Made by a program: the position numbers and the translations under genes. Positions 1-64,000 of a stretch of DNA of 64,000 nt are shown piece after piece. The stretch lies in contig NZ_SRPE01000005.1 in NCBI RefSeq assembly GCF_004785645.1, positions 62,001-126,000 of the forward strand, in the 5' to 3' direction. The DNA is from Empedobacter tilapiae. Lineage in GTDB: Bacteria; Bacteroidota; Bacteroidia; Flavobacteriales; Weeksellaceae. Under the pieces are notes generated by a model, which saw nothing but the letters and a program-made list of their open reading frames with translations, had not been told where the DNA came from and searched no databases. The stretch's first letter is position 1. Every line of letters starts with the position of its first letter.

Positions 1-112
1 AAATAACTTCGAATGTAAAATCATTCTGTTCACAGACTTTTTTGATTCTGTAGAACAATTCCTCTAAGGAATCTTGTTCGTTCAATAAAGGAACAACAAC
101 TGAAATATTCAT
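1..112 (-). CDS. Glycosyltransferase family 2, N-terminus only (runs off the window)
   Basis: On the minus strand an ATG at 112 opens a frame that reads MNISVVVPLLNEQDSLEEL and continues to the window edge with no stop. The hydrophobic strand followed by PLLNEQDSLEEL is the classical start of GT-A family 2 enzymes of the dolichol-phosphate-mannose synthase/GtrB type, which transfer a sugar from a nucleotide sugar, often to polyprenyl phosphate. Only 37 residues are visible, so the acceptor cannot be judged. It starts 3 nt after the stop of the DUF4199 gene and is probably cotranscribed with it. Confidence 0.8.
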   Translation of the reverse strand, partial: MNISVVVPLLNEQDSLEELFYRIKKVCEQNDFTFEVI

Positions 113-115
113 ATG

Positions 116-685
116 TTAAAAAACACGTTTTTTTAAGAATTGTGAAAACATTGCCGAAATTGCAATGTAGAAAGATAAGAAAATTGAGAATAACCCGAAG
201 AAGTTTTTTACAGTAAATAAATTAAGTGTTTTATAATCATCCGAATTTCTAAATGTCTCAATATCTTTTGCTATTTTAGGATCAGACATATTTGATGTAA
301 AAGTATCTAATAATCCTTGCTTCAAACTATCTTGTGCCCATTCTCCGTATGTATTGAAGAAAACAAAAATTACTATCAAACTTATAATACCCGCAAAAAA
401 AATAGTATAAAAACCTACTTTAAAACCTTCTTTGAAAGTCATTAATTCTTCTGACGTTTGATGATTTTTCGCTTTGTCTTTAGATAAATTAAAAATTACT
501 AAGAAACAATATAACGCATACAAAGGTAAAACTACAAAGCAACAAATCATGAAGCTATATGTGTAATAATCTTTTACTGATACTGTTCCATTTAACGAAA
601 AATAAAAATACAGTGCAAAAAACAATGCTAATGTAACCGTTGTAAGCACCAAAGAGTGTTTGAAAATCTTATTAAAACTAATCAT
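116..685 (-). CDS. DUF4199 family membrane protein
   Basis: 189 residues with four hydrophobic segments (about residues 10-30, 43-65, 90-112 and 162-182) and an acidic, polar loop between the third and fourth. This layout and the length match the DUF4199 family, which is common in Bacteroidota and has no known function; members are often encoded beside a DPM1/GtrB-like glycosyltransferase, as here. The gene starts at an ATG that lies only 4 nt after a TATCTTTG promoter box on the same strand, so the mRNA may be leaderless. The family call is by eye; the transmembrane nature is clear. Confidence 0.75.
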   Translation of the reverse strand: MISFNKIFKHSLVLTTVTLALFFALYFYFSLNGTVSVKDYYTYSFMICCFVVLPLYALYCFLVIFNLSKDKAKNHQTSEELMTFKEGFKVGFYTIFFAGIISLIVIFVFFNTYGEWAQDSLKQGLLDTFTSNMSDPKIAKDIETFRNSDDYKTLNLFTVKNFFGLFSIFLSFYIAISAMFSQFLKKRVF

Positions 686-689
686 TTTG

Positions 690-697
690 CAAAGATA
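690..697 (-). promoter_or_regulatory. Promoter -7 box (TATCTTTG) of the DUF4199 gene
   Basis: The minus strand reads TATCTTTG then CAAA then the ATG at 685. It matches the Bacteroidota -7 consensus TAnnTTTG. The G of the box is 4 nt from the start codon, so transcription would begin at or next to the ATG. I see no clear TTG at the -33 position. Confidence 0.55.
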
Positions 698-766
698 AAT
701 ATATCTCGTAATTCTTTCTCTATTAAATTGTATGATTTAAAAAGGAATTTGTATTCATAAATAAAT

Positions 767-774
767 TATTTTTG
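767..774 (+). promoter_or_regulatory. Promoter -7 box (TATTTTTG) of the TPR/AraC gene
   Basis: TATTTTTG fits TAnnTTTG. It lies 7 nt before the ATG at 782. If it is used, the transcript has almost no leader and would start after the TTG at 776, which argues against that TTG as the start codon. Confidence 0.45.
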
Positions 775-781
775 TTTGGAA

Positions 782-2287
782 ATGAATTTATTTTTTAGTC
801 GGTTTCTTAGTTTTGTATTCTTTGCTTTTTCATTCTTGATTGTTAAAGCAAATGATAAAAACATGTCTTTAGATAGCTATTTATCCAATTACAATTCAAC
901 TTTATACAACAATCCAGCAGAAGTTATTTCAAATGCAGAATTTTTAATTCGAAGTGCTGATAACAAAAAAAAAATTGCAGAAGCATATTTATTATTAGCT
1001 TTTGCAAATTTCTATGCAGGGAAAAATGATATTGCATTAGAAAATGTTGCAATTGCAAATACTGAAGCTTTAAATTCTTCAGATGATTATTTAATTGACA
1101 TTTCTGAATTTTTGCTACAACGAATTTATCAACGATACAATTTATACGATTTTTCAGAACAATATATAGCAAAAAATCATTCAGATTATGGAATAACAAT
1201 AAAATCTACTCAATATTTTAATCAAGGTAATTTTGAAAAATGTATTTCAACTCTTTTACAAAAAAGCAAATTAACCGTAGAGGATAATTTAACTTTATCT
1301 AAAGCTTATTTAAAACAGCATCAATATCAAAAAGCATTTAATTTATTACAATCTCTTGAAAAAGATTCTTCATTTGGAATATATTTTAAAACACGCATTG
1401 AACTTTTTTTAGGTGAATATTATTTTGATATACGCGACACTAATAATGCAGTTAATCATTATAAAAATGCTTTAGAATTTGCTAAAAAAATAAATAATCC
1501 TTATCTAATAGCTGATGCGTATTATAATCTAGGTAGTTTGTATTTGGGAAAACATTCTATTGATGAATTTAATATTTATCGTGAAAAATATGACTCAATT
1601 TTATCTAAAAATATATTAATCAATCAAAAAATAAACAACGAAGTTTTTCATCATCAATTAAAAGTAATTCAATTAAATCAAGAAAAAGATGAAAATTTAT
1701 ATAAGACAATCATTATAATCTCTATTACGTCTTTCTTATTACTTTTGTCGATTTATATTTTTATTCTCAACAAAAAGAAAGAAAAATTAACACTTATTTC
1801 TACTATTGTAAAAACTATACAAGATTCTAGAAATGAAAATATAATTGAGGAAAATGAAAACATCGTTAAATCTCTACAAAAAACAGATTTATTATCAAAA
1901 GATAAAGAATATGCTATTTTGCAAAAATTAGATTCATTTGAAAAAACGAATAAATTCTTATTTAAAAATGTTTCTTTAGGTTTAATTGCTTCTCAATTGG
2001 ATACAAATACAAAGTATTTGAGTGATGTTATAAATCGTCACAAAAAGAAAAATTTCAATACATATATTAATGAATTGAGAATAAAATACATTTTGAATAA
2101 ATTGAGAATAAAATACATTTTGAATAAATTAACAACTGATTCTAATTATTTGAATTACAAAATAAGTTATTTGGCAGAGGAATGTGGATTTTCTTCTCAC
2201 AGCAGTTTTGTTTCTGCATTCAAATCTTATACAGGAACAACTCCTACAGTTTTTATTAATGCAATAACTCAAACAAATAAAATATGA
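782..2287 (+). CDS. Membrane TPR protein with C-terminal AraC-type DNA-binding domain
   Basis: 501 residues from the ATG at 782; a TTG at 776 would add two. Residues 1-22 form a signal peptide or anchor (MNLFFSRFLSFVFFAFSF). Residues about 30-290 are degenerate TPR-like helical repeats, predicted to be periplasmic. A transmembrane helix lies at about 308-330, followed by a cytoplasmic linker and a two-HTH AraC domain (about 385-494) with the second helix-turn-helix at KISYLAEECGFSSHSSF. This is a known Bacteroidota architecture for one-component membrane regulators. A 27-bp tandem duplication repeats LRIKYILNK at residues 432-440 and 441-449, in the helix that joins the two HTH units, which may impair DNA binding. 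It overlaps the next gene by 4 nt (ATGA). The sensed signal and target genes are unknown. Confidence 0.8.
   Translation: MNLFFSRFLSFVFFAFSFLIVKANDKNMSLDSYLSNYNSTLYNNPAEVISNAEFLIRSADNKKKIAEAYLLLAFANFYAGKNDIALENVAIANTEALNSSDDYLIDISEFLLQRIYQRYNLYDFSEQYIAKNHSDYGITIKSTQYFNQGNFEKCISTLLQKSKLTVEDNLTLSKAYLKQHQYQKAFNLLQSLEKDSSFGIYFKTRIELFLGEYYFDIRDTNNAVNHYKNALEFAKKINNPYLIADAYYNLGSLYLGKHSIDEFNIYREKYDSILSKNILINQKINNEVFHHQLKVIQLNQEKDENLYKTIIIISITSFLLLLSIYIFILNKKKEKLTLISTIVKTIQDSRNENIIEENENIVKSLQKTDLLSKDKEYAILQKLDSFEKTNKFLFKNVSLGLIASQLDTNTKYLSDVINRHKKKNFNTYINELRIKYILNKLRIKYILNKLTTDSNYLNYKISYLAEECGFSSHSSFVSAFKSYTGTTPTVFINAITQTNKI
2075..2128 (+). repeat. Perfect 27-bp tandem duplication inside the AraC-type domain
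   Basis: Two identical 27-nt units, 2075-2101 and 2102-2128, each beginning TTGAGAATAAAATACATT and encoding LRIKYILNK. They are adjacent and in frame, so the protein gains nine residues without a frameshift. Perfect identity suggests a recent event that could revert by slippage or recombination. Confidence 0.95.
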
Positions 2288-3417
2288 AAAAAAGAAATTC
2301 TATTTGGTTGATAATTCTGTTAGGCTTTAATTTTTGTTTCGCTCAAAGTGACTCAATAAAAATAAAAAACCTGTACGATGAAGCTAGAGGCAATGTTTAT
2401 AATAATCCAAAAGAAGCTTTAAGGCAAATTGATATACTTATCAAAAAATCCCAAGAAAATGTTAACCAATTAGTTGATATACATATTCTAAAAGCTACGG
2501 CTTATTCTAATCTACGAGATAATGAAAAAGCATTAGAAAACTTAAACAAAACTTATGAATTAGTAAACATTCTAAAGAAAAAAGAGCAAAAAGTATCTGT
2601 TCTTCATCGAATTGCATCTATTTATCAAAACTTGAAATTATACGACAAATCACTTATTTATCTTAACGAAGCTGAAAAAATAATTAATCAATTTGATAAA
2701 AAACAAGATAAATTAGAAGCTATATCATACAATTACACTGTCAGAGGATTGATTTTTAAAGATTTAAATAATTTTGAAAGTGCTGTAGATTATTTTAATA
2801 AAGGAATTGAGAGCTATAATCAAGTTGAAAATGTATTTGTTGCAAATTCTAACAAAAGTGTAATTCATTATAATTTAGGATATTGCTATTTAAAAACTGA
2901 TATAAAAGCTTCTGAAAAAGCTTTCACAGAATCTTATCGTTTAGCTCAACTTGTAGGCACAAAAATTTTATTAGCTTATTCATTGAAAGGTTTAGGAGAA
3001 TATTATTTTAAAATAAATGATTACAAAACATCTAACGAAAAACTTAACGAAGCAATTATTTTATTTCAAAATTTAGAAGATCCTATTTTAAAACGAAATG
3101 TTTATAGTTTAGTTGGGTTAAATAGTATAGCTTTACAAGAATGGCAACAATACGAAAAAGCTGATAGTCTTTCAAATATATACAATAAGAAAGTTTTAGA
3201 CTCAGAAAATAAAACAATAGGTTTGGCTATAAAATCAATTAAAGAAGAAGCGAAAAAATCAATAAAAACATCATCCTCTAATATAATTCTCATCTCTATA
3301 GCTTTATTTATCATTTTACTGATTATTAGCATTTTATTCTTTATAAAAAAAGATAAAATCAATAAAAAAATTGTAAAAAAACAAGAAGAACTAACTACTA
3401 TTCTTCATAAAAAATAG
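2284..3417 (+). CDS. Membrane TPR protein, paralogue of the upstream regulator but without the HTH domain
   Basis: 377 residues. A signal peptide (MKKRNSIWLIILLGFNFCFAQS) is followed by TPR-like repeats at about 30-310, for example in the stretches around KALENLNKTYELV and YFNKGIESYNQ. A transmembrane helix lies at about 331-354, and then only some 24 charged residues before the stop. The upstream neighbour has the same N-terminal plan but continues after its membrane helix for about 170 residues into an AraC-type domain. This copy has lost or never had an output domain. Start and stop overlap (ATGA) indicates translational coupling with the regulator. It may be a non-DNA-binding partner or the remains of one; function unknown. 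Confidence 0.75.
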   Translation: MKKRNSIWLIILLGFNFCFAQSDSIKIKNLYDEARGNVYNNPKEALRQIDILIKKSQENVNQLVDIHILKATAYSNLRDNEKALENLNKTYELVNILKKKEQKVSVLHRIASIYQNLKLYDKSLIYLNEAEKIINQFDKKQDKLEAISYNYTVRGLIFKDLNNFESAVDYFNKGIESYNQVENVFVANSNKSVIHYNLGYCYLKTDIKASEKAFTESYRLAQLVGTKILLAYSLKGLGEYYFKINDYKTSNEKLNEAIILFQNLEDPILKRNVYSLVGLNSIALQEWQQYEKADSLSNIYNKKVLDSENKTIGLAIKSIKEEAKKSIKTSSSNIILISIALFIILLIISILFFIKKDKINKKIVKKQEELTTILHKK

Positions 3418-3423
3418 TCCTAT

Positions 3424-3443
3424 TCAAAATTCGTGAATTTTGA
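3424..3443 (+). terminator. Hairpin after the TPR gene pair
   Basis: TCAAAATT (3424-3431), loop CGTG, AATTTTGA (3436-3443): an 8-bp AT-rich stem 6 nt after the stop, followed by a T-rich stretch (ATTTTCTTTT). A plausible weak intrinsic terminator that separates the TPR pair from the T9SS gene. Confidence 0.45.
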
Positions 3444-3477
3444 AATTCATTTTCTTTTAAATACTCATTTATCATAT

Positions 3478-3485
3478 TAGGTTTG
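3478..3485 (+). promoter_or_regulatory. Promoter -7 box (TAGGTTTG) of the T9SS cargo gene
   Basis: TAGGTTTG fits TAnnTTTG. It ends 11 nt before the ATG at 3497 and 23 nt before the ATG at 3509. The second distance is close to that seen at other promoters in this window (about 14-33 nt), which favours 3509 as the start. Confidence 0.45.
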
Positions 3486-3508
3486 TCAAAACTAATATGA
3501 ATTTAATA

Positions 3509-4825
3509 ATGAAAAAACTTTACATTTTTTTACTAATTGTGTTATCATTTGTCTCTACAAATGTTTTTTCACAAACAGAAGCATTTTTTTCACAAACAAT
3601 GGCAACATCTATTCGTAGTATAAATAATAACGGACTTGGACTGGGTGCCGCCAAATATTTTGACTACAATACAAAAACTTACACACCTCAAGAGTCATCT
3701 TTGGGTGTAAGTCTACTAAATGTTATAAATGACAATGCTGATGTTGCAGGAGAAATGAAATTATCTGGAACATCAAATAAAGTACCTGCTTTTAGAGCGT
3801 ATTCTAAAGAATGGAAAGAAATAGGCGTATTCCCAGAATTCTTATTTGGTAAAAGTAGTTTTACTGTTTTTGATTATTCTGAAAATGGAAAGTATATTGT
3901 AGGACAAATGTCTAAAAGAATAGACGATAAAGATGTTTATGGTTCTTTTATATATTATACAGAAACAGGAGAATTAAAACCTATTTTCAATGAAAAGTAT
4001 ACTGCTTTAGCTGTTTACACAATAAATAATGATGGATTAATGGCTGGTTGGGTCGATGATTCTGGATTAAATGGAGGAACTCGTCGTATTCCATGTACTA
4101 TAGATCAAGATTTAACAATAAAATATATTGATAATAAATTACCTACTTCGGCAGTATCAGACATTATGAAAATAAATACTAATGGATTGATGGCAGGAGA
4201 ATGGGAAGGTTTACCAATGATTTATAATTATAAAACAGGTGAAAGAAAATCAATAAAGATTTATGAAGGTTTTTATGCAGGAGCTTTTGAAGACATCTCT
4301 GATAACGGTATCGCTATTGGATACATGACAACTTTAAATACCGCAAACCAATTAGTTAGAGAAGCCATTATTTGGCACGAATCGTTTGGAGATCAAGTAA
4401 AACTCTTAAGTGATTTTGTCAAAAAAGAGGGATTAAAAATAGATACATTTGACGGGTTAATGGGAACAGCATTAACTATTTCTAATAATGGAAAATATAT
4501 TGGCGGATATGATAATTCTGCTTTTAATTTTGCTAGAGGATGGGTTATAAAATTGGATGAAAAACTATTAGGATTAAATAAGAATCAACTCGCTAAAGTT
4601 TCAATAAATGTATTCCCTACTTTGGTTTCATCAACACTTAATATTTCATCAGATAAAACGATCGATAACTATAAGATTAATACAATTGATGGTAAATTAA
4701 TACAACAAGTTGAACTACATAGAAATAATGCTCAAATAAATATTCATTACTTACCAAAAGGAGTTTATTTAATCACTATTCAATCAAACAACCAAGTTAA
4801 AACTGTAAAATTTATAAAACAATAA
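3509..4825 (+). CDS. Secreted protein with HAF-like repeats and a T9SS type A sorting domain
   Basis: 438 residues from the ATG at 3509; the ATG at 3497 would add four. The signal peptide is MKKLYIFLLIVLSFVSTNVFSQ. The middle (about 25-350) has recurring units with an INxxGxxxG or ISDNGIAIGY character (SINNNGLGLG, INNDGLMAGW, INTNGLMAGEW, ISDNGIAIGY, ISNNGKYIGGY), similar to HAF-type extracellular beta repeats. The C-terminal ~75 residues (VSINVFPTLVSSTLNIS ... LPKGVYLITIQSNNQVKTVKFIKQ) are a Por-type T9SS sorting domain, so the protein should cross the outer membrane and be released or surface-attached. No catalytic motif is visible. Function unknown. Confidence 0.78.
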   Translation: MKKLYIFLLIVLSFVSTNVFSQTEAFFSQTMATSIRSINNNGLGLGAAKYFDYNTKTYTPQESSLGVSLLNVINDNADVAGEMKLSGTSNKVPAFRAYSKEWKEIGVFPEFLFGKSSFTVFDYSENGKYIVGQMSKRIDDKDVYGSFIYYTETGELKPIFNEKYTALAVYTINNDGLMAGWVDDSGLNGGTRRIPCTIDQDLTIKYIDNKLPTSAVSDIMKINTNGLMAGEWEGLPMIYNYKTGERKSIKIYEGFYAGAFEDISDNGIAIGYMTTLNTANQLVREAIIWHESFGDQVKLLSDFVKKEGLKIDTFDGLMGTALTISNNGKYIGGYDNSAFNFARGWVIKLDEKLLGLNKNQLAKVSINVFPTLVSSTLNISSDKTIDNYKINTIDGKLIQQVELHRNNAQINIHYLPKGVYLITIQSNNQVKTVKFIKQ

Positions 4826-4997
4826 TGAAAAAGTAAATTCATTTTCATCAATTATTTTTTTTAAAAGTTAATTAATTTTTCAAAGAAGTGGTTTTTTTTA
4901 ATTCCACTTCTTATTTGTAAATCAATTTATTAATATAAGAAAATTCAAACAACTTATTTTTTTTTCTATAAACTCTTTTATTTTTCCAAAACTTTCT

Positions 4998-5005
4998 TAC
5001 CTTTG
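4998..5005 (+). promoter_or_regulatory. Promoter -7 box (TACCTTTG) of the SRP RNA
   Basis: TACCTTTG followed by CATCA, ending 5 nt before the first base of the SRP RNA stem. The same 14-nt string TTACCTTTGCATCA occurs at the nusB promoter (53965-53978). Confidence 0.65.
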
Positions 5006-5010
5006 CATCA

Positions 5011-5104
5011 GGCAAGTCCTACACAACCAGCTCCTGTTGAATCCTCCAGGACGGGAACGTAGCAAAGGTATACGGTCGTAGCGGTGTGATGTAGATCGCT
5101 TGCC
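5011..5104 (+). ncRNA. ffs: Signal recognition particle RNA (small bacterial SRP RNA)
   Basis: GGCAAG at 5011-5016 pairs with CTTGCC at 5099-5104 and closes a roughly 94-nt hairpin. Inside are the elements typical of Bacteroidota 4.5S RNAs: CAGCTCCTGTTGAATCC, then CCAGGACGGGAACGTAGCAA, which carries the conserved domain IV apical region bound by Ffh. The RNA acts with Ffh and FtsY in cotranslational membrane targeting. A TACCTTTG promoter box sits just upstream and a T-rich tract (TATTTTTATTTATTT) follows. The 5' and 3' ends are set from the stem and may be off by a few nt. This accounts for the otherwise empty stretch 4826-5188; the rest of it is AT-rich with no frame I can support. Confidence 0.88.
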
Positions 5105-5158
5105 TATTTTTATTTATTTAAATTTCACTCCACTTTTTTTTACCCCATAAATTATTCG

Positions 5159-5166
5159 TAAATTTG
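5159..5166 (+). promoter_or_regulatory. Promoter -7 box (TAAATTTG) of pyrG-yidC
   Basis: TAAATTTG followed by CA, ending 22 nt before the pyrG ATG. Fits TAnnTTTG; no clear -33 TTG is seen in the T-rich stretch upstream. Confidence 0.6.
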
Positions 5167-5176
5167 CAACCATTGA

Positions 5177-8663
<3,487 letters not shown>

Positions 8664-8690
8664 TCGATAATATTTCAGATTCAACAATAA

Positions 8691-8724
8691 AAAAAATCCG
8701 TTAATAATAATTAACGGATTTTTT
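8691..8724 (+). terminator. Intrinsic terminator of pyrG-yidC
   Basis: A 14-bp perfect stem (AAAAAATCCGTTAA at 8691-8704, TTAACGGATTTTTT at 8711-8724) with loop TAATAA, ending in a T run. It lies 27 nt after the yidC stop. Confidence 0.9.
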
Positions 8725-8885
8725 ATTTATTTAAGACAATGATTTTTAATAGATTTTATTTCATTATTAATCATTAATATATCTATTTAAAATTGAATTA
8801 ATAGTGTACAAGATACACTTTTTATTGATAAAATATTTTTTATTTATTATTTTAAGATTATTATTGTCTTTAAATAATAAAAAAC

Positions 8886-9452
8886 ATGAACAATATTTAT
8901 TCAATTAAAGATTCAACAGCGAACCCTGGTCCACTAGGTTTATTTGGATTCGCAATGACGACAGTTTTACTAAACATACACAATGCAGGCTTTTTTCCTG
9001 TCAATAGTATGATTATGGGAATGGGAATATTCTTTGGAGGAGGAGCACAATTTGTAGCCGGCATCATGGAATGGAAAAAAGGAAACAACTTTGGTAGTAT
9101 AGCATTTCTTGCTTACGGAGCTTTTTGGTTAACACTTGTATTTACATGGTTAGCACCAATGTTTGGAGTTGAAAAACCAGACGGAAACGCAATGGGATGT
9201 TATTTAGGAATATGGGGATTATTTTCTTTAGTCAACTTTTTTCAAACATTAAAAGGTAACCTAATTGGCAAACTACTATTTGGTTCACTAACTTTATTAT
9301 TCTTCTTATTAGCTGCTGCAAATTTTACTGCAAATGAAAATGTTTTACATTTTGCAGGATGGACAGGAATTCTATGTGGATTTATTGCTTTTTATGAAGC
9401 TTCTGCAATTATGATTAATCAAAAATATGAAAAAACTATTCTTCCCTTATAA
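8886..9452 (+). CDS. Acetate uptake transporter, GPR1/FUN34/YaaH (SatP) family
   Basis: 188 residues with six hydrophobic segments. The NPGPLGLFGFAMTTVLLN motif near the N-terminus is the family signature (NPAPLGLxxFxxTT), and GGGAQFVAGIMEWKKGN follows as in SatP. Family members move acetate or succinate with protons across the inner membrane. The gene stands alone: a strong terminator lies upstream, and a palindrome overlaps its own stop codon. The 222-nt stretch before it (8664-8885) holds only the yidC terminator and AT-rich sequence in which I cannot place a clear TAnnTTTG box. Confidence 0.92.
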   Translation: MNNIYSIKDSTANPGPLGLFGFAMTTVLLNIHNAGFFPVNSMIMGMGIFFGGGAQFVAGIMEWKKGNNFGSIAFLAYGAFWLTLVFTWLAPMFGVEKPDGNAMGCYLGIWGLFSLVNFFQTLKGNLIGKLLFGSLTLLFFLLAAANFTANENVLHFAGWTGILCGFIAFYEASAIMINQKYEKTILPL

Positions 9453-9460
9453 GGGAAGAA
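9439..9460 (+). terminator. Perfect palindrome over the stop codon of the acetate transporter
   Basis: TTCTTCCCTTA directly followed by TAAGGGAAGAA, an 11-bp inverted repeat with no spacer; the stop codon TAA is at 9450-9452. Just downstream is a second, stronger hairpin. It may protect the mRNA end or act with the following terminator. Confidence 0.5.
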
Positions 9461-9463
9461 TAT

Positions 9464-9502
9464 AAAAAAATCCTTTATCAAAAATTGATAAAGGATTTTT
9501 TT
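9464..9502. terminator. Bidirectional intrinsic terminator between convergent genes
   Basis: An 18-bp perfect stem: A7 then TCCTTTATCAA (9464-9481), loop AAA, TTGATAAAGGA then T7 (9485-9502). With A and T runs on both sides it can terminate the acetate transporter on the plus strand and the GlsB-like gene on the minus strand. Confidence 0.9.
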
Positions 9503-9518
9503 ATATCATACAATTAAA

Positions 9519-9833
9519 TTATTTATTAAACATTGGAGCTAATAACTTCTTCCAAATAAATAATAAAATTAAAGATCCTAAAATTGAAAAAATCCAATCC
9601 AATGGACTAAAAAAACTAACTTCTCCATCATGAGAAATTCCTAAAATAGTACGCATATAAGCTCCTAAGTAAGCTCCTATAATACCTATTAAAGCTGTAA
9701 CCCAAAATCCACCTGGATCTTTCCCTGGCATTATAGCTTTTGCAATTCCTGCACAAATTAGTCCGAATACAAGATAAACTAGGAAGCTCCAAACTCCAGT
9801 AATACCTAACATAATAAATGAAATTGTCGTCAT
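9519..9833 (-). CDS. GlsB/YeaQ/YmgE family small membrane protein
   Basis: 104 residues. The family motif LVFGLICAGIAKAIMPGKDPGGFWVTALIGIIGAYLG spans the second and third hydrophobic segments, with the glycine-rich GxxGAxxG pattern of transglycosylase-associated proteins. Members are small inner-membrane proteins, often stress-induced; the biochemical role is not established. Compared with the usual ~82 residues this copy has a longer N-terminal membrane segment and a loop (TILGISHDGEVSFF) before the last helix. It is a single gene, convergent with the acetate transporter. Confidence 0.88.
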   Translation of the reverse strand: MTTISFIMLGITGVWSFLVYLVFGLICAGIAKAIMPGKDPGGFWVTALIGIIGAYLGAYMRTILGISHDGEVSFFSPLDWIFSILGSLILLFIWKKLLAPMFNK

Positions 9834-9923
9834 AATTAATAATGTTTTTTATAGTTGTGTAAATTGTTAAGCAAAACTTAACTAAAATCGTTCCAAAAAG
9901 ATAAGAAAAGATTTTGGATTTTG

Positions 9924-9931
9924 TAAATTTG
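9924..9931 (+). promoter_or_regulatory. Promoter -7 box (TAAATTTG) of the mutase gene
   Basis: TAAATTTG fits TAnnTTTG and ends 22 nt before the ATG at 9954. Confidence 0.55.
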
Positions 9932-9953
9932 TATCACTATAAAAATAAAATTT

Positions 9954-11336
9954 ATGTCTCTAATTAAATCAATTTCAGGTTTTCGAGGAACAATCGGAGG
10001 AAAACCAGGAGATAATTTAACGCCTATAGATGCTGTAAAATTTGCCGCTGCATATGGAACTTGGTTAAAAAATCAATCAAATAAATCAGAATATAAAGTA
10101 ATTGTAGGGCGAGATGCTCGTATTTCTGGACAAATGGTATCACAACTCGTTTGTTCAACTTTACAAGGATTAGGTATTAATGTTGTGGATTTGGGCTTAT
10201 CTACAACACCAACCGTAGAAGTTATGGTAACTCATTTGCACGCAGATGGAGGAATTATCTTAACAGCTTCTCACAATCCAAAAGAATGGAATGCTTTGAA
10301 ATTATTGAATGCAAAAGGAGAATTTGTTTCCGCTGAAGATGGAGCTCAAATTTTAGCTTTCGCAGATAAAGATGACTATACCTTTGCTGAAGTTGATGAT
10401 TTAGGTTCTTATGAAACTTTTGATGATGCTATTGATTTACATATCGAGAAAATTTTAGCATTGCCATTAATAAACACAAAAGCAATTCAAGATAAAAACT
10501 TCAAAGTTGCAATTGATGCTGTTAATTCAACAGGAGGAATCGCAATTCCTAAGCTATTACAACGTTTAGGAGTTATTCATTACGATATGTATTGTGAACC
10601 AAACGGACATTTTCCTCATAATCCTGAGCCTTTAAAAGAACACTTAGGTGATATCTGTAAAAAAGTAGTTGATGAACAAGCTGATTTCGGAATTGTTGTT
10701 GATCCCGATGTTGATCGTTTAGCAATTATCGATGAAAAAGGTAATATGTTTGGTGAAGAATATACTTTGGTTGCTGTTGCAGATTATGTTTTATCCAAAA
10801 CACCTTCAGCTACAGTTTCTAATCTATCTTCTTCACGTGCATTACGTGATGTAACAGAAAAATATGGACAAAAATATTCACCTTCTGCTGTTGGGGAAGT
10901 AAACGTTGTTGTTGAAATGAAAAACGTTGATGCTAAAATTGGTGGAGAAGGTAATGGAGGTATTATTTATCCAGAATTGCACTACGGACGCGACTCTCTA
11001 GTAGGAATTGCTTTATTTTTAACACATTTGGCTGAACAAAATATATCGGTTTCTGAATTGAAAGCTTCATATCCTGCTTATTTTATGGCGAAAAAGAAAA
11101 TTGAATTAACACCAGAAATTAATGTTGACGAATTGTTAATTAAAATTCAAGAAGTTTACAAAGACGAAGAAATCAATACAGTTGATGGAGTTAAAATTGA
11201 TTTCCCTACAGAATGGGTTCATTTAAGAAAATCGAACACAGAACCAATTATTCGTATTTATACTGAAAGTACTTCAGAAGAAAATGCAAATAAATTAGCT
11301 GATAAAATGATCGAAAGCATAAAAAATATTATCTAA
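9954..11336 (+). CDS. glmM: Phosphoglucosamine mutase / phosphomannomutase family enzyme
   Basis: 460 residues, alpha-D-phosphohexomutase superfamily. The N-terminus MSLIKSISGFRGTIGGKPGDNLTP is typical of the Bacteroidota enzymes annotated as GlmM. The phosphoserine loop TASHNPKEWNALK puts the catalytic serine at Ser106; the metal-binding loop DPDVDRLA has Asp250, Asp252 and Asp254; the sugar-binding GEGNGGI and phosphate-binding RKSNTEPIIRIYTES follow. GlmM interconverts glucosamine-6-P and glucosamine-1-P for UDP-GlcNAc synthesis. Specificity (glucosamine or mannose) cannot be fixed from motifs. It is a single gene with its own promoter and terminator. Confidence 0.88.
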   Translation: MSLIKSISGFRGTIGGKPGDNLTPIDAVKFAAAYGTWLKNQSNKSEYKVIVGRDARISGQMVSQLVCSTLQGLGINVVDLGLSTTPTVEVMVTHLHADGGIILTASHNPKEWNALKLLNAKGEFVSAEDGAQILAFADKDDYTFAEVDDLGSYETFDDAIDLHIEKILALPLINTKAIQDKNFKVAIDAVNSTGGIAIPKLLQRLGVIHYDMYCEPNGHFPHNPEPLKEHLGDICKKVVDEQADFGIVVDPDVDRLAIIDEKGNMFGEEYTLVAVADYVLSKTPSATVSNLSSSRALRDVTEKYGQKYSPSAVGEVNVVVEMKNVDAKIGGEGNGGIIYPELHYGRDSLVGIALFLTHLAEQNISVSELKASYPAYFMAKKKIELTPEINVDELLIKIQEVYKDEEINTVDGVKIDFPTEWVHLRKSNTEPIIRIYTESTSEENANKLADKMIESIKNII

Positions 11337-11360
11337 AACAATCTATTTTAATTGTTTAAT

Positions 11361-11404
11361 AAATGTGCAAAACTCTAACAATTCGTTAGGATTTTTGCAC
11401 ATTT
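11361..11404 (+). terminator. Intrinsic terminator of glmM
   Basis: AAATGTGCAAAA (11361-11372) pairs with TTTTGCACATTT (11393-11404); an inner CTAAC/GTTAG helix caps the hairpin. T-rich sequence follows. Confidence 0.85.
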
Positions 11405-11428
11405 TATTTTGTAAATTAGTCTGATACT

Positions 11429-12802
11429 ATGGACGAAGATTTTTTTAATAACGAACTGATTGAAGGTTTTGAGCAAATGCTTGACAATCGTGAATATAGA
11501 TATTACGATTCTGAAGATTTAGTCGAAATTATTGAGTTTTACATTGAGGTAAATGATAGTGAATATGCAAAACGTGCTCTAGATTTTGCCGAAAAAATGC
11601 ATCCTGAAAATCTAGATATTAAAATTAAGAAAATTGAATATTTTCTTTCTATCAATGAATTAAAGCATTCTGCAAAACTAATTCAAGAATTAAAAGATTT
11701 AGCTTCTAATGAATTAGATTATATTCTAGTCCAAGCACGTTTTTGGGGAATGAAAAATATGCCCCGAAAAGCAATTACTTTTTACGAAGAAGCTTTGCTA
11801 CTTGATGATGAAGAAACTGATTTTATCTGTAATTGTATTGGAAACGAATATCTTAATTTAGATGAAGTTCATTCTGCTTTAATAGCTTTTAGAAAAGCTT
11901 TAAAATTTAATCCTGAAAATGATTATTCATTCTACTCCATTATTCAATGTTATGAAGAGATTCATAATCCAGACGAATGCATTAATTTTTTGAAAGATTT
12001 TATCGACGATAATCCTTATTCTGAAGTTTCTTGGTTACAATTAGGATTATTGTATAATCATAAAAAGATGTATGATGAGGCTATTAATGCATTAGACTTT
12101 GTTATTGCTATTAATCCAAATTCTATAGCTGGACATACTAACAAAGCTGCTTCTCTAGAGGGATTAGGTAAATATAATCAAGCAATAGAAACTTTAGAAG
12201 AAACATTAGAATATGATGATTCTCCTGCTGTTACTCATTTTAAAATCGGAGAATTATACGAAAAATTAGAAAAACCTCAAAAAGCATTAAAAGCTTATCA
12301 TATTGCAATAAAAGAAGATCCTCAATTAGATAAAGTTTGGGCAAAATCTGCTGCTTTATATGATAAAATGGGAAATCTCGAAGAAGCAGACTATTACATT
12401 CAACGTGCAATAGAGTTGAACGAAAACAATCCAGAATATTACACAAATTCTACCTACTATTTCTTAAAACAAATGAAGTTTGAAGAAGCTATAAAAAACC
12501 TAGCAAAATTGGTTGAATTAAAACCTTTAGTATTTAACACTTGGTTTGCTTATGTCGAAACTTTGATTGCTGTTGGAGAATACGACCAAGCTATTGCAGT
12601 ATTACTTGGTGGAGCTCTGAAAAATTTCAATCGAGCAGAATTTTTTTACCAATTGAGTAATGTTTATTATTTGACGAATCAAGATTCATTAGGAAACGAA
12701 GCATTAAGCAATGCATTAAGTATGGATAGAAATATCAAAGATATGATGATAGAAAATTATCCTATTCTTCAAGAAAAAATTGAAAGTTTAAATCAAAACT
12801 AA
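11429..12802 (+). CDS. Cytoplasmic TPR-repeat protein
   Basis: 457 residues, acidic, without a signal peptide or membrane segment. About ten tetratricopeptide repeats run from residue 35 to 440, for example PRKAITFYEEALLLDDEETD, VHSALIAFRKALKFNPENDY, YDEAINALDFVIAINPN, PQKALKAYHIAIKEDPQ and LEEADYYIQRAIELNENN. Such proteins act as protein-interaction scaffolds; no enzymatic domain is seen. Homologues of this size are widespread in Flavobacteriia, but the partner is unknown. It lies between the glmM terminator and acpH. Confidence 0.85.
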   Translation: MDEDFFNNELIEGFEQMLDNREYRYYDSEDLVEIIEFYIEVNDSEYAKRALDFAEKMHPENLDIKIKKIEYFLSINELKHSAKLIQELKDLASNELDYILVQARFWGMKNMPRKAITFYEEALLLDDEETDFICNCIGNEYLNLDEVHSALIAFRKALKFNPENDYSFYSIIQCYEEIHNPDECINFLKDFIDDNPYSEVSWLQLGLLYNHKKMYDEAINALDFVIAINPNSIAGHTNKAASLEGLGKYNQAIETLEETLEYDDSPAVTHFKIGELYEKLEKPQKALKAYHIAIKEDPQLDKVWAKSAALYDKMGNLEEADYYIQRAIELNENNPEYYTNSTYYFLKQMKFEEAIKNLAKLVELKPLVFNTWFAYVETLIAVGEYDQAIAVLLGGALKNFNRAEFFYQLSNVYYLTNQDSLGNEALSNALSMDRNIKDMMIENYPILQEKIESLNQN

Positions 12803-12878
12803 TTTTACAAACTTATTGATGTTAACATAATTTAATAACAATAAAAAATTATGTATCTTTAGGTATCAACGATTTCTT

Positions 12879-13472
12879 ATGAACTTTGTCGCACATCAAT
12901 ATTTATCTTTTGAAAATAAATCTCTTCAAATCGGAAATCTTCTCGGAGAAACTGTAAAAGGAAAACAATACCTTAATTACGATGATGATATTCAGAAAGG
13001 AATTTTACTACATCGTTCTATTGATACATTTACTGATTCTCACGAAATAGTGAAGCAAAGCTCTAGTTACTTTCACGAAACTCAACACAAATTTGCACCA
13101 ATTATTATTGATGTAATTTATGATTATTTCTTAATTAAACATTGGAATAATTTTTCAGAAACTCCTTTCGAAAAATTCAAATCAGATTGTTATCAACTTT
13201 TTGAAAATGAATATGACTCATTCCAAAAAAAAACACAAGAAATCATATTTTATTTAATAAAATATGATTGGTTTGAAAATTATTCAACAATAGAAGGAGT
13301 ACAAAAAACATTAAAAGGAATTGGAAGTAGAACAAAATTTCAAAATAATCTACATCAAATTATTCCTGAATTTGAAAGAAATTTTTCTAAACTTGAGAAT
13401 GATTTCCTCTCTTTTTTCCCTCTGTTAGAACTTCATTGTAAAAACTTTATATCATTCAATTTTCAAGAGTAA
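12879..13472 (+). CDS. acpH: Acyl carrier protein phosphodiesterase (AcpH, DUF479 family)
   Basis: 197 residues, normal for AcpH. It removes the 4'-phosphopantetheine group from holo-ACP. The N-terminus MNFVAHQYLSFENKSLQIGNLLGETVKGK and the following GILLHRSIDTFTDSHEIVKQS match the conserved family motifs (MNfLAHlyLS, GNfigD, GixlHrxID.fTD.H), including the His/Asp residues of the HD-like metal site. A near-consensus -7 box (TATCTTTA, 12854-12861) lies 17 nt before the ATG. The enzyme activity in Bacteroidota has not, as far as I know, been tested directly. Confidence 0.88.
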   Translation: MNFVAHQYLSFENKSLQIGNLLGETVKGKQYLNYDDDIQKGILLHRSIDTFTDSHEIVKQSSSYFHETQHKFAPIIIDVIYDYFLIKHWNNFSETPFEKFKSDCYQLFENEYDSFQKKTQEIIFYLIKYDWFENYSTIEGVQKTLKGIGSRTKFQNNLHQIIPEFERNFSKLENDFLSFFPLLELHCKNFISFNFQE

Positions 13473-13536
13473 AATTCGATTTTAGCAATTCAAGAAAATT
13501 CATTAGTTTAGGGCTGTAAACAAACAAAAAACCACA

Positions 13537-15165
13537 ATGGATTTAACTTTCAATAAAAGAGAGGATCATAACAAATTATTACTTTCTAAACTGCGCCAAA
13601 AACTAAATCAGGTTTACCTTGGCGGAGGTCAAAAAAGAATCGATGCATTACATAGCAAAGGAAAAATGTCTGCTAGAGAACGTATTGATTATCTTCTTGA
13701 TGATAAAAAACCGTCTATAGAAATTGGTGCTTTAACTGGTGATGAAATGTACAAAGAACACGGCGGATGTCCTTCGGGAGGTGTTGTTATAAAAATCGGT
13801 TATATTTCTGGTAAACAGTGTATTGTTGTTGCAAATGATGCTACGGTAAAAGCTGGTGCTTGGTTCCCAATTACAGGTAAAAAGAATTTACGTGCGCAAG
13901 AAATTGCGATGGAAAACAGACTGCCAATTATTTACTTGGTAGATAGCGCAGGTGTTTATTTACCTATGCAAGACGAAATTTTTCCTGATAAAGAAATGTT
14001 TGGACGAATTTTTCGTAACAATGCAATTATGTCATCAATGGGAATTACTCAAATTTCTGCTGTAATGGGAAGTTGTGTTGCTGGTGGAGCTTATTTACCA
14101 ATTATGAGCGACGAAGCTATGATTGTAGACAAAACAGGTTCTATTTTCTTGGCAGGAAGTTATTTGGTAAAAGCAGCAATTGGAGAAGATATTGACAATG
14201 AAACTTTAGGTGGAGCAACGACTCACTGCGAAATCTCTGGTGTAACTGATTATAAAGCCAAAGACGATAAAGATGCGTTGGACAGAATAAAATCTATCGT
14301 TGGTAAAATTGGCGACTATGAAAAAGCCGGATTTAATAGAATTGAAACAAAAAAACCTGCTTTAGATGAGAAAGAAATCTATGGTATTTTACCTGAATCT
14401 CGTGCGGAACAATACGATATGTATGATATTATTAACAGACTTGTTGATAATTCTGAATTGGATGAATACAAACCTGATTATGGAAAATCTATAATTTGTA
14501 CTTATGCACGTATTGATGGTTGGGCAGTTGGAATCGTAGCTAATCAACGTAAAATTGTGAAGTCTAAAAAAGACGGAATGCAGTTTGGAGGAGTGATTTA
14601 TTCAGATTCTGCGGATAAAGCCACTCGTTTTATTGCGAATTGTAACCAAAAGAAAATTCCGTTAGTTTTCTTACAAGATGTAACTGGTTTTATGGTTGGA
14701 TCTAAATCTGAACATGGTGGAATTATTAAAGACGGAGCGAAAATGGTAAATGCTGTTTCTAACTCTGTCGTACCTAAGTTTACAATCGTAGTTGGTAATT
14801 CTTATGGAGCTGGAAATTATGCTATGTGCGGAAAAGCGTATGATCCTAGATTAATTGCAGCTTGGCCTTCGGCTCAATTGGCAGTTATGGGAGGTGAGCA
14901 AGCGGCGAAAGTATTGTTACAAATCAAAGAAGCTACTTTGAAAGCGCAAGGTATAGAAGTTGATGAAGTAAAAAAACAAGAACTTCTGAACGAAATTACA
15001 GCAAAATACAATGATGAAACAAGTCCTTATTATGCGGCAGCACGTTTGTGGACAGATGGAATTATTGATCCTTTAGATACACGTAAATGGATTTCTATGG
15101 GAATTGAAGCAGCAAATCATTCTCCTATTGAAAAACAATTTAATTTAGGTGTTATTCAAGTTTAG
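13537..15165 (+). CDS. Acyl-CoA carboxylase, carboxyltransferase (beta) subunit, methylcrotonyl/propionyl type
   Basis: 542 residues. Two crotonase-like carboxyltransferase halves: the N-terminal half with LIYLVDSAGVYLPMQ-like and GSCVAGGAYLP acyl-CoA/oxyanion regions, the C-terminal half with FLQDVTGFMVG and GNSYGAGNYAMCGKAYDPR for carboxybiotin binding. The pattern DSAGVYLPMQDEIFPDKEMFGRIF is closer to methylcrotonyl-CoA carboxylase beta than to the propionyl enzyme, but substrate is not certain. The biotin carboxylase and biotin carrier subunits it needs are not in the neighbourhood and must be encoded elsewhere. It would act in leucine or odd-chain/branched acyl-CoA breakdown. Confidence 0.88.
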   Translation: MDLTFNKREDHNKLLLSKLRQKLNQVYLGGGQKRIDALHSKGKMSARERIDYLLDDKKPSIEIGALTGDEMYKEHGGCPSGGVVIKIGYISGKQCIVVANDATVKAGAWFPITGKKNLRAQEIAMENRLPIIYLVDSAGVYLPMQDEIFPDKEMFGRIFRNNAIMSSMGITQISAVMGSCVAGGAYLPIMSDEAMIVDKTGSIFLAGSYLVKAAIGEDIDNETLGGATTHCEISGVTDYKAKDDKDALDRIKSIVGKIGDYEKAGFNRIETKKPALDEKEIYGILPESRAEQYDMYDIINRLVDNSELDEYKPDYGKSIICTYARIDGWAVGIVANQRKIVKSKKDGMQFGGVIYSDSADKATRFIANCNQKKIPLVFLQDVTGFMVGSKSEHGGIIKDGAKMVNAVSNSVVPKFTIVVGNSYGAGNYAMCGKAYDPRLIAAWPSAQLAVMGGEQAAKVLLQIKEATLKAQGIEVDEVKKQELLNEITAKYNDETSPYYAAARLWTDGIIDPLDTRKWISMGIEAANHSPIEKQFNLGVIQV

Positions 15166-15192
15166 AAAAATAAAATTATTTTTAAAATATAG

Positions 15193-15219
15193 AAGAGAAT
15201 CCTAAAATTGGATTCTCTT
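15193..15219 (+). terminator. Intrinsic terminator of the acyl-CoA carboxylase gene
   Basis: AAGAGAATCC (15193-15202), loop TAAAATT, GGATTCTCTT (15210-15219), then TTATTTTTTG. It sits in the 55-nt gap to the convergent polysaccharide operon. Confidence 0.85.
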
Positions 15220-15220
15220 T

Positions 15221-15802
15221 TTATTTTTTGAATATTGTTTGAAACATATAAAGCAAATCTTGTTGAAAACTCCAATTCTTTACATATTCTACATTAGTTT
15301 TGACTTTATCTGGCCAAATAATTTCATCATTATATTTGATAGGATCATTTACATTGGATAAGACTTCTTCTTCATTACGATATTTCAATTGAGCCGGACC
15401 AGTTATTCCAGGCTTTACTTTCAACATAATCCTATCTTCTCCAAGTAGTTTATCAGCATAACCAGTAACATCTGGTCGAGGTCCTACAAAGCTCATTTCT
15501 CCTTTTAAGATATTAAACAATTGAGGTAATTCATCTAATTTATAATCGCGAAGAAACTTTCCAATTTTGGTAATTTGATGTTGATTGGTTGTTATCGTCG
15601 ATTTAGAGATTCCATTTATCGTTCTGATTTTATAAATCTTGAAAAATCTTCCGTTCTTGCCTACTCTTGTTTGAGTAAAAAGACCAAATTCGTTAGTATC
15701 CAAAGAACTTATGATAATTAACAAAACAATTAATCCCACTAAAAAAATTAGTAGGATTAACGCAAGTATATAATCAAATATGTTCTTTAAGATCATTTTC
15801 AA
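15221..15802 (-). CDS. Undecaprenyl-phosphate sugar-1-phosphate transferase (small PglC/WcaJ-type)
   Basis: 193 residues, the short monotopic form of bacterial sugar transferases: one hydrophobic N-terminal segment (about 8-32) then the catalytic domain. It moves a phospho-sugar from a nucleotide sugar to undecaprenyl phosphate, starting a repeat unit. Visible signature: KIYKIRTI, then LDELPQLFNILKGEMSFVGPRPDV with the catalytic Asp-Glu pair, and KPGITGPAQLKYR. It is the last gene of the locus, 1 nt from wzc. The locus also has a WecA-like initiating enzyme. The ATG two codons downstream is also possible. Confidence 0.92.
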   Translation of the reverse strand: MKMILKNIFDYILALILLIFLVGLIVLLIIISSLDTNEFGLFTQTRVGKNGRFFKIYKIRTINGISKSTITTNQHQITKIGKFLRDYKLDELPQLFNILKGEMSFVGPRPDVTGYADKLLGEDRIMLKVKPGITGPAQLKYRNEEEVLSNVNDPIKYNDEIIWPDKVKTNVEYVKNWSFQQDLLYMFQTIFKK

Positions 15803-18286
15803 TTAAAAGAATTTACTTTTAATTCGAGAAGCTAAACGTTTTATTTTTCCGAACGATGAATTATCAAAATTCTCATCTCCAGCAAAATATCCGTAGCCAT
15901 AACCATATCCGTAGCCATAACCATATCCGTAACCATAACCATATCCGTAGCCATAACCAGTTTTAATTTGAAAATCGTTGAAGATAATTCCGACATTCGA
16001 AACTTCTCCTTCGTCGTATTTATTAGAGATCGCATTGATAAAGTTTTTCTCCGAGTAGTTGTAACGCGTTACATATAATGTACAATCTGCATAACGCATT
16101 AAATCATAAGAATCTGTTACTAATCCTATCGGTGGCGAATCTATAATTACAAATTCATATTTCTCTTTCAACTCAACAAATAATTGATCCATTCGTTTAC
16201 TCAAAATCAATTCCGAAGGATTTGGAGGAATTGGACCTGCTGTAATAATATCTAAATTAGGTAAAATTGTTCGCTGAGTAATTTGATTAAGTTCTAAATC
16301 CCCTGCAACATAATCTGTAACACCAACTTTATTATTGATATTAAAATCATCAAAGATTTTTGGTTTACGTAAGTCTAGTCCAACTAGAACTGTTTTCTTA
16401 TCCATAGAACCAATTGAACTAGCAATATTCATCGCATTGAAAGTCTTCCCTTCACCTCCAATAAATGAGGTTACTAAAATTGTTTTATTATATTCATTAA
16501 GTCTTGGATTCTTATACAAATATTTTAGATTTGAACGAATTGATCTAAATGATTCTGAAATTCCAGATTTTGGATTATTGATTACAACTAAAGGAGAATT
16601 ATCACCCAAAGGACCAACTAAACCAATAATTGGAATGCTAGTACGATTTGTAATATCTTTTAAAACTCGAACTTTAAAATCTAACAATTCTTTAATCACA
16701 ACATATACCAAAGGAATCAATAAACCAATTCCTAAAGCTATTAAATAATTACGTTGTGGATTAGGATAAATAGATCCTTGTCCTTGATTTTTAGCAGGAT
16801 CAATAATCGTGATATCAGATACAATAGATGCTAAAGATAAATCTGTTGTATTTAATTGATTAATTAAAGTTGAATATAATGTACTATTTAATTCAAATCC
16901 ACGATTTGCTTCAACGAATTCAATTTCTTCGTAAGGCAAATCTTTCGCTTTAAATTCAGATTCCGTCAACTTAGCGTTAATCATAGATAAATCAGTATTT
17001 AGCTTTTGTAAATGAGCATTAACTACATTCGAAATATTATTTCTTGTTTTAGCTAATTTACGGTCGATTTCTCTAATCTCATCTGTATTAGACTTATAGA
17101 CTTTAAGCATCTGCTCACGCTGATTTTCAAGATTATCTAATTGATCCACATTAGTCATGTAGTAAGAAACATCAAGACCAGCTATATTAAGAGCAATTAG
17201 ATTATCAACACTACTTGATTTTTTAGGCATTAAACGATGTAATGCATTGATTTTCTCTTCTAGAGTTACGCGTTCTTTATCTAATTCAGTAAGTTTCCCT
17301 AAAAGTTCTACTTTCTTTGTATCAAAATTATAAACTCCTGTTTTCTTCTGCAACTCTTGTAAATTGTTGGTTGCACTATCTAATTTAAGTTTTACAACAG
17401 AAATTCTATCTTGTAAGTATTTACGAGTCTTATAAGCAGAAAGATTTCTTTCTGCTAGTTCATTCTCTATTAAAACTTGAATTGAATTATTTAATAAATC
17501 TACAGCTTCGTTTAAACTTTCAGCATTTTTAGAAACGGATATAATACTCGAAATTTTAGAAGGATTTGATACATTAAAATTTTGAGTTGTTCTTGCTGTT
17601 GCAACTTTTATTGGTACTAATTTAAACGATATTATATTTTCATAAAAAGGAATATTAGAACGAGTTAACATCATTTTATAATTTCGTCCAACCATCCATT
17701 TATTATAGTAACCAATTTTTGGAAGGTTAATAACATCTGATTTAATAATACTATCTTTTGTAAATTGATAAAGCGAACCATTCTTATTCTCAACTTCAAA
17801 ATAAAAAGAATTATTATCTTTTGGTTTTACTTTAATTTCTACATTCGCTACTTGCTGATGTAAAGTATCTATATGAACATGAAATGGCGCATCTAATTTA
17901 TAAATATTAGATTTTTTCAACCTACCTTCAGCTGTATAAAAAATATAAGACTCTGTCCTTTTTACAACTTTTTCATTATGAATACGTGAAGATAATGTAT
18001 AAGTTAATCCATCTATTTTATTTGCGTTTCCTCCCCAAATAAAGTTAATAGAATTTGATGCTAATGTATTATTAGATGAATTATTATCTTTAATCTTAAA
18101 TGTAGTATTTGCTGAGTAAATTTTATTCAGTTTCCAATTATTTAAATAATAAGCTACAGCTAAAGCAATTAACATAGAAATGAAATATAAAGGCCAAGCA
18201 TTAAGCAATCTTGGAATTAATCTCTCTACATCAATAAAGTCAGATTGTTTTTTCTTACTTTTTTGATCAATTGTTGTATTTGCCAT
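15803..18286 (-). CDS. wzc: Wzc-type polysaccharide co-polymerase with tyrosine autokinase domain
   Basis: 827 residues. The N-terminal Wzz-like part has membrane segment 1 (about 28-46), a long periplasmic coiled-coil region, then PKNQGQGSIYPNPQRNYL and membrane segment 2 (about 510-530). The cytoplasmic BY-kinase has Walker A IGGEGKTFNAMN, Walker A' VLVGLDLRKPK and Walker B FVIIDSPPIGLVTDS. The tyrosine cluster near the C-terminus consists of twelve Gly-Tyr pairs, followed by a basic tail (KIKRLASRIKSKFF). BY-kinases control polymer length and export through cyclic tyrosine phosphorylation with Wza. It lies 2 nt after wza. No cognate Wzb phosphatase is seen in the locus. Confidence 0.94.
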   Translation of the reverse strand: MANTTIDQKSKKKQSDFIDVERLIPRLLNAWPLYFISMLIALAVAYYLNNWKLNKIYSANTTFKIKDNNSSNNTLASNSINFIWGGNANKIDGLTYTLSSRIHNEKVVKRTESYIFYTAEGRLKKSNIYKLDAPFHVHIDTLHQQVANVEIKVKPKDNNSFYFEVENKNGSLYQFTKDSIIKSDVINLPKIGYYNKWMVGRNYKMMLTRSNIPFYENIISFKLVPIKVATARTTQNFNVSNPSKISSIISVSKNAESLNEAVDLLNNSIQVLIENELAERNLSAYKTRKYLQDRISVVKLKLDSATNNLQELQKKTGVYNFDTKKVELLGKLTELDKERVTLEEKINALHRLMPKKSSSVDNLIALNIAGLDVSYYMTNVDQLDNLENQREQMLKVYKSNTDEIREIDRKLAKTRNNISNVVNAHLQKLNTDLSMINAKLTESEFKAKDLPYEEIEFVEANRGFELNSTLYSTLINQLNTTDLSLASIVSDITIIDPAKNQGQGSIYPNPQRNYLIALGIGLLIPLVYVVIKELLDFKVRVLKDITNRTSIPIIGLVGPLGDNSPLVVINNPKSGISESFRSIRSNLKYLYKNPRLNEYNKTILVTSFIGGEGKTFNAMNIASSIGSMDKKTVLVGLDLRKPKIFDDFNINNKVGVTDYVAGDLELNQITQRTILPNLDIITAGPIPPNPSELILSKRMDQLFVELKEKYEFVIIDSPPIGLVTDSYDLMRYADCTLYVTRYNYSEKNFINAISNKYDEGEVSNVGIIFNDFQIKTGYGYGYGYGYGYGYGYGYGYGYGYFAGDENFDNSSFGKIKRLASRIKSKFF
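15887..15958 (-). repeat. 18-bp tandem repeat encoding (Gly-Tyr)12 at the Wzc C-terminus
   Basis: Four units of 18 bp (plus-strand unit CCGTAGCCATAACCATAT, copies at 15891, 15909, 15927 and a partial one at 15945), nearly identical with one G/A change in the third. Each unit encodes three Gly-Tyr pairs. Slippage would change the number of phosphorylatable tyrosines in steps of three without a frameshift. Confidence 0.95.
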
Positions 18287-18288
18287 TA

Positions 18289-19083
18289 TTATATTTTATC
18301 AAAGAATAAATAAACTCCTAAAATTGTTGCAATTGCCCCCATTACAGTAGTAACAACAGTAAGAGGATTTAGTCCTACACCCCAAACTTTTTCTTTACGA
18401 GGATTAACAACAATAATATCATTATTCTGAATCCAATAATACTCAGAATTCATAATAGATTCTTTTGTTAAGTCGACATATACCTGCTTTGTTCCATCTA
18501 AATCAGTTCTAATAATTCGAACATTTTTTAAATCAGCGTAAATATTATTTGATCCAGTTCTTGAAAAAGCTTCTAAAATAGTCAAATCTCTTTTATTTGC
18601 CCTAAATGTTCCTTGCAGCACTTCTCCTACTACTGTATATTCTATTCCAGCTAAATTCACATCAATATATGTTCCTTTTTCATCATATATTTTATAGAAT
18701 TCGTTTTGAATTTTTTTACGAGCTTGTTCTATTGTTAATCCTTCTAAATAAACATTTCCTATTCTTGGTAATTCGATATTTCCATCTTTTCTTACTAATA
18801 CTCCAGAGTTTTCTCCTTGAACAAAAGTTTGATTTCCAGAAGAAATAAAATCACTAAGAATTCCCATCGATGCATTAGATGCACTCGAAATATTTATTAA
18901 TACTCGATCTCCTTTTTGAATATAATATTCTGGTTTATCGAAAGCAATTTTACCGTTTGAATCTAATTTTAAATTCTGATCAGGTTGGATTAATTGAATG
19001 TCTTTTAACGATATGCATGAAAATAAATTCAGCAAAATCAATAAAATAGCGGTTTTGGTTAAAGTTGATTTTAAGTAAAGCAT
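18289..19083 (-). CDS. wza: Polysaccharide export outer-membrane lipoprotein (Wza family)
   Basis: 264 residues. The signal peptide ends in a lipobox LFSC, so Cys23 should be lipidated. The poly_export (SBB/PES) domain follows: YYIQKGDRVLINISS, ENSGVLVRKDGNIELPRIGNVYLEGLTIEQARKKIQ, then a SLBB-like unit (YTVVGEVLQGTFRANKRDLTILEAFSRTG). A C-terminal hydrophobic segment (about 240-260) may be the outer-membrane helix. It forms the outer-membrane exit channel that works with Wzc. It lies between wecA-like and wzc with gaps of 2-3 nt. Confidence 0.93.
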   Translation of the reverse strand: MLYLKSTLTKTAILLILLNLFSCISLKDIQLIQPDQNLKLDSNGKIAFDKPEYYIQKGDRVLINISSASNASMGILSDFISSGNQTFVQGENSGVLVRKDGNIELPRIGNVYLEGLTIEQARKKIQNEFYKIYDEKGTYIDVNLAGIEYTVVGEVLQGTFRANKRDLTILEAFSRTGSNNIYADLKNVRIIRTDLDGTKQVYVDLTKESIMNSEYYWIQNNDIIVVNPRKEKVWGVGLNPLTVVTTVMGAIATILGVYLFFDKI

Positions 19084-19086
19084 TTC

Positions 19087-20190
19087 TTATAATGATATTT
19101 TTTTATTATTTTTAAATATTACAATATATCTTAGAGAGAGAACAAAACTTATTGATAAAACAATAAAGATCAAAAATAGTTTATTAATTTCAATATTTCT
19201 AAAATAATAGCCAACGATTATAAAAAAAATGTTAATTATCACTAGAATAATTGAAGTTTTTATGTGGTTGAATCCTAATTTCAGAAATTGATGATGTAAA
19301 TGGTTCTTATCTGCAGAGAAAGGACTTCTTCCTCTAAAAATTCTTATTGTAAATACATAAAGCGTATCTACAATTGGAATTACGAATATAAAAAGTAAAA
19401 GTACTGGAGCTGTTTTTAAACCTAAATTTGAATTCTCACTTATATATAGAAAACGTATTGCCATAAAAGTCAATATAAAACCAATAACCATTGAACCTGT
19501 ATCTCCCATAAAAATTTTAAATTTTTTAGAAAGATTATATCTTCCAAATCCAAGTAATACAGCAATTGTACTAATTGCTAATATTCCAATACCGTAATCA
19601 AAAATTCTATAAAAAATATAAACAAAACATGAACTAATAACTATTCCTACTCCTGTAGCTAGCCCATCTATACCATCTATCAAATTATATGCATTTATAA
19701 GAACTATAAATACAAACGTAGTAAGTACAACTCCTAATAAATAGGGAATTTGATATACTCCAAATAATCCTGAAAAAGAATTAATCATAATGCCTGATCC
19801 GAAAATAATAAAAATTGTACTTACTATCTGACCATAAAGTTTTTTATCTGGCGCAACAACTAAGAGATCATCCATTAAACCTATAAAAAAAAGAATTGTA
19901 ATTGCTGAAAGAAAAAATGAATAATTAACTCCTAAATCCGTTGCAAAAATAGATGTAGAAACTACAATTCCAAAAAATAAAGCTACTCCTCCTAATGTTG
20001 GTACTTTATTAACATGCGAACTTCTTTCACCAGGCACATCCATTAATTGTTTTTTATAGGAAATTCTTATAATTTTTGGTATCGAAATTAATGTAATGAT
20101 TAATGCAAAAAAAAATGCGCCAAAAACATTTATATAAATAGGTGATATACTTAGTGTATAAAGATATTCTAATAACTTAAAGTTTCCCAT
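19087..20190 (-). CDS. WecA/TagO-like polyprenyl-phosphate N-acetylhexosamine-1-phosphate transferase
   Basis: 367 residues with about eleven membrane segments (GT family 4 membrane type/MraY superfamily). Motifs seen: DVPGERSSHVNKVPTLGG, the Asp-Asp pair in FIGLMDDL, NAYNLIDGIDGLATGVG, FMGDTGSM, and the C-terminal HLHHQFLKLGF loop (HxxH) typical of WecA-like rather than MraY enzymes. It transfers GlcNAc-1-P or a related sugar to undecaprenyl phosphate. A second initiating enzyme lies at the operon end. It overlaps the upstream glycosyltransferase by 14 nt. Confidence 0.92.
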   Translation of the reverse strand: MGNFKLLEYLYTLSISPIYINVFGAFFFALIITLISIPKIIRISYKKQLMDVPGERSSHVNKVPTLGGVALFFGIVVSTSIFATDLGVNYSFFLSAITILFFIGLMDDLLVVAPDKKLYGQIVSTIFIIFGSGIMINSFSGLFGVYQIPYLLGVVLTTFVFIVLINAYNLIDGIDGLATGVGIVISSCFVYIFYRIFDYGIGILAISTIAVLLGFGRYNLSKKFKIFMGDTGSMVIGFILTFMAIRFLYISENSNLGLKTAPVLLLFIFVIPIVDTLYVFTIRIFRGRSPFSADKNHLHHQFLKLGFNHIKTSIILVIINIFFIIVGYYFRNIEINKLFLIFIVLSISFVLSLRYIVIFKNNKKISL

Positions 20191-20929
20191 ATTTCTTTAA
20201 TCCGTTTAAAGCCCAAAAAAAAGTATAATAAGCTGAATTTAAAAAGTTCATTTTCAAAAACTTTCTATAAACATTATATTGTTTTAAGGCTATATTAAAT
20301 TTATTTCTTGAGACTGAATTCTCTCTTATCCTATAAATAGCTAATGACTCCTCTATTGCTCTAGCATATTTTATTTTTTTTAACAATTCAATCCACATTG
20401 CATGATCTTCTCTTAACTCTACTTGAGGAAATTTTATGATTCCTATCACAGAAGAATCATAAACAGAAGTTAACATTGGAATTGGACAATTATAAAGTAT
20501 TCTACCATAATCTACTTTATCAATTGCTATAAAATCTTTTAATAAAGGTTTTAAATTTTCATCAACTCTTTTATAACTTGTATACACTAAATTTTCATTA
20601 TTATTTTTCAAATAATGAATTGTTGTTTCTAAAAAGTTAGGTAGCCACAAATCATCACTATCTATAAATGTTATATATCTTCCACTTACATTACTTAATG
20701 CTAAATTTCTAGCATTTGCTGCCCCTTGATTATTTTCTTGAACAAACAATTTTATTCTTTCGTCATTAAACGAACGAATAACGAGTACAGAATTATCTCT
20801 AGAATAATCATCAACAATAATCCATTCCCAATTTGTATAACTTTGATTCTTTATTGATTGATAAGTTTCAGTTATATACTTTTCTGAATTATAACATGGT
20901 GTTATGATTGATACTAATTCCATCTCCAT
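20177..20929 (-). CDS. Glycosyltransferase family 2
   Basis: 250 residues. The GT-A fold N-terminus VSIITPCYNSEKYITETYQSI, the nucleotide-binding WEWIIVDDYSRDNS and the DXD-like FIDSDDLW are clear, and LREDHAMWIELL is the typical ED-type acceptor region. It should add one sugar to the lipid-linked repeat on the cytosolic face. The C-terminus has a weak hydrophobic stretch. Overlaps with both neighbours (14 and 16 nt) show coupled translation. Donor and linkage unknown. Confidence 0.9.
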   Translation of the reverse strand: MEMELVSIITPCYNSEKYITETYQSIKNQSYTNWEWIIVDDYSRDNSVLVIRSFNDERIKLFVQENNQGAANARNLALSNVSGRYITFIDSDDLWLPNFLETTIHYLKNNNENLVYTSYKRVDENLKPLLKDFIAIDKVDYGRILYNCPIPMLTSVYDSSVIGIIKFPQVELREDHAMWIELLKKIKYARAIEESLAIYRIRENSVSRNKFNIALKQYNVYRKFLKMNFLNSAYYTFFWALNGLKKYGKL

Positions 20930-22032
20930 AATCCGTAAATAGCTTCCTTATTAAAAATTGTTCTATAATTAGCAAAGTTTGAATTATGTCCTTGCTTAAT
21001 TTGAAACCAAAAAATTAATAAAATTGTGTATGATACAAAACTCAGGTAAATAAAATTACGTTTAAATTTATCTCCATTGAATGAATAAACTAATCGACCT
21101 ACTGTTAATCCTAAGAATGTTAAATAAAACCCTGGTAACCTTACTCCAAAAATTCCCTTTCCTAAGAAAAAATATAGTAACACTCCAAATACAAAAAGGT
21201 TCCTAAAGTAGCAATATAACTTATCGTGAGCTGCATATTTATTATATACAATAATAGATAAAATTGAAATAATTTTAACAAAATCTCCTACTGCTACACC
21301 ATCTCCCTGATCATACAATTGACTCCCGTAACTCTCAAATTTATCTTGTCCAATAGGCATAAATTGCATTATAACTTCTATTATAGAATTTAATCCTGTA
21401 TAAAATCCAATAATAGAAAATGCAACTATCCATCCAATAAATTTTTCATCAAATTTCATTGGCGCAATCCAATAAGCTAAAATAAATATAATAACAGATT
21501 CATGAAACTGATAGCCTATAACTATACATATCAAAAATTTTATTAACTTACGATCAATTACATATCGAATAGAGTAAACAGTAAACGCATTTGCTAAACC
21601 TTGTCTTATATGCACATGTTCTTCAAACATAAAGTTTGGCATTGCATAAATAAACAGAACTAGAAAAGGATATCCCCCATATTTGTAAAATGTAGAAGTT
21701 TTAAGAGCTAACGATATCGCTGCTACAGTTAAGGACACCATTGCAAAGTCAAAACCAAAATCAACAAGTATCTTATTCAATACCAAATATCCTGGTTCCA
21801 TACTTGTTAGTTCTGTAAATTGATCAAATTCTGACCATCCTATATCTCCTAACATTCTAAAAGTCTGAAAATATGCAACCCAATCAGGACTCAAGCCATA
21901 ACCAAATCCTGCTGTGAAACACATAATCACAATAACTAGGATATATAATTGCTTACTAACTTTTTTATTAGAATACTCTAATACAGAAAGAATTACAAGA
22001 AATGCGAATATGAATAAATAAATAAAACTCAC
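20914..22032 (-). CDS. EpsG-family membrane protein, candidate Wzy polysaccharide polymerase
   Basis: 372 residues with about ten hydrophobic segments. GYGLSPDWVAYFQTFRMLGD followed by EPGYLVLNKILVDFGFDFAMVS, then HVHIRQGLANAFTVYSIRYV, match the EpsG family (PF14897), whose members polymerise repeat units in the periplasm. Wzy proteins are weakly conserved, so the call rests on these motifs and on position between glycosyltransferases. No other polymerase candidate is present in the locus. Confidence 0.85.
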   Translation of the reverse strand: MSFIYLFIFAFLVILSVLEYSNKKVSKQLYILVIVIMCFTAGFGYGLSPDWVAYFQTFRMLGDIGWSEFDQFTELTSMEPGYLVLNKILVDFGFDFAMVSLTVAAISLALKTSTFYKYGGYPFLVLFIYAMPNFMFEEHVHIRQGLANAFTVYSIRYVIDRKLIKFLICIVIGYQFHESVIIFILAYWIAPMKFDEKFIGWIVAFSIIGFYTGLNSIIEVIMQFMPIGQDKFESYGSQLYDQGDGVAVGDFVKIISILSIIVYNKYAAHDKLYCYFRNLFVFGVLLYFFLGKGIFGVRLPGFYLTFLGLTVGRLVYSFNGDKFKRNFIYLSFVSYTILLIFWFQIKQGHNSNFANYRTIFNKEAIYGLWRWN

Positions 22033-22038
22033 TACAAA

Positions 22039-23022
22039 TTAAAATTTTAGTAATAATTGGAGATTTATAAAAGATATATAATAATAAATTCTTTTTTTCA
22101 ATGGTAATGAATTTAGGTAGTTAATATCAAAACGTTTATATTTTCTAATCTCTTTTTTAGATAATTTACACGTTTTCAAGAATTCATTTAATTCATTTAG
22201 TAGCTGTATTTTTAACGATTTATTTTTCACATAAGCCACATAAGCCAAATACGAATAATAGCCTTGAATAATTTGAAAACGTTTTAACTCTGTTACAAAT
22301 GTATTGTATTTACTTTTATAAAAATAATTCGTCACCTCATTTACAGCTAGAAACATATCCAAGCCTTTTTCAGTATGCGTTTTTGTTATAGAATTTTCCC
22401 GTTCAAAGTATTTATACAAAGGTTCATTAATTTTAGAAATGATTGTCGAATCTAATACCAATTTTGGAATTAATTCTATATCCTCAAAATGAATCCCTAA
22501 TTTAAATTTATGGTTTTCAAATAAAGATTTTTTAAAGATTTTATTACACGCAAAACAACTCATTTCACCAAAAATTGTAAAATCATCTTTTAACACAATT
22601 TTGTTTAATAATTGTGGAGATTGTGGTAAGTATCGAAACTCTCTCCCATTTTCATCAACCTTTACCAAATCGCACAATACAATTTCTGACTGATGCTTTT
22701 TTGCTAAATCAATCATTTTCTCAAACATTTCAAGATCGATATAATCATCCGAATCTACAAAAGCAATAAATTCGCCCAAGGCTTTCTCAATTCCAACATT
22801 ACGCGCTTCGCTTAATCCTCCGTTGTCTTTGATAGTAGATTTTATACGATTATCTTTTTTGCAATATTCATCTATAATTTGTTGCGAATTATCTTTCGAT
22901 CCATCATTTATAACAATTATCTCGATATCTTTTAATGTTTGATTCAAAATAGAATCTAAACATTTCGAAACATATTTTTCTGTATTATAAACAGGTACAA
23001 TAACTGATAATAATGGATTCAT
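22039..23022 (-). CDS. Glycosyltransferase family 2
   Basis: 327 residues. GT-A motifs: LSVIVPVYNTEKYVSKCLDSI, IEIIVINDGSKDNS, GGLSEARNVGIEKALGEFIAFVDSDDYI. The HFEDIELIPKLV stretch is the acidic acceptor-side motif. It resembles capsule and EPS enzymes of the EpsJ/WaaV type. The stop is 6 nt before the EpsG-like gene and the start overlaps the acyltransferase gene by 4 nt. Sugar specificity unknown. Confidence 0.9.
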   Translation of the reverse strand: MNPLLSVIVPVYNTEKYVSKCLDSILNQTLKDIEIIVINDGSKDNSQQIIDEYCKKDNRIKSTIKDNGGLSEARNVGIEKALGEFIAFVDSDDYIDLEMFEKMIDLAKKHQSEIVLCDLVKVDENGREFRYLPQSPQLLNKIVLKDDFTIFGEMSCFACNKIFKKSLFENHKFKLGIHFEDIELIPKLVLDSTIISKINEPLYKYFERENSITKTHTEKGLDMFLAVNEVTNYFYKSKYNTFVTELKRFQIIQGYYSYLAYVAYVKNKSLKIQLLNELNEFLKTCKLSKKEIRKYKRFDINYLNSLPLKKRIYYYISFINLQLLLKF

Positions 23023-24077
23023 TTGTTTTTTTTGAATAAAATATTATGTATTTTTTTTCCTATTGGTTTCTCTAAATATTGAAAACTAAAAAGTCCAAAT
23101 CCAAAAAATAAAACAATTAATAAAATGGGGATTATCCAATTATATTGTCCAAAATAAGGTGATAATTTTATAATAATTACTAAACCGACCATCTGATGAA
23201 TTAAATAAACACTATAACTTGTTCTTCCTAATTTTGACATTATTTTACCTCCTAAAAAATTAAGCCATGAATTTCTAAACAAAAAAACAAACCAAACGAT
23301 AGCACTTATAATAACAAACCATTTTAATTCCTGCTTTTCTGAAGTTATATATACCAACGCAAAAAGAAAAATCAAATAAATTATGTTTTTATAATCAGCT
23401 TTCTCTAAGTATAATTTTGATATAATGATCCCTATCAAAAACCAAATTAAGAAACTAACAAATGGTATATAACTCAATATTTTATGTATTGTTCCGTGAA
23501 TAGAAAGTTGAAGCAAATTTTCCTCAGTTCCAAAAAAATACCACATCACAGTTCCTAATATTGATATTATACTAAAATTTAATATGACGGTCTTTTTATT
23601 TATAAAAAATAATACTGAAATGAGAACATAGAATATAATTTCAACCCAAAGTGACCAATAAGCATAATCCATATAACCAAAGTTGGTTCCCAATAACTTA
23701 TTAGGAATACTTGGTGAAAGGAATGTATTAGAAAATAATAGATTTTTAAACTCTTTTCCTTGTAAAAAAAATGTCAAGTCGGTAGTTCTAAAAACACAAA
23801 ATGTTATAATTGAACATATTAACATCCCAGGCATAAGACGTATATATCTTTTTTTAATAAACTCTATAAAGCTTTTAGAATTATTTAATGTAATAAAAAT
23901 AACAAAGCCCGAAATCATAAAAAAGAATTCAACCCCTAAGTAACCAAAATAAAAAATAGAACTATCAAAATTATAATGATACAATTCTGGATATGAACTA
24001 TAAAAATGATATAACATTACGATAAGAATAGCTAAAACTCTAAAGCCATCAAGAATATCAATTCGGTTATTTTTCAT
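23019..24077 (-). CDS. Acyltransferase family 3 (OafA/YrhL-like) membrane protein
   Basis: 352 residues, ten membrane segments. The N-terminal RIDILDGFRVLAILIVMLYHF carries the conserved Arg and His of the AT3 family, followed by FFMISGFVIFITL. Such proteins O-acetylate surface glycans, taking the acetyl group across the membrane. It has no C-terminal SGNH domain. It is one of three different acyltransferase types in this locus. Confidence 0.92.
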   Translation of the reverse strand: MKNNRIDILDGFRVLAILIVMLYHFYSSYPELYHYNFDSSIFYFGYLGVEFFFMISGFVIFITLNNSKSFIEFIKKRYIRLMPGMLICSIITFCVFRTTDLTFFLQGKEFKNLLFSNTFLSPSIPNKLLGTNFGYMDYAYWSLWVEIIFYVLISVLFFINKKTVILNFSIISILGTVMWYFFGTEENLLQLSIHGTIHKILSYIPFVSFLIWFLIGIIISKLYLEKADYKNIIYLIFLFALVYITSEKQELKWFVIISAIVWFVFLFRNSWLNFLGGKIMSKLGRTSYSVYLIHQMVGLVIIIKLSPYFGQYNWIIPILLIVLFFGFGLFSFQYLEKPIGKKIHNILFKKNK

Positions 24078-24094
24078 AAATCGTTGATTTTAAT

Positions 24095-25159
24095 TTATAT
24101 TAAATTAAACAAATTTTCATATTGTTCGATTATTATCTTTTTACTAAACCTTGAATAAATACTTCCTATAATTCTATTCTTATCGTGAGATTTCTTCAAA
24201 ATTTCTTTTATTTTTTTTGCAAATCCTTTCGAATCTTCTATCGAAAAAATTTCACCATTTATTTCTTCTTGAATAATTTCATTAATTCCCCCAGGTGCAT
24301 TATTTGCCAAACTATACGTACCACAAGCCCCAGCTTCTAACAAAACATTCGGAAATCCCTCATAACGAGACGAAAGAATAAATAAATCTGCTTCTTTTAA
24401 ATACACAAATGGATTACTCATTTTCCCAAGAAAAGTAACATTGTTCAATCCTAATTGTTTTTTTTGTTGAAGTAATTCTTCTTTAAAAACCCCATCACCC
24501 AGAATTGTTAATTTAATATTTTCCGTTTTCAATTCACTCATCACATTTAGTAATAAATCAAACCCCTTTCTTGGTGATAAATTTCCTATTGCAATAATAT
24601 TTTTATAGCTCGTGTTATAATTTTCAATATTATTTTCTTCTTTTAATCGATTAATTAAATCAAAATCAACTGGATTATTAATTTTTTTTACTTTCAAACG
24701 ATTAATCTTAAAATTATCTATTAAATCATTTTTCATATCATCACTTTGAGCAATAATTTGATGAAAATTGTTATAAAAACGATAAAAAAATAGAATTTCT
24801 TTACGAGTTACATGTTTCGAAACAACGTTAGTTTCTCTCGCAATAAATTTTGTTTTCGAAAAGAATGGTATTAACGGTGATAAAAATGCTGAAATTTCTC
24901 CCCAACCTGTAAAAACAATATCGGGTTTCATTTCTTTTATTAATGGAATAATTTTAAAAATAGAATACCGAATTCGAGAAATATTTAATTCTATTATCTC
25001 AACATCTGACTTTAGATGATTCAGATAATATCCTTGTTTTTTAAACAAGACTAATTTTGGACAAAATTTCGTTCTATCCAACTCATTGCAAAGTGTAGTT
25101 ATAACACGTTCGGCACCTCCTTGATTAAGATCAGGTAATATAAAAAGTATCGTTTTCAA
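24095..25159 (-). CDS. Glycosyltransferase family 4 (GT-B)
   Basis: 354 residues. ILFILPDLNQGGAERVITTLCNEL is the N-terminal GGAE motif, and the C-terminal donor domain has IAIGNLSPRKGFDLLL, LTILGDGVFKEEL, and DLFILSSRYEGFPNVLLEAGACG with the E(x7)E pattern of retaining GT-B enzymes. Lies 3 nt after the acetyltransferase gene. Donor unknown. Confidence 0.92.
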   Translation of the reverse strand: MKTILFILPDLNQGGAERVITTLCNELDRTKFCPKLVLFKKQGYYLNHLKSDVEIIELNISRIRYSIFKIIPLIKEMKPDIVFTGWGEISAFLSPLIPFFSKTKFIARETNVVSKHVTRKEILFFYRFYNNFHQIIAQSDDMKNDLIDNFKINRLKVKKINNPVDFDLINRLKEENNIENYNTSYKNIIAIGNLSPRKGFDLLLNVMSELKTENIKLTILGDGVFKEELLQQKKQLGLNNVTFLGKMSNPFVYLKEADLFILSSRYEGFPNVLLEAGACGTYSLANNAPGGINEIIQEEINGEIFSIEDSKGFAKKIKEILKKSHDKNRIIGSIYSRFSKKIIIEQYENLFNLI

Positions 25160-25162
25160 ATT

Positions 25163-25714
25163 TTAATCCTCAATTCTATTATTAATATAACCTTCTGTAG
25201 CATTTTCATTTGAAATAACTTTCATCGGATTTCCTGTTACAATTGAATTATCAGGAACGTCTTCCGTTACATAACTATTTGGTGCAATCAAAACATTATT
25301 ACCTATTATTATTCCTCCAACAATCACTGCATTTGTTCCAACCCAAACATCATTTTTTAAAACTGGAAAACCCTTTTTTTTACCTCTATTAGTTTGTCCC
25401 AAAGTTACACCATGTGCAATATTGCAATTTTTACCAATTCTACATTTAGGATTAACAACTACAGTTCCCCAATGTCCTAAATTAAGTCCTGGACCAATTT
25501 CTGTTCTTGCAGAAATTTGATAACCATATTTGATAGAATAATGACGTAACAATAAACGATAAACAAACCCAAAAAAGTGTTTTGAAGAATATTGTTGTGC
25601 TTTTCGTAAAAAATAAATATACCGAAAACCTGGATTCATAAAACCTTTCAAAAAAGGAAAGTCTGTCCAATAACCAAAATTTCTATAAAAATCTTGTTGT
25701 ATAATTGTTTTCAT
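25163..25714 (-). CDS. Left-handed beta-helix O-acetyltransferase, serine acetyltransferase-like
   Basis: 183 residues. An N-terminal helical part is followed by hexapeptide repeats: GYQISARTEIGPGLNLGHWGTVVVNPKCRIGKNCNIAHGVTLGQ, with His in GHWG and AHG as in serine acetyltransferases, then VWVGTNAVIVGGIIIGNNVLIAPNSYVTEDVPDNSIVTGNPMKVI. It uses acetyl-CoA in the cytosol. In a polysaccharide locus the acceptor is more likely a sugar than serine. Confidence 0.88.
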   Translation of the reverse strand: MKTIIQQDFYRNFGYWTDFPFLKGFMNPGFRYIYFLRKAQQYSSKHFFGFVYRLLLRHYSIKYGYQISARTEIGPGLNLGHWGTVVVNPKCRIGKNCNIAHGVTLGQTNRGKKKGFPVLKNDVWVGTNAVIVGGIIIGNNVLIAPNSYVTEDVPDNSIVTGNPMKVISNENATEGYINNRIED

Positions 25715-25723
25715 AAAATTTGA

Positions 25724-26863
25724 TTAAAAATTTTGTTCTATAGATTCAACCGCATTTTTCAATGTAAAAGGTAAGCTTTTTGACTGAATAGTAATAGTGT
25801 AATTTTCAACAAAATCATTATTTTCAAGAAAAAATTTCATTGAATTGTAAATTTCATCCTCATCATTTGGAATAATATAACCTAACTCTCCTTCATTCAA
25901 TATTTCGCGAACGCCAGAAACATCTGTTGCAATAATAGGTTTAGCTAAAACCATTGCTTCAAATAAAACAGTAGGATATCCTTCGTAACGAGATGATAAA
26001 ATATAGTAATCTGCCTGTGTAAAATAAGGATAAGGATTTTCTTTAAAACCTATCAATTTAGCTGTTTCTTCAACTTTTAATTCCCAAAATAAGTTCTCGA
26101 TAGTAGGAAAATCATAACCATCCCCAACTATCCATACATTATGTTGAAAACCTTCATCTAATAAACGTCGATGTGCTCTTAATAATCGATCAAATCCTTT
26201 TTGAGGAAAAACTGTACCAATTGAAACAAAAGTTTTGACCCCCTCTTTCTTTTTTAAATCACAAGGTTCTTTTGCAAGAGTTAATATCTCGTCGACATCG
26301 ATCGGATTATAAATACGAACAATTTTCTGTTTTTCAACTTCAGAATCCGCTAAATCTAAAAACAATTCATTTATTTTATTCGAAATCACGAGAATTTTAT
26401 CAAATCCGAAAAACTTTTTTAATCGTTCTTCTGTATACTCAGGAATATTGGATAAATCATTATGTATCCAAACGATTTTTTTTGAAGATTTAATAGGAGA
26501 ATTAAGAATTTCGTCTGCAATTCCATGAATTGCAGCAAACTCTATATCATATTTTTTATTTGGTAAAATATTTTTATAAAGAATCTTTGGAAATATCTTC
26601 AAAATCTTTTGGTAAATTACCCGATAAGCCTTTTGTGGAATATCTTGCAAACGATTTGTTGTAATCATTTCGCCTTTGTTCAGATAATAAATATTAATCC
26701 AAGATGGAACATCTTTGAGATATTTACCCGAATATAGATTTAATAACAAATCAATTTCGTACTTATCTGAAGATAAGTTTTTCAAAAAAGTCACTAATAC
26801 TTTTTCAGCACCTCCATGACGAAGTGAACCAATACGTATTAATATTTTCTTTTTAGCAACCAT
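25724..26863 (-). CDS. Glycosyltransferase family 4 (GT-B)
   Basis: 379 residues. KKILIRIGSLRHGGAEKVLVTFLKNL at the N-terminus; donor domain with FVSIGTVFPQKGFDRLLRAHRRL, VWIVGDGYDFPTIENL, and DYYILSSRYEGYPTVLFEAMVLAKPIIATDVSG. It is close in style to the GT4 at 35248-36435 (IRIGSLRHGGAEKVL compared with FRLRSLEMGGVPRVVL). Overlaps the GT-C-like gene by 1 nt. Donor unknown. Confidence 0.92.
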   Translation of the reverse strand: MVAKKKILIRIGSLRHGGAEKVLVTFLKNLSSDKYEIDLLLNLYSGKYLKDVPSWINIYYLNKGEMITTNRLQDIPQKAYRVIYQKILKIFPKILYKNILPNKKYDIEFAAIHGIADEILNSPIKSSKKIVWIHNDLSNIPEYTEERLKKFFGFDKILVISNKINELFLDLADSEVEKQKIVRIYNPIDVDEILTLAKEPCDLKKKEGVKTFVSIGTVFPQKGFDRLLRAHRRLLDEGFQHNVWIVGDGYDFPTIENLFWELKVEETAKLIGFKENPYPYFTQADYYILSSRYEGYPTVLFEAMVLAKPIIATDVSGVREILNEGELGYIIPNDEDEIYNSMKFFLENNDFVENYTITIQSKSLPFTLKNAVESIEQNF

Positions 26864-28380
26864 TATTTCGCAGTCGATTTTCGTTTATACAAATAGAAAT
26901 TTCGACCAGATGGTTTGAATTTGTATATTTTATCTAAAATTGGATTATCGGACTTTGCGACATTGTTAATTTTAAACTCTTTGATTAATTCATAATCATC
27001 ATAGATTGTTTTATCAGCCAATTCTCCTTTGAACATTGGTTTAAAATCTTCTAAAATATATTTAGGTTTTGCTTTATTAATTAAATTAGAAAAACCAACT
27101 TCTTTACCATTTTTAACGATATTTTCCTCAGTTAACCTCTTATCAACTAAACCTACATAATCAATCACTTTCAATTTAGAAAAATAAGGAATATAACCTG
27201 CTGGTTCTAAGAAAATATAATTTTCTTTATTAGGCTCTATCGAATCTAAATATAAACCTATTTTTCGGGCATAATTCCATTCTCCATGTCCTGTAGCAAT
27301 TGAATGTACTGCTTGATATGAAGTTAACGGAACAAAAAGGAAAATTAAATAAGCGATTGATAGAGTTCTATATTTTTCAGAATCTAAAACAATTAATATA
27401 ATAGGTAAAAACAAACAAATTTGGGGAATCCAATAATACCAATCGAACCACGAATTTGCTGTTCCAAAAATTATAGTTTTTACAACCCCAAAAAAGAATA
27501 AAAATGAAATAACTTTACTCTTATCAGCCTCCTTTGTCTTCCATTTTTTGTTTAAAATAATTAAACAAATTATTGAAATTAAAAATAAGATTATAGTTGA
27601 AAAATTATAGATAGATATTGGGAACTTAACAATACCAAAGTAATTTGGACCAAAATATTTAAACTCTGCCCAACGTTCAAGTAAAGTAGGGTTAGAATAG
27701 TTATTTTTTTTAGAAGTTATCGTATTATTTACAATTTCTCCAAAATAAAACCAGTTAAAAAAAATTGTAGATAATACAGCTAAAACTCCTCCAATCATAA
27801 GAGCTGTATTCCATTTACGTTGTTTTACAATATCGTAAATAAATAATAATCCTAAGAAAACACATGTATCAATACGTGTCCAAAGAATGAGAATTGGCAT
27901 TACAATAAAAGCCCAATTTTTTCTTTCAACAAAGCCATATTTAATTAGAGCTATATAGAAAAAAAATAACATTCCGAATTCCATTCCTAAAATAGACATT
28001 TTAATAGCCGGAGGGAGAAAACTTACAAATAAAATAAATAGAATAATCTTATTCGTTGAATTAAAAAATAATTTCCCTAACCAATATATACCAATTGTTA
28101 AAAGAATTGTATTGAATATAAGAAGTGGATAAATAAAATTTCCTTCTCCAAAAACAGATTGAAAAATAACTCCTACAAAAACATAAAGATGAGTCGTAGA
28201 TGCTGAAATTTTTTCTATACCGTTGTAACCATAAACACCATATTCTATAATATTTCTAGCTACTCGCCAAGAAATCAATGCATCTTCTTGTATGTGGCGT
28301 GTAAAAAAAAATAAAGATTTAAGAAGTATAATTAATATTGAAGCAATAAAAATTCTACTCTTATTCAAAGAATCTTTCAT
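26863..28380 (-). CDS. GT-C-like polytopic membrane protein, candidate lipid-phosphate-pentofuranose transferase
   Basis: 505 residues with about eleven membrane segments and a C-terminal soluble domain (about 400-505). The first loop reads IQEDALISWRVARNIIEYG, then GYNGIEKISASTTHLYV. This is similar to the loop DDAYISxRYARNLxxGxGxxxNxGExVxGxTxxLW of actinobacterial AftB-type arabinofuranosyltransferases and related GT-C proteins, where the acidic residues are thought to be catalytic. It is the first gene after the four-gene DprE1/DprE2/UbiA/HAD set, which would supply a polyprenyl-phosphate pentofuranose donor. The GT-C fold is a reasonable inference; the substrate is an inference from context. 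A promoter box lies 18 nt upstream. Confidence 0.65.
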   Translation of the reverse strand: MKDSLNKSRIFIASILIILLKSLFFFTRHIQEDALISWRVARNIIEYGVYGYNGIEKISASTTHLYVFVGVIFQSVFGEGNFIYPLLIFNTILLTIGIYWLGKLFFNSTNKIILFILFVSFLPPAIKMSILGMEFGMLFFFYIALIKYGFVERKNWAFIVMPILILWTRIDTCVFLGLLFIYDIVKQRKWNTALMIGGVLAVLSTIFFNWFYFGEIVNNTITSKKNNYSNPTLLERWAEFKYFGPNYFGIVKFPISIYNFSTIILFLISIICLIILNKKWKTKEADKSKVISFLFFFGVVKTIIFGTANSWFDWYYWIPQICLFLPIILIVLDSEKYRTLSIAYLIFLFVPLTSYQAVHSIATGHGEWNYARKIGLYLDSIEPNKENYIFLEPAGYIPYFSKLKVIDYVGLVDKRLTEENIVKNGKEVGFSNLINKAKPKYILEDFKPMFKGELADKTIYDDYELIKEFKINNVAKSDNPILDKIYKFKPSGRNFYLYKRKSTAK

Positions 28381-28398
28381 AAATTAGGTTTTGGAACG

Positions 28399-28406
28399 CA
28401 AATATA
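28399..28406 (-). promoter_or_regulatory. Internal promoter -7 box (TATATTTG) of the polysaccharide locus
   Basis: The minus strand reads TATATTTG, ending 18 nt before the GT-C-like ATG, in the only sizeable gap (77 nt) of the locus. It could drive the downstream half (28380 to 15221) independently of the upstream half. Confidence 0.5.
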
Positions 28407-28457
28407 AGATTTTTAAATCCTCAATACATAAAAAAAGCAATTTTATAAATTTATTCC

Positions 28458-29051
28458 TTAATTATTGAAATACTTAAAATTAGCCTTTGAAGCAAGAGAA
28501 AACATTGCCTCATCACCTTTTGTATCTCCAAAAGCAATTATCTCATCATACATAGACAAATCAATTTCTTTTTCTATTCTATTTTTCTTCTCTTCATAAT
28601 TACAATTTTCAGAAGCAAAATTACCTGTAAAAAAACCTTGTTCATCAAATTTAGCTTTCGTACAAATTAATCCCATTTCATAATAATCTGCAAAAGGTTG
28701 TATCCAGAAATCTATTGAAGCAGAAACAATAAATTTATCATTATAATTACTTAAAGATTTAATATATTCATCTGCTTTTGAATAAATTAAGTCTTTATGA
28801 TTTTGTTCAAAATAATTTTGAGTTAACCGATTAATTTCAACATAAGATTTACCTTTCAAAAATTTTGAAATAAATTTTTCTTTTACCAAACTTGCTTTAA
28901 TTAACTTTAATTTAGATGCCACGAAAAACGGGATAAACATAAGATAATTAATAAAATAGGATTCAGGAAAAGAGAATTTTAAGAAATCAAATAAAGTATC
29001 TTTTTTGGTTATAGTTCCATCAAAATCGAAGAGATATAAATTACGGTTCAT
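28458..29051 (-). CDS. HAD-IB family phosphatase
   Basis: 197 residues. Motif I is DFDGTITKKDT, motif II lies around FIVSASIDFW, motif III/IV is FGDTKGDEAMFSLA. This is the phosphoserine-phosphatase-like HAD-IB subfamily. Its start overlaps the DprE2-like stop (TAATG). In the mycobacterial arabinose pathway the lipid-linked 5-phosphoribose must be dephosphorylated before DprE1 acts; this protein is the obvious candidate for that step here, in place of the PAP2-type Rv3807c. The fold is certain; the substrate is inferred from context. Confidence 0.88.
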   Translation of the reverse strand: MNRNLYLFDFDGTITKKDTLFDFLKFSFPESYFINYLMFIPFFVASKLKLIKASLVKEKFISKFLKGKSYVEINRLTQNYFEQNHKDLIYSKADEYIKSLSNYNDKFIVSASIDFWIQPFADYYEMGLICTKAKFDEQGFFTGNFASENCNYEEKKNRIEKEIDLSMYDEIIAFGDTKGDEAMFSLASKANFKYFNN

Positions 29052-29776
29052 TACATTTTCAGTTTTTTGAAAACAAATTCAGGTATGTTTCGAATTATCA
29101 TCATTATTCCCCACCAAACAAAAGTTACATAAACAACATTTTTCTTTTTTGTATAAGCTTTATAAATAATACTTGCTGCTTGTTCTGGTTGAGCAGTCAA
29201 TGGTTTTGGTGTTTCAATATCTGCTGTCATCTGAGTATCCATAAAACCAGGAATAACTGTCATTACATGAACTTTTTTATGAAACAAATAATTTCTCAAA
29301 CCAGATAAATAAACTGTAAATCCTGCTTTTGCAGAGCCATATATAAAATTACTTTGACGACCTCGTTCTCCTGCTACAGATGACAATCCGATAATAGTAC
29401 CAGAACCTTTCTTTTCGAATTTTTCAGCAAAATGATTTATTAAACCAATCAATTTCGAATAATTAATTTCTACAATTTGCTTTGTATTCCAATCATCATA
29501 TAAACCTTCTTCAGAATTTTTTCCTAAATATCCTGCAGCACAAAATAATAATTCAGAATCTATATAATTTAATTTTGTATAATCATTCTCTTTTGTTAAA
29601 TCAAAATGAACAATTTCACATTTCTGCTCGTACTTTGTATAAATATGTTGAGCTAACTTGGCTGTTTTCTCAATATTTGATGTAAATAAATATACTATTG
29701 GAAAACGATTCCCTTCCTTCAAAACCTTTTCTACAAAAGCTGTTGCTACATCTGAATTAGACCCTATTACTATCAT
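29051..29776 (-). CDS. SDR oxidoreductase, DprE2-like
   Basis: 241 residues, short-chain dehydrogenase/reductase. The N-terminal IVIGSNSDVATAFVEKVL is a variant nucleotide-binding loop, LLFCAAGYLG replaces NNAG, and the catalytic region is GLSSVAGERGRQSNFIYGSAKAG (Ser, Tyr-x-x-x-Lys). SSVAGER...SNF.YGS.KAG is the pattern I associate with DprE2, which reduces the 2-keto intermediate to polyprenyl-phosphoryl-D-arabinofuranose. A C-terminal hydrophobic, basic tail (WWGIMMIIRNIPEFVFKKLKM) suggests membrane association. Its start overlaps the DprE1-like stop by 4 nt. Confidence 0.85.
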   Translation of the reverse strand: MIVIGSNSDVATAFVEKVLKEGNRFPIVYLFTSNIEKTAKLAQHIYTKYEQKCEIVHFDLTKENDYTKLNYIDSELLFCAAGYLGKNSEEGLYDDWNTKQIVEINYSKLIGLINHFAEKFEKKGSGTIIGLSSVAGERGRQSNFIYGSAKAGFTVYLSGLRNYLFHKKVHVMTVIPGFMDTQMTADIETPKPLTAQPEQAASIIYKAYTKKKNVVYVTFVWWGIMMIIRNIPEFVFKKLKM

Positions 29777-31095
29777 TTTTGTTTAAATCTATTGATACGT
29801 TCATTTTGCATTGATTCAAATTTTTCTGAACCAATATTTTTTAAATAATCTGTTAATTCTGGATTAGACATCGCATCTTTTGTACGATAAATATGCCCTC
29901 CATAATCCATGACAATTCTATCTAAACTTGCAATCAGTTTTTCAAGTTTACTATTCACTTTAAAATCTAAAGCAAGAGTGTAGCCTTTCATAGGAAAAGA
30001 ATTATAAGCTTGTAAATTATTTTCTCCAAATAATTTCAAAACAACTAAAAAAGAACCATTTCCACTGGCTGCAATTGTTTCTAAAATTTTTCGCATTCCT
30101 TCTTTCCCTTGTTCTTTTGGTATAACAAATTGATATTGAATAAATCCATTTTTACCATAAATACGATTCCAATTATGAACAGCATCCAATGGATAGAAAA
30201 ACGTCTCATAATCAACAATATTTTTCAAATGTTTTTTCCCTTGTTTATTAAAATATAACCAATTAAAGATCTTAATTGATAAAGGATTTAATACAAAATT
30301 TGGAAAAAAGAAGGGAATATTTAAATTCAACTTCTTTTTTATAGATAAAGGATTTTTCTTTAATTTTTCTGGTAATTCACTTAAAGCAGCATGCTCACCA
30401 CGCAACATAATAGACTTGCCTAAAGTAACTCCTTTTTGTAAACAATCTAGCCAAGCTACATTATATGTCCAAGATTCTGAAGATTCAAATAATTCGAAAA
30501 TTTCGTCTAGGTTCTTAGCTTGAATAGCTTCATTTCGAATATAGGCTGTTTCTATTTTTTTCATCATAAATCGAGCAGAAAGAATAACTCCTGTCAAACC
30601 CATTCCTCCTATTGTTGTCCAAAATAAATTTGTATTCTCATTTCTTGAACAACGTAAAATATCTCCATTTTCGATCATTAAATCAAAATGAATTAAATGA
30701 TCAGAGAAACAACCATCAATGTGGTGATTTTTTCCATGTACGTCTGATGCTATCGCACCACCAACAGTAATAAATTTTGTACCTGGAGTAACGGAAATAA
30801 AATAACCCGAAGGAATTGAAATTTCTAAAACTTCAGACAGTAAAACTCCTGACTCTACTTCTATTATTCCATGCTCTCTATCAAACTCAATAAATTTATT
30901 CCATTTAGAAGTAGAAATAATAGTATTCTGCAATGATGCATCTCCATAACAACGTCCATTTCCACGAGCAATTAATTCTTCATTTGAAAGAACTACTTCC
31001 TGAAATTCTAAAATTGTAGTAGGAGTTATAACATTGGCTTTTATAGACGGATAAAGTCCCCAATTAGCAACTGGGGTTAATTTTTTATTTTCCAT
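29773..31095 (-). CDS. FAD-dependent oxidoreductase, DprE1-like (polyprenyl-phosphoribose 2-oxidase type)
   Basis: 440 residues, vanillyl-alcohol oxidase superfamily. The FAD-binding motifs ARGNGRCYGDASLQ and VTPGTKFITVGGAIASDVHGKNHHIDGCFSDHL correspond closely to DprE1 (GRG.GRSYGD and GGAIA.DIHGKNHH...G.F..H). The C-terminal substrate domain follows (FFYPLDAVHNWNRIYGKNGFIQYQFVIP). DprE1 oxidises the C2 hydroxyl of decaprenyl-phosphoryl-ribose. Being next to DprE2-like and UbiA-like genes makes the assignment strong. Overlaps the UbiA gene by 11 nt. Confidence 0.88.
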   Translation of the reverse strand: MENKKLTPVANWGLYPSIKANVITPTTILEFQEVVLSNEELIARGNGRCYGDASLQNTIISTSKWNKFIEFDREHGIIEVESGVLLSEVLEISIPSGYFISVTPGTKFITVGGAIASDVHGKNHHIDGCFSDHLIHFDLMIENGDILRCSRNENTNLFWTTIGGMGLTGVILSARFMMKKIETAYIRNEAIQAKNLDEIFELFESSESWTYNVAWLDCLQKGVTLGKSIMLRGEHAALSELPEKLKKNPLSIKKKLNLNIPFFFPNFVLNPLSIKIFNWLYFNKQGKKHLKNIVDYETFFYPLDAVHNWNRIYGKNGFIQYQFVIPKEQGKEGMRKILETIAASGNGSFLVVLKLFGENNLQAYNSFPMKGYTLALDFKVNSKLEKLIASLDRIVMDYGGHIYRTKDAMSNPELTDYLKNIGSEKFESMQNERINRFKQK

Positions 31096-31960
31096 TGTTA
31101 AAATAAATCAATAAAACGTAACTAATTCCCCACATTATAATTAAAAACTGTAAAAAATGATCTTTAAAAATTAATTTAGTAGGTGATTCTGTTTTCATAT
31201 ATACAAATGTCTGTTGCAAATAGCGTAAAACAGCTGCAAAAACAAAAACAAAGGTGTAAATAATATAGTGGTGAAATTTGGATTGTGTCTCTGGTGAAAC
31301 AATAAACATCATATAGCAAATAACAGCCACAGTACAAGTAAGTGACAATGCAGAATTAAGAAAATTTAGATTGTAACCATCCAGAGATTTTCTTGTAATT
31401 CCTTCTAAATCGGCATTAATTAATTCTCCTCTTCTCTTTCCTAAGGCTAGAATCAGCGCCAAATCAAAAACCAATAAAATTGTCCAATCTGTTACTAGGA
31501 TTCCTGTCATATATCCTCCTACAAAGACTCTTAGTAAAAATCCTGTAGCAATAATGATAACATCTAAAATAGCTATTTGTTTAAGTTTAAATGAATAAGC
31601 TAGATTCATAAAGAAATAAATTGCAATTAATATTGCAACTTGTTTATTTCCTAAAAACCAAATCAATAGAGATGTAATAAAGATTAATACAAAGAATAAA
31701 GTTAACGCATTTGATTTAGAAATCTTCCCACTTGCTAATGGTCTATTTTTCTTTTCTGGATGTTTTTTATCTTTTTCTATGTCTACATAGTCATTTATAA
31801 TATAGATACTACTTGCTACAAAAGAAAATATTAGAAACCCATAAAATGATTCTATAAATAAATCTATTTCAAATAATTTTCCAGAAAAGAATATTGGTAA
31901 AAATACAAAGAGATTTTTCACCCATTGATTAACTCTTATAAGTTTTAGATAGTTTAACAT
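31085..31960 (-). CDS. UbiA-family prenyltransferase, decaprenyl-phosphate phosphoribosyltransferase type
   Basis: 291 residues, about eight membrane segments. MLNYLKLIRVNQWVKNLFVFLPIFFSG is the N-terminal motif of the phosphoribosyltransferase branch (RP.QW.KN..vF.PL.F). Metal-binding motif 1 is NDYVDIEKDKKHPEKKNRPLASG, and motif 2 lies in LALILALGKRRGEL, where KRRGE/KRxxEL is typical of DPPR synthases rather than of quinone or heme prenyltransferases. It would join phosphoribosyl pyrophosphate to polyprenyl phosphate at the inner membrane. First gene of the four-gene lipid-pentose set. Confidence 0.9.
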   Translation of the reverse strand: MLNYLKLIRVNQWVKNLFVFLPIFFSGKLFEIDLFIESFYGFLIFSFVASSIYIINDYVDIEKDKKHPEKKNRPLASGKISKSNALTLFFVLIFITSLLIWFLGNKQVAILIAIYFFMNLAYSFKLKQIAILDVIIIATGFLLRVFVGGYMTGILVTDWTILLVFDLALILALGKRRGELINADLEGITRKSLDGYNLNFLNSALSLTCTVAVICYMMFIVSPETQSKFHHYIIYTFVFVFAAVLRYLQQTFVYMKTESPTKLIFKDHFLQFLIIMWGISYVLLIYFNNGK

Positions 31961-31967
31961 TAAACAT

Positions 31968-32900
31968 TTATTTTTTTAAAATATTTTTTAAATCTTTACT
32001 CAAAAGTCTATTGAATTTTTCTACTCCAATTTGATTCAAATGATTATTATCAAAAAAATCTGTAGAATCTCTTAATTCAATTAAATTTTGGTAATTCTTA
32101 TAATTTCCTAATTTATCTAAAAACTGATCCACTTCATTATGATTACTAATTGATTTATATAAATCATTTGTAATTGGCGCTTGCACAATGTAGACTTCAA
32201 TCCCTTTACTTTTTATAAACTTAATATTATTAATTAATTCTTCTTTTTGATTTTCTCTTAAATCCCAATTCGAAAAATTTTCTTTATCAAATATATTTTT
32301 TCTAAACTTTGTTTCTACAAATCCCGTAAGAGAAACATAAGTATCCCCTCCTTGACTAATTTCTTCTTTAAACTTCCTATTCAAACCAAAAGTTTGACGA
32401 AATCCTGAAAAAATTAAAGTATTATACGCTAATAAATTATGCACTTCATTTGCCATTTCAATTGAATTGAGATCAATTTTATTATTACTTAAAATATCCA
32501 AAGAAGACTCCACTCCATCTATATTCATTGTTCCTGCATACGCTTCATAAACAACAAGTTTAGGATTAATTTGTTCCAAATATTGATGTAACAAAACCTT
32601 TGTATTGATGGGTGTTTGAGCACTTGAGCCTAAATTAAAAGCTGTAATTCCATCTTTCTTCAAAATTCTGGGATCAATTCCTCTATATGCATGCGAAGAA
32701 CCTACAATCAAAACATCAATATTTTTAATTTTTTGTGCATCTTGCATTCGTGAAAATGTATGTCCATAACATCCCATACAGCTTCTTACATTTTTAGACA
32801 TATAAAATGGTAAAACTGAACTCCAAAGTGGCATTATAGTAATATAAAATACAATTGCAAATAAAGAGAATAGACCTGAATTAATTAAAAACTTCTTCAT
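31968..32900 (-). CDS. SGNH-like membrane-anchored protein, partner of the MBOAT acyltransferase
   Basis: 310 residues. An N-terminal membrane anchor (about 5-27) is followed by an extracytoplasmic SGNH/GDSL-like domain. Block I is VLIVGSSHAYRGIDP (nucleophile Ser in GSSH), and the C-terminal DSTDFFDNNHLNQIGVEKFN holds the Asp and His. The layout is like DltD/AlgJ-type partners that take the acyl group from an MBOAT protein and pass it to a glycan. It lies 3 nt after the MBOAT gene. Two cysteines (SCMGCYG) near the anchor are unusual. Confidence 0.8.
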   Translation of the reverse strand: MKKFLINSGLFSLFAIVFYITIMPLWSSVLPFYMSKNVRSCMGCYGHTFSRMQDAQKIKNIDVLIVGSSHAYRGIDPRILKKDGITAFNLGSSAQTPINTKVLLHQYLEQINPKLVVYEAYAGTMNIDGVESSLDILSNNKIDLNSIEMANEVHNLLAYNTLIFSGFRQTFGLNRKFKEEISQGGDTYVSLTGFVETKFRKNIFDKENFSNWDLRENQKEELINNIKFIKSKGIEVYIVQAPITNDLYKSISNHNEVDQFLDKLGNYKNYQNLIELRDSTDFFDNNHLNQIGVEKFNRLLSKDLKNILKK

Positions 32901-32903
32901 CTT

Positions 32904-34346
32904 TTAAAATTGAAAATAAATAAACGGACTTTCTTCTGTTTGTAAAAACAAACCGATTAACATCACAACAAAAGCATAGAAACACCATCTCACCCATTTT
33001 GGTTTAGAAAATAAAAACTTCTCTATTCCATAATTATTTCTTCTTCCAATCCATTCTATCACCAATAAAAATGCAATTAAAATCAACGTAGCTAAAGCAC
33101 TTTTTCGTAAAGTAGGGAATGAAAAAAGTGACTGATTAAAAATTCCTCCAATATATTCAAACGCATGTGTAACTGAATTAGCACGAAAAAATATCCAGGC
33201 CAAAGCTGTTAAACTAAATGTCAAAATCATATTAAATAATTCTCTGAAACTTGGCAACATTCGATCCTGTGCAACAATTTCTAAATTATTTCGATTCGTT
33301 TTTAATAAAATAGAAGGCATAATAAATAACGCATTCAAGAATCCCCAAAAAATAAAGGTCCAATTCGCTCCGTGCCAAAAACCACTTACAATAAAAATGA
33401 TAAATGTATTGCGAACACGCATCCAATTTCCTCCTTTACTTCCTCCTAATGGAATGTATAAATAATCTCGAAACCATGTTGATAACGAAATGTGCCAACG
33501 TCTCCAAAATTCAGCAATATCACGAGAGAAATAAGGATAATTAAAGTTTTTCAATAAATTAATCCCAAACAAACGAGCTACACCAAGTGCAATATCAGAA
33601 TACCCAGAAAAGTCTCCATAAATCTGAAATGTAAAGAAAATAGCTCCTAAAACTAAATTAGATCCTGACTGCGATTCAGGATTCGAGAATATTTCATTCG
33701 CATAAATTGCACAATTATCAGCAATCACCATTTTCTTGAATAACCCCCAAAGAATTTGGCGCATTCCGTCTACAGCTTGAGAATAATCAAAAACTCTTTT
33801 CTTTTTTATCTGAGGTAAAAGATGCGTCGCTCTTTCTATAGGTCCTGCAACTAACAATGGAAAGAAACTTACGAAAACCGAATAATCTACTACATTTCGC
33901 TCTGCTTTTAGTCTTCCATAATAAATATCAATAATATAAGATAACCCATGAAAAGTATAAAACGAGATACCTACTGGCAAAATTATATTCAATGTCCAAG
34001 GATGAACTTCCAAACCAAATCCATTTAACATTTCTGCAAAAGAATCTACAAAGAAGTTATAATATTTAAAAAAGCCTAAAAAACCAAGATTAATCCCAAT
34101 ACTGATTGTTAACCATATTTTTTTTAGTTTTTGAGAAGTAGCTTCTTCTATTTTTATTCCTGAATAGTAGTCTAAAAATGTAGAAAACCCTAACAAAAAC
34201 ATAAAACGCCAATCCCAACAACCATAGAAATAGTAACTCGCTACTAAAAGCAAGATATTTTGAAATTTTAAATTCTTTCTCAATAACCAATAAAGAGTAA
34301 ACACGATTGGTAAAAAAACCGCAAAAGAAATAGAATTAAATAACAT
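32904..34346 (-). CDS. MBOAT family O-acyltransferase (AlgI/DltB-like)
   Basis: 480 residues, about eleven membrane segments. MLFNSISFAVFLPIVFTLYW is the standard AlgI-like start; further motifs are FPLLVAGPIERATHLLPQ, FWRRWHISLSTWFRDYLYIPLGGSKGG and the catalytic His region VSGFWHGANWTFIFWG. Such proteins carry acyl groups across the inner membrane for alginate, teichoic acid or EPS acylation. With the SGNH gene it forms a two-gene acylation module inside the locus. Confidence 0.95.
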   Translation of the reverse strand: MLFNSISFAVFLPIVFTLYWLLRKNLKFQNILLLVASYYFYGCWDWRFMFLLGFSTFLDYYSGIKIEEATSQKLKKIWLTISIGINLGFLGFFKYYNFFVDSFAEMLNGFGLEVHPWTLNIILPVGISFYTFHGLSYIIDIYYGRLKAERNVVDYSVFVSFFPLLVAGPIERATHLLPQIKKKRVFDYSQAVDGMRQILWGLFKKMVIADNCAIYANEIFSNPESQSGSNLVLGAIFFTFQIYGDFSGYSDIALGVARLFGINLLKNFNYPYFSRDIAEFWRRWHISLSTWFRDYLYIPLGGSKGGNWMRVRNTFIIFIVSGFWHGANWTFIFWGFLNALFIMPSILLKTNRNNLEIVAQDRMLPSFRELFNMILTFSLTALAWIFFRANSVTHAFEYIGGIFNQSLFSFPTLRKSALATLILIAFLLVIEWIGRRNNYGIEKFLFSKPKWVRWCFYAFVVMLIGLFLQTEESPFIYFQF

Positions 34347-34349
34347 ATT

Positions 34350-35261
34350 TTATTTCTGTTTATAATATAGATAAGACAACGGATAAATCAATGTTGATAA
34401 CATTTTAAATTGCTTCAATTCTTTATTTATCTCTGATAAATCTCGTTGATTAATAATTGAATACACTTGATATCCAACTAAGTTACGAATCAAAGCTTTT
34501 GGATAATTAAAAAGTTTTTTTCCATAAGAATTTAGAAATGAGCGATAACCTTCCATTAATCCAAAAGTGTTTTTTCCACTCCAACGTGTATTCGAAACAG
34601 AATTCTCATCTGATTCATCCAAATGATAGTTACGAACAACTTTATTAACAAATCTAGTTTTTACTCCATTAGCATCATAAGTATTAAAAAATACTGTTTG
34701 CGGAATATATCCTTTGTTTTTGTATAATGAATAATCAAAGTTTTTCAACAACTGTTGATAAGTCTTTGTTATAAAAATACCAAACTTATCTCCACGCACT
34801 TTATACTTATATCTCATATCGAAAATAGATCCATCAAAACCATTATTTGGATATTGATCTCCTACAATTTTTCCATCTGTATATTGCGACAATCCCATTA
34901 CAGAAATATATTCGTCTTGATTTTGAATTTGTTCAACCTCATCAAATAATATTTGTAACGAATCTGTTGGATACGAATCATCCGAATCTACAATCATAAA
35001 ATACTTAGAAGTCACTTTCTTAATTCCTTCAAAAACAGTAACAAATTTATGCTGGTTTTCATTCCAGAAATATTCAATCTTTAATAAATTTTCTTCTTGA
35101 AAAGATTCAACCAATTCTTTTGTATTATCAGTAGAACCATCGTCCATTATGATCCATTTAAAATCTTTAAATATTTGATTTTTCAATGAATCATAGACTC
35201 GGGTCAATGTATGTGCACGATTATATGAAGGTGTGACAATTGTAATTTTAACTTCGCTCAT
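34350..35261 (-). CDS. Glycosyltransferase family 2
   Basis: 303 residues from the ATG at 35261 (MSEVKITIVTPSYNRAHTL). A start ten codons upstream at 35291 is possible, but the shorter form gives a 14-nt overlap with the previous gene, like other junctions in this locus, and begins right before the family motif. Further motifs: KWIIMDDGSTDNTKELV and YFMIVDSDDSYPTDSL. Reminiscent of the YfnF/teichoic-type GT2 proteins of EPS loci. Donor unknown. Confidence 0.9.
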   Translation of the reverse strand: MSEVKITIVTPSYNRAHTLTRVYDSLKNQIFKDFKWIIMDDGSTDNTKELVESFQEENLLKIEYFWNENQHKFVTVFEGIKKVTSKYFMIVDSDDSYPTDSLQILFDEVEQIQNQDEYISVMGLSQYTDGKIVGDQYPNNGFDGSIFDMRYKYKVRGDKFGIFITKTYQQLLKNFDYSLYKNKGYIPQTVFFNTYDANGVKTRFVNKVVRNYHLDESDENSVSNTRWSGKNTFGLMEGYRSFLNSYGKKLFNYPKALIRNLVGYQVYSIINQRDLSEINKELKQFKMLSTLIYPLSYLYYKQK

Positions 35262-36435
35262 TTTCAAGTTTGATTTGATTTTGTTGCTCAAAAATTTCAG
35301 TTACCTGATTATATATCTTTTTCGAGTCAAACTTCTTATATGAGTCTTTGGTATTTTGCTTGATTTTTTCAATCAATTCAGGTTGAGTAAAAACTTTTTT
35401 CATCGCTTCATAAATCTCTTCTTCATCATAATTTACTAAAATTCCATCAACCCCTCCATCTACCATCTCTGGAATCCCACCAACATTTGTACTGATTATT
35501 GGCTTTTCTAATGCTAATGCCTCATTTATTACCAAAGGATAGGCTTCTGATCTTGTTGGTAATACAAAATAATCAGCATTTTTGATATATGGATAAGGGT
35601 TAATTTTTGTGCCTAGTAATTTAAATGATTCATTTAATCCTAATTGATTTATTTGTTCTATTAAATTATTCTTTTCCTCTCCATCACCCAAAACTACAAT
35701 ACTATGTTCAAAACCTTCTTTAATTAATTTACGATGAATATTAACCAACGTATGATAACCTTTTCTACTATGTAAACGTCCTACAGAACAAAAGATCGGT
35801 TTCTTCAATTCTTCATATTTAACTTCAAATTCTAACGCTTTTTCTTTCACCTTATCTGTATGAATCGCATTGTAGACAACAGAACTACTAGAATAAGTTA
35901 CATCATAAAATTCTTTTATTACATTCTTAATATGTGCAGCACAAAAAATAACATGATCAAATTTTTTCATTTGATCTATTCTTGCTTTTGCTCTTTCTTG
36001 GTTTACATCATATGTAACATCAGTATGAAACCAAGCTATTTTTCTTGAATTTTTATCTGGAGAATTTAATACCATATCAAATTCTGCATAGCTAGAAGCT
36101 ATTTCGATATCGTATTTTTCTGGAACTTTTAATTTATATAAAATTGAAGGAAATTTATCATAAACTTCTAGTTTCATTCGTCGCCAAATCAATTGTATTT
36201 TCTGCATAAAAGAATTAGAACTCATTTGTTCTTTTCCTTTTTCTACAACAATCAATTTTAAATCAGCCGGAATTTCTTTTACTAATTCACCTTGATATAA
36301 ATTAAGCATCAAAGTAAAATCGAATTTATCTTTTGGTAAGTTTCGTAACAAATCTAAAACTACTCTCGGAACTCCACCCATTTCTAACGAACGAAGCCTA
36401 AAAAGCACTTTAATTTTTTTAGGTTGATTTGACAT
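35248..36435 (-). CDS. Glycosyltransferase family 4 (GT-B), first gene of the polysaccharide locus
   Basis: 395 residues. IKVLFRLRSLEMGGVPRVVLDLLRNL at the N-terminus, then FCSVGRLHSRKGYHTLVNIH, VVLGDGEEKNNLI, and DYFVLPTRSEAYPLVINEALALEKPIISTNVGG with the E(x7)E motif. A promoter box (TATTTTTG) lies 17 nt before its ATG, so it begins the transcription unit. Donor unknown. Confidence 0.93.
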   Translation of the reverse strand: MSNQPKKIKVLFRLRSLEMGGVPRVVLDLLRNLPKDKFDFTLMLNLYQGELVKEIPADLKLIVVEKGKEQMSSNSFMQKIQLIWRRMKLEVYDKFPSILYKLKVPEKYDIEIASSYAEFDMVLNSPDKNSRKIAWFHTDVTYDVNQERAKARIDQMKKFDHVIFCAAHIKNVIKEFYDVTYSSSSVVYNAIHTDKVKEKALEFEVKYEELKKPIFCSVGRLHSRKGYHTLVNIHRKLIKEGFEHSIVVLGDGEEKNNLIEQINQLGLNESFKLLGTKINPYPYIKNADYFVLPTRSEAYPLVINEALALEKPIISTNVGGIPEMVDGGVDGILVNYDEEEIYEAMKKVFTQPELIEKIKQNTKDSYKKFDSKKIYNQVTEIFEQQNQIKLENERS

Positions 36436-36452
36436 TTGGTTAGTTTAATTGA

Positions 36453-36460
36453 CAAAAATA
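36453..36460 (-). promoter_or_regulatory. Promoter -7 box (TATTTTTG) at the head of the polysaccharide locus
   Basis: Minus-strand TATTTTTG, ending 17 nt before the ATG at 36435. Fits TAnnTTTG and lies in the divergent intergenic region with the Smr gene. Confidence 0.5.
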
Positions 36461-36516
36461 CAACATTGAGTTTGAATTGAATAATACAACAATCTAAAAA
36501 CTCATGAAATAATTCT

Positions 36517-36524
36517 TAATTTTG
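36517..36524 (+). promoter_or_regulatory. Promoter -7 box (TAATTTTG) of the Smr-domain gene
   Basis: TAATTTTG followed by CA, ending 14 nt before the ATG at 36539. Confidence 0.55.
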
Positions 36525-36538
36525 CAAAAAAGAAGAAA

Positions 36539-37054
36539 ATGTTCAAAATTGGAACAAAAGTTAAAGTAATCGATGACAATATTTCAGGAATAATCACCAA
36601 ATTAAAAGGTGATTGCATTTACTTTAATGATGAGTTTGGTTTTGAGCATGAATATCACAAAGGCGAAATCATCAAAGATATCGTGATTAATTACGAAGAA
36701 TATCGTGATGAAGAAATAAAAGAATTTTCGAAACCAAAATTTAGAACATTCCGAAAATCTCATCGTCATCCTTACTTAACGCGAGAAATTGATTTGCACA
36801 TCGAAAATTTAGTTGATAATTGGCGCGATTTAGATAATGCTCAAATTATACAAACGCAGTTAGATGTAGCTAGAAATGAGGTTGAACGTGCAATGTTTGA
36901 AAGTCAAATTCGATTGATTTTAATTCATGGATACGGAAAAGGAATTTTGAAAAAAGAAATTACCGAATTATTGTATCGCTATACCAATATCGAATTCTAT
37001 GACGCCTCGTTTAAGGAATATCACGGCGACGCCATAGAAATTAAATTTGTTTAA
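36539..37054 (+). CDS. Smr-domain protein (MutS2 C-terminal-like, DUF2027-type)
   Basis: 171 residues. An N-terminal small beta domain (MFKIGTKVKVIDDNISGIIT) is followed by a C-terminal Smr domain: REIDLHIENL (the DLH motif) and IHGYGKGILKKEITELL (the HGxGxGxLr motif), ending in the EYHGDAIEIKF strand typical of Smr. Smr domains bind or cut branched nucleic acids or act in ribosome-collision rescue. Short stand-alone forms like this are common in Bacteroidota and uncharacterised. Confidence 0.9.
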   Translation: MFKIGTKVKVIDDNISGIITKLKGDCIYFNDEFGFEHEYHKGEIIKDIVINYEEYRDEEIKEFSKPKFRTFRKSHRHPYLTREIDLHIENLVDNWRDLDNAQIIQTQLDVARNEVERAMFESQIRLILIHGYGKGILKKEITELLYRYTNIEFYDASFKEYHGDAIEIKFV

Positions 37055-37088
37055 ACCTTTATAATTGGTAGAAACTGAACTATTAAGA

Positions 37089-37739
37089 TTAAAATCTTTT
37101 GATCCAATCCATCAAATCAAAATAATTCTGAGGAACAATTCCGTGCCCACTTCTGTATTCGTGGTATTCGAAATTAATATTTAGAGATTTTAAAAACTCA
37201 TCACCAATTCTACCCATTTCTATTGGTAAAACAACATCCTCTATTCCATGAGAAATAAAGAAATTTAAGTTTGAAAAATCTTTTGTTTTATCAAAATTAC
37301 CAATGATTTCAAACTCTGGATAACCGCTTAAAATGGCAACGTTTTTAATCTTTTCAGGATTATTTAAAGCAATCGCATAACTCAAGATTGCACCTTGACT
37401 AAAGCCCATCAATGTTACATTTGACGCATCTAAACTCTCTTGTTGAACAATTGCATCAATAAATTCGACTAATTTATGACGAGATTCTATTGCTTGCACT
37501 TCATCCATCCATTTTTCATTGTTTACAAAATTGATATCATACCATGCGTATCCTCCATACATAATATCATGTAAGGCACGTACACTTACAATATGTGAGT
37601 TTTGCGGTAAATCTTGTGCGAACGAAAACAAATCTTCTTCGTTACTTCCATAACCATGAATCAATACAAAAAGTGGTGTTTTTTCTGTCTTAATCACAGG
37701 TAAACGTTCTATATATTTTATTCCGTTTAATTCTTTCAT
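37089..37739 (-). CDS. Alpha/beta hydrolase, carboxylesterase/phospholipase (YpfH-like) family
   Basis: 216 residues. LFVLIHGYGSNEEDLFSFAQDL holds the oxyanion HG motif, VTLMGFSQGAILSYAIAL the nucleophile Ser (GFSQG), FFISHGIEDVVLP the Asp and YRSGHGIVPQ the His. This is the small esterase family of LypA/YpfH type, active on short acyl esters in the cytosol. No signal peptide. Convergent with the Smr gene with a 34-nt gap and no obvious hairpin. Natural substrate unknown. Confidence 0.9.
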   Translation of the reverse strand: MKELNGIKYIERLPVIKTEKTPLFVLIHGYGSNEEDLFSFAQDLPQNSHIVSVRALHDIMYGGYAWYDINFVNNEKWMDEVQAIESRHKLVEFIDAIVQQESLDASNVTLMGFSQGAILSYAIALNNPEKIKNVAILSGYPEFEIIGNFDKTKDFSNLNFFISHGIEDVVLPIEMGRIGDEFLKSLNINFEYHEYRSGHGIVPQNYFDLMDWIKRF

Positions 37740-37888
37740 CTTGCTTTATTTTCAGCGAATTTAACTCTAATTTCTAAATCAAAAAATACTCTTTTAATAG
37801 AATAAGCCTAAACTTATTCACCTCTCTAATTCAATTTAGACTATAAATAAATATACATCTTAAATAAGCTATTTTAGATATAAAGATA

Positions 37889-37896
37889 TAAATTTG
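37889..37896 (+). promoter_or_regulatory. Promoter -7 box (TAAATTTG) directly before the start codon at 37901
   Basis: TAAATTTG then GGGT then ATG. The G is 4 nt from the ATG, which implies a leaderless or nearly leaderless transcript for the metal-efflux locus. Confidence 0.55.
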
Positions 37897-37900
37897 GGGT

Positions 37901-38281
37901 ATGAAGCTTTTGGCAACGAAAATATTAATTTTTTTATATTTAACGACTTCTACTCAATTTTCGCAATTGTATAAGTTGCCTATCTTCTTTTCTCATTTTA
38001 TAGAACATTTACAAAAGGATGATTCTATGGGAGGAATAGTAGACTTTGTAATTCTTCATTACAATGGACATGAAAAAGATGCAGATTGGGAAACTGATCA
38101 GAAATTACCTTTCATAAAAATAGAAGTTGCTCATATTGACCAAAGCTATCTTCCTATTGTTGTGTTCACAATTCCTCAAATAATAAAAGAAGTTCATCAC
38201 GAACTTGTAACTTCGTTTGATGAAAACTTTATTTATTTTCATTACTCAGATTCAATTTGGCAACCGCCAAGACAAGCGTAA
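37901..38281 (+). CDS. Small secreted protein of unknown function preceding the metal-efflux genes
   Basis: 126 residues. A signal peptide-like N-terminus (MKLLATKILIFLYLTTSTQFSQ) and a soluble part rich in His (SHFIEHLQ, FVILHYNGHEKDADW, VAHIDQSY, EVHHEL, YFHYSD). Similar small His-containing proteins are often found just upstream of CusA-type genes in Flavobacteriia. The histidines could bind metal in the periplasm, but this is inference. Not recognised as a named family. 107 nt separate it from the RND gene. Confidence 0.7.
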   Translation: MKLLATKILIFLYLTTSTQFSQLYKLPIFFSHFIEHLQKDDSMGGIVDFVILHYNGHEKDADWETDQKLPFIKIEVAHIDQSYLPIVVFTIPQIIKEVHHELVTSFDENFIYFHYSDSIWQPPRQA

Positions 38282-38341
38282 TTTTCTCTAGATAACTTTT
38301 GATTCTTTTTAGATTTATTCTTTTAGAATCTATCTCTCATG

Positions 38342-38361
38342 CTTATAAATTACTTTATAAG
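38342..38361. repeat. Inverted repeat upstream of the RND efflux gene, candidate operator
   Basis: CTTATAAA (38342-38349), TTAC, TTTATAAG (38354-38361): a perfect 8-bp dyad 27 nt before the ATG at 38389. It could be a regulator-binding site or a small hairpin in the mRNA. Confidence 0.5.
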
Positions 38362-38388
38362 TAAAATATTAATCTATTTAATTTTACG

Positions 38389-41300
38389 ATGTTAAATAAA
38401 ATTATTGATTTTTCAATCAAAAATAAATTCATCGTGGGTTTGTTTACTTTAGCACTAATAATTTTTGGTATTTATGAAGTAACGCGTTTACCCATTGATG
38501 CACAACCTGATATCACATCAAATCAGGTACAAGTAATAACTGTTGCTCCATCATTTAGTGCAGAGGACATAGAACGATTGGTTACATATCCCGTAGAACA
38601 AGCTAACTCAAATATTGCTGGTATCACAGAAATTAGAAGTTTTTCTCGTTTTGGTTTATCATTAGTCACAATTGTTTTCACAGATAAAACAGATATCTAC
38701 TGGGCTAGACAACAGGTCAGCGAACGCTTAGCTAAAGTAAAAGATGAAATTCCTGATGGAATTGGACAACCTGAATTAGGACCTATTTCAACAGGATTAG
38801 GTGAAATTTATCAATATGTAGTTCGTCCTGCGGAAGGATATGAAGATCAGTATAATGAAACTGAACTAAGAACTATTCAAGATTGGATAGTTAGGCGCCA
38901 ATTATTAGGTGTTGAAGGTGTTGCTGATGTAAGTAGTTTTGGTGGAAAATTAAAACAGTACGAAATTGCTGTCAATCCCCAACGTTTACAATCATTCAAT
39001 CTGACTATAAATAATCTGTTTGAAGCCCTTTCTTCAAACAATCAAAATACAGGTGGAGCCTATATAGAAAAAGGACCTACATCCTTATTTATTCGTTCTG
39101 AAGGTCTAATCGGAAAAACAGAAGATATTGAAAATATAATAGTAAAACAATCTTCTAATGGAATTCCTGTCTTAATGAAAGATGTAGCAGATATCAAAAT
39201 GGGATATGCTACACGATATGGAGCAATGACTTATAATGGAAAACAAGAAGTTTCAGGAGCTGTTGTAATGATGCTTAAAGGAGCTAATAGTAATGATGTT
39301 GTCCAAAATGTTCAAAAACGAATAGAAGAAATCAAGAAGACTTTACCAGAAGGAGTCGTTATAGAACCATTTTTAGATCGCAAAAAAATGGTAGATAATA
39401 CAATTCATACTGTAGAAGTAAATTTGCTAGAAGGAGCATTAATTGTTGTTTTTATTTTAGTCATTTTCTTAGGTAATTTAAGAGCTGGATTCATTGTAGC
39501 ATCAGTTATTCCTTTAGCTATGTTATTCGCTATTATTATGATGAATCTTTTTGGCATCGGAGGAAATCTAATGAGTTTAGGAGCATTAGATTTTGGACTT
39601 ATTGTCGACGGAGCTGTAATTATTGTTGAAGCAGCAATGCATCAATTAGCACATAGTAAAAAATTTGGGATAAATAATAAACTATCTCAAAAAGACATGA
39701 ACCAAACAGTTGGTACAGCTGCAAAAAAAATGGTAAACTCTGCCGTTTTTGGGCAAATAATTATTTTGATTGTTTACTTACCAATTTTAACACTACAAGG
39801 AATCGAAGGCAAAATGTTCAAACCTATGGCTCAGACAGTTTCATTTGCTTTAATAGGTGCATTTATTTTATCATTAACTTATGTCCCAATGATGAGTAGC
39901 TTATTCTTAAGTAAAAAGAAAAAAATAAAACCTAGTTTTTCTGATCGAACACTTGAGAAAGTCGAGAAATTTCATCAGAAATTTTTAATTAAAGCATTTC
40001 GTCGAAAAAAAATTATCTTAGGAACTGTTTTACTTCTTTTCACTTCTGCTATTTTCATTATGTCAAGATTAGGAGGTGAATTTATTCCAGCTTTAGAAGA
40101 AGGAGATTTTGCTGTAGAAGCAAGAATTTTACCAGGAAGTAATCTCTCAACAACAATAGAATATACAAATAGAGCTTCTAAAATTCTAAAAGAGCGTTTT
40201 CCAGAAGTCGAAATGGTTGTAGCTAAAATTGGATCAGGAGAAATACCCACAGATCCTATGCCAATGGAAGCTGGAGATTTAATTGTTGTTCTTAAACCTA
40301 AAAAGGAATGGACTTCAGCTAAAACATTTCCTGAATTGGCCGATAAAATGACAAAAGAATTAGAAGTTGTTTCTGGACTTTCAGTTGGATTCCAGTTTCC
40401 TGTACAAATGCGTTTTAATGAATTAATGACTGGAGCAAGACAAGATGTTGTTGTGAAAATTTTTGGTGAAAATTTAGATAGTTTAGTTTCTAATGCTAAT
40501 AAAATTGGTAAAATTGTCAATACCGTTCAAGGCGCTCAAGATTTATATATAGAACCAATAAATGGAACTCCACAAGTTGTCATTGACTTTGATCGTTCTT
40601 TGTTAGCTCAATATGGTTTAAATATAGGCGACGCTAATCGAATTATTAATATGGCCTTTGCAGGACAATCGACAGGACAAGTTTTTGAAGGAGAGAAACG
40701 TTTTGATCTAGTTGTTCGTTTAGCTGATGACAAACGTTCGAATATTGATGATATCAAAAATTTATTAATACCAACTCCAGCTGGAATTCAAATTCCATTA
40801 CAACAGATAGCTAATGTTGCATATAAAAATACGCCAAACCAAATTCAACGAGAAGATGCGAAACGTCGTATTGTTGTTGGCTTTAATGTAAAAGGAAGAG
40901 ATGTAGAAAGTGTTGTACAAGAATTACAACAAAAAGTTGATTCAAATATCAAACTTCCTACAGGTTATTACACAACATATGGTGGTGCGTTTGAAAATTT
41001 AAATCACGCAAAAGCTCGTTTAGGAATTGCCGTTCCAGTAGCTTTAATTTTAATTTTTGTACTACTATTTTTTGCATTCAACTCTATAAAAGAAAGTTTA
41101 TTAATCTATACCGCAATTCCATTATCTTCAATAGGAGGAATCTTTCTATTAGCAGCTCGCGACATGCCTTTTAGTATAAGTGCAGGAATAGGTTTTATTG
41201 CTCTTTTTGGAATCGCTGTTTTGAATGGAATTGTACTAATTTCTGAATATAACAGACTAAAAAAAAGCGGAATAACAAGCCCTATCCATACTGTATTGAT

Positions 41301-42714
41301 AGGAACACGAACACGTTTACGTCCAGTATTAATGACAGCTGCTGTAGCCTCATTAGGTTTTCTACCAATGGCTTTAAGTAACGGTTCTGGAGCTGAAGTC
41401 CAACGACCTTTAGCTACTGTCGTTATTGGAGGATTAATAGGAGCAACATTCCTTACTTTATTTGTTTTACCAATATTATATGTTATGTTTGAAAATATTC
41501 ATTTTACAAAAAGAAAAGGAAATACTAAAATTCCTTCTGTTATAATTCTTGTTTTCTTTTTATTTGGCTCTTTCGCTATGGCGCAAGAACGTCTTTCTTT
41601 TGATGAGGTTGTAAGACTTGCAGAATCCTCTAATCTAGAAATTAAACAATCAGAATTGAATACAGTATATTTTCAAAAAAATGTTTACGCAAATCGTTCA
41701 CTTCAACCTTTAGATATTTCTGCTGAATTAGGACAAGTTAATTCAGGAGAGTTTGATTCTAAATTCACAATTTCTCAAGCCTTTCAATTCCCTATTGTTT
41801 TTAAAAGACAAAAAGCATTAAACGAACAATTAATTACTACTTCGAAAGCAAATGAAAAATTGACAAAAGCTGATATTAAGCAACGTTTAGCTAATTTGTA
41901 TGTGAATATGCAAAATATAGAGTTGCAATATGATTTACTCAAAGAAAATGAAATGATTTATCAAGAGTTTTTGAAGAAAGCTAATTTGCGTTTAAAGAAA
42001 GGCGAATCTAATCGTAGCGAAGTTTCAACAGCGGTTATTCAATTAAAATCAATTCAAAATCAAATGAAATTAAGCGAAGTTGAATTAGAAAACACTTCAC
42101 GACAAATTCAGTTTTTAACAAATTCTACAATCAAAATTTACCCAACAAAAAGTAGTATTAATTGGAACGAGATTGCAGGAATAGAAATTTCTACTTCTCA
42201 TCCGATATTGAAATTAGCTGAACAAAATATTCAGACTTCTACATTAGAAACTGAAGTTGAAAAATCTAAAAAAAATCCTATCTTAACAGTTGGTTATTCT
42301 AATCAAAGTTTTTCTGATTTGAATCAAAATAGATACAATTCATTCCAAGTCGGAGTTGGTTTACCTCTCTTCAATAAAAGTATAAATTCTTCAATAGAAG
42401 CTTCGAAAGTAAAAGTAGATATCGCAAAACAATCATATATATTACAACAATCAAAAATGCAACAAGATTTTGATATTTTGAAAAACAAAATAGATGTTTA
42501 TAATAATATTGTTACCGATTTTGAGAAAACTCAGATTCCTGCTTCAGACGATTTACAAAAAACAATTAATCGACAATTATTAGAAGGTGAAATTAATTTT
42601 TTGGATTGGGTTATCTTAAACAATCAAATTATTGAAGTAAAAACAAAGTTTTTAGAAGCTAAAAACTTACGTGAACAAACATATGCCGAAATGACTTATT
42701 ATACTGCTGAATAA
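38389..42714 (+). CDS. CusA/CzcA heavy-metal RND pump fused to a TolC-like outer-membrane factor
   Basis: 1441 residues, about 400 longer than a normal RND pump. Residues 1-1045 are the pump: LPIDAQPDITSNQVQVIT, membrane proton-relay motif LDFGLIVDGAVIIVEAA (Asp401 and Asp407), and RLRPVLMTAAVASLGFLPMA. It exports Cu/Ag or Zn/Co/Cd class metals using the proton gradient; the metal cannot be fixed. Residues about 1050-1065 are an extra hydrophobic segment ending in FAMA-Q, like a signal peptide with cleavage after Ala1065. Residues 1066-1441 are a TolC/CzcC-like outer-membrane factor (RLSFDEVVRLAESSN). The reading frame is continuous with no internal stop. It lies 1 nt before the adaptor gene. 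Confidence 0.93.
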   Translation: MLNKIIDFSIKNKFIVGLFTLALIIFGIYEVTRLPIDAQPDITSNQVQVITVAPSFSAEDIERLVTYPVEQANSNIAGITEIRSFSRFGLSLVTIVFTDKTDIYWARQQVSERLAKVKDEIPDGIGQPELGPISTGLGEIYQYVVRPAEGYEDQYNETELRTIQDWIVRRQLLGVEGVADVSSFGGKLKQYEIAVNPQRLQSFNLTINNLFEALSSNNQNTGGAYIEKGPTSLFIRSEGLIGKTEDIENIIVKQSSNGIPVLMKDVADIKMGYATRYGAMTYNGKQEVSGAVVMMLKGANSNDVVQNVQKRIEEIKKTLPEGVVIEPFLDRKKMVDNTIHTVEVNLLEGALIVVFILVIFLGNLRAGFIVASVIPLAMLFAIIMMNLFGIGGNLMSLGALDFGLIVDGAVIIVEAAMHQLAHSKKFGINNKLSQKDMNQTVGTAAKKMVNSAVFGQIIILIVYLPILTLQGIEGKMFKPMAQTVSFALIGAFILSLTYVPMMSSLFLSKKKKIKPSFSDRTLEKVEKFHQKFLIKAFRRKKIILGTVLLLFTSAIFIMSRLGGEFIPALEEGDFAVEARILPGSNLSTTIEYTNRASKILKERFPEVEMVVAKIGSGEIPTDPMPMEAGDLIVVLKPKKEWTSAKTFPELADKMTKELEVVSGLSVGFQFPVQMRFNELMTGARQDVVVKIFGENLDSLVSNANKIGKIVNTVQGAQDLYIEPINGTPQVVIDFDRSLLAQYGLNIGDANRIINMAFAGQSTGQVFEGEKRFDLVVRLADDKRSNIDDIKNLLIPTPAGIQIPLQQIANVAYKNTPNQIQREDAKRRIVVGFNVKGRDVESVVQELQQKVDSNIKLPTGYYTTYGGAFENLNHAKARLGIAVPVALILIFVLLFFAFNSIKESLLIYTAIPLSSIGGIFLLAARDMPFSISAGIGFIALFGIAVLNGIVLISEYNRLKKSGITSPIHTVLIGTRTRLRPVLMTAAVASLGFLPMALSNGSGAEVQRPLATVVIGGLIGATFLTLFVLPILYVMFENIHFTKRKGNTKIPSVIILVFFLFGSFAMAQERLSFDEVVRLAESSNLEIKQSELNTVYFQKNVYANRSLQPLDISAELGQVNSGEFDSKFTISQAFQFPIVFKRQKALNEQLITTSKANEKLTKADIKQRLANLYVNMQNIELQYDLLKENEMIYQEFLKKANLRLKKGESNRSEVSTAVIQLKSIQNQMKLSEVELENTSRQIQFLTNSTIKIYPTKSSINWNEIAGIEISTSHPILKLAEQNIQTSTLETEVEKSKKNPILTVGYSNQSFSDLNQNRYNSFQVGVGLPLFNKSINSSIEASKVKVDIAKQSYILQQSKMQQDFDILKNKIDVYNNIVTDFEKTQIPASDDLQKTINRQLLEGEINFLDWVILNNQIIEVKTKFLEAKNLREQTYAEMTYYTAE

Positions 42715-42715
42715 C

Positions 42716-43849
42716 ATGAAAAAATATATTTTAATCCTTTGTACAACATTTACTGTGGTTAGTTGTAGCAAAGAAAACACGAAACAAGAAGAGCGGAAAC
42801 AAGAAATAGTTTCTACTTCTATTTTAAAATTAACAGATGCTCAATTAAATAATTTTGAAATAGATACAGCATCTTTTCAAAATCAAAATTTACCAACAAC
42901 CATTCGTTTGAATGCTAAAACAGCTGTTACTCCTGAAAATACAATTTCTATTACAAATGCTTTTGGTGGCTATGTAAAACGTATTGCTCTAATTCCTGGA
43001 AATTATGTTAGTAAAGGGCAAGTCCTGGTTGTTCTAGAAGATCCACAATATATTCAAATGCAAGAAGATTATTTAACAACAAAAGCTTTGTTAGAACAAG
43101 CTAATGCTGATTATACGCGTCAAAAAGATTTGAATGCAGAGCAAGCTGCTAGTGATAAAGTGATGCAACAAGCAAAAGCAACGCGTCAATCATTAATGGT
43201 TAAAAAAAGTTCTTTAGAACAAAAGTTAAGATTAATGAATATCAATCCTGCAACCGTTTCGTTAAATAACATTAAACGTACAATCAATGTTTATTCACCA
43301 ATTAGTGGAATGGTTAGTCAAGTTTTTGCAAATACGGGACAATATGTTTCATCTGCAGATGCTATGTTAGAAATTATTAATCCAGATCGTTCATTATTAA
43401 ATATAAAAGTATTTGAAAAAGATTTGGGAAACATTCAAATAAGTCAACCATTAATAGCTTATACGAACGCCAAACCTGATCAAAAATTAAATGCTCAAAT
43501 TACAGCTATTTCAAATCAGGTAAATGAAGACGGAACAGTTGATGTTTTTGCGAAAATAACAAATACTAATGGAACTCGACTGACTGCAAATATGTATTTC
43601 AACATAGAACTACAAGTGAATTCTTTGAATGCAAATGTTTTACCAGAAGAAGCTGTAGTCCATTTTGAAGGAAAAGATTATGCTTTTGAACAACAAAATA
43701 AAAATCAATTTCGTTTAACTCCTGTCGAAATTGGAGCTTCAGTAAACAAGTATATTGAAATTAAATCACCTCAAAACACAGGTAAAATATACGTAACAAA
43801 AGGAGCTTATAATCTATTGAATGCTTTAAAAAATAACGAAGAAGAGTAA
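42716..43849 (+). CDS. Periplasmic adaptor (CusB/CzcB-like, RND membrane fusion protein)
   Basis: 377 residues. Lipobox VVSC with Cys17, so probably anchored in the inner membrane. The biotinyl-lipoyl-like hybrid domain is GGYVKRIALIPGNYVSKGQVLVVLEDPQ and INVYSPISGMVSQVFANTGQYVSSADAMLEI, separated by a helical hairpin (about 110-165); beta-barrel and membrane-proximal domains follow. It links the pump to the outer-membrane factor. No N-terminal metal-binding domain or C-terminal heavy-metal domain is seen. ATG 1 nt after the pump stop. Confidence 0.93.
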   Translation: MKKYILILCTTFTVVSCSKENTKQEERKQEIVSTSILKLTDAQLNNFEIDTASFQNQNLPTTIRLNAKTAVTPENTISITNAFGGYVKRIALIPGNYVSKGQVLVVLEDPQYIQMQEDYLTTKALLEQANADYTRQKDLNAEQAASDKVMQQAKATRQSLMVKKSSLEQKLRLMNINPATVSLNNIKRTINVYSPISGMVSQVFANTGQYVSSADAMLEIINPDRSLLNIKVFEKDLGNIQISQPLIAYTNAKPDQKLNAQITAISNQVNEDGTVDVFAKITNTNGTRLTANMYFNIELQVNSLNANVLPEEAVVHFEGKDYAFEQQNKNQFRLTPVEIGASVNKYIEIKSPQNTGKIYVTKGAYNLLNALKNNEEE

Positions 43850-43870
43850 TTTTATTTTAAAATCTTAAAT

Positions 43871-43904
43871 AAAAAAACGAGTGATAATAATCACTCGTTT
43901 TTTT
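43871..43904. terminator. Bidirectional intrinsic terminator after the metal-efflux operon
   Basis: A7 CGAGTGA (43871-43884), loop TAATAA, TCACTCG T7 (43891-43904): a 14-bp perfect stem between convergent genes. Confidence 0.9.
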
Positions 43905-43943
43905 ATTATTTATTTCATCTATTTTACAATAAACGATGATATT

Positions 43944-44708
43944 TTAAAACCCTTCGAAAACACCCAAACCAAATAAAGCAAAATCGTATTTTACAGGATC
44001 ATTAGCATCCATTTCTCTCAATTTTGTATCGAGTTCTTTCAATGCTTTTGCATCATTTTGTTTTCGAGTCAGAATATTTAATTTTCGTGCAACATTACCA
44101 GAATGTACATCCAAAGGGCATGAAAGAATAGAAGTTGGAATGGATTTCCAAATTCCTAAATCAACACCTTGTTTATCATCACGAATCATCCAACGCAAAT
44201 ACATATTGATACGCTTTGCAGCCGAATTATTCAACGGATCTGAAATATGTTTAGATGTTCGAGTTGGATGCTCTATTTCAAAAAAAGTTTGTTTGAAATT
44301 CGAAATGGATGTTTGCATTGAATCTGAAGTTTGATGTTTTGCAAAAACTTGTTCCAATCCGTCATGATTTTGATAAATGTTACGAAGCGATTGCATGAAG
44401 AATTTCAAATCATCACTATTGAATGTTCTATGAACAAATCCATCTAAATTTTCTAAATCATTTTCAGAGAAATTCATCACAAAATCGTAAGGCGAATTTC
44501 CCATCAACTGCATCATTTTATTCGCATTATTGATAATCATTTTACGATTTCCCCACGCAATTGTTGCCGTTAAAAACCCAGCAATTTCAATATCTTCTTT
44601 CGCAGAAAATCTATGCGGAATCTGTACTGGATCAGAATCGATAAAGTCTAATGTATTATATTGAAGAACTTTTTCGTCTAAAAAATCCTTTATTTCTTTT
44701 TGATTCAT
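43944..44708 (-). CDS. TIGR02757 family protein (DUF2400)
   Basis: 254 residues, cytosolic. Motifs include DPVQIPHRFSAKEDIEIAGFLTATIAWGNRKMI, KRINMYLRWMIRDDKQGVDLGIWK, LSCPLDVHSGNVARKLNILTRKQND and a C-terminal DPVKYDFALFGLGVFE. The RMNLFLRWMVR...D.G.W...L..PLD.H....A..LGL pattern recalls helix-hairpin-helix DNA glycosylases (Ogg1/EndoIII-like fold) without the iron-sulfur cluster, but the function is not established. It follows directly after the LolD-like gene with no gap. Confidence 0.88.
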   Translation of the reverse strand: MNQKEIKDFLDEKVLQYNTLDFIDSDPVQIPHRFSAKEDIEIAGFLTATIAWGNRKMIINNANKMMQLMGNSPYDFVMNFSENDLENLDGFVHRTFNSDDLKFFMQSLRNIYQNHDGLEQVFAKHQTSDSMQTSISNFKQTFFEIEHPTRTSKHISDPLNNSAAKRINMYLRWMIRDDKQGVDLGIWKSIPTSILSCPLDVHSGNVARKLNILTRKQNDAKALKELDTKLREMDANDPVKYDFALFGLGVFEGF

Positions 44709-45383
44709 TTAGATTTCAGTTTGAAAAATTCCATCAGCCATCACCAATTTTCGATCGGTCATATTTGCTAACTCTTCATTATGCGTCACAATGACAAAAG
44801 TTTGCCCAAATTCGTTTCGAAGATTGAAAAATAATTCGTGTAATTCTTCAGCATTTTTCGAATCTAAATTACCCGAAGGTTCATCAGCAAAAACAACTTT
44901 TGGTTGATTGATTAGTGCACGAGCAACTGCTACACGTTGTTGTTCTCCTCCAGAAAGTTGATTCGGTTTATGCGTTAATCGGTGCGAAAGTCCTAAATAA
45001 GACATCAACTCTTTTGCACGCTTTTCGGCTTCTGCTTTTTTTGTTTTCTTGATAAAAGCTGGAATACAAATATTTTCTATTGCATTAAATTCTGGCAACA
45101 ATTGATGAAACTGAAAAATGAATCCAATGTTTTCGTTACGAAATTTAGATAAATCGCGATCGTTTAATTTCGTAATATCTTGTCCCGCAATCTGTATAGA
45201 AGTATTATATTTCTTTGGTTCAGAACTTTTTTCTAATGTTCCTAAAATTTGAAGCAAAGTTGTTTTTCCTGCTCCTGAAGCACCAACTATAGAAACAATT
45301 TCTTTCTCTGCAATAGATAATGAAACATTTTTTAACACTTCTAATTCACCAAATTTCTTAACAATATTTTCTGCCTTTATCAT
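44709..45383 (-). CDS. lolD: LolD-like ABC transporter ATP-binding protein
   Basis: 224 residues. Walker [10 protein letters not shown] (34-42), Q-loop [17 protein letters not shown], signature [15 protein letters not shown], Walker [14 protein letters not shown], switch His VIVTHNEEL. The [13 protein letters not shown] stretch fits the LolD/MacB branch that drives lipoprotein release from the inner membrane with LolCE. No LolC/E permease is encoded next to it, so the partner is elsewhere. The gene abuts the TIGR02757 gene. The 297-nt stretch before it (45384-45680) holds the sucC promoter and AT-rich sequence. Confidence 0.85.
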
Positions 45384-45652
45384 GGTGTAAAGATATAAAT
45401 TAAGTCGTAAGTGTTTAGTTATAAATTTTAAGTTTTTGATTAATGATTAGTAATTATTCAAAATTATCTCTACTAACTACATTAGTTTTTGGTGTACTTC
45501 ATACGATTTAAAATTTATATAATATTTGTTTTGACTTTCTATATCATTAATATTCGTATCTTGTGGCATCAAAATAAATAATTTTATTTGCTTTTTTAGC
45601 ATAAGCTGATAAAATTAATATGGCAAAATTTAGAATACATCAACAATATTTT

Positions 45653-45660
45653 TATTTTTG
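45653..45660 (+). promoter_or_regulatory. Promoter -7 box (TATTTTTG) of sucC
   Basis: TATTTTTG ending 20 nt before the ATG at 45681. Fits TAnnTTTG. Confidence 0.55.
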
Positions 45661-45680
45661 TAATTGAAAAATCAAAAAAA

Positions 45681-46874
45681 ATGAATCTTCACGAATATCA
45701 AGGAAAAGAAATTCTTAGTAAATATGGTGTAAAAGTACAACGTGGTATCGTTGCTACTACACCAGAAGAAGCTGTAGAAGCTGCTAAAAAGTTAACTGAA
45801 CAAACTGGTACAGGTTGGCATGTTGTAAAAGCACAAGTACACGCAGGTGGTCGTGGAAAAGGTGGTGGAGTAAAGCTTGCTAAAAACTTGGACGAAGTTA
45901 AAGAGAAAGCAAACGAAATCATCGGAATGCAATTAGTTACGCCTCAGACTTCGGCTGAAGGGAAAAAAGTTCATCAAGTTTTAATCGCTGAAGATGTTTA
46001 TTATCCAGGTGAATCTGAAACTGAAGAATACTATGTTTCTGTATTATTAGATCGTGCAACTGGTAAAAACATGATTATGTATTCTACTGAAGGTGGAATG
46101 GATATCGAGGAAGTTGCTGAATCTACTCCAGATAAAATCTTTACAGAGGAGATCGATCCAGCTGTAGGAATCCAAGGTTTCCAAGCGCGTAAAGTTGCTT
46201 TTAACTTAGGTTTATCAGGAAACGCTTTCAAAGATGGTGTTAAATTTATCACTGCTTTATATAATGCATACGTTGCAATTGACGCTTCTATGTTCGAAAT
46301 TAACCCAGTTCTTAAAACATCTGATGATCAAATTATCGCTGTAGATGCTAAAGTATCTATTGATGATAACTCATTATTCCGTCATGCAGATATCGCTGCT
46401 TTACGTGATACAAGAGAAGAAGATCCAACAGAAGTTGAAGCTGGAGAAGCTGGATTAAACTTCGTAAAATTAGACGGTAACGTAGGATGTATGGTTAACG
46501 GAGCTGGTTTAGCAATGGCAACTATGGATATCATCAAATTATCTGGTGGTAACCCTGCAAACTTCTTAGACGTTGGTGGTACTGCTGATGCTGAGCGTGT
46601 AGAAAAAGGTTTCCGTATTATCTTAAAAGATAAAAATGTAAAAGCTATCTTAATCAACATTTTTGGTGGTATTGTACGTTGTGACCGTGTTGCTCAAGGT
46701 ATTTTAGATGCTTACAACAATATGGGTGACGAAATTAATGTGCCAATTATTGTTCGTTTACAAGGAACAAATGCAGAAATCGCTAAGAAAATGATTGATG
46801 AATCAGGTTTCGCTGTTCACTCGGCTATCACATTAAAAGACGCTGCTGATAAAGTAGAAGAATTAGTAGGTTAA
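45681..46874 (+). CDS. sucC: Succinate-CoA ligase, ADP-forming, beta subunit
   Basis: 397 residues, normal length. TCA-cycle enzyme making ATP or GTP from succinyl-CoA. An ATP-grasp domain starts MNLHEYQGKEILSKYGVKVQRG, with VVKAQVHAGGRGKGGGVKLA; the C-terminal CoA-ligase domain has GNVGCMVNGAGLAMATMD, GGNPANFLDVGGTAD and NIFGGIVRCDRVAQGI. Codon use is noticeably richer in G and C third positions than in neighbours, as expected for a highly expressed gene. The alpha subunit sucD is not next to it; a terminator follows. Confidence 0.97.
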   Translation: MNLHEYQGKEILSKYGVKVQRGIVATTPEEAVEAAKKLTEQTGTGWHVVKAQVHAGGRGKGGGVKLAKNLDEVKEKANEIIGMQLVTPQTSAEGKKVHQVLIAEDVYYPGESETEEYYVSVLLDRATGKNMIMYSTEGGMDIEEVAESTPDKIFTEEIDPAVGIQGFQARKVAFNLGLSGNAFKDGVKFITALYNAYVAIDASMFEINPVLKTSDDQIIAVDAKVSIDDNSLFRHADIAALRDTREEDPTEVEAGEAGLNFVKLDGNVGCMVNGAGLAMATMDIIKLSGGNPANFLDVGGTADAERVEKGFRIILKDKNVKAILINIFGGIVRCDRVAQGILDAYNNMGDEINVPIIVRLQGTNAEIAKKMIDESGFAVHSAITLKDAADKVEELVG

Positions 46875-46897
46875 GATTTAACTTATTTACAATATAT

Positions 46898-46928
46898 AAA
46901 ACCTCTCAAAGAATTTTTGAGAGGTTTT
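46898..46928 (+). terminator. Intrinsic terminator of sucC
   Basis: AAAACCTCTCAAA (46898-46910), loop GAATT, TTTGAGAGGTTTT (46916-46928) and further T residues. Confidence 0.9.
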
Positions 46929-46980
46929 TTTGTGGATATTATTTTGCATTTAATAATATAGTGAAATATTCTATACATAG

Positions 46981-46995
46981 CTACTACTGTAGTAG
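46981..46995. repeat. Short palindrome in the region before the large T9SS gene
   Basis: CTACTAC-T-GTAGTAG, a 7-bp dyad around a single base, about 105 nt before the ATG at 47100. A related half-site (TACTAC) occurs at 47059-47064. It may be an operator; nothing else supports it. I see no clear TAnnTTTG box in 46929-47099. Confidence 0.35.
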
Positions 46996-47099
46996 ATAAT
47001 TTTAAAAATACCAGCATGTAAGATTACTATATAAACATTTGTAAATCAATAAATAAAATACTACTTTAGTTGAAATTAATATTAACCTAAATAAACCTT

Positions 47100-50000
47100 A
47101 TGCAAAAAATTCTATTATTTATAGGATGCATAACATCTATATTTTGTTATGCTCAGAGTCCTATATCAAAATTTGATATAGATTATCTTAATGAACATTC
47201 TTTAAGTTTTACAAATAAAACAGAAGGAGCGACAACTTCTGTTTCATGGGAATTCTCTGGAGGAGTTCCTTCAACTTCAAATACCGCAAACCCAACTGTA
47301 TCCTACTCAATACCTGGAACATATGAGGTCAAATTAATTTCGAAAAATGATTTCGGAAGTTCCACTTCTATTAGAACAATAAAAGTCTCTAGTTCAAATA
47401 TCATAGACCTTGGTTCTGGAAGAAATGATGATGGAACAATTATGTCTGATTCAGGAATATCTGACCCAGATTGGACATATACTGACCCGAGTAATAACAC
47501 AAGTACTCCATATACTAGATATACTGCAACAGCAGCGGGTTGGTCAACAGCCTCAGTAGGTAATATTTCAGGTGTAACAAGATGGATAACTGGCGGTAGT
47601 GTAGAAACAGGTGATCATTATTATAAAAGTAAAGTATTTGAAATCCCACAAGGTACTACAGGTTATTTAAATTTGAGAACTCTATCCTTTGTCAGAAACT
47701 GGACTTATTTAGTTAAGAAGAATGATGACGGAACAGAAACAGAAACAGAAATAACAAGAACTTCATGGATGAATGATGGTGCAAAAGGCTGGCTTAATTC
47801 GAGAAGTCCTGAAGTAATTAATTATCGCTTATCATCAGGAATTTATTATATAAAAGTAAAAGCTTATACAAACACTACAGGTCAAAGACAAGCAATTGAT
47901 GTTAATGGAAATGTTAGCTTTGGTAATAGTTATTCTTTCTCTCCACAAGCTGAATTTTCAGCAAATCCAATGATTGCTTTTATTAATGAAAATATTCAGT
48001 TTAATAATCTTACACAAATTCAAACATCAAATGTTAGTTGGAAATTTAATGATGGAAACAATTTTATATCAAGTTCAGAAAATAATCCTAATATTAGTTT
48101 TGCCACAATTGAAGATCATGATGCCGAATTAACTTTAGATTATGGAAATAATTTAATATCAAGTTTAAAAGTTGAAAAATTTATTTCGACAAAAGATGAA
48201 ACAGATTTTTCAAAAGCTCCAAATAGTTATATTTTTTACAATGAAGGAAAACTTCCCAACGGCAAGAGAGCTGAAGGATTATATATTCCTGTTAAAAAAG
48301 CATACCAAATGTGGAGTAAAGGAAGATATATGCAAAACGAAGAAGGAATATATACACCTATTGACATTAATGGAACACAAAGCGCTTCTGTATTTTGGGA
48401 AGATGTTGATGGATTAATAAAATCTGTATCGATAGACAATCAATTAGGAACTGGTGAAAATGCAAGATTAAAAGTCATAATAGATAATAATAAAGGGAAA
48501 GGAAATGCAAGTATAGCTTTTAGAGTTAATGGAGTTATTTATTGGACGTGGCACGTTTGGGTTACTGACAACCCTGAAAATGGAGCTCAATTTGGTCAAG
48601 ATTTTGAAACAGATATCAATGGTGTTGCCTTTCAGCCACAGTATATGGATAGAAACTTAGGCGCAACAAATGTTAATTTTATAGGGAATGATTGGCATAA
48701 ATCAGGAGGTTTATTATTTCAATGGGGTAGAAAAGACCCATTTCCTCCTTTAGTATATAAAGACTTCTCCTTTTATGAAATAACAGGAGATATAGGTAGT
48801 ATTAGACATAAAAGTTCTGCCTTAGGAACTCCTATTTCTTTAAGAATAAGAGGAGTAAATACTCCTTCAAATAATATTAACTCAAACATTAGATACTCTA
48901 TAAACAATCCTATTGATATGATTATTCATGGAACACAAGATGGTACATGGTTTTCTAATCAACAATATAAAGTTTCAAGTGCAAATCTAGTTGATATAGA
49001 AACTTGGGATTTATGGTCTGACAATAGAAAAGGACTTAATAGTAATGCATCAAGTAGTAACTCTGCATTAGCAGCTGATAGCAAATCGTATGAATTAAAA
49101 TCAGAATTTGACCCATGTCCAAATGGATGGAGGGTGGCATCTCATTATGGTAGAAATACAGTAAATAATAACTTAAATCCATTTGGAAGAAGAAACAGTG
49201 GCGTAAATGATGATACAATCCCTTTAAACAGAGACTTAGATCCAAACATTATAAATCCTGTTTTAAATGGAATAAAAGTTTACCCTGGTTTAGGATTTGA
49301 TTTTACTGGAGTTACAAATAGGAATCTAGGAATTCTTTCTATAAATGGTAATTATGAATTTTACAGTTCTAACGATGGAAGCTCTATGAGCGCTGTTTAT
49401 CAAGACCAAAGTTCTGATGGAAGTTTACACACAGCTACTTATGGTATAGGAGGAGTAAGAAATATTACATTATTTAGTGATCCTGAAAAATCAAATGTTT
49501 CTAGTACAGGATATAATTCTTTCTTAGTTAATCAAACTTCAAAAACCAATGGGGCAGATGGTATACGATGTATGAGAGATCCAAATCTAATGTTATTACC
49601 TATTGAATATGATACTGAGTTTATTATATCAACAAATAACGATCAAACTGATTACAAATCTTGGACTAAACAACCAAATAGTATAATTGTGATGACAGGA
49701 GACAATAACGAAATTGTCAAATCTGATAAAATTGTCAAAATAAGTCTAAAAAAAGCTTATGCAATGCATAAACTATATTTATCAGAGAATAATCAATTAC
49801 CTATAGGAGCTTACAATAATGCTAGCGTTGTATGGACTTCAAATAATAAATTAATAAAAAAAGCTATTATTACAGGTTTATACCCTGATCAATATTTAGA
49901 AGTTACAGTATCAGCTCAAGAAAAAGGTAATGCAGTTGTTGGCTTCCATAAAGGTAATAATGGAATATGGGAAACAAATAATCCTGATAAAATTTTATGG

Positions 50001-51605
50001 AGTTGGCATATATGGGCTCCTATCACAGATCCATCAAATGAAAACAATCTAATTACATATACTACAGAGTCTATCGAAAACGGAGGAATAATTCCAACTA
50101 CAAGTGGACATTTTGTAAATCCAACAAAAAGCTTAAATCCTCCATTGAAAACTATATTTATGGACAGAAATTTAGGAGCTTTAAACCCTTTACCTTCTAC
50201 TCTTGTCCGTCCTAATTTGACAGTCGAAAAGGAATCTAAAACAACCATTCAACAATCAGGAGGATTACATTATCAATGGGGAAGAAAAGATCCTCTTCCT
50301 ACATTTCATTACCCAGGAGGTGACCAGTATATGAGTGCTCATAACAATAGTGTTAGAGTGAGCCCTACCTATAATATTTTTAAACAAATCGGTATAGATA
50401 ATTTTGGAAATGTAATCTATGATACCAATCCAATTACTGAAAGTATCTTTATGTCAACTGATAATGTTAATGGCTACTCGAAAGAATGGAATAATTATAA
50501 ACAAATTGCCAACGTATCTGAAAGTGATAAAAAGAATGTAAAAATTAGAAAAATAATTAAATTCTCTACTGAAAATCCTTTATCTTATTTATTTAGAAAT
50601 AGAACTGGATCCGAAATAGGATTTGAAGATGCAGGTCCCCTTTATGCAAAAACCTCTCAAGTAAAAGATTGGATTTCAGATGAAAATGGTTTAGCTCTTG
50701 ATAGATGGGGACATGGAACTGAAAAATCTCCTTATGATCCTTGTCCGGAAGGGTGGCGTGTTCCAGATACTACTAAAGCAAATCTATTTGCTGGTGGACC
50801 AAAAGGTTCATATGCAAAAGGTAGCTCTCCTTGGTTTTATAATGGCTATAATACAAATAATAGCTTTGCCACTTATGGTATTACACAAGGAGAAATCAAT
50901 CCTTTAACTGGAGGAGCAACAAATAATATAATATCAGATAAAAAGTATCCTGGATATACACTTTCTATCACTACAGAAGGTAGTACCCCAAGTAGTCGAA
51001 CAGGTTGGGTATTTGATTTTACTAATTCCAAATATAATATAGGCAACATTCCTACAACTGGTATTAGAGGTATTTTAGGAGGAAATGACTGGAAAAATCC
51101 TCGATATTTAAGTTACCCAAATGCTGATAATTATAGATATCAAACAGGACTATGGACAAGTTCTCCTGGTGATCATTTCTCTGGTTACGCTATTGGTCTA
51201 AGTATTAATAGTACTTCTGGATGGGGAGGAAATCTCGCGTCGGGATATGGTTTTTATCCTCAAGCTGCAATGGCTGTAAGATGTGTTAAAGATACTGAAA
51301 GATATATGGGTGATTTAGAATATACTTCTTCTTCTAAATCTTCTTCTTCTATTACCTCTCTTTTAAACATAAAATCAAACGAAAAAAGAAATGAATTCAT
51401 TTTGTACCCAAACCCTGTTAATGATTATTTAACAATAAATGGTGATTTAAATAAAAATTATTTATATCAAATTTTAGATACTTCAGGAAGAGTAATTATT
51501 GAAGGAGAATTTATTAATAATAAAACTAACTTATCAAACCTTAAAACGGGAGTATATTTTATTGTAATAAACAATAATTACACCTATAAAATTATAAAAA
51601 ATTAA
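47100..51605 (+). CDS. Large T9SS-secreted surface protein with PKD and two FISUMP-like modules
   Basis: 1501 residues. Signal peptide MQKILLFIGCITSIFCYAQS. A PKD domain lies at about 20-100 (VSWEFSGGVPSTSN, PGTYEVKLISKN) and a second PKD-like domain at about 285-355. Two homologous modules follow: the first has WTWHVWVTD near 480, MDRNLGA near 515, FQWGRKDP near 540, DPCPNGWRV near 670 and GIRCMRD near 821; the second has the same series near 967, 1021, 1058, 1211 and 1393. These are the hallmarks of Fibrobacter-type major paralogous (FISUMP) domains. A Ser-rich linker and a T9SS type A sorting domain (FILYPNPVNDYLTI to TYKIIKN) end the protein. Probably a surface adhesin or structural protein; no catalytic motif seen. 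Confidence 0.88.
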   Translation: MQKILLFIGCITSIFCYAQSPISKFDIDYLNEHSLSFTNKTEGATTSVSWEFSGGVPSTSNTANPTVSYSIPGTYEVKLISKNDFGSSTSIRTIKVSSSNIIDLGSGRNDDGTIMSDSGISDPDWTYTDPSNNTSTPYTRYTATAAGWSTASVGNISGVTRWITGGSVETGDHYYKSKVFEIPQGTTGYLNLRTLSFVRNWTYLVKKNDDGTETETEITRTSWMNDGAKGWLNSRSPEVINYRLSSGIYYIKVKAYTNTTGQRQAIDVNGNVSFGNSYSFSPQAEFSANPMIAFINENIQFNNLTQIQTSNVSWKFNDGNNFISSSENNPNISFATIEDHDAELTLDYGNNLISSLKVEKFISTKDETDFSKAPNSYIFYNEGKLPNGKRAEGLYIPVKKAYQMWSKGRYMQNEEGIYTPIDINGTQSASVFWEDVDGLIKSVSIDNQLGTGENARLKVIIDNNKGKGNASIAFRVNGVIYWTWHVWVTDNPENGAQFGQDFETDINGVAFQPQYMDRNLGATNVNFIGNDWHKSGGLLFQWGRKDPFPPLVYKDFSFYEITGDIGSIRHKSSALGTPISLRIRGVNTPSNNINSNIRYSINNPIDMIIHGTQDGTWFSNQQYKVSSANLVDIETWDLWSDNRKGLNSNASSSNSALAADSKSYELKSEFDPCPNGWRVASHYGRNTVNNNLNPFGRRNSGVNDDTIPLNRDLDPNIINPVLNGIKVYPGLGFDFTGVTNRNLGILSINGNYEFYSSNDGSSMSAVYQDQSSDGSLHTATYGIGGVRNITLFSDPEKSNVSSTGYNSFLVNQTSKTNGADGIRCMRDPNLMLLPIEYDTEFIISTNNDQTDYKSWTKQPNSIIVMTGDNNEIVKSDKIVKISLKKAYAMHKLYLSENNQLPIGAYNNASVVWTSNNKLIKKAIITGLYPDQYLEVTVSAQEKGNAVVGFHKGNNGIWETNNPDKILWSWHIWAPITDPSNENNLITYTTESIENGGIIPTTSGHFVNPTKSLNPPLKTIFMDRNLGALNPLPSTLVRPNLTVEKESKTTIQQSGGLHYQWGRKDPLPTFHYPGGDQYMSAHNNSVRVSPTYNIFKQIGIDNFGNVIYDTNPITESIFMSTDNVNGYSKEWNNYKQIANVSESDKKNVKIRKIIKFSTENPLSYLFRNRTGSEIGFEDAGPLYAKTSQVKDWISDENGLALDRWGHGTEKSPYDPCPEGWRVPDTTKANLFAGGPKGSYAKGSSPWFYNGYNTNNSFATYGITQGEINPLTGGATNNIISDKKYPGYTLSITTEGSTPSSRTGWVFDFTNSKYNIGNIPTTGIRGILGGNDWKNPRYLSYPNADNYRYQTGLWTSSPGDHFSGYAIGLSINSTSGWGGNLASGYGFYPQAAMAVRCVKDTERYMGDLEYTSSSKSSSSITSLLNIKSNEKRNEFILYPNPVNDYLTINGDLNKNYLYQILDTSGRVIIEGEFINNKTNLSNLKTGVYFIVINNNYTYKIIKN

Positions 51606-51629
51606 TATAAAACTCCTGAATTCATAAAA

Positions 51630-51661
51630 AAACCTCCGCTCAATAACTTGAGCGGAGGTTT
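51630..51661. terminator. Bidirectional intrinsic terminator after the large T9SS gene
   Basis: AAACCTCCGCTCAA (51630-51643), loop TAAC, TTGAGCGGAGGTTT (51648-51661), then CTTTTT: a 14-bp stem between convergent genes. Confidence 0.9.
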
Positions 51662-51685
51662 CTTTTTACGCATATTTAGTAAAGT

Positions 51686-52066
51686 CTATATATCGTCAAA
51701 ATCGATATTGGTAAAAGATTCAACTTGTGTTTCTTCTTTACTCACAACTTTATTTTTTGGATCAAAATCTTTCTGATGTCTTTCCGAAATTACCTCTTGT
51801 CCTTTTTGTGCAAAAACAAAATCAGTCGTTTCGTCTAACATATCTTTGAAACTTTCAAAATCTTCTTTGTACAAGTAGATTTTATGTTTTTTGTAATACA
51901 CATTTCCATCGTCCTGCGTATTTTTTTTACTTTCTGTAATTGTCAAGTAATAATCACCTGCTCTTGTTTCGCGAACATCGAAGAAATAAGTTCTTCTACC
52001 TGCCCTTAATACCTTTGAAAAGACTCCTTCTGCATCCACCTTTTCTTGGTTTTCAAAATCATTCAT
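51686..52066 (-). CDS. DUF3276 / PUR family nucleic-acid-binding protein
   Basis: 126 residues. VFSKVLRAGRRTYFFDVRETRAGDYYLTITESKK and HKIYLYKEDFESFKDMLDETTDFV form one PUR-type repeat, related to eukaryotic PUR-alpha single-stranded nucleic-acid-binding domains; in Bacteroidota and spirochaetes such proteins dimerise to bind DNA or RNA. The C-terminus is acidic and polar. A well-formed TTG-N19-TAnnTTTG promoter lies upstream. Confidence 0.9.
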   Translation of the reverse strand: MNDFENQEKVDAEGVFSKVLRAGRRTYFFDVRETRAGDYYLTITESKKNTQDDGNVYYKKHKIYLYKEDFESFKDMLDETTDFVFAQKGQEVISERHQKDFDPKNKVVSKEETQVESFTNIDFDDI

Positions 52067-52103
52067 AAGTCTAAATAGAGTTTAATTGTTAAATGTTTCC
52101 TAA

Positions 52104-52133
52104 CAAATCTAAAAAAAATTAAGAAAACAACAA
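52104..52133 (-). promoter_or_regulatory. Promoter with both -33 TTG and -7 TAGATTTG for the DUF3276 gene
   Basis: On the minus strand TTG (52133-52131), 19-nt spacer, TAGATTTG (52111-52104), 37 nt before the ATG at 52066. This is the best match in the window to the two-part Bacteroidota consensus. Confidence 0.65.
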
Positions 52134-52183
52134 CATTTTAAACAAATATTTTCTATTATTTTATTAAATCTCTATTAATAAAC

Positions 52184-53941
52184 TTAATCTAATAGTTGTT
52201 TATTGTACAATTCATAATAATAACCCTGCTTATTTAATAATTCGCTGTTCGAACCGTTCTCTAAAACATGACCATCTTCTAAAACCAAAATCTGATCTGC
52301 ACGCTTTGCAGAAGACACACGATGCGTAATAATGATGGTTGTTTTACCATTAATTTCAGAAGATAAATTATTTAAAATTTGTTCTTCTGTTTCTGTATCT
52401 ACAGCTGATAAACTATCATCAAAAATTAATATTTTCGGATCATTTACCAATGCACGAGCTATTGAAACACGTTGTTTTTGACCTCCAGAAAGTGTCACGC
52501 CACGTTCACCAACAACTGTTTCGTAACGTTCTTTAAATCGATCAATATTATCATGAACAACCGCTTTCTTGGCAAAAACTTCGGCCGTTTTCTCATCTGT
52601 ATCATCAGAACCAAACAAAATATTGTTGGTTAGCGAATCCGAGAAAAGGAAAGCTTCTTGCGGAACATAACCAATTTCTTCTCGAATAGATTCTACATTA
52701 ATATCATGAATATTTTTACCATCAATCAAAATTTCACCAGAAGTCGGTTCCAACGAACGCGCAATCAACAGAGCAATTGTTGATTTTCCTGAACCTGTTT
52801 TTCCAAGAATCGCTAAAGTTTCACCTTTACTAATTTTGAATGAAACATTATCCAACGCTTTAATCCCTGTGTTTTCGTAAACATACGTTACATTCTTAAA
52901 TTCGATTGTACCTTCTACTTCATGATTAACTAACTGTTTCTCTTTTACATCAGTTTCGGCATTCAAAAATTCGTTGATACGAGACATTGACGCTTCTGCA
53001 CGCTGTACAACCATCGTAATCCAACCCAACGAAGTAAATGGCCAAATTAACATATTTAGGTAAAGGAAAAATTGAGCAATAGAACCAATATCCATTGTAC
53101 CTTCAATATATTTTACTCCTCCCAAATACAAAATAACCAAATTACTCACCCCTACTACAACAACCATCAAAGGTCCAAATGCTGCTTGAATTTGAGCTAA
53201 ATTAAGCGCACGTTTCTGATATTCATCTGCTTCAACTTCGTATTTAGATTTTATAAATTCTTCAGAATTGAATGATTTTATCACCCGAATTCCAGCAAAA
53301 GTATCTTGTACAGATGACGAAATCGTAGATTGTTGTTCTTGTACTCGCTTACTTTTCTTGTTAATATTTCGTGCGACATTATAGATTAACAATGATAAAA
53401 TAGGCAACGGAGCCAATGTATAAAGCGTTAATTGCTTATCAATTTGCAACATAAAATATGCAATGATAACTACTCGTGACACCAAATCAATCGGATACAT
53501 AATTCCAGGTCCAAGATACATACGTACCAAACCGACATCTTCGGTAATACGATTCATCAAATCGCCCGTTTTGTGTTTTTTGTAAAAGGACAACGATAAT
53601 TTTTGATATTTATCGTAAATCACATTTTTCAAATCGAACTCAATATAACGCGATGCTACAATAATCATTTGTCGTGTACCAACAGTCAGAACTCCTCCCA
53701 AAACTTTAAAAAAGAAAAAAGCCAAACTGGCATACATCAAACCATCTTTCAAAAGATCGAGGTTATCTGTTCCTTCTTTCTTAAAATTCCGTAGCAATTC
53801 TTCAACTGTATTGATTGCTTCTCTAATATATGTAACGGAATAAACTTGCACCCAATTGGCACAAATCGTAAAAATGAAGCCCAAAAAGATTCTCCATTTA
53901 TACTTCCATAAAAATTTATTTAACTTTTGTAATGATTTCAC
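52184..53941 (-). CDS. MsbA-like ABC exporter (fused permease and ATPase), GTG start
   Basis: 585 residues. Six membrane segments (about 15-320), then the nucleotide-binding domain: Walker A ILGKTGSGKSTIALL, Q-loop YVPQEAFLFSD, signature TLSGGQKQRVSIARAL, Walker B ILIFDDSLSAVDTET, His in IIITHRVSSAK. It is a half-transporter that should act as a homodimer for lipids, lipid-linked compounds or drugs; the substrate is not known. The first codon is GTG at 53941: an in-frame stop lies just upstream and there is no nearby ATG. The GTG is 4 nt from a TAATTTTG box. Divergent to nusB. Confidence 0.92.
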   Translation of the reverse strand: MKSLQKLNKFLWKYKWRIFLGFIFTICANWVQVYSVTYIREAINTVEELLRNFKKEGTDNLDLLKDGLMYASLAFFFFKVLGGVLTVGTRQMIIVASRYIEFDLKNVIYDKYQKLSLSFYKKHKTGDLMNRITEDVGLVRMYLGPGIMYPIDLVSRVVIIAYFMLQIDKQLTLYTLAPLPILSLLIYNVARNINKKSKRVQEQQSTISSSVQDTFAGIRVIKSFNSEEFIKSKYEVEADEYQKRALNLAQIQAAFGPLMVVVVGVSNLVILYLGGVKYIEGTMDIGSIAQFFLYLNMLIWPFTSLGWITMVVQRAEASMSRINEFLNAETDVKEKQLVNHEVEGTIEFKNVTYVYENTGIKALDNVSFKISKGETLAILGKTGSGKSTIALLIARSLEPTSGEILIDGKNIHDINVESIREEIGYVPQEAFLFSDSLTNNILFGSDDTDEKTAEVFAKKAVVHDNIDRFKERYETVVGERGVTLSGGQKQRVSIARALVNDPKILIFDDSLSAVDTETEEQILNNLSSEINGKTTIIITHRVSSAKRADQILVLEDGHVLENGSNSELLNKQGYYYELYNKQLLD

Positions 53942-53945
53942 AAAA

Positions 53946-53953
53946 CAAAATTA
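53946..53953 (-). promoter_or_regulatory. Promoter -7 box (TAATTTTG) of the ABC exporter
   Basis: Minus-strand TAATTTTG then TTTT then the GTG start, so transcription would begin at the start codon. A TTG on the minus strand at 53979-53977 is 23 nt further upstream. Confidence 0.5.
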
Positions 53954-53965
53954 CATTCTTTTTTT

Positions 53966-53973
53966 TACCTTTG
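53966..53973 (+). promoter_or_regulatory. Promoter -7 box (TACCTTTG) of nusB
   Basis: TACCTTTG followed by CATCA, identical over 14 nt to the SRP RNA promoter. It lies inside the longer possible nusB frame (from 53932) and 33 nt before the ATG at 54007, so it decides for the later start. Confidence 0.65.
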
Positions 53974-54006
53974 CATCAATTTATTAGACGTTATATCATT
54001 GAAATT

Positions 54007-54954
54007 ATGTTGGGAAGAAGACAACTACGCGAAAAAGTAATGCAAAATATCTATGCTTACAATAGTTTAGGAACTGAAGGCGAAGAAAGAGCGGTCGAGA
54101 AAAATATGATGAAAAGTATCGATCAAATCTACGATTTGTACATTTATATCCTAAATTTGATTAAAGTTCAAAAGGACATTGCAGAGCATAAAATTGAACT
54201 TGCAAAATCAAAAAACTTTCCAACCCAAGAGGATTTAAATCCAAATTTAAAATTTGTTCAGAATAAAGTTTTCAAAATTTTAGAAGATAATCTAGAATTA
54301 ACTCGTTATTCAAATGATAACAAATTTTTACTTTGGGATATTTATGATTCTTATCCAAACAATATCTATAAAAGCCTTACAGAAAGCGAAGCGTACAAAA
54401 CGTACATGAGCAGTGACAAAAGATCTTTTGAAGAAGACAAAGAGTTTATCATGGACTTTTTCGTAGAATTTGTTGCTGAATATGAAGATTTACATGATTA
54501 CTTAGAAGGAATTCAGATTACATGGGCAGATGATGTGCATATAGCAAATGCGATGGTACACACAACTATAAAATCATTCCGTCAAAATAGTTCTCCATTA
54601 ATTTCTTTATTCAAAGTTTACAAAGATTTAGATGACAAAAAATTTACTGAAGAATTATTCCGTAAAACAATTCGTCATCAAGCAGAAACAAGAAAAATAG
54701 TTGACGAAAAAGCCCAAAATTGGGAATTAGATCGTATTGCTACAATCGATTTGATTATTTTGGAAATGGCTTTGACAGAATTTTTATATTTTTCAAACAT
54801 TCCTGCAAAAGTAACAATCAATGAATATGTAGAATTAGCGAAGAGTTATTCAACAGAAAAATCACGTGTTTTTGTTAACGGAATCTTAGATAAAACATTA
54901 AAAGAGTTAAAAGACAATAATAATTTACCAAAATATGGTAGAGGTTTATTATAA
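54007..54954 (+). CDS. nusB: Transcription antitermination factor NusB, long Bacteroidota form
   Basis: 315 residues from MLGRRQLREKVMQNIYAY at 54007; the frame is open back to 53932 but that would include the promoter. The C-terminal half has the NusB core: AQNWELDRIATIDLIILEMALTEFLYFSNIPAKVTINEYVELAKSYSTEKSRVFVNGILDKTLKEL. NusB binds boxA RNA with NusE/S10 in rRNA antitermination. E. coli NusB is about 139 residues; the Bacteroidota form has an extra N-terminal helical region of about 170 residues. First gene before the DUF1573-yajC genes. Confidence 0.92.
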   Translation: MLGRRQLREKVMQNIYAYNSLGTEGEERAVEKNMMKSIDQIYDLYIYILNLIKVQKDIAEHKIELAKSKNFPTQEDLNPNLKFVQNKVFKILEDNLELTRYSNDNKFLLWDIYDSYPNNIYKSLTESEAYKTYMSSDKRSFEEDKEFIMDFFVEFVAEYEDLHDYLEGIQITWADDVHIANAMVHTTIKSFRQNSSPLISLFKVYKDLDDKKFTEELFRKTIRHQAETRKIVDEKAQNWELDRIATIDLIILEMALTEFLYFSNIPAKVTINEYVELAKSYSTEKSRVFVNGILDKTLKELKDNNNLPKYGRGLL

Positions 54955-54968
54955 TAACTATTTTTTCT

Positions 54969-54976
54969 TAATTTTG
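54969..54976 (+). promoter_or_regulatory. Promoter -7 box (TAATTTTG) of the DUF1573 gene
   Basis: TAATTTTG ending 22 nt before the ATG at 54999, inside the short gap after nusB. Confidence 0.5.
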
Positions 54977-54998
54977 ACTAAGACAAATAATTATAAAA

Positions 54999-55490
54999 AT
55001 GAAAAGTAAATTATTTATTTTAGGTGCATTTGCATTATCATTCGCAATCAGCTCTTGTGGAGAAAAAAAAGCTAGCGATAATTTTACAGCAGAAGAAACA
55101 GCTCAACAAGCTGAAAATGTTGTAGATCCTGCTACAGCTCCAGTTTTAACTTTAGCTGAAGCGAATCACGATTTTGGAGATGTACAAGCTAACAATAAAG
55201 TAGAAACATATATCAAGTTTAAAAACGATGGTAAATCTCCATTAGTTATTCGCGATGCGTCTGCAACTTGTGGTTGTACAGTTCCTGAATTCCCTTCTAC
55301 TCCAATTGCAGTAGGAGCTACAGATTCTATAAAAGTTGTTTATACAGCTGGAAACATGAACGGAAAACAACAAAAAACAGTAACTTTAGTAACAAATACA
55401 ACAAATGGTCACGAGAAATTTGACATTTCTGCAAACGTTGTTGGAGCTACTGCAAATGATCAAAATGCGCAACAAGCATTTGGACAATAA
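54999..55490 (+). CDS. DUF1573 lipoprotein
   Basis: 163 residues. Lipobox ISSC with Cys20. The DUF1573 immunoglobulin-like domain is NHDFGDVQANNKVETYIKFKNDGKSPLVIRDASATCGCTVPEFP, with the characteristic CGCT motif, then VGATDSIKVVYTAGNMNGKQQKTVTLVTN. Predicted to sit in the periplasm or on the outer membrane. Role unknown; in many Flavobacteriia it lies between nusB and yajC, as here. Confidence 0.9.
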   Translation: MKSKLFILGAFALSFAISSCGEKKASDNFTAEETAQQAENVVDPATAPVLTLAEANHDFGDVQANNKVETYIKFKNDGKSPLVIRDASATCGCTVPEFPSTPIAVGATDSIKVVYTAGNMNGKQQKTVTLVTNTTNGHEKFDISANVVGATANDQNAQQAFGQ

Positions 55491-55514
55491 GTATTAAATC
55501 GATAAAATATAAAA

Positions 55515-55871
55515 ATGATTCAAACAATCTTTTTACAAGCTGGTGCACAAGGCGGAGGAATGTCTATGCTTTTGATGTTCGGAGGGATGTTCGTAATTAT
55601 GTACTTTTTCATGATTCGTCCTCAACAAAAGAAAGCAAAACAAGAAAAACAATTTCAAACGGATATCAAACGTGGTGATCAAGTTGTAACAACTTCTGGA
55701 ATTCACGGAAAAATCAACGAAATTTATGATGACGCTGTTATCATCGAAACTGGAGCTGGAAAAATTAAATTCGAAAAAGCTGCAATTTCTCGCGAATTAA
55801 CTGCTGCACGTTATTCAAAAACAACTGACAAAGCTGAGAAATCAGAAAAAGCAGTTGAAGAAAAAAACTAA
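55515..55871 (+). CDS. yajC: Preprotein translocase accessory subunit YajC
   Basis: 118 residues. One membrane segment (GGGMSMLLMFGGMFVIMYFFMIRPQQKKAKQEKQF) followed by GDQVVTTSGIHGKINEIYDDAVIIETG and a charged tail. The RPQQKK...GD.VVT..GI.G motif is diagnostic. YajC associates with SecDF and the Sec translocon. It starts 24 nt after the DUF1573 stop. Confidence 0.95.
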   Translation: MIQTIFLQAGAQGGGMSMLLMFGGMFVIMYFFMIRPQQKKAKQEKQFQTDIKRGDQVVTTSGIHGKINEIYDDAVIIETGAGKIKFEKAAISRELTAARYSKTTDKAEKSEKAVEEKN

Positions 55872-55898
55872 GTTTAAGGTTAACATATATTTAACTGA

Positions 55899-55922
55899 TT
55901 GCCGAAGGAATTATTCTTCGGC
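55899..55922 (+). terminator. Intrinsic terminator after yajC
   Basis: TGCCGAAG (55899-55906), loop GAATTATT, CTTCGGCA (55915-55922), then T7. It ends the nusB-DUF1573-yajC unit ahead of coaE. Confidence 0.88.
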
Positions 55923-55941
55923 ATTTTTTTAACTTCAAACC

Positions 55942-56544
55942 ATGAAAAACAACCAGCCTTTTGTAGCAGGAATTACAGGCGGAATAGGCTCTGGCAAAAG
56001 CACAGCAGCAAAAATATTTGAAGAATTAGGTATTCCAGTATATAATTCTGATACGAGAGCGAAAACGATTCAGAATGAAAACTCTGAAGTAAAAGTTAAA
56101 ATTATTGCAGCTTTTGGTGAAGAAGCGTACCATGAAAATGGTTTGAATAAACCATTTATTTCAAAACAAGTTTTTCAGAATAATGAAAAATTGAAGCTAT
56201 TAAATTCAATTGTACATCCAGCAGTTTTCCAAGATTTTGAAGATTGGAAAAAAGCTCAAAAATCGAACATTGTAATGAAAGAAGCTGCTATTTTAATAGA
56301 AAGTGGTAGTTATAAAGATTGCGATGTTGTGATAAGTGTGGTGGTTGATGTAGAAACGCGAATTGCACGAACTATAAAAAGAGATGGTTTATCACGAGAA
56401 GAAATTCTTGCAAGAATAAACAATCAGATTTCGGACGAAGAACGAATCGCTAAATCAGATTTTATCATTGATAATAATGGCGATTTAGCTCACTTGAAAA
56501 ATGAAGTGGAACAAACGTTTATCAAAATCAAAAAAATGATTTAA
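55942..56544 (+). CDS. coaE: Dephospho-CoA kinase
   Basis: 200 residues. P-loop GITGGIGSGKSTAAKIFEELGIPVYNSD, then NSIVHPAVFQDFEDW, KEAAILIESG and RDGLSREEILARINNQISDEER (CoaE lid region). It phosphorylates dephospho-CoA, the last step of coenzyme A synthesis, in the cytosol. It begins 20 nt after the yajC terminator hairpin; its own promoter is not obvious. Confidence 0.95.
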   Translation: MKNNQPFVAGITGGIGSGKSTAAKIFEELGIPVYNSDTRAKTIQNENSEVKVKIIAAFGEEAYHENGLNKPFISKQVFQNNEKLKLLNSIVHPAVFQDFEDWKKAQKSNIVMKEAAILIESGSYKDCDVVISVVVDVETRIARTIKRDGLSREEILARINNQISDEERIAKSDFIIDNNGDLAHLKNEVEQTFIKIKKMI

Positions 56545-56616
56545 TTGTCCAGACTTTAATAAAAGAAGAAAAATCAGAAAAGATTAAACTATTTTTAATC
56601 ATTCAATAAAAAATAA

Positions 56617-58170
56617 ATGAAAAAAGGATTTTATAAAATCTTAATCGTTATCATGAGTGTTGCGCTTATAGGCTTGATTATAATTCAATTCTATTGGCTA
56701 AATTTAACAATTCAGAACGGTACAGAAAGTTTCAATAACAATGTGTACCAGGCTATGAATTATACGACTGAAAAAATAAATAAAAATGAATTAGAGTTAT
56801 ATTATAAGAAATTCAATAACATTCAGTCTGATTTAAAATCAAATAAGGATAAACCTCAGGTTGTAACAAATCAAGTAATTAAAGATTCTCTTGGTGTTAC
56901 TTATGCCTATGTTACTCGTTATGTAGTAGAAAAGTCGATGTCACCTTCTTCTGGTAAATATAATGACAGTCTAACAAAAGCAAATATATACTCACAAGAA
57001 CGAGTATTTAAGATAGATAAAGATTCATCCGCAAGAGGAATTCCAAATCTTAATTTGAACTTTGAACATGCTTTACAAGACGGAACATTTACACTAGAGA
57101 GTGCAGCTCGCTGGGATGCAGGAACTACACCAATAGACAAGCGTGTTTCATATGAAATATTAGATTCTATTCTTAAAAATGAATTGCGAAACAGAGGTAT
57201 CAATCAGGCGATGCCTATCTTGGCTGTTTTAAAGAAAGATTCAACCGAAACAAATGTCAAATCAAAAGATTTTGATCGCAATAAAATAGAATTCATGGTT
57301 CCTCTATTTTTAGATAGAAAAGATCATATTGAATATTATTTAGCAGCAAATTTTGTCAACAGAAAATTAGCAATTGTTGCACCAACAGTTCCTGTTATTT
57401 CATTGACATTTATCTTAACAATGATTATTATTACGGTTTTTTCTTTATCAATTTATTACATGCAATTGCAAAGAAAGAGTTCGGAGATCAAGACAGATTT
57501 TATCAATAACATGACACACGAATTTAAGACACCTATTGCAACTATTAATATTGCATCTGATGCTTTGAGAAATGAAAAAATATATACAGATCCTGAAAAA
57601 GTAAAATATTATGCTGATTTGATTAAGCAAGAGAATAAGCGCATGAATGCTCATGTAGAAATGGTATTACGAATGTCAAAGCTTGAACGTAATCAGATGG
57701 ATATGAATTTTCAGGAAGTTAACTTAAATGGTGTGGTACAAAAAAGTATTGAGCCGATAAGATTTATTGTAGAAGAAAGAAATGGTACAATATTTGAAGA
57801 ATACAACGCAGAACAGTCATTTGTCAACGGAGATCCGTTCCATTTAGAGAATATGATTATTAATGTGTTGGATAATGCTCGTAAATATTCTCCGGACACG
57901 CCAGAAATTAGAGTTAAAACATACAACAAAGACAACAATTTTTTAATTGAGATTTCTGATAAAGGAATGGGTATGTCACAAAATGTACTGAAAAAAATAT
58001 TTGAACAATTTTATAGAGAAGAAACGGGAAATATACACAATGTAAAAGGTCATGGACTTGGATTGTCTTATGTCAAAAAAATTGTTCAGCTACATGGCGG
58101 ACAAGTTTGGGCAGAAAGTTCAGCAGGAAAAGGAAGTACTTTTTTCATTAAAATTCCTTTAAAATCATAG
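56617..58170 (+). CDS. Sensor histidine kinase (two-component, RprX-like)
   Basis: 517 residues. Membrane segment 1 (about 8-28), periplasmic sensor region (about 29-255), membrane segment 2 (about 257-280). HisKA has NNMTHEFKTPIATI with phosphoacceptor His301; the ATPase domain shows NVLDNARKYSP (N box), DKGMGMS (G1) and GHGLGLSYVKKI (G2). It is followed after 4 nt by an OmpR-type regulator. The pair resembles Bacteroidota RprX/RprY. The stimulus is unknown. Confidence 0.92.
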   Translation: MKKGFYKILIVIMSVALIGLIIIQFYWLNLTIQNGTESFNNNVYQAMNYTTEKINKNELELYYKKFNNIQSDLKSNKDKPQVVTNQVIKDSLGVTYAYVTRYVVEKSMSPSSGKYNDSLTKANIYSQERVFKIDKDSSARGIPNLNLNFEHALQDGTFTLESAARWDAGTTPIDKRVSYEILDSILKNELRNRGINQAMPILAVLKKDSTETNVKSKDFDRNKIEFMVPLFLDRKDHIEYYLAANFVNRKLAIVAPTVPVISLTFILTMIIITVFSLSIYYMQLQRKSSEIKTDFINNMTHEFKTPIATINIASDALRNEKIYTDPEKVKYYADLIKQENKRMNAHVEMVLRMSKLERNQMDMNFQEVNLNGVVQKSIEPIRFIVEERNGTIFEEYNAEQSFVNGDPFHLENMIINVLDNARKYSPDTPEIRVKTYNKDNNFLIEISDKGMGMSQNVLKKIFEQFYREETGNIHNVKGHGLGLSYVKKIVQLHGGQVWAESSAGKGSTFFIKIPLKS

Positions 58171-58174
58171 ATCA

Positions 58175-58870
58175 ATGAGTGATAAACAACGATTACTTTT
58201 AGTAGAAGATGATCCAAGCTTCGGAAGTGTATTAAAGGATTATTTAGTTATAAACGATTTTGACGTAACGCACGCAATCGATGGTGAGGATGGTCTTGCC
58301 AAATTTAAAGAAAGTGATTATGATCTATGCATCCTTGATGTAATGATGCCTAAAAAAGATGGCTTTACATTAGGAAAAGAGATCAAAGAACTAAAAAGTG
58401 AACAACCAATTATATTTTTAACAGCGAAAAACATGCGTGAGGATGTTCTGAATGGTTACAAAATTGGTGCAGATGATTATGTCTTGAAACCATTTGATTC
58501 AGAAGTTTTATTGTATAAAATAAAAGCTGTTTTACAACGTAATTCTGGTGAAGAAGAAAAATTTGAACAAGAAGATTTCAAAATTGGTAAATTTACGTTC
58601 AATGCAAAATTGAGACAATTAATTTACGATGGTAAATCGCAAAAACTTTCACCAAAAGAAAACGAATTGTTACGTTTATTAGCAGTTTACAAAAACGATT
58701 TAATGCCTCGTGAGATTGCTTTAACACGTATTTGGCACGATGATAATTATTTTACATCACGTTCAATGGACGTATATATTGCGAAATTACGTAAATATTT
58801 GAAGAAAGATCCAGCAGTAGAAATCGTGAATATTCACGGAGAAGGATTCCGACTTTTAATTCAAGAATAA
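58175..58870 (+). CDS. OmpR-family response regulator (RprY-like)
   Basis: 231 residues. Receiver domain with acidic pocket LLLVEDDPSF, phosphoacceptor Asp55 in LCILDVMMPKKDG, Thr in IFLTAKN and Lys in YVLKPF; then a winged-helix DNA-binding domain ending MDVYIAKLRKYLKKDPAVEIVNIHGEGFRL. It starts 4 nt after the kinase gene stop, so the two are translated together. Targets unknown. Confidence 0.94.
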   Translation: MSDKQRLLLVEDDPSFGSVLKDYLVINDFDVTHAIDGEDGLAKFKESDYDLCILDVMMPKKDGFTLGKEIKELKSEQPIIFLTAKNMREDVLNGYKIGADDYVLKPFDSEVLLYKIKAVLQRNSGEEEKFEQEDFKIGKFTFNAKLRQLIYDGKSQKLSPKENELLRLLAVYKNDLMPREIALTRIWHDDNYFTSRSMDVYIAKLRKYLKKDPAVEIVNIHGEGFRLLIQE

Positions 58871-58888
58871 GATTACAATCTTTATAAC

Positions 58889-58921
58889 CACAAAAACCTC
58901 AACATAGTTGAGGTTTTTGTG
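58889..58921. terminator. Bidirectional intrinsic terminator after the two-component genes
   Basis: CACAAAAACCTCAAC (58889-58903), loop ATA, GTTGAGGTTTTTGTG (58907-58921): a 15-bp perfect stem between convergent units. Confidence 0.88.
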
Positions 58922-58934
58922 TGATATTGTATTT

Positions 58935-59963
58935 TTAATTATCAACTTCCGCTCCTAAATTTCTGTATTGTTGACGAAACTTTTCAGCCCATTTAAACCA
59001 TTCATCATATTGTGCATCAGGATGATTTTCTTTATCTAAAAAAGTCTTAATATAATTATCAGAAAAATCTTTTGGATAATTCTGCATTGTATCGAATTCA
59101 TTATTTAACCAAGCTTCGTTTAGAATATAATTCATTCGATTAACATCAAAATGATTTCCATATTCGTGATAAGATCCTGTTGCAGATGATTTAAAAGTCG
59201 TCTTCAAAACTTCTTGATTAGTTCTTGCAAAAATTACCTTTTTATTTTTATGATACCAAGCAGCAGCGTTTCTCAGTTGTTGTTTTTCATCTACTTTACC
59301 TTTAGCATCTTCCCAAATAGAGAGCCAATAATCTCTTCGATACAAGCCCATCAAAATAGAATTTAAAGACCAATACTTACGTTTAGTTTTATTATCAACC
59401 AAACCTAATTTATATAAAATTGTAAAGAATTTATATTTATTATACATGAATAAATCCATTACAAATTTATTCGAGGTGAATAATTTTTCAGGTTGTGTTT
59501 TATTTAGATGATCAGATAATTTATCTATTATCAAATTTTTATCATCAGAATAATTTCCTAACCAACCCAACTTTAATAACGGAATTGAAAAAAGTTTCAT
59601 TTCTCTTACAACCTCATCAATATTGATAAATTTAGTAAACCACACATCATCTTCTGTTACCAAAACATAATCTGTCGAAGATTTAACTTCATTAAACCAT
59701 AAATCTGTTGGAATGGTAAAACCATCTATTCTTTTTCCTTCAGTAATATTATCTTCAATCGCTTGAACTTTATCTTCATATTGTTTAGATGTAATAATTC
59801 TTGCATTTGGAAATTTTGATTTAATGACTTCTAAATATTTTTCCGGAGTACCATCATCCAAAACTTTAATTTCAAAATTACCTTTTGCACAAGAATAAAT
59901 TGAATGTAAACAACGCTCCAAATAATAAGGACGATTGAAGGACTTGATGATTATTGTGGTCAT
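58935..59963 (-). CDS. GT-A type glycosyltransferase, paralogue of 61466-62461
   Basis: 342 residues. MTTIIIKSFNRPYYLERCLHSIY and FEIKVLDDGTPEKYLEVIK are family 2-like, and DYVLVTEDDVWFTKF supplies the acidic DXD-type metal site. The C-terminal part (about 180-342) is a distinctive region ending in WAEKFRQQYRNLGAEVDN. It shares this plan with the gene at 61466-62461 (TEDDVWFVDN, LDDGTPQKYLDKI), so the two come from one duplication. Overlaps the upstream GT2 by 4 nt. Substrate unknown. Confidence 0.85.
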   Translation of the reverse strand: MTTIIIKSFNRPYYLERCLHSIYSCAKGNFEIKVLDDGTPEKYLEVIKSKFPNARIITSKQYEDKVQAIEDNITEGKRIDGFTIPTDLWFNEVKSSTDYVLVTEDDVWFTKFINIDEVVREMKLFSIPLLKLGWLGNYSDDKNLIIDKLSDHLNKTQPEKLFTSNKFVMDLFMYNKYKFFTILYKLGLVDNKTKRKYWSLNSILMGLYRRDYWLSIWEDAKGKVDEKQQLRNAAAWYHKNKKVIFARTNQEVLKTTFKSSATGSYHEYGNHFDVNRMNYILNEAWLNNEFDTMQNYPKDFSDNYIKTFLDKENHPDAQYDEWFKWAEKFRQQYRNLGAEVDN

Positions 59964-60892
59964 ATTTTTATTATTGGGAAAAATTTAAAAATCAATTTCG
60001 AATATACTTTTCGAACAGTTCTTATTAAGAATATATTATAATAAATAGAATTTAATTTAAACTTATTTAATAGCTCTGGGTAAGATTCTAAATCATATTT
60101 AATTGCAAGATTTAATATATATTTCTTATCCGAAATTGTTAGTTTATTATTCAAATAGTTATCTAATATTTTGTTTGTAGTATCAGATAATTTATATTCT
60201 CTTTTATTGAAGACTTTCCTTGCTTCTTCCATACTAATTATCACTTTCAATTTATCTGTACTTCTTGAAATAGAATCATTTAACAATCTATAACTCAGTA
60301 AACTTTCATCTAAGTTTTCTAATTTATATCCTCTAAGTAAATGTTGAAGATGGAAATCAAAATCCTCACATCCTAAAAAAACATACCGATATCTAATTGA
60401 AGATCTTCGAAACATTAATGTTGGATGATACATCGGATTGGTATAATTAAATTTATCTACAATTTTTAAAAATCCTTGTGTAGCATTTTTTTTACGTATA
60501 AATAAACCTTCTTCATTAATAAGGTTTATTGAACTTCCAACCATAAAGGTATTTTGATTATTATCTAAATAGTCTATTTGAGTTTTAAATCGTTTAGAAT
60601 CGCATATATCATCTGCATCCATTCGCGCTATATATTCACCTCTTGCAATATCTAATCCTATGTTTAAATTTTCTACAAACCCAATAAAGCCTTTATTTTT
60701 TTCTTTATTAATTAATTTTATTCGAGAGTCTTTATACGTGTTAATTATATCTAATGATTTATCAGTAGAAGCATCATTTATTATAATAAACTCAAAATCT
60801 TTAAATGTTTGAATTAATACAGAATCTATAGCTTCTGCCAAATATTGCTCGGCATTGTATACAGACATTATAACACTTAATTTTAGGCTCAT
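59960..60892 (-). CDS. Glycosyltransferase family 2
   Basis: 310 residues. LSVIMSVYNAEQYLAEAIDSVL, FEFIIINDASTDKS, and LDIARGEYIARMDADDICDSKRF are the GT-A family 2 motifs of O-antigen/LPS-type transferases. The C-terminal portion is hydrophobic and basic (FLIRTVRKVYSKLIFKFFPIIKI). It sits in the second glycan cluster, between the acetyltransferase and a GT-A gene. Donor unknown. Confidence 0.92.
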   Translation of the reverse strand: MSLKLSVIMSVYNAEQYLAEAIDSVLIQTFKDFEFIIINDASTDKSLDIINTYKDSRIKLINKEKNKGFIGFVENLNIGLDIARGEYIARMDADDICDSKRFKTQIDYLDNNQNTFMVGSSINLINEEGLFIRKKNATQGFLKIVDKFNYTNPMYHPTLMFRRSSIRYRYVFLGCEDFDFHLQHLLRGYKLENLDESLLSYRLLNDSISRSTDKLKVIISMEEARKVFNKREYKLSDTTNKILDNYLNNKLTISDKKYILNLAIKYDLESYPELLNKFKLNSIYYNIFLIRTVRKVYSKLIFKFFPIIKI

Positions 60893-60895
60893 ACA

Positions 60896-61441
60896 CTATT
60901 GTTTAGCTTGAATTAAATGCTCTTGTTTATTCACAATGATTGTATTTGAAGGAATATCTTTATGGACAACACAGCCCGCTCCAATGATTACATTATCTCC
61001 TACTGTTACTCCTTTTAAAACTACTACATTAGCACCAAGCCAACAGTTTTTCCCAATAATTATTGGAGCCGTTGTAAACTCTTTATGGGATACTTCTACA
61101 GAATTATATTTATGATTATGATCATAAAACTTTACCCCTTCTCCTATTAATGTATTTTCTCCTATTACAATATTCTCCAAACAATTAATAGAGCAATTGT
61201 TGTTCATAATAACATGATCAGATAATTTTAAAAAAGCATTTCTCCCAACAACTAAATTAAATCCATGTCTGATATCAATAAAATTTCCAAATTCTGTTCT
61301 TGATGTATCGTGAACCATTAAAGTAGTATTATCACCAAGTTTGAATTTTTTTCCTATTATAATATTCTTATGAGATAAAAAATATAGCTTATTAAGTTTA
61401 ATCTTTATCTTAAAAATTAGTTGTACTATTTTATTCAACAT
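60896..61441 (-). CDS. Hexapeptide-repeat O-acetyltransferase (maltose acetyltransferase/WbbJ-like)
   Basis: 181 residues, left-handed beta-helix: KNIIIGKKFKLGDNTTLMV, NNCSINCLENIVIGENTLIGEGVKFYDHNHKYN with the likely catalytic His in DHNH, and IIIGKNCWLGANVVVLKGVTVGDNVIIGAGCVVHKDIPSNTI. It acetylates a sugar using acetyl-CoA in the cytosol. It starts 24 nt after the neighbouring GT gene and ends 3 nt before the GT2 gene. Confidence 0.9.
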   Translation of the reverse strand: MLNKIVQLIFKIKIKLNKLYFLSHKNIIIGKKFKLGDNTTLMVHDTSRTEFGNFIDIRHGFNLVVGRNAFLKLSDHVIMNNNCSINCLENIVIGENTLIGEGVKFYDHNHKYNSVEVSHKEFTTAPIIIGKNCWLGANVVVLKGVTVGDNVIIGAGCVVHKDIPSNTIIVNKQEHLIQAKQ

Positions 61442-61465
61442 GTTTTCTATAAATAATTTTATATG

Positions 61466-62461
61466 TTAGGACTCTTTATGCATCTCCTTAAATCCTTCAG
61501 TCCATTTTTTCCATTTATCAGCAAATGAAGAACTGTCATTCTTTTTCAATATATCATAAATATATTCTATTGAAAAATCATTTGGATGATTCTCATAAGA
61601 ATTGAATTCATCATTATACCAAAGTTCATTCAATATATAGTTGAATTTTATTAAATCAAAATTTTCTTCAATATTGAACGCATTAAAAGAAGCAGAAGAA
61701 CAATAAGAAGTTTCCATAACACGATTTTTCAAAAGTGTATACTTAGTCGTTCCTTTTGTCTTTATATCCCAACCAACAGCATTTGCAAGCTGAAGATCTT
61801 CAACAACTCTCTTATATTTATCTTTCCAGATATATAATAAATAATCTTTACGCATCATAGCCATTGGAATATCATACATCTTCCATAGCTCATTCCTCCA
61901 ATGTTTAGGAAGTAAATTAAGTTTAGTCAATTTATTCCTAATATCAAAACTATTGTTTAGTAAAATATTGTAAAGCTTCTGAGATTTTATAATATACTTC
62001 GGATTATGATACGCAATTGTTTCAGTTAATGAATAATTAATTGTTTCAGTAATATCACGTCCCATCTTTAAAATTTGCGAACCATATTTCTCCATCTCAT
62101 TTGCATAAAAAGGCATATCAAAATTATCTACAAACCAAACATCATCTTCAGTAATGATTAATATTTCCGAGGATTCTGCAATTGCATTGTACCACAAGTC
62201 TGTAGGAATTCGAGTATCATGATATTGTTCAATTCCTTGAAGATGTCTATTTAATTTTTCTATTTTTTCATTTCTATAACTAGAAAATTTAAATTCTACA
62301 TTAGGATATTTTTCCTTTATTTTATCAAGATATTTTTGCGGTGTTCCATCATCCAAAACAATTATTTCCAAATCATTTGCGTCATTCACCTTTTCGTATA
62401 TACTTTTCAAACAACGATCTAACAAATATGGACGATAATAGCTTTTGATAAGAATATTCAT
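61466..62461 (-). CDS. GT-A type glycosyltransferase, paralogue of 58935-59963
   Basis: 331 residues. MNILIKSYYRPYLLDRCLKSIYEK, LEIIVLDDGTPQKYLDKIKEKYPN and ILIITEDDVWFVDNFDM. The PTDLWYNAIAES segment parallels PTDLWFNEVKSS in the paralogue, and both end with a W..W...F motif (WKKWTEGFKEMH). I do not recognise a characterised member. Position between a GT4 and an acetyltransferase suggests addition of a cluster-specific sugar. Confidence 0.85.
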   Translation of the reverse strand: MNILIKSYYRPYLLDRCLKSIYEKVNDANDLEIIVLDDGTPQKYLDKIKEKYPNVEFKFSSYRNEKIEKLNRHLQGIEQYHDTRIPTDLWYNAIAESSEILIITEDDVWFVDNFDMPFYANEMEKYGSQILKMGRDITETINYSLTETIAYHNPKYIIKSQKLYNILLNNSFDIRNKLTKLNLLPKHWRNELWKMYDIPMAMMRKDYLLYIWKDKYKRVVEDLQLANAVGWDIKTKGTTKYTLLKNRVMETSYCSSASFNAFNIEENFDLIKFNYILNELWYNDEFNSYENHPNDFSIEYIYDILKKNDSSSFADKWKKWTEGFKEMHKES

Positions 62462-62469
62462 GATTCAGA

Positions 62470-63627
62470 TTATTTATTTAATAATTTCAAAAAAGTACTC
62501 TCCCAAATACTCATAATGTTTTCAAGTTCATATTTTTTTGACACCTTTATCGCTTCTTCAGACATTTGAAGTCTTAATTCTTTGTTTGATATTAATGTTT
62601 TTAAACTTTCTGCAAAATTATCCACATCAAACGGGGTTACTAAAAAATCATTTAATTGACTATCGCCCATCATTTGCTTAGGTCCATTCTTACATTCAAA
62701 CGCAACAGGAGCTAAACCACAAGATAATGCCTCTATAAGCACCAATGGAAATCCTTCGAAACGGGAACTCAAAGCAAAAATGGAATGCTCAGAAAACACT
62801 TGATTAATATCTTTCCTAGGTTTGAAAATATTCACACTATTCTCTAAATTTAATTCTTTAACTTGAAGCTTTAACTCTTCTTCTAATTCTCCTGATCCAT
62901 AGATATCCAATTGCCAATTTGGAAAATCTTTATTTACAATTGCCCATGCATCAATTAGATAGTTAAACCCTTTTTGATAAGTAAATCGTCCTACCGCCAA
63001 AACTTTCTCTAATTCAGTATTTGCTTTAATTGGATTAATTGTAATCGGATTTGGAATATTAATAATATTAGAAAAATATCTTCCCCATTCTTCCTGATCT
63101 TGCTCTGTTAAAACAATTATTTTGTCATATTTATTTAGTGTTTTCTGAAAAAGATAAGTCTGAATTTTCATCTTCAGATTTTTGACAGACCATTTTTCTT
63201 TTAATTTTTTACTAAGTGGAGTAATATCAAAATGAAAATGATATTCCATTATTTTTTTACTACCGTCTTTTATAAGTGGTAAAAACTTGTGTTCTGCACC
63301 AAAATACATCGAGATCGCAATATCAGTTAGATTATTGTAAAAATATTCTTCTACTTTTTGGCGATAAGTTGTCATAAACTCTTTATACTGTTTTCTCTTT
63401 TCCCAATAACCTAAACCTTTCAGTTTTGAAGTTGGATCAGGAATGTTAAAATGTACAAATCTTATCTTCTCACTAAACTCGAAAAATATAGGATCTTCAA
63501 ATTGACTATAAGTTATAATGGTAACCTCATGATGAAGTACATCAGCCAAATAATTTGCTTTTACATTCAGCATTCGTTCTGTACCTGCAGAATCTTTCAG
63601 ATTTGGAAAAAAGTATGCTATTTTCAT
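62470..63627 (-). CDS. Glycosyltransferase family 4 (GT-B)
   Basis: 385 residues. MKIAYFFPNLKDSAGTERMLNVKANYL, then VLAVGRFTYQKGFNYLIDAW, LDIYGSGELEEEL, and IFALSSRFEGFPLVLIEALSCGLAPVAFECKNGPKQM with the EGFP...E signature of GalNAc/galactose-type retaining transferases such as PglJ/WbpH-like enzymes. It lies 6 nt after the partial GT2. Donor not fixed. Confidence 0.92.
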   Translation of the reverse strand: MKIAYFFPNLKDSAGTERMLNVKANYLADVLHHEVTIITYSQFEDPIFFEFSEKIRFVHFNIPDPTSKLKGLGYWEKRKQYKEFMTTYRQKVEEYFYNNLTDIAISMYFGAEHKFLPLIKDGSKKIMEYHFHFDITPLSKKLKEKWSVKNLKMKIQTYLFQKTLNKYDKIIVLTEQDQEEWGRYFSNIINIPNPITINPIKANTELEKVLAVGRFTYQKGFNYLIDAWAIVNKDFPNWQLDIYGSGELEEELKLQVKELNLENSVNIFKPRKDINQVFSEHSIFALSSRFEGFPLVLIEALSCGLAPVAFECKNGPKQMMGDSQLNDFLVTPFDVDNFAESLKTLISNKELRLQMSEEAIKVSKKYELENIMSIWESTFLKLLNK

Positions 63628-63633
63628 TATAAT

Positions 63634-64000
63634 CTATTTACTCCAAATAAAAGATGTGTATCTGAAAATAAAGTAAGGTAATATATTATAATATTTTATC
63701 ATTTTACTTTGAGAAAAATCTTTATAGTTAGCTGTTTTCTTTACGAATTTATGCCACTCTGCTAATTCTTTATTTGCATCAGAAAAAGACATATGATGTA
63801 GAATTCTGTAATACATTTCTACCAAATTTTTCAGAGATTTTATTGTAAATTCATTTTTATTTTTTGATAAATTCGATTTATTTTCTAAATATTTTTGGTA
63901 ATAATACCTAATAACAGTTTCTACACTTTTTCTATTCTTACGAATACTTTCAGGCGCAATCGTTTGTCCATCTCTTCCTATAAAATAACGATATAACTGC
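63634..64000 (-). CDS. C-terminal part of a glycosyltransferase (GT2-like), continues beyond the window
   Basis: The minus-strand frame is open from the window edge to a TAG at 63634, about 121 residues. It begins QLYRYFIGRDGQTIAPESIRKN and ends YNILPYFIFRYTSFIWSK. The YFIGRDGQTI...R stretch is typical of the region after the GT-A domain in family 2 EPS/LPS transferases. A short frame starting at 63825 (TTG) is only the tail of this longer frame. It should be the upstream neighbour of the GT4 in the same operon. Confidence 0.7.
   Translation of the reverse strand, partial: QLYRYFIGRDGQTIAPESIRKNRKSVETVIRYYYQKYLENKSNLSKNKNEFTIKSLKNLVEMYYRILHHMSFSDANKELAEWHKFVKKTANYKDFSQSKMIKYYNILPYFIFRYTSFIWSK

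Follow-up and report, generated by a model that had tools for sequence, protein, structure and literature searches.

A conserved Weeksellaceae operon predicted to make lipid-linked D-arabinofuranose, and two exchangeable candidate arabinosyltransferases

In the 64,000-nucleotide stretch of Empedobacter tilapiae DNA analysed here (the window), four overlapping genes probably encode the synthesis of polyprenyl-phosphate D-arabinofuranose, a fifth gene encodes a membrane protein (A) that would transfer this sugar to an envelope glycan, and relatives carry another membrane protein (B) in its place. We put the probability of this overall explanation at about three in four. D-Arabinofuranose is thought of as a sugar of the mycobacterial cell wall, and the Gram-negative cases are few (Nod factors and Pseudomonas pilins). 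A description of the pathway in Weeksellaceae was not found among the open-licence papers searched. If the explanation is correct, this donor is made by most members of a large family that includes Chryseobacterium, and an entire type of envelope glycan has so far escaped notice.

Results

A four-gene operon conserved across the family

The initial annotation had described an overlapping minus-strand set at 28458-31960, and all four genes were found there (Table 1), with overlaps of 11 (UbiA/oxidase), 4 (oxidase/SDR) and 1 (SDR/HAD) bases; the motifs that it quoted for the UbiA-type, oxidase and SDR proteins are present in the sequence. It had likened the set to Rv3806c, DprE1 and DprE2, and HMM and PDB searches returned these mycobacterial enzymes as the best solved matches of the three proteins: decaprenyl-phosphate phosphoribosyltransferase for the UbiA-type protein (8j8j, E=9.1e-40), DprE1 for the oxidase (4aut, E=1.2e-82) and DprE2 for the SDR (21gq_C, E=8.9e-27). 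These phmmer E-values rule out a chance likeness. All three proteins score below the NCBI curated equivalog cut-offs (NF008977, 225.6 bits against 234; NF053785, 411.9 against 500; NF053786, 149.2 against 250, respectively), which places them, by their sequences, in a diverged branch of the mycobacterial-type enzymes.

In 77 of the 80 named loci, the UbiA-type, DprE1-type, SDR and HAD genes follow one another without interruption and in this order, and a DprE1-type gene was found in 219 of the 246 family genomes; thus, the operon is a trait of the whole family and not an oddity of a single strain. Promoter and terminator scans gave about as many sites as in shuffled sequences.

Table 1. Features of the window discussed in the text
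Feature	Coordinates	Strand	Description
UbiA-type gene	31085-31960	minus	291 aa
DprE1-type FAD oxidase gene	29773-31095	minus	440 aa
DprE2-type SDR gene	29051-29776	minus	241 aa
HAD-IB gene	28458-29051	minus	197 aa
GT-C-like membrane protein A	26863-28380	minus	505 aa, multi-pass
Segment exchanged	26855-28449		G002, G003 and G008 carry a 451-aa B gene, opposite strand
Rest of polysaccharide locus	15221-26863	minus	WcaJ-like sugar transferase, Wzc, Wza, WecA-like, GT2, Wzy-like, GT2, acyltransferase, GT4, serine-acetyltransferase-like, GT4 (Pfam for 23019-25714 only; other names presumptive, by eye from sequence motifs)
Other side of the operon	31968-36435	minus	SGNH-like protein (presumptive label; the protein matches no Pfam family), MBOAT acyltransferase (Pfam), GT2 and GT4 (both by eye)

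Predicted steps of donor synthesis

The UbiA-type protein is predicted to be a polyprenyl-phosphate 5-phosphoribosyltransferase, which would join PRPP to polyprenyl phosphate. The UbiA fold is common to phosphoribosyltransferase, quinone and heme enzymes, and the protein might instead serve quinone or heme synthesis beside unrelated oxidoreductases; this role was rejected on the model scores and has a negligible probability. The protein scores 226 bits on the phosphoribosyltransferase model against 44 for heme o synthase and 40 for 4-hydroxybenzoate octaprenyltransferase (about 5:1), a PDB search up to E<=10 matched it only to decaprenyl-phosphate phosphoribosyltransferase (two chains), and its gene travels with the other three operon genes in the 77 loci given above. 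Among 105 relatives, NDxxDxExDxxHPxKxxRPxAxG is kept in 102 and xKRxxEL in 103.

The HAD-IB protein, a predicted phosphatase, would then take off the 5-phosphate. It passes TIGR01488 (79.9 bits; cut-off 45) and falls just below TIGR01490 (98.0 bits; cut-off 98.3), and its relatives keep DxDGT (101/102) and G[DN]xxxD (102/102). Removal of the 5-phosphate is weakly assigned in mycobacteria, where the enzyme is presumably the PAP2-type Rv3807c instead of a HAD phosphatase. Other Bacteroidota have UbiA proteins with an N-terminal HAD-like domain, and these fusions point to a phosphatase for this step.

The DprE1-type FAD oxidase, the predicted polyprenylphosphoryl-ribose 2'-oxidase, and the DprE2-type SDR, the predicted 2-keto-pentofuranose reductase, would act in turn, oxidising and then reducing the ribofuranose so that its carbon 2 is inverted, and yield polyprenyl-P-D-arabinofuranose. 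Since the oxidase scores below the NF053785 cut-off, which 0 of 392 Bacteroidota genomes pass, it is not filed as a mycobacterial equivalog and is predicted to be a diverged relative working like DprE1. All ten residues that we take to be the catalytic and FAD-site residues of DprE1 (Y60, G117, H132, K134, W230, Q334, Q336, K367, Y415 and K418, M. tuberculosis numbers) are present when mapped on the 4aut alignment, and they are kept in 107/107 Weeksellaceae-type rows (some genomes appear twice) and 39/39 wider rows. Four active-site residues differ. The equivalent of C387, presumably the residue bound by benzothiazinones, is A375 in the oxidase; the position holds alanine in 107/107 Weeksellaceae-type rows and, in the wider set (n=39), A in 35, T in 3 and S in 1. 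The initial annotation had pointed to DprE1 as a drug target: a DprE1-type oxidase is indeed present, but the benzothiazinone-reactive cysteine is replaced, which bears on the breadth of covalent DprE1 inhibitor action.

In the SDR alignment, the active-site Y146-x-x-x-K150 is present. The SDR scores higher on the unassigned PRK07102 model (NF005489, its best NCBIfam model, 240 bits, below the cut-off of 267) than on the DprE2 model, which, together with the four differing oxidase residues, would fit another lipid-linked pentofuranose, such as ribofuranose, as the end product. We consider this end product very improbable: DprE2 is the sole PDB match of the SDR at E<=1e-12, the SDR is 38% identical to its counterpart in a rhizobial arabinosylation operon, and an oxidase-reductase pair would presumably be purposeless for ribose. 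Taken together, the enzyme homology, the UbiA model scores and the kept active-site residues support the polyprenyl-phosphoryl-D-arabinofuranose pathway named in the initial annotation.

A fifth gene encodes a distant AftB homologue

The gene for A, on the same strand, lies 77 bp downstream of the four-gene set. It was absent from the earlier reading of the locus. A is predicted to be a periplasmic D-arabinofuranosyltransferase using the lipid-linked donor. A family profile widened by six distant members (A5) matched mycobacterial AftB in the PDB (9dlf, E=8.2e-19), the sole significant solved relative, over the membrane core including the acidic pair of the first loop; in the alignment this pair is matched, as are further G, E, R and K residues after it. 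The pair, E32-D33, is invariant in 19/19 sequences (A2), and D33 in 17/17 (A5). The homology depends on the six intermediates: the single A sequence (E=0.28) and the close family profile (E=3.2, behind an unrelated human protein at 1.9) gave no significant match to AftB. By this route, A is homologous to AftB. Pfam gave only weak matches to DUF6044, a family of unknown function, in 6 of 19 members (best 8.6e-4), and the AlphaFold model of A, built on an alignment of six close sequences, had a mean pLDDT of 37.5.

A is replaced by B in relatives

In relatives, the unrelated membrane protein B is found in place of A at the same chromosomal places. The DNA alignment of the window to three B-carrying genomes (G002, G003 and G008) ends at 26854 and resumes at 28450 or 28464, whereas in the three A-carrying relatives compared the DNA aligns throughout. 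Two pairs of genomes, G003/G009 and G471/G492, show a clean exchange of the single gene, and in one pair the flanks are 97% and 92% identical. About 10 A/B changes were counted on the DprE1 tree. A or B is present in 202 of 219 DprE1-positive genomes and 2 of 27 negative ones (p=7e-21), or, by genus, in 23/24 and 2/9 (p=6e-5). B alone was not significantly associated with DprE1 (39/219 vs 1/27, p=0.09). A and B occur together in a single DprE1-positive genome of the 219, in which A is split in two ORFs, and 17 of the 219 have neither. Outside Empedobacter, A and B mostly do not adjoin the four-gene operon.

For B, no solved relative was found in the PDB; in Pfam, 2 of 12 members weakly matched PMT_2, which is a family of GT-C glycosyltransferases. 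A comparison of the A and B profiles gave a probability of 4.8%, and homology is not claimed. We read A and B as putative exchangeable D-arabinofuranosyltransferases. They could also be interchangeable flippases, or could assist in some other way in handling the lipid-linked sugar, which must be flipped by something: a GtrA-family flippase was not found in the E. tilapiae genome in a search that matched 7 of 14 control genomes, and the rhizobial and roseobacterial operons contain GtrA genes. The AftB homology of A, with its aligned acidic pair and later positions, and the weak PMT_2 match of B speak against such a role, which we regard as unlikely.

The comparisons show directly the gene identities, the kept residues, the conservation of the operon, the homology of A to AftB via intermediates, the co-occurrence with DprE1 and the replacement of A by B; from them, we infer the chemical steps, the sugar, its acceptor and the transferase role of A and B. 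After the four predicted steps, the lipid-linked sugar would be flipped to the periplasm by some flippase, and A would move D-arabinofuranose onto an envelope glycan. Because A has been replaced many times by B at the same places, the donor pathway would be the constant part, kept across the family, and the last step the variable one. The evidence leaves us evenly balanced on the wider proposal that the Weeksellaceae pathway ends in either of two unrelated proteins, swapped singly at the four chromosomal sites seen so far, so that an overlooked D-arabinofuranosylated envelope glycan would switch, much like a serotype, between two states, perhaps under pressure from phage or host, with B a new arabinosyltransferase family. 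The exchange offers two candidate transferase families and natural pairs of near-identical species to compare.

Destination of the sugar

The initial annotation placed the sugar in capsule or EPS. This is consistent with Empedobacter, where the operon lies within a Wza/Wzc/Wzy locus whose polysaccharide would be the most likely acceptor, but in Chryseobacterium and other genera the operon is elsewhere on the chromosome. A real pathway might instead serve proteins, through general O-glycans or pilin-like glycosylation. Outside Empedobacter, the four-gene operon is away from capsule genes, and A or B often adjoins a homologue of the TMEM260-like protein O-mannosyltransferase (13 of the 26 loci viewed; one homologue identified by Pfam and the rest by BLAST to that one). 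The D-arabinofuranose of Pseudomonas aeruginosa PA7/Pa5196, added with TfpW, is described as a pilin modification (PMC10115798); we liken this case by description only, as D-arabinofuranose in a Gram-negative bacterium. Against a protein destination, the polysaccharide locus of Empedobacter and that of one further genome (G468) contain both the operon and A or B, A or B adjoins topA and Wzy/WecA/Wza genes at six further loci, and a word search of a review of Bacteroidota O-glycosylation (PMC12871550) found neither "arabinos" nor "pent". We regard proteins as a possible but less probable destination than the polysaccharide of the surrounding locus.

Comparison with known systems

The mycobacterial pathway shares three homologous enzymes (Rv3806c, DprE1 and DprE2), with catalytic residues kept here, and AftB is homologous, via intermediates, to A. 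Unlike in mycobacteria, the genes form one compact operon in a Gram-negative host, the oxidase carries alanine for C387, the three enzymes score under the curated cut-offs, and an unrelated protein can take the place of the AftB-type candidate transferase.

In Sinorhizobium alkalisoli, a locus near nodA/nodB (L196) has the order UbiA, GtrA, DprE1 and SDR, followed by a protein without a family, and by gene order we equate it with noeCNHOP. The last gene of noeCNHOP, that of the arabinosyltransferase NoeP, is needed for arabinosylation of Nod factors (PMC5080398). The rhizobial locus thus shares the UbiA, oxidase and SDR genes and then a family-less protein, and its oxidase is 41% identical to that of Empedobacter; it has a GtrA gene and lacks a separate HAD gene, whereas the Empedobacter operon has the HAD gene. 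No similarity was detected between the protein in the noeP place and A or B, and the gene after the SDR on a Flammeovirgaceae plasmid is not similar to the noeP-place protein either. The gene for A has the same relative position as the one that closes the rhizobial operon.

In one genome (G029), a third, AftB-like protein is encoded inside the operon, between the DprE1 and SDR genes. As a stand-in for A or B in the 17 DprE1-positive genomes that have neither, it was rejected, being found in one of the 17 (G462), which has two copies.

The predicted D-arabinofuranose donor operon

The initial annotation had described an overlapping minus-strand set of genes for a UbiA-family protein, an FAD oxidase, an SDR and a HAD phosphatase, and this set is present as claimed, the phosphatase being of the HAD-IB type. 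Pfam assigned the four proteins to UbiA, FAD_binding_4, adh_short and HAD. The top NCBIfam models were decaprenyl-phosphate phosphoribosyltransferase for the UbiA protein (226 bits, cut-off 234), DprE1 for the oxidase (412 bits, cut-off 500), the unassigned PRK07102 for the SDR (240 bits, with DprE2 second at 149 bits, cut-off 250) and HAD-IB for the phosphatase. Since the phosphoribosyltransferase, DprE1 and DprE2 scores fall below the NCBI curated equivalog cut-offs, the proteins are diverged relatives and not mycobacterial equivalogs by the NCBI rule. The proposed kinship with the mycobacterial enzymes was nonetheless borne out when the proteins were compared by sequence with solved structures, where the best matches were the phosphoribosyltransferase 8j8j (9e-40), DprE1 4aut (1e-82) and DprE2 21gq (9e-27).

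In an alignment with the M. tuberculosis enzyme, all ten residues that we take to be catalytic or FAD-site residues of DprE1 (Y60, G117, H132, K134, W230, Q334, Q336, K367, Y415 and K418) are retained in the window oxidase, at positions 50, 105, 120, 122, 215, 320, 322, 354, 403 and 406. All ten are conserved without exception in 107/107 Weeksellaceae-type rows, which include some genomes twice, and in 39/39 wider Bacteroidota rows. Four other positions are changed (S228 to V, Y314 to F, N385 to T and C387 to A). C387, the cysteine attacked by benzothiazinones, is replaced by alanine in all 107 Weeksellaceae-type rows and by A (35), T (3) or S (1) among the wider 39. The window SDR carries the catalytic pattern Y146-x-x-x-K150, and its YGSAK is found in 101/104 relatives. 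We infer the chemistry of these enzymes from their homologues, and the predicted donor pathway for lipid-linked D-arabinofuranose is supported as firmly as sequence evidence allows.

Coordinates of the features discussed (plain numbers refer to the window; L numbers are loci from other genomes)
Feature	Position	Strand	Remark
UbiA, FAD oxidase, SDR and HAD-IB phosphatase genes	28458-31960	minus	overlaps of 11, 4 and 1 bases
Gene A, 505-aa membrane protein	26863-28380		77 bp downstream of operon
Segment exchanged between A and B	26855 to about 28449		
B, membrane protein	L058:11887-13242; L057:6470-7825		
Third AftB-like protein (G029)	L079:10583-12214		between DprE1 and SDR
Wzc-like kinase	15803-18286		long Gly-Tyr repeat near C-terminus
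Acyltransferase gene	23019-24077		part of polysaccharide locus
SGNH-like and MBOAT pair	31968-34346		
1501-aa protein	47100-51605		
Relative of 1501-aa protein	L095:4533-8378		

Distribution of the operon

The closest named loci, in a search that may have omitted the window's own record, are from Empedobacter, Algoriella, Chishuiella and Faecalibacter. Of 60 relatives, the window's own genome counted, 28 have a strong DprE1 match (E no higher than 7e-167) and 11 more have weak matches only (20-30% identical). DprE1 is present in 219/246 genomes of the window's family and, at E<=1e-20, in 80/392 Bacteroidota genomes; the neighbouring family f3 contributes none of these 80. In 77/80 named loci the four genes follow one another without interruption and in unchanged order. 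Among 16 loci of other family genera (L067-L082), nine share one site, flanked by an OmpA-like gene on one side and a NifS-like/thioredoxin-like pair on the other (labels given by eye); in the window's group the operon lies inside a Wza/Wzc/Wzy locus. A DprE1-like match also occurs in 66 plasmid records, and pathway genes were seen on plasmids of rhizobia, a roseobacter and a Flammeovirgaceae bacterium (L196, L197, L198).

Forty further Bacteroidota loci were examined, and the BLAST cut recovered DprE1 in 39. UbiA lies near DprE1 in 28 of the 39 and is at least 440 aa long in 16 of these 28, the extra N-terminal part carrying a HAD motif in 13. A separate HAD gene is found in 6 loci; a fused HAD motif or a separate gene occurs in 17/28. 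When 16 sequences were searched, 4 were found to match the window HAD protein, the best at E=1.8e-5; the fused domain is thus only distantly related, which backs the phosphatase role and not orthology.

In Sinorhizobium alkalisoli, genes for UbiA, GtrA (a flippase family), oxidase, SDR and an unknown protein lie in this order near nodA and nodB, and from gene order they would be the noe genes. The products of noeC, noeH and noeO are described as acting in decaprenylphosphoryl arabinofuranose synthesis, and deletion of noeP, the last gene of its operon, as abolishing arabinosylation (PMC5080398). The S. alkalisoli operon resembles that of the window in having UbiA, oxidase and SDR followed by a family-less protein, but differs in the GtrA gene inside it. 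Its last protein has no detectable similarity to either A or B, the two membrane proteins considered below.

Exchange of two unrelated membrane proteins in genomes with the pathway

In three relatives (G002, G003, G008) A is missing and the 451-aa B stands in its place on the opposite strand. Among 246 family genomes, A occurs in 166 and B in 40. A or B is found in 202/219 DprE1-positive compared to 2/27 DprE1-negative genomes (Fisher p=7e-21, the genomes not being independent), and both of the latter two are about 80% complete; by genus, the counts are 23/24 and 2/9 (p=6e-5). B alone is not significantly associated with DprE1 (39/219 and 1/27, p=0.09). The DprE1-positive genomes include one with both A and B and 17 with neither. 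A is not whole in either of the two genomes holding both: in G020 it is split in two ORFs and the B match, too, is interrupted by a stop; in G026 it is matched at residues 7-170 only. Of the 14 members of the window's genus, two (G005 and G012) have neither the oxidase nor A nor B, a natural loss that is useful for comparison.

The 26 loci viewed show A and B at the same sites. A TMEM260-like gene, which in the window's genome sits on another contig, adjoins them in 13 (9 A, 4 B), and topA and Wzy/WecA/Wza genes in six (3 A, 3 B), with A or B between topA and the Wzy/WecA/Wza genes in five and just beyond topA in G014. A third shared site accounts for two loci (G492 with A, G471 with B), the operon itself for one (G468, B) and other places for four. 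With the window's genus added (nine A, three B members), four sites hold both. In the pair G003 (B) and G009 (A), identity of the flanks is 96.9% across 5.7 kb on one side and 92.1% across 6.4 kb on the other, and it breaks off at the borders of the gene that is exchanged. In the pair G471 and G492, the flanks share 98.9% identity across 7.8 kb and 90% across 0.6 kb. A quick DprE1 tree (73 rows, picked by hand so that known B genomes were represented; 65 carried an A or B label) required at least 10 A/B changes, many inner branches being weak. Within the window's genus, B is 62-71% identical between three species compared to 86-91% for DprE1, whereas A diverges hardly more than DprE1 does (83-91% and 86-94%), a pattern suggesting that B arrived on separate occasions. 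Taken together, the gene-for-gene exchange of unrelated A and B at several sites, almost only with the pathway, is best explained if both carry out the same last step, probably with a difference in linkage or acceptor.

Relationship of A to AftB

At E<=0.001, A matched neither a Pfam nor an NCBIfam family, and DUF6044 (function unknown) gave a weak signal in 6/19 A-family members. Against AftB, the solved mycobacterial arabinosyltransferase, the single A sequence gave E=0.28 and the close-family profile A2 gave E=3.2. Searching 392 genomes with A2 recovered seven distant members, with E-values from 1e-13 to 2e-6; five of the seven come from genomes that are DprE1-positive. The widened profile A5 (ten A2 sequences, six of the seven distant members and one nearer member) had AftB as its only significant match among solved structures (E=8.2e-19). 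In all 19 A2 sequences the first loop has the pair E32-D33, which aligns with D-D in AftB. G029 carries a further superfamily member (E=8e-24 to A5), of a type present as two tandem copies in G462. For B, no solved relative was found, and the one member tabled had no Pfam family over its cut-off; PMT_2 was matched by 2/12 B members (best 1.5e-4). The B family has conserved THPP and GAYxTGETARAC stretches.

The surrounding polysaccharide locus

Inspection of the polysaccharide locus by eye revealed no Wzx flippase gene, and no GtrA flippase was found in the window's genome by a search that was positive in 7/14 controls. No description of the pathway in Weeksellaceae was recognised in open-licence papers, which is weak evidence of absence. 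The stretch from about 23010 to 24094 is unaligned to all six relatives compared, so that the acyltransferase would be another variable single-gene decoration. The SGNH-like/MBOAT pair, which some relatives have and others lack or have replaced, is likewise a variable decoration flanking the conserved core. Relatives of the 1501-aa protein lie near the operon or A/B in a few other genomes, and in G026 one is in frame with the A fragment.
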